From positions 1 to 27,631 of IMG/VR virus record IMGVR_UViG_3300031999_000163: a DNA stretch of 27,631 bases. One strand, written 5' to 3'. This document shows, in pieces, positions 1 through 27,631 of the stretch. Each line of letters starts with the position of its first letter. The stretch's first letter is position 1. The notes below the pieces were generated by a model. That model did no database searches. It was given only the letters and a program-made list of their open reading frames with translations, and was not told the DNA's origin. Made by a program: the position numbers and the translations under genes. The stretch comes from a virus.

Positions 1-75
1 CCGAAAGTGAGAAGTTTTGGCAACTCCCTCTTGGCTGATCGATGAGAGAAATTCAACTAATGGTCCTACAGGCAT
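1..75 (-). CDS. Partial CDS, likely tail-tube or tube-initiator type protein (N-terminus only)
   Basis: Reading leftward from an ATG at 75-73, all 25 codons to the window edge are open and begin MPVGPLVEFLSSISQEGVAK, then TSHFR. A good Shine-Dalgarno sequence (AGAAGGGAT, complement of 80-88) lies at normal spacing, and a perfect TATAAATA late-promoter motif sits upstream on the same strand (complement of 105-112). Short N-termini of the type 'FxxxIxxxGxAxxxxFRV' are typical of T4-like tail-tube (gp19) and baseplate tube-initiator (gp54) proteins. That assignment is inference from 25 residues. The existence of a leftward gene is better supported than its identity, because start, ribosome site and promoter all agree. 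The rest of the gene lies outside the window. Confidence 0.55.
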   Translation of the reverse strand, partial: MPVGPLVEFLSSISQEGVAKTSHFR

Positions 76-85
76 AGTGATCCCT

Positions 86-94
86 TCTAAATAG
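86..94 (+). promoter_or_regulatory. Probable rightward late promoter (TCTAAATAG) for the gp4 gene
   Basis: TCTAAATAG resembles the CATAAATAG motif found before other genes in this window, with changes in the first two bases. The predicted start is also near base 99, giving a leader of about 30 bases before the ATG at 129. A clear ribosome site, GAAGGA, lies at 119-124. It is a weaker match than the others, so confidence is moderate. Confidence 0.45.
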
Positions 95-110
95 TGGATA
101 TGCCTATTTA
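88..110. repeat. Inverted repeat TAAATAG / CTATTTA in the divergent promoter region
   Basis: TAAATAG at 88-94 and its exact reverse complement CTATTTA at 104-110 flank a 9-base spacer centred on base 99. The two arms are the cores of the two opposed late promoters, so the repeat is most simply a two-way promoter and not an RNA hairpin. Confidence 0.6.
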
Positions 111-112
111 TA
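105..112 (-). promoter_or_regulatory. Leftward T4-type late promoter (TATAAATA)
   Basis: The complement of 105-112 reads TATAAATA, a perfect match to the T4 late -10 element. With the usual spacing of about six bases the transcript would start near base 99. That gives the leftward gene a leader of about 24 bases containing its Shine-Dalgarno sequence. Confidence 0.65.
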
Positions 113-128
113 ACACACGAAGGAACCT

Positions 129-854
129 ATGAACTGTAAATTATGTAGCACACCAACCAAATTGAATGCACATCGGAAGTTCAAGATGTTTTGTAGTCTG
201 GCGTGCCGATACACTAACTCTGGATTCAAGCCTGGAAACACCATGAGCATCGGTAGACCAAAGGGGTCAAAGAACCGAAATCCCTATCCCATGACTGATG
301 CGGTGGTCCGTAGGATGGGGATATTGAATTCTCGTACACGGATAGGCACACCCCATACTGAGGCGTATAAGGAACACATGTCCAAATTGACCTGTGAGAG
401 GATCAAAATGAATGGAAAGAGCGTTAGTTACAAAGGAATCTTCACCCCCAAGTTTCCTAAAAAATATGTCGGAAATGTGAACAACATTGTATACCGAAGT
501 CACTGGGAATTGAAGATTATGCACCAGTTGGATCAATCACCGGGGGTGATAGAATGGGCAAGTGAGGAATTGGTGATCCGATATTATGACCCTGTTAGAG
601 AACGATTCAGAAGGTACTTCCCCGATTTCCTCGTCAAATCTAAAACAAAGGATGGATTCAAGAACACAATCATTGAGATAAAACCAGACTACCAGACCAA
701 TCTTAGGGCTGCGCCGCAACGAAAAACCAGACAGTATCTCAAAGAGGCTATGGATGTGGCAACGAATCAGGCAAAATGGAAGGCGGCAAAGGAGTTCGCA
801 GACGAACAGGGTTGGGAGTTTGTAGTTCTCACAGAAAAGAACTACTCTTTCTGA
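129..854 (+). CDS. 4: Head completion nuclease, T4 gp4 (gp50/gp4) family, with zinc-finger N-terminal extension
   Basis: Residues about 100-235 match the T4 gp4 head-completion family. They include 'YKGIFTPKFPKKYVG', 'YRSHWELKIM' (122-131), 'YFPDFLVK' (163-170) and 'IEIKP' (182-186). The pattern E127...D166...E183-x-K185 is the PD-(D/E)xK nuclease arrangement also seen in TnsA-like enzymes. T4 gp4 is about 150 residues, so this protein carries roughly 100 extra N-terminal residues. The extension has a four-cysteine cluster C3-x2-C6-x15-C22-x3-C26 (zinc finger), an AT-hook-like GRPKGSKN (42-49), and a basic helix after 'GTPHTEAYKEHMSK' (73-86) that resembles NUMOD3-type DNA-binding motifs of homing endonucleases. 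In T4 this protein acts late in head filling, before tail joining. GAAGGA at 119-124 supports the start. Core identity is secure; the function of the extension is inferred. Confidence 0.85.
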   Translation: MNCKLCSTPTKLNAHRKFKMFCSLACRYTNSGFKPGNTMSIGRPKGSKNRNPYPMTDAVVRRMGILNSRTRIGTPHTEAYKEHMSKLTCERIKMNGKSVSYKGIFTPKFPKKYVGNVNNIVYRSHWELKIMHQLDQSPGVIEWASEELVIRYYDPVRERFRRYFPDFLVKSKTKDGFKNTIIEIKPDYQTNLRAAPQRKTRQYLKEAMDVATNQAKWKAAKEFADEQGWEFVVLTEKNYSF

Positions 855-857
855 ACA

Positions 858-866
858 CATAAATAG
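858..866 (+). promoter_or_regulatory. Late promoter CATAAATAG immediately before the 871 gene
   Basis: CATAAATAG lies between the stop at 852-854 and the ATG at 871. With T4-type spacing (start about six bases after the motif) transcription would begin at or very near the A of the ATG. The leader would then be absent or nearly so. The wider 13-mer AACACATAAATAG recurs exactly at 6592-6604 and 27441-27453. Confidence 0.7.
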
Positions 867-870
867 ACAC

Positions 871-1524
871 ATGACTATTATCAAACAAATCAAAGAACAA
901 GCCGAGAAGAAGAATGTGGATTTCACCGCCGCATTTGGTCGGGCGTGGCTTCTTCAGAAGATGGCAAAACTGAATCCCACTGCACAGGAGCGTGGGCAGA
1001 TTTTGAGGGACCGAGAAGCCCAACGCACTCGGACCCTGATTGGACGATTCTACTTCTTCTTATATAACCCCAAAGGGAAAGAAACCCTGCCCTACTGGGA
1101 TAAGTTTCCAATGGTGATTCCGTTGCAACGCTACGATGATGGGTTCCTGGGTCTGAACCTACATTACATCTACCCCAAAGATCGCCTGATTCTCTTGCAG
1201 CAATTGAAGCGCACCATGTCAGGTCCCGTTGAGGATGAACGGACACGGCTCCGATTGAGTTACCCGATTTTGAAAGCCATGCACCAAGCCTATCGTGCCA
1301 CACCCTGTATCAAGCGATACCTGTCTGGGCATATCATGACGCGGTTTATTGAGGTGCCACCGGAGGAATGGGACATCGCCTGCACACTCCCAGTGCAGGA
1401 TTTCAGAGTCACGATGACCAAGATTCGCAGAGAAGAAGCATACTCCACAGCCAGAGAACAACGAGCAAGGCGAGCATTCATCCGTAAAGAACAGGTCTGG
1501 AAAGAATCGAAGGAGAACTACTAA
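871..1524 (+). CDS. Conserved T4-like phage protein of unsettled function
   Basis: This 217-residue protein has a central block 'FYFFLYNPKGKETLPYWDKF' (60-79), then 'GFLGLNLHY' (91-99), 'CIKRYLSGH' (146-154) and 'PPEEWDIA' (163-170). From memory, proteins with this block occur in many T4-like phages of aquatic bacteria beside gp4 and baseplate genes, under differing names including DNA end protector. I cannot confirm that role. The C-terminal 40 residues are highly charged and predicted helical. There is no signal peptide or membrane segment. No Shine-Dalgarno sequence precedes the ATG; the late promoter at 858-866 almost touches it, so leaderless initiation or readthrough from the upstream gene is expected. 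The stop overlaps the next start (TAATG), which suggests coupled translation with gp48. The family call is fairly sure, the function is not. Confidence 0.6.
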   Translation: MTIIKQIKEQAEKKNVDFTAAFGRAWLLQKMAKLNPTAQERGQILRDREAQRTRTLIGRFYFFLYNPKGKETLPYWDKFPMVIPLQRYDDGFLGLNLHYIYPKDRLILLQQLKRTMSGPVEDERTRLRLSYPILKAMHQAYRATPCIKRYLSGHIMTRFIEVPPEEWDIACTLPVQDFRVTMTKIRREEAYSTAREQRARRAFIRKEQVWKESKENY

Positions 1525-2591
1525 TGGGAACGAATGGGAACGCGGTGGCAACAGGTCCAAAGACCACATTGGATAATCAAATTGCCGGCGGGGGTGAAAC
1601 AGGTTCAGGAAAAGTTACACAACTTCTTGCCCCACAAACACAGAGATGGGGAGAGACTCAGCGCAATAACCAAACAAACTATAGGTATAAGTCTTTGGAA
1701 TATCCCATTTCTGACTTGGGACCGGGTTCTCGGCACCCATACTTCATGACGTTCTATATTTTAGAACAGGATTTGTCCAACTACAAAAAACCTAGGACGC
1801 AGGGACCAGCCCCACAATCAACCGCAGCGATCAACGCACAACAGACACGCTCACTTCAGAAAAATATCCCAGGAACCAATGGGGCAGTGGGGTTTGGTCG
1901 CAAGACACATCGTAGTTCCACCTGTATTCGTCTCTACATGCCAGAAACACTCAGTTGGCAATATACGAACGATTGGAGAGATGTAGAGTTATCGGGACAG
2001 CCATTTGCTCGACTCGCTCAAGGGCTGACTGCGGCACCTCAATTGGCGCAATCAATGGCAAAGGGATATCAGGATAGTGGGATCACAGGGCTATTGTCCA
2101 GTCTAACAGGCTCTACCGCAAGGGGCGCCGCGGGTCCAGTGCTGGAAATTGGAGCAGAATTTATTGGGGTAGATTCGGGATTAGCCCTCTCCGCAATCGG
2201 GATTGCGGTCAATCCACAGGTCGATGTCATTTATAGTTCACCCCACTTACGTTCATTCAATTTTCAATTTACGTTTGCTCCACGATCTGCCACAGAAGCC
2301 GCAAAGGTTGCAGAGATTGTGATGGAATTTAAGAAGGCGGCATCTCCAGAGATGCTCGGCGAGGGGATCGGGGTGGGTCGCTACTTTGTTCCCCCATCAG
2401 AGTTTGATATTGAATTTAGCGTGGAAACAATGGGTAAAATTTCAAGTTGTGTGCTTGAGAACATCAACGTGGACTATGCGCCCTCCGGTACGGCATTCTA
2501 CAAGGATGATTACCCTGTCTACACCCAATTGGTGCTTCAGTTCAAGGAACTGGAATACATGACCAAGTGGCACATAGAAAAGGGATATTAA
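1524..2591 (+). CDS. 48: Baseplate tail-tube cap, gp48-like
   Basis: The 355-residue protein has the layout of gp48 from T4-like phages. A variable N-terminus leads into 'YKSLEYPISDLGPGSRHPYF' (55-74), then a strand with 'IRLYMPETLSWQYTNDW' (about 135-151) and an alanine/glycine-rich helical middle. The diagnostic C-terminal half contains 'NPQVDVIYSSPHLRSFNFQF', 'FAPRSATEAAKVAEIV', and a terminal 'YPVYTQLVLQFKELEYMTKW'. In T4, gp48 sits on the central hub and, with gp54, starts polymerisation of the tail tube. The start overlaps the previous stop (TAATG) and has a strong Shine-Dalgarno sequence, AAGGAG, at 1510-1515. The middle and N-terminus are more divergent than the C-terminal half. Confidence 0.8.
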   Translation: MGTNGNAVATGPKTTLDNQIAGGGETGSGKVTQLLAPQTQRWGETQRNNQTNYRYKSLEYPISDLGPGSRHPYFMTFYILEQDLSNYKKPRTQGPAPQSTAAINAQQTRSLQKNIPGTNGAVGFGRKTHRSSTCIRLYMPETLSWQYTNDWRDVELSGQPFARLAQGLTAAPQLAQSMAKGYQDSGITGLLSSLTGSTARGAAGPVLEIGAEFIGVDSGLALSAIGIAVNPQVDVIYSSPHLRSFNFQFTFAPRSATEAAKVAEIVMEFKKAASPEMLGEGIGVGRYFVPPSEFDIEFSVETMGKISSCVLENINVDYAPSGTAFYKDDYPVYTQLVLQFKELEYMTKWHIEKGY

Positions 2592-2592
2592 C

Positions 2593-3213
2593 ATGCCTTC
2601 TACATATTTTGATAATTTTCCCTACATTGGATATACACTCAACCTGGCAGGCACGCAGGAAGAATTGCAGTGGGTGGTAGATATTTTCCGTCGAAGTTCC
2701 CCCATCACTGAACTGCTCAAGAATACATCTGCCTATTATGAATATGTGGTTATTGAGGGGGAAACGCCTGAGATTATTGCAGCGCGGGAGTATGGGTCAG
2801 CCAAGTATTTTTGGGTGGTCGCCCTCATCAACAATATCCTCGACCCGATTCTTGACTGGCCGAAGGACTATGCAAATTTCGTGGCGTATATTAAAGAGAA
2901 GTATGGGTCAGTCGCCGCAGCCAGTGGAGCAACCAGCCACTTTACCATGACAGAGGTGAAGAGTGATTCATTGGGCAACTCCAGCACCATCACCTTTGTC
3001 ATCGATCAAACGAGATATAATGCTCTGAGCACGGCGACTCCGGTGGTCACAACTTTCGCTAGTGGAGTAACAGTCACCACGACCATCACCCGTTCAGCCG
3101 TGGATGCGTATACCTATGAGCTAGAATTGAATGAGGCTAAAAGAAGGATTCGGTTGTTGGAAGCCACATACATTCAACAAATCGTCACTGAACTGGAAGG
3201 TCTGTTGAGCTAA
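2593..3213 (+). CDS. 53: Baseplate wedge subunit, gp53-like
   Basis: The 206-residue protein begins 'YFDNFPYIGYT' and continues with a LysM-like core, 'YYEYVVIEGETPEIIAAREY' followed by 'GSAKYFWVVALINNILDP' and a tryptophan-rich turn (about 48-90). This is the typical gp53 pattern in T4-like phages. Residues about 105-170 are a threonine/serine-rich insertion of predicted beta strands. The C-terminus 'ELELNEAKRRIRLLEATYIQ' is the usual gp53 terminal helix. In T4 gp53 joins neighbouring wedges and fixes them to the hub. The gene follows gp48 after one base and overlaps the hub gene by one base (TAATG). Confidence 0.8.
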   Translation: MPSTYFDNFPYIGYTLNLAGTQEELQWVVDIFRRSSPITELLKNTSAYYEYVVIEGETPEIIAAREYGSAKYFWVVALINNILDPILDWPKDYANFVAYIKEKYGSVAAASGATSHFTMTEVKSDSLGNSSTITFVIDQTRYNALSTATPVVTTFASGVTVTTTITRSAVDAYTYELELNEAKRRIRLLEATYIQQIVTELEGLLS

Positions 3214-4529
3214 TGGCTGTTCAAGAAGGTATCGGGAATGCAACAGAATTTGAACTCAAGAGCCTTGTCTTGACCAGTGCTACGGGGGGGCAAGTGGACC
3301 TCCGCGAGATTATGCAGGAGTTGAACATCTTTGAGGATTTGTATGCCAATGTCATGACCGGAAATCTTCTCATCCAAGACACACAAAACCTTATCAATCG
3401 CCTCCCTATCGTGGGGGCTGAGTATCTTTCCGTGACGTTCATCAAGCCCTCCACCACCTGGCAATTGAAAAAGACTTTTCGTGTGCATCGAATTACCAAT
3501 AGGAGCAAGGTTACCGCTGCTTCAGAAACGTATATGCTCCATTTTTGCTCAGAAGAACTGATACTGAGTCAATCAATAAAAGTCTCCAACTCCTATAAGG
3601 ACATGACGGTAGCGAACATCATTCGTGATATTGCGTATAACTATCTCCAAATTTCTTCCGAGAAGCTCCCTCAGAGTGAACTGACCCCAACGACAGGGGA
3701 CTTCAGTGTTGTGGTGCCGTTCTGGTCTCCATTCTATGCGATCAATTGGCTTGCACGTATGGCAAGCACGGCACGATCTACCAGTTGTTCGTTCATGTTT
3801 TTTGAAGATAGCCTGGGGTTCCATTTCAACTCGATTGAAAATTTGTCACAGCAAGCCCCACTGCAAGCGATCAACTTCATGCCCATGAACTTCGCCGGGG
3901 CAACAAGGGAAAAGAGCAAAGATAAAACAGACATGCAGCAACGGTTAGAGGCAGCAGAGTCCTATGAACTGGTCAGCGCCCCCGATACCATTGATCTCTT
4001 CAATACGGGAGTGTATTCCAGCAAACTCATGACGGTGAATGTGCTGGACCAGGCGATACGCAGCCATGAGCAGGATGGGTTAGGATTTTTCAACGACACC
4101 AGGCACGCAAATGACTTCTCCTATTTACAGGACGCGAAGGACCGCACGCACAAGTATCCTACACGCCATCATGAGGCATATTACCGTGTGGCTGTCGATC
4201 AATTAAAAGTGGAGACGTGGCTCCTTCAGCGCAACGCTTATATCGCGGGGATGCACGGATATCGAGTCAAAGTCGCTATGCCAGGGAATATGTTACTGCG
4301 TGTGGGGCAAGTCGTGACCCTGAACCTCCCAGTCGCTTCGGTGGGGTTCAAAGAAGGCAAGCCGATGGACGAACTGCTATCGGGTAATTACCTGATTACG
4401 TCAATCCGACACAAATTAGATCGTGTTAAATATGTCTGCATCCTAGAACTATCAAAGGACTCTATCACTGATACGTTACCCGCTCCTCTTGAAAATAGTG
4501 GTAACATGTCAAAGTTGAGGAATTCATAA
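3213..4529 (+). CDS. 27: Baseplate hub subunit, gp27-like
   Basis: This 438-residue protein begins with a beta-rich domain ('VDLREIMQELNIFEDLYANV', then 'MTGNLLIQDTQNLINRLPIVG'). That opening is characteristic of the gp27/gpD hub family: an 'involved in binding, minor displacement of the scaffold' type domain repeated around the three-fold axis. A middle section has 'VVVPFWSPFYAINWLARMA', and a C-terminal barrel segment has 'MPGNMLLRVGQVVTLNLP' and 'LSGNYLITSIRHKLDR'. T4 gp27 is 391 residues. It forms a trimeric torus on which gp5 is mounted. The gene directly precedes the gp5-like spike with a one-base overlap, as expected for partners that co-assemble. Identity rests on order, length and these family features; the sequence is divergent from T4. 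Confidence 0.75.
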   Translation: MAVQEGIGNATEFELKSLVLTSATGGQVDLREIMQELNIFEDLYANVMTGNLLIQDTQNLINRLPIVGAEYLSVTFIKPSTTWQLKKTFRVHRITNRSKVTAASETYMLHFCSEELILSQSIKVSNSYKDMTVANIIRDIAYNYLQISSEKLPQSELTPTTGDFSVVVPFWSPFYAINWLARMASTARSTSCSFMFFEDSLGFHFNSIENLSQQAPLQAINFMPMNFAGATREKSKDKTDMQQRLEAAESYELVSAPDTIDLFNTGVYSSKLMTVNVLDQAIRSHEQDGLGFFNDTRHANDFSYLQDAKDRTHKYPTRHHEAYYRVAVDQLKVETWLLQRNAYIAGMHGYRVKVAMPGNMLLRVGQVVTLNLPVASVGFKEGKPMDELLSGNYLITSIRHKLDRVKYVCILELSKDSITDTLPAPLENSGNMSKLRNS

Positions 4530-5488
4530 TGGAATCATCTCTAGGGGCACAATTTGTTTGGTGGATCGGAGTCGTAGAGGATCGTCAAGACCCCCTGAAG
4601 GTTGGGCGATGCCGCGTGCGTATTTTGGGGTCACATACAGACTCAAAATCATTGATCCCCACAGAAGATTTGCCGTGGGCGATGCCGATGATTCCGCTCA
4701 ATGATACCTCCTCTCTTCAGATCAAGGAAGGGGATTATGTTACGGGATTTTATTTGGATGGACTGGACGAACAAGCCCCGATTATTTGGGGTATCCTTCC
4801 AGGCATTCCGAAAGAACTCCCCCCGGCAAGCCAGGGGTTTGCCGATCCTCGCATAGACTTGTCCGGTGCACCGAGTTTGCCAGGTTCCTCGCCGACGCGC
4901 TACCCCTCACGTCTCGGAGAACCCACGTTCTCGCGCCTCGCACGGAACGAAAAGATCAGTGAGACTCCGATCCAAGAAAAGACAACGGGCATTGTAGCAG
5001 CAGTGCCTACAGCGGGACCTGGAACATGGAGTGAACCCGCCACCCCCTATGGGGCTGTCTATCCCTATAATCGTGTGATGGAAACTGAATCGGGTCATAT
5101 TTTAGAATTTGATGATACACCAGGGGCAGAACGCATTCACATTTATCATCGTTCAGGCACGTTTGAAGAAACTCATCCAGATGGCACCAAGGTTATCAAC
5201 ATAAAGGCTGATGCGTTTGAGATTGTGTTGTCGGATAAGAATGTCTACGTCAAGGGAGACGTGAACATCACCGCAGCGGGAAATATCAATCTCAAAGCAG
5301 GTAAGAATGTCAACATTGAATCGGGGATGGACATTATTCTCAACGCGACCGGGTCGCTCACGACACAAGCAGGGATACTACAATCACACACCTCAGCGGG
5401 TCCAATGATGTTGACAGGCATCCCAATGAATTTGAATGGACCACCAGGAGCGATTCTTCCTCCACCACTGCCTGTAACAGGAGTCTAA
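4529..5488 (+). CDS. 5: Baseplate spike, gp5-like, lacking the lysozyme domain
   Basis: Residues about 8-92 form a gp5/VgrG-type OB-fold domain ('WWIGVVEDRQDPLKVGRCRV', 'LPWAMPMIP', 'GDYVTGFYLDG', 'PIIWGILPG'). A proline-rich linker (92-165) follows. Then comes the conserved 'ESGHILEFDD...IHIYHRSG' block (about 185-212), and finally a triple-stranded beta-helix of VxGDVxITAxGNINLxAGxNVNI octads (about 220-285) ending in a proline tail. T4 gp5 is 575 residues with a lysozyme domain between the OB fold and the helix; nothing of that kind is present here. The protein should trimerise below gp27 as the membrane-piercing needle, with the PAAR protein next door as its tip. The start overlaps the gp27 stop. 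Confidence 0.85.
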   Translation: MESSLGAQFVWWIGVVEDRQDPLKVGRCRVRILGSHTDSKSLIPTEDLPWAMPMIPLNDTSSLQIKEGDYVTGFYLDGLDEQAPIIWGILPGIPKELPPASQGFADPRIDLSGAPSLPGSSPTRYPSRLGEPTFSRLARNEKISETPIQEKTTGIVAAVPTAGPGTWSEPATPYGAVYPYNRVMETESGHILEFDDTPGAERIHIYHRSGTFEETHPDGTKVINIKADAFEIVLSDKNVYVKGDVNITAAGNINLKAGKNVNIESGMDIILNATGSLTTQAGILQSHTSAGPMMLTGIPMNLNGPPGAILPPPLPVTGV

Positions 5489-5489
5489 C

Positions 5490-5798
5490 ATGGGTGTGCC
5501 GTTACCGGTGGTGCGATTGGGTATTGATATGTGCAGTGGGCATCCTGCGGGACCGACCTACTTTCCGCCGCGTCCTGCGGTGACGGGATCAGCCACGGTC
5601 TTTGTGGATGGGCTACCAGCGGTGCGAGTGATTGATATATGGGCACAACATACAAACATCATTAGTGTGCACCAAAGTCCAGGTGGAGGAGGTTCCCCCA
5701 CGGTCTTTGTGGATGGGCTACCACTGATGCGTATTGGGGACCCTATCGCATGCGGATCAGTGTGCGCGATGGGTTCTGTGACAGTCTTTTCAGGATAA
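5490..5798 (+). CDS. PAAR-domain spike tip protein
   Basis: The 102-residue protein has two halves with the same PAAR motif: 'SATVFVDGLPAVRV' (34-47) and 'SPTVFVDGLPLMRIGD' (69-84). Candidate zinc ligands are H18 (in CSGH), H54, H61, C88 and C92; PAAR proteins usually bind one metal with three histidines and one cysteine. Such proteins form a sharp cone on the end of gp5/VgrG needles, and T4 gp5.4 is the counterpart. It follows the spike gene after one base. An exact 26-base repeat underlies the two halves, suggesting a fairly recent internal duplication or gene conversion. Confidence 0.9.
   Translation: MGVPLPVVRLGIDMCSGHPAGPTYFPPRPAVTGSATVFVDGLPAVRVIDIWAQHTNIISVHQSPGGGGSPTVFVDGLPLMRIGDPIACGSVCAMGSVTVFSG
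5593..5723 (+). repeat. 26-base direct repeat inside the PAAR gene (5593-5618 and 5698-5723)
   Basis: Bases 5593-5618 and 5698-5723 are identical. Both encode the strand and turn TVFVDGLP of the PAAR fold in the same frame. The copies are 105 bases apart, and the flanking sequence diverges at once. Confidence 0.9.
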
Positions 5799-5807
5799 AG
5801 GAGCATC

Positions 5808-6590
5808 ATGGCATTCTCTCTTGATTTCTCACATATTCCCGCTATTCCTGGGTTGCCGACCCCTGCGGCCGCCACATCGGGCTTTTCCAATGTCACAAAA
5901 ATTTTGGTGGACAAGATCACCACGGACCCAGGTAGTCTGTTCTCCAACCCAATGATTAACCAAGTCAACCTCGTTGGAGATGGGGCTACACGGATTGAAC
6001 GCACCCTCACAGGTATCGCGTCCGGTGATATCACCAACGGAAGTATCACACAGGCTGATGCCGCTGCCTTTCTGACCACTGATCCTATTGAAGATGTCCG
6101 CACGTCAATGGGTAACTTCATGATGCACACAGACCGACTCTCAGGGCTTCTCAAGAGTCAGGGCATTCAAGCCCCAGGACTTCAACAAATTCTCTCGATA
6201 GGCACCTCAATGCAAAATATGTTGACCGTGGTGAACGCAGGAAAGGATTGCCTTGCGGTATTGGGAGGGGCGACTGGGTTGTTTTCTCAGAGCACCTTTG
6301 ATGGTTTCTTTGCACAACTTGAAGGGGTAGCCTCCAAACTAGAACGGGGTGCGGCGACCATTGCCGACATCACGGATACCCTGGCTGTCGTATCCAATTC
6401 CATCAGAGGGATCGTAGACAAAGATAGCCAATTCCTTCAGAACTGCGTCAATCAACTTCAGCAAGCCGCAGTTGCAATGGGGCTGGAAGCCTTGAATGCC
6501 GATCCCTGCACGCACTTCTTGTTTGATACGGTTGCCAATAAGAACCCAGGTGGCGTTTTAGATATTCTCAGCAACCCCATCTATAAATAA
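5808..6590 (+). CDS. Unrecognised hub/baseplate-region protein
   Basis: I do not recognise this 260-residue protein. It has no signal peptide and no convincing membrane helix. The N-terminal 25 residues are rich in proline and alanine. The rest looks mostly helical, with regular hydrophobic spacing ('MGNFMMHTDRLSGLLKSQGI', 'GFFAQLEGVASKLERGAATI', 'NCVNQLQQAAVAMGLEALNA') and some coiled-coil potential. Its place between the PAAR tip and gp25, with a strong AAAGGAG ribosome site after a ten-base gap, argues for a structural or assembly role in the hub or inner baseplate. A counterpart of T4 hub-assembly proteins is possible but not shown. Its last codons and stop (CTATAAATAA) contain a perfect late-promoter motif for the next gene. 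Confidence 0.65.
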   Translation: MAFSLDFSHIPAIPGLPTPAAATSGFSNVTKILVDKITTDPGSLFSNPMINQVNLVGDGATRIERTLTGIASGDITNGSITQADAAAFLTTDPIEDVRTSMGNFMMHTDRLSGLLKSQGIQAPGLQQILSIGTSMQNMLTVVNAGKDCLAVLGGATGLFSQSTFDGFFAQLEGVASKLERGAATIADITDTLAVVSNSIRGIVDKDSQFLQNCVNQLQQAAVAMGLEALNADPCTHFLFDTVANKNPGGVLDILSNPIYK

Positions 6591-6604
6591 TAACACATAA
6601 ATAG
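6582..6604 (+). promoter_or_regulatory. Tandem late promoters TATAAATA (6582-6589) and CATAAATAG (6596-6604)
   Basis: Two late -10 motifs lie 14 bases apart before gp25. The first overlaps the stop codon of the preceding gene and predicts a start near 6595, giving an 18-base leader. The second predicts a start near 6609, only about four bases before the ATG at 6613. A weak TAGGG within the second motif could serve as ribosome site for transcripts from the first. Confidence 0.65.
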
Positions 6605-6612
6605 GGTCTACT

Positions 6613-7002
6613 ATGGCTACACCAATCGTTTATCAAGATTTTCCGTTAGACTTCACCATCCATCCCGTTCGGAAGGATTTGGTGCTACTGACGAACAATG
6701 ATGCCGTGGTGCGGTCCATACGAAATTTACTTCAGACCAATCACTATGAAGTGCCGTTTCATCCTGAGATCGGGTGTAACATTCGCAAGTTACTCTTTGA
6801 GAACATAACCGAATTTACCGCACGCGATATCTCGCGGTTCATTCAAGAAACCATTGAAAACTTTGAACCTCGTTGCACGATCCAATCCTTGATCGTGGAA
6901 CCTGATGAGGAGCACAATCAATATAATGTTACGCTGCGCGTATTCATCAATTCTTCTTCGACACCATTGACGGTTAATCTAATACTTGAGAGAGTAAGGT
7001 AA
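6613..7002 (+). CDS. 25: Baseplate wedge subunit, gp25-like (GPW/gp25 family)
   Basis: The 129-residue length is close to T4 gp25 (132). The family signature is complete: 'PLDFTIHP' near the start, 'VVRSIRNLLQTNHYEVPFHP' (32-51), 'GCNIRKLLFE' (54-63), and the conserved EPR triplet (85-87) that also marks the TssE proteins of type VI secretion. gp25 is part of the inner wedge core with gp6 and gp53 and contacts the first sheath ring. The gene is followed after one base by gp6, its structural partner. Confidence 0.92.
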   Translation: MATPIVYQDFPLDFTIHPVRKDLVLLTNNDAVVRSIRNLLQTNHYEVPFHPEIGCNIRKLLFENITEFTARDISRFIQETIENFEPRCTIQSLIVEPDEEHNQYNVTLRVFINSSSTPLTVNLILERVR

Positions 7003-7003
7003 A

Positions 7004-9049
7004 ATGCCTAACCAATTGATTATCACCGACTTAGAGTTTGAAACGATCAAGACCAACATGAAGGTGTTTCTGCAATCGCAGCAGACCTTCCTTGATTATA
7101 ATTTTGAGGGATCGGGGTTGTCGCAACTCATCAACCTCTTAGCCTACAATACCTACTACAATGCGTATTATTATAACATGATGGCAAACGAGTTTTACAT
7201 TGACTCTGCACAGGTGCGAAACTCTATTTTGTCCCGCGCCAAGGAACTCAATTATACCCCAGTGAGCCGACGCGCTCCCACGGCTATTGTTAATTTGTTG
7301 GTGACCCCTCCAGGTGGAAATACGCAAGCGGTGTTGACCTTGGAACGATTCACTGAATTTCAATCGCAGGCTATCGATGGAGTCAACTATACCTTTGTCA
7401 ATGAAGGGGCCGTCACAGTCTATAAAGACAATGGGGCATTTCCATTCCCCAATTTAGAACTCAAAGCCGGCACCCCACAGACTGCTACCTTCACCTACGT
7501 AGCCTTGAGCAATCCCGCGTCTCGGTTTGAGCTTCCCGATGATTCAATTGATACCAGCACGCTGCTCGTTACCGTGCAGGAGTCCTCTGTCAACACAGCA
7601 ACAGAAGTGTTCGCATTATCTGCGGACATCACTACCTCGACTGCCAACTCCGCAGTCTACTACTTGAGCACCTCAACCAGCAATAAGTATCAACTGACCT
7701 TTGGAGATAACGCAATTTCTAAAGCCCTGTCCAACGGAAATATCGTGATCGCAACCTATCTCTCCACAGCGGGGGCTGATGCGAATAAGTCCAATGTGTT
7801 TGCGACAGGCTCTATTGGTGGGTTCTCCAACGTCATCATTACTCCGATCTCCTCAGCCTCCGGTGGGGCAGAGCGCGAAGCCGACGATTCAATTCGTGTG
7901 CGAGCACCACAATCCTATACCTCACAAGGGCGTGCCGTAGGGGTCAAGGATTACGAGTCCTTGCTTAAAGCCTCATATCCAGATATCTCAAGCATTTTCG
8001 TATGGGGTGGGGAAGATAATATCCCACCGGTGTATGGGAAGGTGTTTGTGTCCATTGCCCCAAAAGAGGGGGTGGTCATCAATGATGCAGAGAAGGATCG
8101 TATCATAGCCGAATTATTGGACCCGATCAAAGTCACTGGGATTACCCCTGTGCTGGTTGACCCTGATTATGTCTATCTGAAGTTTGAGTCTATCGTTGAA
8201 GTGCAGAGCAAATATACGTTGCTGACTTCGGTGCAGGTCTCATCGGTTGTTCGTAGCGCGATTGTGAATTATGCCACTACCACTTTCAATCAATTCGGTG
8301 CGGTCTATTCGGATTCAAAACTGAGCAGACAGATTGACGATTCGCTCGGTTCGCCAACCATCACGGGGTCTGGAACCTCGGTGCGGTTGGAGAAGCGTTT
8401 GCTGCCGACCCTCAATGTGCGCACAACATACACGATCAACTACGCAACCGAATTGCACCATGCCCCCATTCAGAAAGCCATCAAGTCCAGTGCCTTCACG
8501 GTCTTTGATAGCGCAGCAGTGTTACGCACCGCCTACTTGGAGGAAGTGTTCAATTCCTCAACGGGGGTGGATTCCATCGCGATCACCAATCCTGGGTATA
8601 ATTATGCCTCAGCACCTACCGTCACGATTACAGGGGATGGAACAGGCGCAACAGCAACCGCTACGATTGTCAATGGAAAGGTCTCGGTTGTCACATTGGA
8701 CAAGCGTGGCACCGGCTATACCTCTGCATTGGTGACCTTATCCGGTGGAGGGGGTCAGGCGGCGGCCGCCTCAGCAATCGTGCAAGCGAAATTCGGCACC
8801 ATGCGATTGTTCTATTTCAATAGCAATTCTGAGAAAGTAGACATTGATCCGACGATTGGCACGATTGATTACCTCAATGGCACCATCACGATTCCCAATT
8901 TGACCGTAGTGAGATGCCTCTCCGATACCAATGATCTACGAGTTAGTGCGGAACCGGAGTCGGCAATTGTTGAAACACAACAGAACCAATTGCTGACACT
9001 CGATCAAGATGATTCAACTGCAATTTCTATTACCATCATCATGCGATAA
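7004..9049 (+). CDS. 6: Baseplate wedge subunit, gp6-like (baseplate J family)
   Basis: At 681 residues it is near the length of T4 gp6 (660). The N-terminus is typical of gp6: 'FLDYNFEGSGLSQLINLLAY', then 'NTYYNAYYYNMMANEFYIDS' and 'RAKELNYTP'. A baseplate-J section follows ('GRAVGVKDYESLLKASYPDI', 'YGKVFVSIAPKEG'). Residues about 522-590 contain two glycine-rich repeats of the form GxxYxSAPTVTITGxGTGA, probably an insertion, before 'GTIDYLNGTITIP'. gp6 forms the ring that holds the wedges together around the hub. The start lies one base after the gp25 stop with an AAGGT ribosome site. Confidence 0.9.
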   Translation: MPNQLIITDLEFETIKTNMKVFLQSQQTFLDYNFEGSGLSQLINLLAYNTYYNAYYYNMMANEFYIDSAQVRNSILSRAKELNYTPVSRRAPTAIVNLLVTPPGGNTQAVLTLERFTEFQSQAIDGVNYTFVNEGAVTVYKDNGAFPFPNLELKAGTPQTATFTYVALSNPASRFELPDDSIDTSTLLVTVQESSVNTATEVFALSADITTSTANSAVYYLSTSTSNKYQLTFGDNAISKALSNGNIVIATYLSTAGADANKSNVFATGSIGGFSNVIITPISSASGGAEREADDSIRVRAPQSYTSQGRAVGVKDYESLLKASYPDISSIFVWGGEDNIPPVYGKVFVSIAPKEGVVINDAEKDRIIAELLDPIKVTGITPVLVDPDYVYLKFESIVEVQSKYTLLTSVQVSSVVRSAIVNYATTTFNQFGAVYSDSKLSRQIDDSLGSPTITGSGTSVRLEKRLLPTLNVRTTYTINYATELHHAPIQKAIKSSAFTVFDSAAVLRTAYLEEVFNSSTGVDSIAITNPGYNYASAPTVTITGDGTGATATATIVNGKVSVVTLDKRGTGYTSALVTLSGGGGQAAAASAIVQAKFGTMRLFYFNSNSEKVDIDPTIGTIDYLNGTITIPNLTVVRCLSDTNDLRVSAEPESAIVETQQNQLLTLDQDDSTAISITIIMR

Positions 9050-9054
9050 TCCCT

Positions 9055-11412
9055 ATGGCTAACACAATAAGTTTACTGATTCGTCAGCAACTACCGGAAT
9101 ACATTCGCACGGATTACGATACCTTCGTTGCGTTTGTAGAAGCGTATTATCAATGGATGGATATGAATGGTCAAGTCATGCAAGTGGCAAAAAATTTACC
9201 ACTTGATACCGATTTGGATACAACTTCGCTTGACGATTTCATCACCTATTACATGAAGCAATTTGTGCCGCTCTTTCCCCCGCAGTATCTCACGAATCCC
9301 ACATTCTTCATTCAGCACGCGAAAGAATTCTACCGTGCAAAGGGCACAAAGAAATCTGTGAAGTTACTGTTCCGCTTGCTCTTTCAGCAAGACATTGAAA
9401 TGTTCTTCCCGAAGGACAGTATTCTTCGTGCCTCAACAAGTGGGTGGAAACGGTCACTGTCCTTACGCCTTGATCCGACGATGTGGACGATCCAAGTGGC
9501 TGATGGGTTCAGCACACGCTATCGTGCGATAGATACGTCTCGCAATTCCACACCTTCAGCCGTGTATCTCAATAACGTGCTGCAAACGCTGAACACTGAC
9601 TACTACCATAGCCCCAATGAACCGTGGTTTACATTCGTCGCTACCCCAGGAGCAGGCTATGAAATCAAAGTGGTGTATCCAGGCACGGATTTCATCAGTC
9701 ACTTTGACACAAATGAGATTGCCGCGAAGTTTGTGGGGCAAACCTCTGGGGCGAGTGCGGTGTCTGAAACGCTGCAATCTGTCGCAGATGATAGTATCAC
9801 GCAACTGGACCTGGCAGTGTCAAAGCCACTGGGCACCTTTACCCAATTTGAAATTGTGAAGGGACGCTGGACCTATGACCAGGCGCGAAACTCGTCGGTG
9901 GATGTGGGGCAATATCTTGACATCTACGGGCAGTTAGTCTCCTATCTCAAGGATATTATAATCGTCGATGGGGGTGCACGGTATAATGTCGGGGATACAG
10001 TCGTAATTACAGGTGGCTTTCCCACCACTCCCGCAACCGCGATTGTTGATGCGATTTTCTCCGCGTTGATTTCCAATATCACCGTCCTCCAAGGAGGCGC
10101 GGGATATCAACCCGGTCAAGCAGCCTACATTACGTCAACCCCCAACACAGGACTCAATGCGTTTGTCCTGTCTGTGGATACGTCTGAAGCGGTGCATCCC
10201 AACAACTATCCAATGAACCAGGATGTGTTGACACTCTGGGCGAACACGGTAATGTCCGATCCAAACTATTATTTCACTCCAGGGCTATCCGAGAACGTCA
10301 ATACGATTATGTCAATGGCATTCACGGATTTCATATTCGGGGAGCATCCTATTGAACGATTGGGACCAGTGACCTCCCTGACCATCACCAGCAGCACAAC
10401 GATATTCAATCCTGCACCGACATTGAACATTGATCCACCAATTGTGCATGTGACAGGGATCACGGCAAATGCCAATGTCGCAACCGCGAATGTCTCCCTT
10501 GCCTACTTCGGGATTCTTGGGAAGATGAACGTGCGTAGTGGAGGATCAAATTACCAAGTAGGGGATGAAGTCTCTTTTGAAAATATCCCAGGTGTCGGAC
10601 TAGGGATCGGTGCCGCAGCGGAAGTCACCAGTCTCCATATCGCCAACACAGGCATCAAGACGGTGAATTTCCGCCCTTCACGCTTGACAGGCAATGTCAC
10701 GGTGAATACTGCGGTGTCAAACGTGCAGGTGGTCGGAACGGGGACCTTCTTCACAACGGAACTTATGGCGAACGATCATATTGAAATCAACAGTGAATCA
10801 AGTTATGTCAGCACGATTATCAATGCAACCCACTTGACGGTCAATACCGCATTCACCCGCAATTCAACAAGCCGACGATTGGGCATCTATGGTCGGTATT
10901 TTGTGGGAGGGATGAACTATCGTCAGGAAGCGTTACCGACAGTGCAGGTTTCTTCAAATGACCCCGCAGCCACAGGCGCAAACATTGCAGCGGAACTGAC
11001 CCTATCGGGTGGAACGTCCTTCCTCTTGGAACCGCAGACACAGGAGCCGGTAGGAAAGATCAAGACTATCCGTATCACGAATCATGGCTACGGGTATCAA
11101 GCACCCCCAGTCATTAACTTGACGGGTAGTGGAAATGGCAAAGCAAATGCGGTGGCGATCATGTTGAGTAATCTCTTTACTGCCCCTGGACGCTTCACCA
11201 CAACAGAGGGATTCCTGAGTGCGGACCAGAAACTTCAGAATGATGGGTTTTATACGACTTATTCATATGTGGTCAAAGCCGCAACAGAATTGGCAAAATA
11301 CAAGGGAATTCTCAAAGACTTGACCCATCCTGCGGGAATGAGATTATGGGGAGAATATGTGGTTGAGGAGAATGTCATCACCAGTCCGATCACTGCCGCG
11401 AATGTCGCATAA
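9055..11412 (+). CDS. 7: Baseplate wedge subunit, gp7-like
   Basis: The N-terminus 'LPEYIRTDYDTFVAFVEAYY' followed by 'FYRAKGTKKSVKLLFRLLFQ' (about 97-116) is the conserved opening of gp7-type proteins in T4-like phages outside the T4 group itself. Length is 785 residues against 1032 in T4. The body is beta-rich and holds several glycine-rich repeats ('IIIVDGGARYNVGDTVVITG' near 300, 'VRSGGSNYQVGDEV' near 492, 'ITNHGYGYQAPPVINLTGSG' near 676). The C-terminus 'YKGILKDLTHPAGMRLWGEY' is also conserved in the family. gp7 connects the inner wedge core to gp8 and the outer plate. No clear Shine-Dalgarno sequence is seen in the five-base gap after gp6, so translation is probably coupled. Confidence 0.85.
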   Translation: MANTISLLIRQQLPEYIRTDYDTFVAFVEAYYQWMDMNGQVMQVAKNLPLDTDLDTTSLDDFITYYMKQFVPLFPPQYLTNPTFFIQHAKEFYRAKGTKKSVKLLFRLLFQQDIEMFFPKDSILRASTSGWKRSLSLRLDPTMWTIQVADGFSTRYRAIDTSRNSTPSAVYLNNVLQTLNTDYYHSPNEPWFTFVATPGAGYEIKVVYPGTDFISHFDTNEIAAKFVGQTSGASAVSETLQSVADDSITQLDLAVSKPLGTFTQFEIVKGRWTYDQARNSSVDVGQYLDIYGQLVSYLKDIIIVDGGARYNVGDTVVITGGFPTTPATAIVDAIFSALISNITVLQGGAGYQPGQAAYITSTPNTGLNAFVLSVDTSEAVHPNNYPMNQDVLTLWANTVMSDPNYYFTPGLSENVNTIMSMAFTDFIFGEHPIERLGPVTSLTITSSTTIFNPAPTLNIDPPIVHVTGITANANVATANVSLAYFGILGKMNVRSGGSNYQVGDEVSFENIPGVGLGIGAAAEVTSLHIANTGIKTVNFRPSRLTGNVTVNTAVSNVQVVGTGTFFTTELMANDHIEINSESSYVSTIINATHLTVNTAFTRNSTSRRLGIYGRYFVGGMNYRQEALPTVQVSSNDPAATGANIAAELTLSGGTSFLLEPQTQEPVGKIKTIRITNHGYGYQAPPVINLTGSGNGKANAVAIMLSNLFTAPGRFTTTEGFLSADQKLQNDGFYTTYSYVVKAATELAKYKGILKDLTHPAGMRLWGEYVVEENVITSPITAANVA

Positions 11413-11416
11413 ATAG
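11408..11416 (+). promoter_or_regulatory. Late promoter CATAAATAG before gp8
   Basis: The motif overlaps the stop codon of the gp7-like gene. The predicted start near 11421 leaves a 15-base leader carrying the ribosome site AAGGAA (11425-11430). Confidence 0.7.
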
Positions 11417-11435
11417 AACATTACAAGGAAACACT

Positions 11436-12767
11436 ATGTCCAATTCTTCGATCTCTCGGCGCCTTGGCTATGAAGGAGCCTTTACACTCTACAGCGATCT
11501 CTCCACGTCATCAAACGACGCAATGGTGGGATACGTCATGCTTGGGCGAAATGTTGCCTGGCCCGCAGACCCCACACCCGATGTGATCTACGATACGGAG
11601 AACACACTGTTTGATACCTACAACAATTTCCTAGGGGGAAAGCGAATCACTGGTAATGATATCGCCTTGGTGATTCCGCGTAGGAACTGGACCGCGAATA
11701 TCCGATACACCCAATATGACGATCAGAGTAATGCGCTATTCACCTCTGCGAATGCGATGTATGTGTATACCTCAACAGGAAGCGTCTATAAGTGTCTCAA
11801 CAATGGTAATAATGCCCCCTCCACGATTGAACCCGCTGGCAACTACACCAGCGCGAATGGATTCATCAGCCCTGGTGATGGGTATGTGTGGAAGTATATG
11901 TTCAAGGTGCCAAGCACCAGCAAGTTCTTGACCTCAGCGTGGATACCGGCTCCTACCACTCAATCCGCTGCCTATTTTGGATTTGCGAACAATCTTGTCG
12001 CCGGAGCGATTACTCGCTTGCAAGTCACCTCCAATGGTGCGGGATGGTATCAAGTCAATACTGCGGTGATAATTACAGGTTCAGGCACCGGTGCGAATGG
12101 CGCACCTACCGTAACAACAGGCAACCTTCGGTCTGTCGCCTTGGATGCACATGGATCAGGGTATACTCGCCAGAATGTCAAAGTCACGGTGGTCGGAGTG
12201 GGTTCAAACGCCGCTGTGCGTCCAATACTCTCCCCGTATGGTGGGCATGGGTTCAATCCTGCGCGGGAACTAGGGGCGAATTGCATGATGATCTCCGTTC
12301 AGATTGGGTTCCCCGATACCACAGAGGGAGCCACGTTGACCGCAAATAACGATTTCCGACAAGTCGGAGTCCTTTTGCGACCACATAAATATGGTGAGAA
12401 TGTCGCAGTCACCTCAGCGAATGCGAATATCGCGGTTACAATGGTTACCCAATTGCTGCTTACTTCGGGACCAGGATATATCAAAGACGAACTGGTGTAT
12501 CAAGGCGCAAATGTCTCGCTGGCGAATTTTACCGCAAATGTCTCGGATATCTTCTCCAATGCCGTTGAAACATCAAATGTGCATGGTTCAGTGGTCGCCG
12601 GAGCCGTGTTGACGGGCAATACATCAGGAACCGTGCGAACGGTGGTTGCTGCCACATACCCAGGATTGGAAAAGGAAACGGGTGATCTTGTGTTTACGGA
12701 CAATCGCGCACCAGTGACCCGCGTGGTCGGGCAATCCGAGGTTATCAACATTGTATTGAACTTCTAA
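11436..12767 (+). CDS. 8: Baseplate wedge subunit, gp8-like
   Basis: The protein has 443 residues against 334 in T4. Conserved gp8 segments include 'YVMLGRNVAWPAD', 'NFLGGKRITGNDIALVIPRR', 'NWTANIRYTQYDDQS', 'MYVYTSTGSVYKCLNNGNNA' and 'GDGYVWKYMFKVP'. Residues about 196-268 add two glycine-rich repeats ('SNGAGWYQVNTAVIITGSGT' and 'DAHGSGYTRQNVKVTVVGVG') of the type also found in the gp6, gp7 and giant proteins here. gp8 is a dimer in the T4 wedge that bridges gp7 and the outer proteins. It has its own late promoter and good ribosome site. Confidence 0.88.
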   Translation: MSNSSISRRLGYEGAFTLYSDLSTSSNDAMVGYVMLGRNVAWPADPTPDVIYDTENTLFDTYNNFLGGKRITGNDIALVIPRRNWTANIRYTQYDDQSNALFTSANAMYVYTSTGSVYKCLNNGNNAPSTIEPAGNYTSANGFISPGDGYVWKYMFKVPSTSKFLTSAWIPAPTTQSAAYFGFANNLVAGAITRLQVTSNGAGWYQVNTAVIITGSGTGANGAPTVTTGNLRSVALDAHGSGYTRQNVKVTVVGVGSNAAVRPILSPYGGHGFNPARELGANCMMISVQIGFPDTTEGATLTANNDFRQVGVLLRPHKYGENVAVTSANANIAVTMVTQLLLTSGPGYIKDELVYQGANVSLANFTANVSDIFSNAVETSNVHGSVVAGAVLTGNTSGTVRTVVAATYPGLEKETGDLVFTDNRAPVTRVVGQSEVINIVLNF

Positions 12768-12776
12768 GACAACGTG

Positions 12777-12785
12777 CATAAATAG
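12777..12785 (+). promoter_or_regulatory. Late promoter CATAAATAG before the giant wedge gene
   Basis: The motif lies in the 39-base gap after gp8. The predicted start near 12790 coincides with the first base of a long purine-rich ribosome site (AAGGTGGGAG), 17 bases before the ATG at 12807. Confidence 0.7.
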
Positions 12786-12806
12786 AACAAAGGTGGGAGC
12801 AATTTC

Positions 12807-15800
12807 ATGGCTATTGATCTGTCACAAAATCCGTATTACGACGACTTTGACCCAACGAAGAATTATCACAAGATTCTCTTTCGTCCATCCTATGCGGTGC
12901 AGTCGAGAGAATTGACACAAGCCCAAACGATTCTTCAGGATCAGGTTAGTAAATTCGGAAACAGCATTTATCAGAATGGGTCCATCGTTACGGGTGGGCA
13001 GACCATGTTGGAATCGACTTCGACCAAATATATCTGCGTCGAAGCCACAGACCCTACGGGTGCCGTGGTCGATGTCGCCAATTTCATTGGTAAATTTATT
13101 GTTGATAACGAGACGGTCCCAAGAGGTATTCGCGCCTACGTTATTGGTGGTGCCATTGCGACTCTGACTTCTCCAACGTATCTCATTGTCAAATACACCT
13201 CTGGGCAGATTTTTGACGCGACTCTCGTTCAGCCAATCAAAACGGACGACAGTGCCTATAGCGTGGCGATCATTGCGAGCCTCAGCACCCCAACCAACTT
13301 CACGGATGTTGTTTCGGGGCTGAAGTTTGGGGATGCGTCTATTTGCAGTATTGATGAGGGTGTATTCTATGTTGATGGATACTTCGTCCAAGTTTCCCCA
13401 CAAACAGTAGTCTTGGATGCGTTCAGCAATACCCCAACCTACCGCGTAGGTCTAGAGATTGGCGAAGTGCTTGTTGACGAGACGATGGATGCGACTCTTC
13501 TTGACCCCGCACAAGAATCCACGAACTATCAGGCTCCTGGTGCCACTCGTTATCAGATCAACCTCACCCTTGTCAAACGTGCTCTCACGTCTGAAGATGA
13601 TACGAAGTTCATTGAATTGATTCGTGTGACTGGTGGAACACTGACAAAGAAGGTCGTGTATCCAGTGTATTCCGCATTGGAAGAGACCCTGGCTCGTCGC
13701 ACTAACGATCAATCAGGCTCCTTCACGGTGCGCCCATTCAAGATTGCGACCACTCCCCATGCGACCTACGCGAATGCCTACAACATCGTCATTGAAGCGG
13801 GGAAGGCGTATGTGCAGGGATATGAATTTGAAACGATTGGACCTACAACGATCAAGGCAGAACGCTCACGAACAGCCGCCAATGTTACCAATTACAACAG
13901 CACGATTGATTATCAGAATTGGATTGAATTCACAAACCTCGTTGGTCCAATTCCATTCAAGACTCTCCAACCAGGAGTCCTGCATTGTGTAAGCACTGCG
14001 AACATTGCCATCGCTAATGCTGCGGTTGCTGCCAATACCACAATAGGCACTGTCCGTATTCGTGCGCTGGATTATCAGAGTGGTGCCAACGGCACGTCTA
14101 TCATTACTGCGGTATGGCGAGCGTATGCGTTTGATGCGAATGTATCGGAAAGTCAAACCTGCAACTGCGGCGCGACAGGTTCCGCGAACACAATGTTCCT
14201 CGCACCAAATTTCTCCGCTATTGCAAATGCGTATGTGGGAGTGAAGTTCACGATCACCACCCATGCAGGTGTCGCAGTCAATGAAACTCATACGATTGGA
14301 CGCTATGAAGGGTCCAATAACAAAGCCTTTTTGCAGGGGTCGGAGACCTTTGCCTTCGGCACGCCAACAACAGCGACCAAGTATCGTTTTGATTATGAAT
14401 TCAAAGATGTTGAAGCCTTGGTATACGCGAACACCTCAGTCAATCAACATCTCTTTTCTACCACGATGGATGTCAACTCGTCCAGCAAGAATGCACTGTT
14501 CGTTGATGGTATCCTCTCTGATCCATATGAAGGTGCCTTTCTCAGTGATACGGGATTCAACCGACTCATTATGGAATTGCCGTATCCTACCATTGCCGAT
14601 CAAGCCGTAGTCGGAGGCTCCCCACTCACGAACACAGAATACTTTGGTCGCAAAGTTTACACAGGGCAGGGGTTCACACAAAATGTAACCACGATCACCA
14701 GTGCTGCGGGTATCACGTCCGCTGTCAATGGAACCTTGTCGGGGTCCGATGCGATAGACAACATCCTCGTTGTCGTGAAGAACAACACCGGGGCTTCGGT
14801 TGGCAACAATCAAGTTATCAACTTCTCTTCGGGCAATCCAGCAGGCAACACGGTTGTTGTCAGCACCGTCAGCAATACCTCAACATGGGTCATCACTGTT
14901 CCAAACATGAATAGTGCATCGGCGGCTGATGTCTATGTCAAGGTGAAATTGCCATATTCCCATGCACTCGGAAATCTCCTCAAGAGTAAGACCGCACGTA
15001 TTGCGAATGTGGCGAGTGGATTGAACTCCGGTGGCACGCAGATTGCCGATGCGACGGGACTCGTTCAGTGGTATTCACAGGGAGCAGGCAACTTGGGGGC
15101 GCAAATCACGATCTATGCGAACTCCGCAGCGTGGCTCAATCTCAAGGACCCAAGCAAGTCGCAATCACTCTTCACGTCCGATGTCACAAGACTTCGTAAG
15201 GTCATCGATGTCGGTTCCAATCTGATTGAAGATGGTAACGTGGCTATTGCCGCTGATATCACCAGTCGCTACATATTGGATTCTGGGCAGCGCGACAACT
15301 CCTACGATCATGCGAGCATCACCCTAAAGCCACAGTCACAAGGTCCAAGCGGTAACGTAGTCATCTATGTTGATTACTTGACCCATTCGGGATTAGGCTA
15401 TTTGACCGTGGATTCGTATGCGTCCGCCAACATTGCCTACGGAAACATTCCGTCCTACACGTCAGCTACGACTGGGCAGGTATTCAACTTGCGCGATTGC
15501 ATCGATTTCAGACCTCGTAGACAGGATGCAGATTTCAATAACATTTTTGATGAAGAGGTTTTTGGGGTATCGGGACTCACGTTTGAGACAGACTTCTCCT
15601 ACTATCTTGCTCGCATTGACAAGATCATCCTTACGAAGGATCGCACCTTTGAAGTCTTGACGGGTGTGCCGTCTCTGTTCCCAGTCAGCCCATCAGATAA
15701 AGACAATGCCATGACATTGTATACGTTGGTGCTTCCTCCCTACACGAACACCACTGGGGAAATTCGTCAACGCTATAATGACAATCGCCGCTACACAATG

Positions 15801-18800
15801 CGCGACATTGGCACACTTGAAAAGCGTATTTCAAACCTGGAATACTACACGTCCCTGAACTTGCTTGAACAAACGGCTAAGAATCAGGAAATTCAAGATG
15901 ACACAGGAGCGAACCGTTTCAAGAATGGTATCCTGGTTGACCCATTCACCGGACACAAGATCGGGGATGTGTTGAATGTAGACTACCTCTGTTCCGTTGA
16001 TCCTCAGAATCAGGAATTGCGTCCAGCCTTCAATCCTCGCAGTCTCGACCTGGAATTGAGCGCAACAAATTCCACAGATTATGCACGTATCGGTGCCTTC
16101 TTGACACTCCCATATACGGTGGTGACATTCCTCGATCAGTCTATCGCGTCTAAAGCAATCAACGTCAATCCGTTCAACACAGTCTCGTTCATTGGGCAGA
16201 TCAAACTTGATCCAACATCAGACAATTGGGTAGACAGAAACCAAGTTCCTGATGTGAATGTGAACTTGGAAGGCGATGCTGATGCGTGGGAAGCTCTTGC
16301 GTTTGATGTCAACAAGTCAGCAGCAGGTTCAAAATTTGGTTCCACAACTTTCGGCACGGTCTGGAATGACTGGAAAACCACATTCTATGGAGAGAAGAAA
16401 CAACCGGATCAGATTATCACCCCAGGCTGGCAGGGATGGTTGGGTCCAGTCGGGCACTATATTCCTGTCTATGGCAACGTCGTCAAGCGCAGCACGACAG
16501 AAATCACACAGAAATCAGCACGAACAGGAACAAAGAGTCAGTTTGGAACCGAAGTCATTACTGAATCCATCGGGAACAAGGTCAAGGATGTCTCGGTTAT
16601 TCCATACATCCGTTCACGCGGCGTGTTGTTTGTAGGGAAGATGTTTGCCCCGAACACTGCCCTCTATGCCTTCTTTGATGAAAAAGCGGTGACGAATTAT
16701 TGCAACCGTCTGAATGTCGTGAAAGTCGCCAGCACTACTGTAGTCTACAGAGACAACTATCAGGATGCTGAATCCGTGCGAGTATGGGACCCCGCGAGAG
16801 GAGCAAATGCCGCCTTCGGTATTGTGGTTCTCAGTCGCAACGAATCCACACACACCAATGTTAGCATTGTCAGCGTGACTGGTGGTGACGATAATAACGT
16901 GGCGAATGCGTATTTCATGCACTCAAGCAACTCCACCTTCTTGATTGGGGAAACCAGTGGCGCGAACTCGCGTATCTCTGGCTACTATCATAACACAGGA
17001 TTCGCACAGAACGCGAATGTCAGCAGCGTCTTATTGTCACATGATATTGCAAATTCCAATGTCGCGTTCTCCAACACCTTCCTTGTTGGGCAGACGATTT
17101 ACTTTACAGCGGGATCGGGTCTTGGACAATCCTCTGTAATTACCGCATACAATGCGAACACTCGCAACGTGTCCTTCAGCCCTTCGTTGACCACCGCACT
17201 TGGAGTCGATACGGCGTATTCTATTGGGCAATTCACCTCAGATTATCGTGGTGAGTTTGGGGGTATCTTTGTCATTCCTTCAACGGATGCCGTAAGATTC
17301 CGCACTGGGGATCGTCAATTCACCTTTGTCGATTCGTTAGCTGGAACCCTTGAAGGATCAGGCACGAACGGATCAGTCAACTATCAAGCCTCTGGACTCT
17401 TGCAGACTTCAGAGAACACGATCATCTCTACTCGCGTCCCTGTGGTACAGCGCACGGTGCTCAATCAAGCCAAAACCACTGTAACCAGCAAGATCACGGA
17501 TGCCGCGATTGGAAGAATACAAGTTGGGTATTGGGACCCTCTCGCCCAGACCTTCTTGGTCGATCAAACATTCCATCCATCGGGTGTCCAGATTACGGGT
17601 ATTCGTTTGCTTATCAAGAGCACTGATCCAAACATTCCAATGGAAATGCAATTGCGTCCTGTCGTCAACGGATTCCCGCATTCCTCCGCAGTCATCCCAG
17701 GTTCCGATGTGGTTATCAATGCGAGCGATATTGTAACCTGTTCTGAAGAAGCGTTGGCGGCAAAGTATGTGGCGGGAGGCAATCCTTTGGATGATGCCAC
17801 CATGTATACGCAAGTCAACTTCAGTGGACCGGTGTTCTTGCAGCAAGGCGCGGAATACTGCATCGTCCTGATGGCAAACTCCGTCAAGTATCAGGTGTAT
17901 GTGTCACGCATGGGCGACAAGATTCTGGGCACCGAGCGATTGATTTCCTCACAGCCCTATTTGGGGGTGTTGTTCAAGTCACAGAACTCAACCACCTGGA
18001 ACCCAATTCAGGAAGAGGATTTGACCTTCCGATTGCTCTATGCACAATTTGATAAGACCGTGCAATCTAACATTGAATTCCAGTTGTCCTCATCAAACGC
18101 GATCACAGCCAATGTGCCGTTGGATACGTTCTATGTCTCCTCTGGAAATCTTGTGTTGCCAAACACCAGCGTTGATGCGATGTTTGCAACCACCACGGCT
18201 ACAGGGGTCAAAGAGGGCAACAAGATCATCCCATTGGATGAAAACATTTACTTTGATGATACGTTGGGTCGCCGAGTCGCGTCCAGTGTGACATCCTCAT
18301 TCAAGTTACGACTTTTGCTCTCCTCGCAGAGTGTTGATGTATCGCCCGTGGTTGATATGGACCGACTCTCTCTGTTGGGTATCGAGAACCTTGTCAACAA
18401 CTTGCAACTGAGCAACAGTTCAGTAGTAGTTATCAGTTCCAGTAACAACTGGTTCAGTGCCGCAGGACTCAGCGTAACGATCTCAGGTGGAGGCGGAAGC
18501 GGAGCCAATGCGTATATTGCGAACACGCAAATTGATAGTAACAATCATGTGCTCGCTAACGTGGTCGTAGATTCTAATGGTAGCGGGTATACTACGTCCC
18601 CAACCTTTACGATCTCCGGTAACGCGAGCATCACTGCCAACATTCAGTGCATTGGAGAAGATCGTTCGTCTGGTGGACCAGCCTGGGCGCGTTACATCAC
18701 TCGTAAAGTAACCCTGGCTGATGGATTGGATGCAGGAGACTTCCGCGTATTCTTCGCTGCCTACAAGCCTTCTGTGGCGAACATCTATGTCTATTATAAG

Positions 18801-19076
18801 ATTCTCTCCTCGGATGATGCTGAGGTGTTTGATAATAAGGGTTACCAACTCATGACGATCATTCAGGGCGCGAACAACTTGTCCTTGAACCAAGATGATG
18901 TGAAGGATTTTGTGTATGCCCCAGGCGCCGGGAATATCGCAGATAACCGAGTCCAATATGGATCGTTTGCCAGCTTCAAATACTTTGCGGTCAAGATTGT
19001 CATGGCATCGACCGATACAACGAAGGTCCCGCGTATCAGAGACTTCAGAGTTGTGGCACTTCCATCTCTCTCATAG
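12807..19076 (+). CDS. Giant DUF4815-type virion protein, probable outer wedge / fibre connector (gp10 position)
   Basis: The N-terminus 'NPYYDDFDPTKNYHKILFRP' followed by 'YAVQSRELTQAQTILQDQVS' is the hallmark of DUF4815 proteins, large virion proteins that follow gp8 in many T4-like phages of aquatic hosts. At 2089 residues it takes almost a quarter of the window. Other conserved blocks are 'FRPRRQDADFNNI' (near 900), 'TMRDIGTLEKRISNLEYYTS' (about 998-1017), 'VIPYIRSRGVLFVGKMFAPN' (near 1265) and 'GYWDPLAQTFLVDQTFHPSG' (near 1575). Glycine-rich GxGY repeats lie near 1869-1949. By position it likely replaces T4 gp10, perhaps with gp9 and gp11, linking wedges to fibres. No signal peptide, membrane helix or catalytic motif is evident. 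Confidence 0.8.
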   Translation: MAIDLSQNPYYDDFDPTKNYHKILFRPSYAVQSRELTQAQTILQDQVSKFGNSIYQNGSIVTGGQTMLESTSTKYICVEATDPTGAVVDVANFIGKFIVDNETVPRGIRAYVIGGAIATLTSPTYLIVKYTSGQIFDATLVQPIKTDDSAYSVAIIASLSTPTNFTDVVSGLKFGDASICSIDEGVFYVDGYFVQVSPQTVVLDAFSNTPTYRVGLEIGEVLVDETMDATLLDPAQESTNYQAPGATRYQINLTLVKRALTSEDDTKFIELIRVTGGTLTKKVVYPVYSALEETLARRTNDQSGSFTVRPFKIATTPHATYANAYNIVIEAGKAYVQGYEFETIGPTTIKAERSRTAANVTNYNSTIDYQNWIEFTNLVGPIPFKTLQPGVLHCVSTANIAIANAAVAANTTIGTVRIRALDYQSGANGTSIITAVWRAYAFDANVSESQTCNCGATGSANTMFLAPNFSAIANAYVGVKFTITTHAGVAVNETHTIGRYEGSNNKAFLQGSETFAFGTPTTATKYRFDYEFKDVEALVYANTSVNQHLFSTTMDVNSSSKNALFVDGILSDPYEGAFLSDTGFNRLIMELPYPTIADQAVVGGSPLTNTEYFGRKVYTGQGFTQNVTTITSAAGITSAVNGTLSGSDAIDNILVVVKNNTGASVGNNQVINFSSGNPAGNTVVVSTVSNTSTWVITVPNMNSASAADVYVKVKLPYSHALGNLLKSKTARIANVASGLNSGGTQIADATGLVQWYSQGAGNLGAQITIYANSAAWLNLKDPSKSQSLFTSDVTRLRKVIDVGSNLIEDGNVAIAADITSRYILDSGQRDNSYDHASITLKPQSQGPSGNVVIYVDYLTHSGLGYLTVDSYASANIAYGNIPSYTSATTGQVFNLRDCIDFRPRRQDADFNNIFDEEVFGVSGLTFETDFSYYLARIDKIILTKDRTFEVLTGVPSLFPVSPSDKDNAMTLYTLVLPPYTNTTGEIRQRYNDNRRYTMRDIGTLEKRISNLEYYTSLNLLEQTAKNQEIQDDTGANRFKNGILVDPFTGHKIGDVLNVDYLCSVDPQNQELRPAFNPRSLDLELSATNSTDYARIGAFLTLPYTVVTFLDQSIASKAINVNPFNTVSFIGQIKLDPTSDNWVDRNQVPDVNVNLEGDADAWEALAFDVNKSAAGSKFGSTTFGTVWNDWKTTFYGEKKQPDQIITPGWQGWLGPVGHYIPVYGNVVKRSTTEITQKSARTGTKSQFGTEVITESIGNKVKDVSVIPYIRSRGVLFVGKMFAPNTALYAFFDEKAVTNYCNRLNVVKVASTTVVYRDNYQDAESVRVWDPARGANAAFGIVVLSRNESTHTNVSIVSVTGGDDNNVANAYFMHSSNSTFLIGETSGANSRISGYYHNTGFAQNANVSSVLLSHDIANSNVAFSNTFLVGQTIYFTAGSGLGQSSVITAYNANTRNVSFSPSLTTALGVDTAYSIGQFTSDYRGEFGGIFVIPSTDAVRFRTGDRQFTFVDSLAGTLEGSGTNGSVNYQASGLLQTSENTIISTRVPVVQRTVLNQAKTTVTSKITDAAIGRIQVGYWDPLAQTFLVDQTFHPSGVQITGIRLLIKSTDPNIPMEMQLRPVVNGFPHSSAVIPGSDVVINASDIVTCSEEALAAKYVAGGNPLDDATMYTQVNFSGPVFLQQGAEYCIVLMANSVKYQVYVSRMGDKILGTERLISSQPYLGVLFKSQNSTTWNPIQEEDLTFRLLYAQFDKTVQSNIEFQLSSSNAITANVPLDTFYVSSGNLVLPNTSVDAMFATTTATGVKEGNKIIPLDENIYFDDTLGRRVASSVTSSFKLRLLLSSQSVDVSPVVDMDRLSLLGIENLVNNLQLSNSSVVVISSSNNWFSAAGLSVTISGGGGSGANAYIANTQIDSNNHVLANVVVDSNGSGYTTSPTFTISGNASITANIQCIGEDRSSGGPAWARYITRKVTLADGLDAGDFRVFFAAYKPSVANIYVYYKILSSDDAEVFDNKGYQLMTIIQGANNLSLNQDDVKDFVYAPGAGNIADNRVQYGSFASFKYFAVKIVMASTDTTKVPRIRDFRVVALPSLS

Positions 19077-19088
19077 GAATGTGATGAT

Positions 19089-19328
19089 ATGATGATAAAT
19101 ACAGTGCAGATTGACAATAATCCTGATCTTGTGCGCGACATGGCTTCAAAGGCTATCATCAGCACGGATGCCATAGGGCTTGGACGCTATAAAGAACAGC
19201 GACGAAAATCATTAGCGCAGAAACAGGAAGTTGAAGAAACCAAACAACGATTGGTCTCTATTGAGAGAGAGATGGACAGTCTGAAAAAAATCGTGCACGA
19301 ACTCTCGACCATGAGGAGTAAGAGCTAA
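19089..19328 (+). CDS. Small coiled-coil protein between wedge and fibre genes
   Basis: The 79-residue product has a short polar N-terminus and a charged, heptad-like helix over about residues 35-74 ('QKQEVEETKQRLVSIEREMD', then 'SLKKIVHELS'), which predicts a coiled coil. Its TAA stop overlaps the ATG of the first fibre gene (TAATG), so it should be made in step with the fibres. A fibre-attachment trimer or fibre-folding helper, with the role but not the sequence of T4 gp57A, is a reasonable guess that the sequence does not prove. The ATG at 19089 is chosen because AGGA at 19075-19078 is well spaced; the ATG at 19092 is equally possible. Confidence 0.65.
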   Translation: MMINTVQIDNNPDLVRDMASKAIISTDAIGLGRYKEQRRKSLAQKQEVEETKQRLVSIEREMDSLKKIVHELSTMRSKS

Positions 19329-21619
19329 TGTCTATCGGACAAATTACAACAGCGAACACTTTCGGTCAACTCATTACCGCCGTTGCCGCGATGATTGCGG
19401 TTGCCAACAACCTCACCGATGGACCACAGGTTTCGTCCAATGCGGCATGGACGTTCACGAACCCAGGGGTCGGGGTCAATGTCGGCAACACAGCCCTTAT
19501 CAAGACGGCGAACATCCAGTTCATCAATTCAGGATTTGCGAACATTGTATCGGGGAACATTGCGAGCATCAATACGTCCTCTGCGAATATCACGACCGCG
19601 AATGTGGTGGGTGCCACGATCACGAACATCATCAGCACAGATCATTTGAGTGCAAATGCGAATATCTCAGGACTCTTGCAAGTCAGCGACCGCATGAACG
19701 TGTACTCTGCGAACATTCAATCTGCGAACATCGGTTCCTTGGCACTCACAACGCTCTCCGTATCAGAACTAACTGTGCCTGTGCTGAACGCGAGTTTTGC
19801 GAACATCACCTCTCTGTCGGTCACCGGAACGTCTCAGCACCTTGCAGTCATTGCTACGTTGGTCACGACAGATAATTGCAATGTTAGTATCTTGAATGCG
19901 ACAACTGCGAACATCACAGGTATGACCTTTGGCACCATGAACACTGGATTTAGCAATACCACGTCTGCGAATATCGTGTCCATGAACGTAGGATTTGCGA
20001 ACATCGTATCTGAAAATGTCATGTCTGCGAACATGGGATTTATGAATGTCAGCAATTCATTTATCAGCACACTGAATGCGTCATCGGGAAATATCACGTC
20101 CTTCTTTGCGAACACTGGAAACATTCTCTCCTGCAACATTGCATCGGGCAACTTCACCGGTCGCTTGAATGTCGCGTCCACTCCAACAGCGAACCTGGAA
20201 GTCTCCACGAAAGCCTATACGGATATTGCCGCGAATTTATGGCAGCAATTATACACCACGAAAGGCGACATACAGGTTGCGAGCGCCGCGGCGAATGCCA
20301 TTAGATTTGCTGTTGGAACAAACGGACAGTCTCTTGTCGTGGATACGCAAACTTCTTCAAGTCTCCGTTGGGCGAACCGTGGACCAGCACAGACGTTCCG
20401 TGGTCTGTCACTACAAACATCCGTCACTGATTTCAAAAACTCCAATGCAAACAACATCATCCTTGAGCATGTGGATGAAATTGTCATGGATGATGGTGAA
20501 TCGGTCACCGGTTGGACAGACAAGAGTATGATTATCAATACCGCTAACGCTTCAGGTAACATTGGAGGACTCGACACAGGTTCCATGATTGCCAACACGT
20601 GGTATGAAATTTACGCCATTCGCAAGCGTGTTGATGGCACAAAGGGATTCATTATTCATCGAGCACTAGATCGCAACGTCGATCAGAACACCGCAGGTGT
20701 CGCTCAGTTTGCTCATAATATAACCGTACAAGTCAATAAAGTCACCACTCCCAATGTGCGTGTCGCGCAGAGTTTTGTGGCGAACGTCTCTGGGCCACTC
20801 ACAAGTTTTGAAGTGCGAATGTTTAAGACTGGTACCCCCACAGGAAACGTGTGGATCAATCTTCATGCCAATACCGCAGGTGACCCAGGAGCCACACCAC
20901 TTGCCACGAGCCGAAAATATGACGTGGCGCGTATGGCTGTCACCACACACTATCCAATTCGGTTTGTCTTTGATTCAACGGCAAACGTGGTTGCAGGAAC
21001 TTCGTATTTTGGTGTAGCGCAAACTGATTTCACAGCTAGTGATACCAACTTTATCACCCTAGAAGGATCAACAACGGCATATTTCAATGGTCTTACCAAA
21101 GGCAATACTGGTACAGCGTGGGTTTCTTTGGCTCCTGGCGTAGGTACCCTCATTTTCAAAGAATATGTGGAAGCTAATAGCACGGCATTGACATTCCCCG
21201 CTGGTTACGACCAAAAATGTTTGGTGGGTTATACTGCCACCGATCAGGCGGGAAAACTTAGAGAATTCACACAACGGGACCGCACCATCACATGCCCGTT
21301 TAGTAATCAGTGGAATAGTGCCAGCCTTATTGGAACAGATAAAGAAGTGATGGACCTCACTGCCACCCTACCTCCGGTGACTGTCATGGCATCGTTTTTC
21401 TTCTTTACTGGCGCAATCAACTCAATGAGTGTGGGTAGGCTTCATGCGATTGATCTAATAGTTGCCGTGACAGAAAACTTGTTGGGGGGCATCACATTTG
21501 GTGCTACGTATGGCGGCACAACACCAACTGCCTTTCCTTTAGTGTGGGTTGAACATCAGGCAATCAATACTCGTATCACGACAAGTGCCAAAGTCTATAC
21601 GGCAAGTTTTACGTTCTAA
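19328..21619 (+). CDS. Tail fibre protein 1 (long ANI-repeat form)
   Basis: The 763-residue protein begins with its own N-terminal cap (residues 1-58, 'MSIGQITTANTFGQLITAVA'), unlike the three fibres after it. Residues about 60-295 are a long run of five-to-eight-residue units ending in AN(I/V/M), likely a beta-helical shaft. A hinge 'PTANLEVSTKAYTDIAAN' (about 286-303) and a small 'KGDIQVASAAANAIRFAVG' module follow. The C-terminal part begins near 379 ('VDEIVMDDGESVTGW', 'GGLDTGS', 'WYEIYAIRK'), is interrupted at about 448-616 by a sandwich domain ('QSFVANVSGPLTSFEVRMFK', 'TGTPTGNVWINL'), and resumes with 'PAGYDQKCLVGY'. The sandwich resembles carbohydrate-binding, choice-of-anchor-R-type domains. 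Likely a host-receptor-binding fibre, coupled to the coiled-coil gene upstream. Confidence 0.8.
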   Translation: MSIGQITTANTFGQLITAVAAMIAVANNLTDGPQVSSNAAWTFTNPGVGVNVGNTALIKTANIQFINSGFANIVSGNIASINTSSANITTANVVGATITNIISTDHLSANANISGLLQVSDRMNVYSANIQSANIGSLALTTLSVSELTVPVLNASFANITSLSVTGTSQHLAVIATLVTTDNCNVSILNATTANITGMTFGTMNTGFSNTTSANIVSMNVGFANIVSENVMSANMGFMNVSNSFISTLNASSGNITSFFANTGNILSCNIASGNFTGRLNVASTPTANLEVSTKAYTDIAANLWQQLYTTKGDIQVASAAANAIRFAVGTNGQSLVVDTQTSSSLRWANRGPAQTFRGLSLQTSVTDFKNSNANNIILEHVDEIVMDDGESVTGWTDKSMIINTANASGNIGGLDTGSMIANTWYEIYAIRKRVDGTKGFIIHRALDRNVDQNTAGVAQFAHNITVQVNKVTTPNVRVAQSFVANVSGPLTSFEVRMFKTGTPTGNVWINLHANTAGDPGATPLATSRKYDVARMAVTTHYPIRFVFDSTANVVAGTSYFGVAQTDFTASDTNFITLEGSTTAYFNGLTKGNTGTAWVSLAPGVGTLIFKEYVEANSTALTFPAGYDQKCLVGYTATDQAGKLREFTQRDRTITCPFSNQWNSASLIGTDKEVMDLTATLPPVTVMASFFFFTGAINSMSVGRLHAIDLIVAVTENLLGGITFGATYGGTTPTAFPLVWVEHQAINTRITTSAKVYTASFTF
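19505..20210 (+). repeat. ANI-repeat shaft region (protein-level tandem repeat)
   Basis: More than twenty imperfect units encode (S/T/F)AN(I/V/M) spaced five to eight residues apart, usually written with GCGAACATC or GCGAATATC. Spacing and intervening residues vary, so this is a coding repeat and not a CRISPR-like array. Shorter runs occur in the next three fibre genes (near 21930-22000, 23860-23970 and 25720-25810). Confidence 0.8.
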
Positions 21620-21626
21620 TGTGACT

Positions 21627-21635
21627 CATAAATAC
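21627..21635 (+). promoter_or_regulatory. Late promoter CATAAATAC before tail fibre 2
   Basis: The motif lies eight bases after the stop of fibre 1 and seven bases before the ATG of fibre 2. The predicted start near 21640 leaves a leader of only about three bases, with no room for a ribosome site. Confidence 0.65.
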
Positions 21636-21642
21636 CTTCACT

Positions 21643-23658
21643 ATGGCTTTTATATGGGACACCAACCCTAACAGAATTACTCCTCCACCGATTCTCCCTG
21701 TCCCTGTAGGGGATGGGGAGATGTCCTATGAGGCAAAGGAGGTTGCCAACAGTGTGAATGTCGATCCCATCTATGGGGTCGGCACCCTTCTCTGGAATAT
21801 CGCCACACCCGATGCTGATGGTGACTCCGATGGTGACTTCGACATCATCTATCAACTCCCTTCTCTCAATGTCAAAGACATCCACGTTACCCACCTAGAA
21901 GCGGATAACGTCACCGTCTACTTCAATGCGACGATCAATACGGCAAACATTGGGGTTGCGACGATCAATACTGCCAATATCGTCAACGCCACGATTGCCA
22001 ATGGTCGTATGGGTGTCAATCCGACCGCGAATCTTCAGATTGCCACGAAAGAATACGTGGATGCCCTCGCTGCGAATTCCATTCCTCTTGGGGGCAATCT
22101 TCAATTGCTCATTCAAGCTGCGGGTGACCTGCTTGTGGGGGTCTCTGATAATACCGCAGAACGACAGCCTGTGGGTGTAAGTAATGGTAGCTTGCTTCTC
22201 GCTGGTGGAACAAGTAACACGGGGGTTTATTACAGTGCGGGTGGGATCGGCGGCACGGGCACTCATCGTGGGTTGCACATAGGTTCCAATATGTTCGGCG
22301 GATCACTGATGAATACAGAAGTGTTGTTGGTGTCGGTTGAAGAAATTGTCATGGATGATGGAACAAGTGTCAGAACAGGATGGGATGGGCTGACTGCCTC
22401 CATCTCGTCGAATGTAGAAACCTCTGGAATAGGATTCTTGGATACGGGCGTTGTGGCGGCTCAAACATCATATGAGGTGTGGGCCGTTCGCAGTAGTAGC
22501 AATGGGGCACAAGGACTCCTTCTACACCGCGCTCCAGAAAGTCGGGTTGATGTGAGTTTTCGAGCAGTCATTGCTACTGACCGCAGATTGAATTATTCTC
22601 ATACAGTGGGTGCGATCACCACGATCAATGTCAGTCAAAGTTGGCTCGCAAACAGCAATGGTCCATTGACAGGTATTGACATAACACTGGCCCGCACAGG
22701 GGCACCAATCGGAAATATATGGTTGACGTTTGAAACACTTGTGAATGGGAACGCTAGCGGAAATGTGCTGGCCACCAGTCGTTATTTCGATACAACACGT
22801 ATAGGATCTCCAGTCCCCGACGTAAATGAACATACCAGAATGCGATTCCCGTTTGATACTACAGCCAATGTCGTATCGGGAACCAATTATGCGTTTGTAG
22901 TTCACGTTGATTATCCACGAGGCAACTCAGTCAATCCAAATTACATAACGGTGTGGGGGACATCCCCAGGACTCACTGGTTCCACCACTTATCCCAACGG
23001 GGAATGCAAAAATTTTAGTGCCAATACGAACACTTGGGCGATGGCAAATGCCTCAACCGGCATATTCATTCCTTCGGGTCCTCAAGACCTCTACTTCAGA
23101 ACCATTGTGGAGAAGTACAATGTTGATCTCCTCATGCCAACAGGATACGATCAAAAATGTCTGTTGAGTTATTGTGCAGTCACGAATGCGCCTCCGGCCG
23201 GAGGTACCGTAGGAGACGGACTCACTAATGGTTGGGGTCCCAGGATTGGACCTTACTGGCAATATGGAAGAAGAATCACAGTCTGCCAACATACAGAATG
23301 GCAAATGAACTATAATGGAATCTATGGTGGTGGCCAGCCACTCGAATTCCAGACAGGAACGGGGTGTGAAGCCATTGAATTGAAATGGTTGGTTCCTCCT
23401 ACTCCTTGTTTTGTCACAATAATGCACTATTCAGGTGTCGCGGGCCCTGCCGCTGTAGGTGTGGGCAGGCTCGATACCACAGACATGTGGAGCCTTTCGA
23501 GTTCACGTACACTGGTAGAAGTAGATGGGCAATACCAGGCAAATACCAATTTTGGAATTATGACTTCAATTGGTCCTATTCTTGTTGAATTCGGGACCAT
23601 GATGATAAGACAGCCTGCTGGTGTTGGTCAGTCATGGATACAGGAGATAGAATTCTAA
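21643..23658 (+). CDS. Tail fibre protein 2
   Basis: The 671-residue protein opens with a cap shared with the next two fibres: MAFxWxTNPN, a proline-rich stretch, then 'EMSYEAKEVANSVN' and 'IIYQLPSLNV'. A short ANI-repeat shaft (about 95-125) leads to the hinge 'PTANLQIATKEYVDALAAN' and the 'GDLLVGVSDNTAERQPVG' module (about 160-177). From near 232 ('VEEIVMDDGTSV', 'GFLDTGVVAA', 'SYEVWAVRSSSNGAQGLLLH') runs a common phage fibre C-terminal domain. At about 300-488 it is interrupted by a sandwich domain ('SQSWLANSNGPLTGIDITLA'), then resumes with 'PTGYDQKCLLSY'. The insertion in the terminal domain also has a glycine-rich loop (near 515-535). Likely receptor binding. No ribosome site is visible; the late promoter nearly touches the ATG. 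Confidence 0.8.
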   Translation: MAFIWDTNPNRITPPPILPVPVGDGEMSYEAKEVANSVNVDPIYGVGTLLWNIATPDADGDSDGDFDIIYQLPSLNVKDIHVTHLEADNVTVYFNATINTANIGVATINTANIVNATIANGRMGVNPTANLQIATKEYVDALAANSIPLGGNLQLLIQAAGDLLVGVSDNTAERQPVGVSNGSLLLAGGTSNTGVYYSAGGIGGTGTHRGLHIGSNMFGGSLMNTEVLLVSVEEIVMDDGTSVRTGWDGLTASISSNVETSGIGFLDTGVVAAQTSYEVWAVRSSSNGAQGLLLHRAPESRVDVSFRAVIATDRRLNYSHTVGAITTINVSQSWLANSNGPLTGIDITLARTGAPIGNIWLTFETLVNGNASGNVLATSRYFDTTRIGSPVPDVNEHTRMRFPFDTTANVVSGTNYAFVVHVDYPRGNSVNPNYITVWGTSPGLTGSTTYPNGECKNFSANTNTWAMANASTGIFIPSGPQDLYFRTIVEKYNVDLLMPTGYDQKCLLSYCAVTNAPPAGGTVGDGLTNGWGPRIGPYWQYGRRITVCQHTEWQMNYNGIYGGGQPLEFQTGTGCEAIELKWLVPPTPCFVTIMHYSGVAGPAAVGVGRLDTTDMWSLSSSRTLVEVDGQYQANTNFGIMTSIGPILVEFGTMMIRQPAGVGQSWIQEIEF

Positions 23659-23659
23659 C

Positions 23660-25471
23660 GTGGCTTTTTTTTGGAACACCAATCCGAATCCACCTGCACG
23701 GGAGATGCCTCAAGCGGTACCTCCAGGTGAAGTCACATATCAAGTTCATGTCATTGCGAACAGTGTTGACCCAAAGTGTTCAGTCACCTACAATACCACC
23801 AATGTAGGTTATGATGAATTGTGTCAACTTGCTAGTACCAATGTCGGTGTAGCGAATTTTACCAATGCGTTCTTTGATAATTTCACTGCTAATACCGCGA
23901 ATATCAGCACGGCCACGTTTGACACTGCTAACATTCAAACTGCGAATATCTTGAACGCAAACATCAGATATGGGTATGTGGGATCAGACCCCACTGCGAA
24001 CCTCGGAATCGCCTCCAAGCATTATGTAGATGCGGCCATGGCGAATGTGCCGGCTGGTGGTAGTGATTTGCAAAATATCATCGATGCCAGAGGTGACCTC
24101 CTTGTAGGAATTTCCGCAAACACTGGGGGGCGACTCCCTGTGGGTAATTCGGGGGATACGCTGATCGCAGACAGCACCACCAGCACCGGACTTCGTTGGA
24201 GGTCCACAGGTAGTGATGCGGTATTAAGTCAAAGTGTACTCAATTTGACATTATTTACTCACTATGACCCCTGGCTTAGGAATCGACAATTGTTGCTCTA
24301 CCGAGCCGATGAAATTGTAATGGCCAGTGGTCAACGTGTGGCAGAGTGGAGTAATGTGATTGTGGATATTACTCTCTCCGGTGCGGGAGGACTAGATACG
24401 GGGGTGGAAGCAGCTTCGCATTGGTATGAAGTTCATGCGATTCGTAACAGCAGCAATGGCGCAACCGCGTTAATTTTACATCGTGCACCCGAAACGATCA
24501 TGGACCAATCATTCACCACCACAACAGATAATGGAAGAAATCTGAGAAATGTTGGGCAATTTCCACTTTTATCACAAAGTTTTATTCCAGCGGTTGCCGG
24601 CCCACTCACTAGCGTAGAAATTGAAGTCAGCAAGACAGGATCGCCAACGGGTTTAATTTGGGTGACTCTGGAATCTGATGATGCGAATAATGTAGGATTC
24701 CCTGATGGTGTTGCGCTTGCCACAAGTCGTGTCATGGATGTTTCTAGGTTGCCAACCGATAAAGCACGAATAAGGTTCCTGTTTGACACAAACACTAGCG
24801 TATCGTTGAGCACCACGTATCACCTAGTCTACCAAAGTGATTATACGATCAGTGATGCGAACTATACAACTATCTGGGGTATCACAGCGGGCGGCTACAC
24901 GAATGGAAGGGCTAACGAATATCATTCTGGGTTTTCTATATGGCGGCAGTGCGTTTCGAACGGGGGGCCTGGAGATTTTTGGTTCAAGACATTTGTGCAG
25001 GGAACACCATTCACTGCGGTAACGCTACCCTCTGGGTACGATCAGCGATGTCTCATCAGTTACGTCTATAATGATAGTGCCAGCAATTTTAAGAAATACA
25101 GTCAACGGGACCGTCAATTGTTCTATGGAGTATCGATGGATTGGAGGGCATTCACGTCCGTCACAGGACTCATTGAGGCAGTAGATTTGACAGCATTTAT
25201 ACCCCCAGTGGTGGGTTTGGTGGGATTCATGGTGCAATCTCCACCGGTAAATCTGGCGAGGTATATACCGATTGGAGGGGTTGCCTGCACGGATTTGTCT
25301 CTTGATAACGTCGCATCCACTGGGGCAATGTCTGCGAACACTTATCGTATTTCCGGTGGAACTGGAACAACAATTACAAATTATGGTCCGATTGTAGTGG
25401 AGAAACAAGTAATTCTCACTCGCACAAAAGCCGCCAACACGCGGCTATATGTTCAAAGTGTGAGTTTCTAA
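23660..25471 (+). CDS. Tail fibre protein 3 (GTG start)
   Basis: The 603-residue protein starts with GTG one base after the previous stop, and its cap 'MAFFWNTNPNPP' aligns with the caps of fibres 2 and 4, which fixes the start. It has the same order of parts: 'PGEVTYQVHVIANSVD', a short ANI shaft (about 75-112), hinge 'PTANLGIASKHYVDAAMAN', 'GDLLVGISANTGGRLPVG' (about 145-162), the domain beginning 'ADEIVMASGQRV' (near 215), an inserted sandwich domain at about 280-450 ('SQSFIPAVAGPLTSVEIEVS', 'KTGSPTGLIWVTLES'), and the closing 'PSGYDQRCLISY' with 'FKKYSQRDR'. No promoter motif or clear ribosome site precedes it, so translation probably depends on coupling to fibre 2. Role inferred as receptor binding. 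Confidence 0.8.
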   Translation: MAFFWNTNPNPPAREMPQAVPPGEVTYQVHVIANSVDPKCSVTYNTTNVGYDELCQLASTNVGVANFTNAFFDNFTANTANISTATFDTANIQTANILNANIRYGYVGSDPTANLGIASKHYVDAAMANVPAGGSDLQNIIDARGDLLVGISANTGGRLPVGNSGDTLIADSTTSTGLRWRSTGSDAVLSQSVLNLTLFTHYDPWLRNRQLLLYRADEIVMASGQRVAEWSNVIVDITLSGAGGLDTGVEAASHWYEVHAIRNSSNGATALILHRAPETIMDQSFTTTTDNGRNLRNVGQFPLLSQSFIPAVAGPLTSVEIEVSKTGSPTGLIWVTLESDDANNVGFPDGVALATSRVMDVSRLPTDKARIRFLFDTNTSVSLSTTYHLVYQSDYTISDANYTTIWGITAGGYTNGRANEYHSGFSIWRQCVSNGGPGDFWFKTFVQGTPFTAVTLPSGYDQRCLISYVYNDSASNFKKYSQRDRQLFYGVSMDWRAFTSVTGLIEAVDLTAFIPPVVGLVGFMVQSPPVNLARYIPIGGVACTDLSLDNVASTGAMSANTYRISGGTGTTITNYGPIVVEKQVILTRTKAANTRLYVQSVSF

Positions 25472-25501
25472 TTTCACTATCAATGAAGAGGATGAATTAA
25501 G

Positions 25502-27433
25502 ATGGCATTTAACTGGAACTCAACTCCAAATCCCCCAACCCCAATCGTTCCGATTCCAGTTCCACCTGGGGAAGTCACCTATGAGGTGAAGTTGGTGGCA
25601 AACACTGTAGACTACGGTGGAACCGTGCGCTACAATACTGCTAACCATTCCTATGATGTGATATATGAATTCCCCACACTCAACGTCACAAACGGGGTGT
25701 TTGAAAACGGATTCTTTGAGAGCGCGAACATTGGAAATGCCACAATCAATGTTGCCGCAATCAATCATGCGAGCATCAATACGGCGAATATCACCAATGC
25801 CAGCATCACGTTTGGATATGTCACAGGTAGTCCTAATGCGAACATGGGTATCGCGTCAAAATTCTACGTGGATAATGCAGTAGCCTCGATCTCTGGTGGC
25901 TCCGGTCCCGATACTACTGCCAATCTCTTTGTTGCAAAGGGTGATCTCCTTGTAGGAATTTCCCCAAACACAGCGGTCAGATTTCCTGTGGGTGCCGATG
26001 GATTGTCACTTATAGCTAATCCCGCTCAAACATTGAAACTCAACTGGGCAGCATTTTCTAGTTCACAAAAAGTCGATGGGTTATTGATAGGCACCCATCA
26101 CCACCCTACGCTCAAATTCTCACAGGTATTATTAACTCACGCTGAGACGATTATTATGGATGACGGGACGCCGGTTCCCGATTGGAATAACTTAGTCGCG
26201 GATATTACTGTTTCGGGTGCAGGTGGTTTGGATAGTAATAGTGCAGAAGCGGCAAACACCTGGTACGAGGTATGGGCGATACGCAATAGCAGTACGGGCG
26301 CGAAAGCCCTTCTCCTTCATCGAATGAAGAATCACGCACTCGATCAATCATGGGACGCTACGCTTAGTGGGCAAGAAAGTTCTACACTGGGTAGTGTTAA
26401 TCCGAACATGACGAACGGCGATCAACGATATGTGACGAAAGTTTCACAAAGCATTGTTGCACATGATACGGGACCAATGCGGTACATTGAATTGAAAATA
26501 ATCAAAAGTACACCACGACCATCAAATCTTTACATGACCATTGAGACAGATGATGGATTTGGTAATGCGAGTGGTACGGTGCTGGCCACCAGTCGAAGCA
26601 TTTCAGATGATGCTTGGGGTATCCAGAGCACCGTCACTCGGTTTGTATTTGATACAGCAGCGACGGTGACGAACGGAAGCAAGTACCTCATGGTGTGTAA
26701 TTATGACGGACCCACTGACAATCTCAGCCTTTCTTGGAATGGATATCAAGTACAGGGTAACATAAGGACCCTGGGTCCAGGTCAGCAGCGGTGGATGGCG
26801 AATGTGGGGTATAACAATCCAGGTTTTGGGTATCATCCTTATGACCTCGATCTCGGAACCATCACTCTCGGATATGGCGATGCACGACAATATAACGTGG
26901 CGTTGGGCACATGGAAGTTATTAGCTAATACGACTGGGTTTAGTGGACCCTCGGACTTTTTCTTCAGAACGTATATTGAGCACAACAATACAGCCCTCGT
27001 TCTTCCTACAGGATACAACCAGAAATGTCTTTTAAGTTACGTGCATAACAATACATCCAGCAATTTCAAAGAGTATCACCAGCACAATCGATACATGGTC
27101 ATGGGGTATGACCCAGATTGGTTTGTGTTTACTGTACCGAGCACTGGTGTATTGGCGTTGGACATACAAAATTTTGTTCCTCCTATTTTCTGTCATGCCT
27201 ATTTTATGGTGCAAGCAGAACAGAATTTTGGTGCTAACATGGGATCATCGTCTATGATGGACATTAGCCGTGAGGTCGGGGTCAACGATTATCTCATGAC
27301 CTTAGGTAGTTTTCCACACGGATCTGGGTGTTGGATTTATGGGCCCGCCGTGCCCGTTGAAGGGTCGCAGGTTGTGAATATCGCATCACTTATTATTGGC
27401 TCAGTTGTCTATTTGACAGGAATACACTTCTAA
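25502..27433 (+). CDS. Tail fibre protein 4
   Basis: The 643-residue protein repeats the scheme of fibres 2 and 3: cap 'MAFNWNSTPNPPTP', 'PPGEVTYEVKLVANTVD', a short ANI shaft (about 73-105), hinge 'NANMGIASKFYVDNAVAS', 'KGDLLVGISPNTAVRFPVG' (about 145-164), 'AETIIMDDGTPVPDW' (near 213) and 'GGLDSNSAEAANTWYEVWAI'. The sandwich domain (about 276-495) is the longest of the four, with an extra glycine- and tyrosine-rich stretch near 420-460. The protein closes with 'PTGYNQKCLLSYVHNN' and 'FKEYHQHNR'. It has a 30-base gap upstream with an AGAGGA ribosome site (25487-25492) but no late motif. An identical 18-mer with fibre 3 and 17-mer with fibre 2 point to duplication and exchange among the fibre genes. 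Confidence 0.8.
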   Translation: MAFNWNSTPNPPTPIVPIPVPPGEVTYEVKLVANTVDYGGTVRYNTANHSYDVIYEFPTLNVTNGVFENGFFESANIGNATINVAAINHASINTANITNASITFGYVTGSPNANMGIASKFYVDNAVASISGGSGPDTTANLFVAKGDLLVGISPNTAVRFPVGADGLSLIANPAQTLKLNWAAFSSSQKVDGLLIGTHHHPTLKFSQVLLTHAETIIMDDGTPVPDWNNLVADITVSGAGGLDSNSAEAANTWYEVWAIRNSSTGAKALLLHRMKNHALDQSWDATLSGQESSTLGSVNPNMTNGDQRYVTKVSQSIVAHDTGPMRYIELKIIKSTPRPSNLYMTIETDDGFGNASGTVLATSRSISDDAWGIQSTVTRFVFDTAATVTNGSKYLMVCNYDGPTDNLSLSWNGYQVQGNIRTLGPGQQRWMANVGYNNPGFGYHPYDLDLGTITLGYGDARQYNVALGTWKLLANTTGFSGPSDFFFRTYIEHNNTALVLPTGYNQKCLLSYVHNNTSSNFKEYHQHNRYMVMGYDPDWFVFTVPSTGVLALDIQNFVPPIFCHAYFMVQAEQNFGANMGSSSMMDISREVGVNDYLMTLGSFPHGSGCWIYGPAVPVEGSQVVNIASLIIGSVVYLTGIHF

Positions 27434-27444
27434 TCAACAGAACA

Positions 27445-27453
27445 CATAAATAG
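27445..27453 (+). promoter_or_regulatory. Late promoter CATAAATAG before the last gene
   Basis: This copy sits in the extended 13-mer AACACATAAATAG seen twice elsewhere. The predicted start near 27458 gives a 20-base leader containing GAGG (27468-27471) before the ATG at 27478. Confidence 0.7.
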
Positions 27454-27477
27454 ACTGAATAACCAACGAGGTATCAC

Positions 27478-27631
27478 ATGGCAGGCTACGTTCCCTTAGA
27501 AATTGAACAATGGTCCACGTTTAGTAGGGTCATTACAGTCAAACAAGCTGATGGAAATGCTCAAAATCTTGTTGGCTACGTGGCTAATACGCAGATGCGT
27601 CGATCACACTACTCCATCAATTCCAACACCG
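27478..27631 (+). CDS. Virion structural protein, N-terminal part only (cut by window end)
   Basis: The first 51 codons are open and run off the window. The product begins 'MAGYVPLEIEQWSTFSRVIT' and contains 'GYVANTQMRRSHYS'. That layout, a short beta-strand opening followed by GYxxxxQMRRSxYS, is common in small virion proteins found near fibre genes in T4-like phages of aquatic bacteria. Their exact role is not known to me. A late promoter and ribosome site directly upstream support the start. Confidence 0.65.
   Translation, partial: MAGYVPLEIEQWSTFSRVITVKQADGNAQNLVGYVANTQMRRSHYSINSNT

Follow-up and report, generated by a model that had tools for sequence, protein, structure and literature searches.

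Four tandem tail fibre genes with a predicted lectin-like sandwich inserted into the same C-terminal domain in a T4-like phage

The fibre locus

The stretch of DNA analysed here (the window) comprises 27,631 nucleotides, a virus record of 27.6 kb from an uncultured virus of bacteria. T4-type neck and baseplate genes occupy its left part, encoding a TnsA-like head closure protein, a DNA end protector, a tube cap, gp53, a hub/gp5 OB protein, gp25, gp6 and further wedge proteins. They are followed by a VrlC/DUF4815 baseplate gene and then by four paralogous fibre genes (763, 671, 603 and 643 aa). The VrlC protein is a homologue of phi812 ORF65 (PDB 9euf, E 1.7e-39), and the array is best explained as the fibre gene set of a contractile, T4-like phage whose baseplate is of the VrlC type. 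Within the left-hand genes, a cysteine-rich N-terminal extra precedes the TnsA-like part of the head closure protein (window positions 129-854). Glycine-rich GSGYTSAPTVTITG-type modules, exemplified by residues 522-595 of the gp6-like protein, are common to the wedge proteins and VrlC (7004-18700) and also occur in several PHROG structural families. The features of the locus are as follows.

12807..19076, + strand: VrlC/DUF4815 baseplate protein, 2089 aa, directly upstream of the array (Pfam DUF4815, E 4e-67)
17511..18086, + strand: VrlC lectin-like domain, residues 1569-1760 (phi812 9euf alignment, hhalign with the insert profile)
19328..21619, + strand: fibre gene 1, 763 aa, distinct N-terminus and extended ANI shaft (ORF, alignment, trees)
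20453..20662, + strand: fibre 1 opening element (20-sequence alignment)
20663..21193, + strand: fibre 1 insert, 177 aa (20-sequence alignment, profile scores)
21194..21616, + strand: fibre 1 closing element and tip (20-sequence alignment)
21643..23658, + strand: fibre gene 2, 671 aa (ORF, alignment, trees)
22318..22530, + strand: fibre 2 opening element (20-sequence alignment)
22531..23133, + strand: fibre 2 insert, 201 aa (20-sequence alignment, profile scores)
23134..23655, + strand: fibre 2 closing element and tip (20-sequence alignment)
23660..25471, + strand: fibre gene 3, 603 aa, GTG start (ORF, alignment, trees)
24287..24484, + strand: fibre 3 opening element (20-sequence alignment, hhalign)
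24485..25024, + strand: fibre 3 insert, 180 aa, the sandwich being model residues 90-263 (alignment, AlphaFold2, VIA)
25025..25468, + strand: fibre 3 closing element (tip domain about 25109-25465, matching the Bd2133 fibre tip 8ok3)
25502..27433, + strand: fibre gene 4, 643 aa (ORF, alignment, trees)
26123..26323, + strand: fibre 4 opening element (20-sequence alignment)
26324..27001, + strand: fibre 4 insert, 226 aa (20-sequence alignment, profile scores)
27002..27430, + strand: fibre 4 closing element and tip (20-sequence alignment)
27478..27631, + strand: start of a small conserved ORF (MAGYVPLEIEQ..), which closes the array in relatives and is cut here by the contig end

The four fibre genes aligned with one another from end to end. 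In every copy an opening element (GGLDTG..WYEV..LLHR) was followed, after 177-226 residues, by a closing element made up of LPxGYDQKCLxSY and a tip domain, and none had a short loop linking the two halves. The initial annotation had described four tandem fibres with an insert between opening and closing parts in each, and the alignment placed the borders close to its estimates. Two of its descriptions were refined: the shared ANI shaft and KGDLLVG module hold for genes 2-4, whereas gene 1 has a different N-terminus, the variant KGDIQVA and a much longer ANI shaft; and the PxGYDQKC motif does mark the closing part, but this continues into a tip domain of its own, some 120 residues long. In relatives kept out of profile building (L022-L037), opening, insert and closing followed in the same order, the insert scores lying mostly at about 88-177 bits and reaching 212 bits in L036. 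As these sequences were absent from the profiles and still repeat the order, it is not due to chance.

Insertion site and fold of the insert

An opening-part consensus, written by eye from the alignment, was used to find named phages with the motif. Insert-free relatives include phages PPpW-3, YeP1, IPK and FLC9, in which a short loop connects both flanks; IPK, YeP1, PPpW-3 and others showed GAGGMDTGT..YAIYNPTTG..ALL, the short loop and then MPSGYTASGLVS. With IPK as query, 72 further insert-free loci were retrieved. Among the 61 ORFs with both halves measured, 59 had no extra residues between them, one was 1 residue short and one, in L141, had 65 extra. Since the whole inserted profile did not bridge the gap to the insert-free profile, the flanks were compared separately by hhalign, and both matched their insert-free counterparts (opening 98.0%, E 2.5e-13; closing 96.5%, E 8.4e-10); the insert gave no profile-profile match with either insert-free half (<0.3%). 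The four fibres are an inserted variant of an insert-free LDTG/PSGY fibre C-terminus, and relatives without the insert, which the initial annotation had expected, do exist with contiguous flanks. The L141 fibre (ORF 1398-2915) is otherwise insert-free; its 65 extra residues are a different segment, lie in a hairpin neighbouring the insertion site and apparently represent an independent insertion.

The C-terminus of fibre 3, modelled by AlphaFold2 as a single chain with 45 rows, returned a pLDDT of 91.8 and a pTM of 0.87, and the insert-free relative L073 values of 93.5 and 0.89. Strand order was identical in the two models. The insertion-site loop of the insert-free model lies between strands 93-99 and 120-129, while the inserted model has about a dozen more strands between strands 82-88 and 275-284, the insert forming a discrete beta-sandwich in a single hairpin loop. 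The models thus bear out a separate inserted domain, as first proposed, rather than one continuous fold. The insertion is predicted to sit outside the tip, in a hairpin of the small beta-domain beneath it, so that each chain would carry two candidate binding modules. The fibre 3 tip (model residues 297-415) matched the Bdellovibrio Bd2133 fibre tip 8ok3 (Z 8.8, rmsd 3.1, 103 aligned) and appears to share its fold; this Z is slightly above the usual background, and the match of the insert-free tip (Z 10.7) is clearer. For both models, the first match in the viral library was the insert-free PPpW-3 fibre.

The nearest solved structure to the insert (model residues 90-263) was the phi812 DUF4815 protein 9euj (Z 17.6, rmsd 2.4, 156 aligned), and the second-best match was the Cwp84 lectin-like domain 4ci7 (Z 14.4, rmsd 2.9, 149 aligned), whose likeness extends over the whole domain. 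Further VIA matches were a capsid chain of PBCV-1 (Z 14.2), the central fibre of Douge (Z 13.8) and the tail tip of Bxb1 (Z 11.8), and PHR domains, which are non-lectins, have the fold too (Z about 10). At sequence level, choice-of-anchor R (NCBIfam NF041539, curated cut-off 30 bits) was found above cut-off in the inserts of relatives L028 (32.3 bits) and L037 (30.4 bits), and array inserts of L003, L032 and L033 scored under the cut-off; a search of the window's own proteins with this family gave no match. The resemblance to choice-of-anchor R claimed originally is therefore upheld through the inserts of relatives, though not in the window itself. No useful match of the insert was obtained against Pfam, PHROG or PDB sequences, and a tblastn search of 50,697 phage records with the fibre 3 insert found nothing. 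Pfam matches to NIL, Luteo_P1-P2 and TilS_C and matches of the shafts to solenoid-type PDB chains were judged chance or repeat matches.

A fourth matched stretch of phi812 ORF65 (784-953) aligned with residues 1569-1760 of VrlC. When the profile of this domain was built from rows of this phage group and 15 diverse phages, hhalign matched it with the insert profile over 137 columns (95.7%, E 8.8e-9), and control comparisons with the opening and closing profiles gave 0.3-0.4% only; an earlier profile of 16 near-identical rows had been weak against the insert (8%, E 0.0043). Judged by these profiles, VrlC, immediately upstream of the array, carries a domain homologous to the fibre inserts, which the initial annotation had missed. 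A Cwp84-like domain has previously been reported in VrlC proteins of Bacillus phages (PMC11406892).

It could be argued that opening, insert and closing form one continuous ancestral fold and that the insert-free fibres lost the middle, as alignments alone leave the polarity of insertion and deletion unproved. We regard this as highly improbable: insert-free fibres are far commoner, as the loci from a single query show, and fold confidently on their own; the sandwich occurs by itself in VrlC, Cwp84 and Douge; and in L141 the hairpin next to the site holds an extra segment of another kind.

History and variation of the array

Seven further contigs (L001-L004, L029, L032, L033) carried the four fibres in this order; five of these contigs are large (135-179 kb) and returned exactly four fibre matches apiece. 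In trees of the flanks and of the inserts alike, genes 1, 2, 3 and 4 clustered by position and not by phage, with supports of 100/99, 96/89, 93/92 and 98/95 for the flanks and 100/99, 96/91, 100/96 and 100/99 for the inserts. Inserted fibres present as single copies in phages of other types formed one group, separate from the array genes; the root of the trees is inferred. In L025 (3114-7755), gene 1 and just one further fibre are flanked by the same neighbours, VrlC and the small ORF at the end; this two-fibre locus represents an intermediate or a reduced state and could have lost genes. Among present-day phages there are fibres without the insert, inserted fibres in single copy, and loci of two and of four genes. 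The position-wise trees and the two-fibre locus give good support to the original proposal of one insertion followed by gene multiplication.

The array is old. A recent tandem duplication was ruled out, as the paralogues are 28-35% identical to gene 1 and the position clades predate the phage split, and an assembly artefact was ruled out by the repetition of the array in the seven other contigs. ORFs resembling GIY-YIG-type homing endonucleases (by eye) flank the array in L002 (5050-5766, 14127-14642) and L025 (2515-3132).

Identity between phages at the same position was 0.43 for the insert, 0.33 for the tip and 0.56 for the opening in genes 2-4, and 0.57, 0.38 and 0.65 in gene 1. Inserts and tips were more variable than the scaffold, which fits host-facing surfaces and loosely constrained ones too. 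In genes 2-4, the likeness of anchors and shafts within a phage exceeded the relabelled expectation (0/500 relabellings), and no within-phage effect appeared in inserts (251/500) or tips (157/500), counts that serve as a guide and not as probabilities since relabelling leaves some phage relatedness. The anchor-to-hinge length was nearly equal across genes 2-4 of each phage, and in L004 it was shortened in all three to the same length. Fibres 2, 3 and 4 of L004 (8127, 10001, 11763) are nearly identical over roughly their first 40 residues.

Two alternative readings bear on these data. According to the first, the sandwich is structural, docking the fibres together or to VrlC before contraction and making no host contact. 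The homologous domain in VrlC, the closest fold being that of a phi812 baseplate protein and not of a receptor-binding protein, and the protein contacts made by the Cwp84 lectin-like domain (PMC4089489) are in its favour. We consider it unlikely though not negligible, because the insert adjoins the tip and is distant from the N-terminal anchor, is more variable than the surrounding scaffold (0.43 vs 0.56-0.60) and lacks the within-phage matching that an internal contact would show.

The second reading takes the products of genes 2, 3 and 4 as subunits of one obligate hetero-oligomeric fibre rather than as three fibres. Their common anchor type, near-equal shaft lengths with equal shortening in L004, and anchors and shafts matched within a phage beside unmatched inserts and tips would all fit, and, if true, co-evolving paralogues with matched anchors and shafts would show different sandwiches and tips together beside VrlC. 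However, docking to a common kind of site would produce the same pattern, and so would gene conversion at the 5' ends, which is a simple explanation of the matching given the nearly identical N-termini in L004; moreover, L025 has a single member of the trio. The hetero-oligomeric fibre thus appears decidedly improbable.

Proposed function and comparison with known systems

The reading that we favour, and hold to be probable, is that of a loop-inserted sandwich in a multiplied fibre gene, the sandwiches acting as accessory adhesion modules near the tip. The ancestral fibre end would have consisted of a small beta-domain and a terminal tip domain, and a sandwich of the Cwp84/choice-of-anchor-R kind would have entered one hairpin loop of the small domain once. 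The inserted gene would then have multiplied, probably via a two-gene state, into four lineages inherited in fixed order. Each fibre is most likely a trimer through shaft and tip, with three sandwiches that would stand out to the side immediately beneath the tip. These would serve as accessory adhesion modules, and the tip would provide a putative second binding site. Four fibres would thereby present four different surfaces, presumably with a different receptor each, attached beside VrlC, itself bearing the same kind of domain.

The predicted glycan binding and the multi-receptor host-range array suggested in the initial annotation are read from two things, the fold and the position of the insert. 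The fold is common to domains with and without proven sugar binding. Calcium has been described for the Cwp84 lectin-like domain, but its sugar binding is unproven and the authors leave its function open (PMC4089489); that domain has no known ligand, and glycan binding by the inserts is a prediction. In the Douge central fibre, carbohydrate-binding-type domains bind mycobacterial host glycans (PMC13033339), and in related phages the fibre genes downstream of VrlC constitute a host recognition cluster (PMC7029224).

The locus offers a clean case of growth of an adsorption apparatus, in which a binding-type domain entered a fibre loop, the gene was multiplied and the copies diverged in place while their anchors remained matched. 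The VrlC homology suggests one sandwich family for baseplate and fibres, so that the same ligands could be used to test both.

Several known systems share parts of this organization. The insert-free C-terminus (PPpW-3 tail-collar fibre V5YST5, YeP1, IPK, FLC9) has the opening strands, LPSGY strand, tip and strand order of the array, with a loop of about 20 residues in place of 177-226. The Cwp84-type domain of DUF4815/VrlC proteins (phi812 ORF65; Deep-Blue gp176 and Vp4 gp120, PMC11406892) has the fold of the insert and detectable homology to it; there it is part of a baseplate protein, whereas here it also lies within each fibre, beside the tip. The beta-sandwich tip of the Bdellovibrio Bd2133 (MAT) fibre (PMC10769870) resembles that of the array (Z 8.8-10.7) with a sequence identity of just 10-12%, but it belongs to a cell fibre of a predator and an inserted domain has not been reported for it.

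The branched tailspike complex of Ackermannviridae (CBA120 TSP1-4, PMC11414711) likewise comprises four tandem adhesin genes with conserved N-termini and diverged C-termini, and the family also has a VriC protein. TSP1-4 are enzymatic tailspikes joined by gp10-like domains, whereas the array encodes fibres with an inserted sandwich; a search of the four fibre sequences for the gp10-like (XD domain) family, at sequence level only, gave no match. In the evolved Dit of Gram-positive siphophages (PMC8540738), a carbohydrate-binding-type sandwich has likewise been put into an older tail protein, but the carrier is the Dit hub protein and not a fibre, and no gene multiplication accompanies it. The host recognition cluster of T4-like cyano- and pelagimyophages (PMC7029224) also has fibre genes directly downstream of VrlC and is described as hypervariable, whereas the first four genes of the array are fixed in number and order in eight contigs. 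The array combines known elements in a new way, as an adsorption apparatus of several fibres into which binding-type domains have been inserted.
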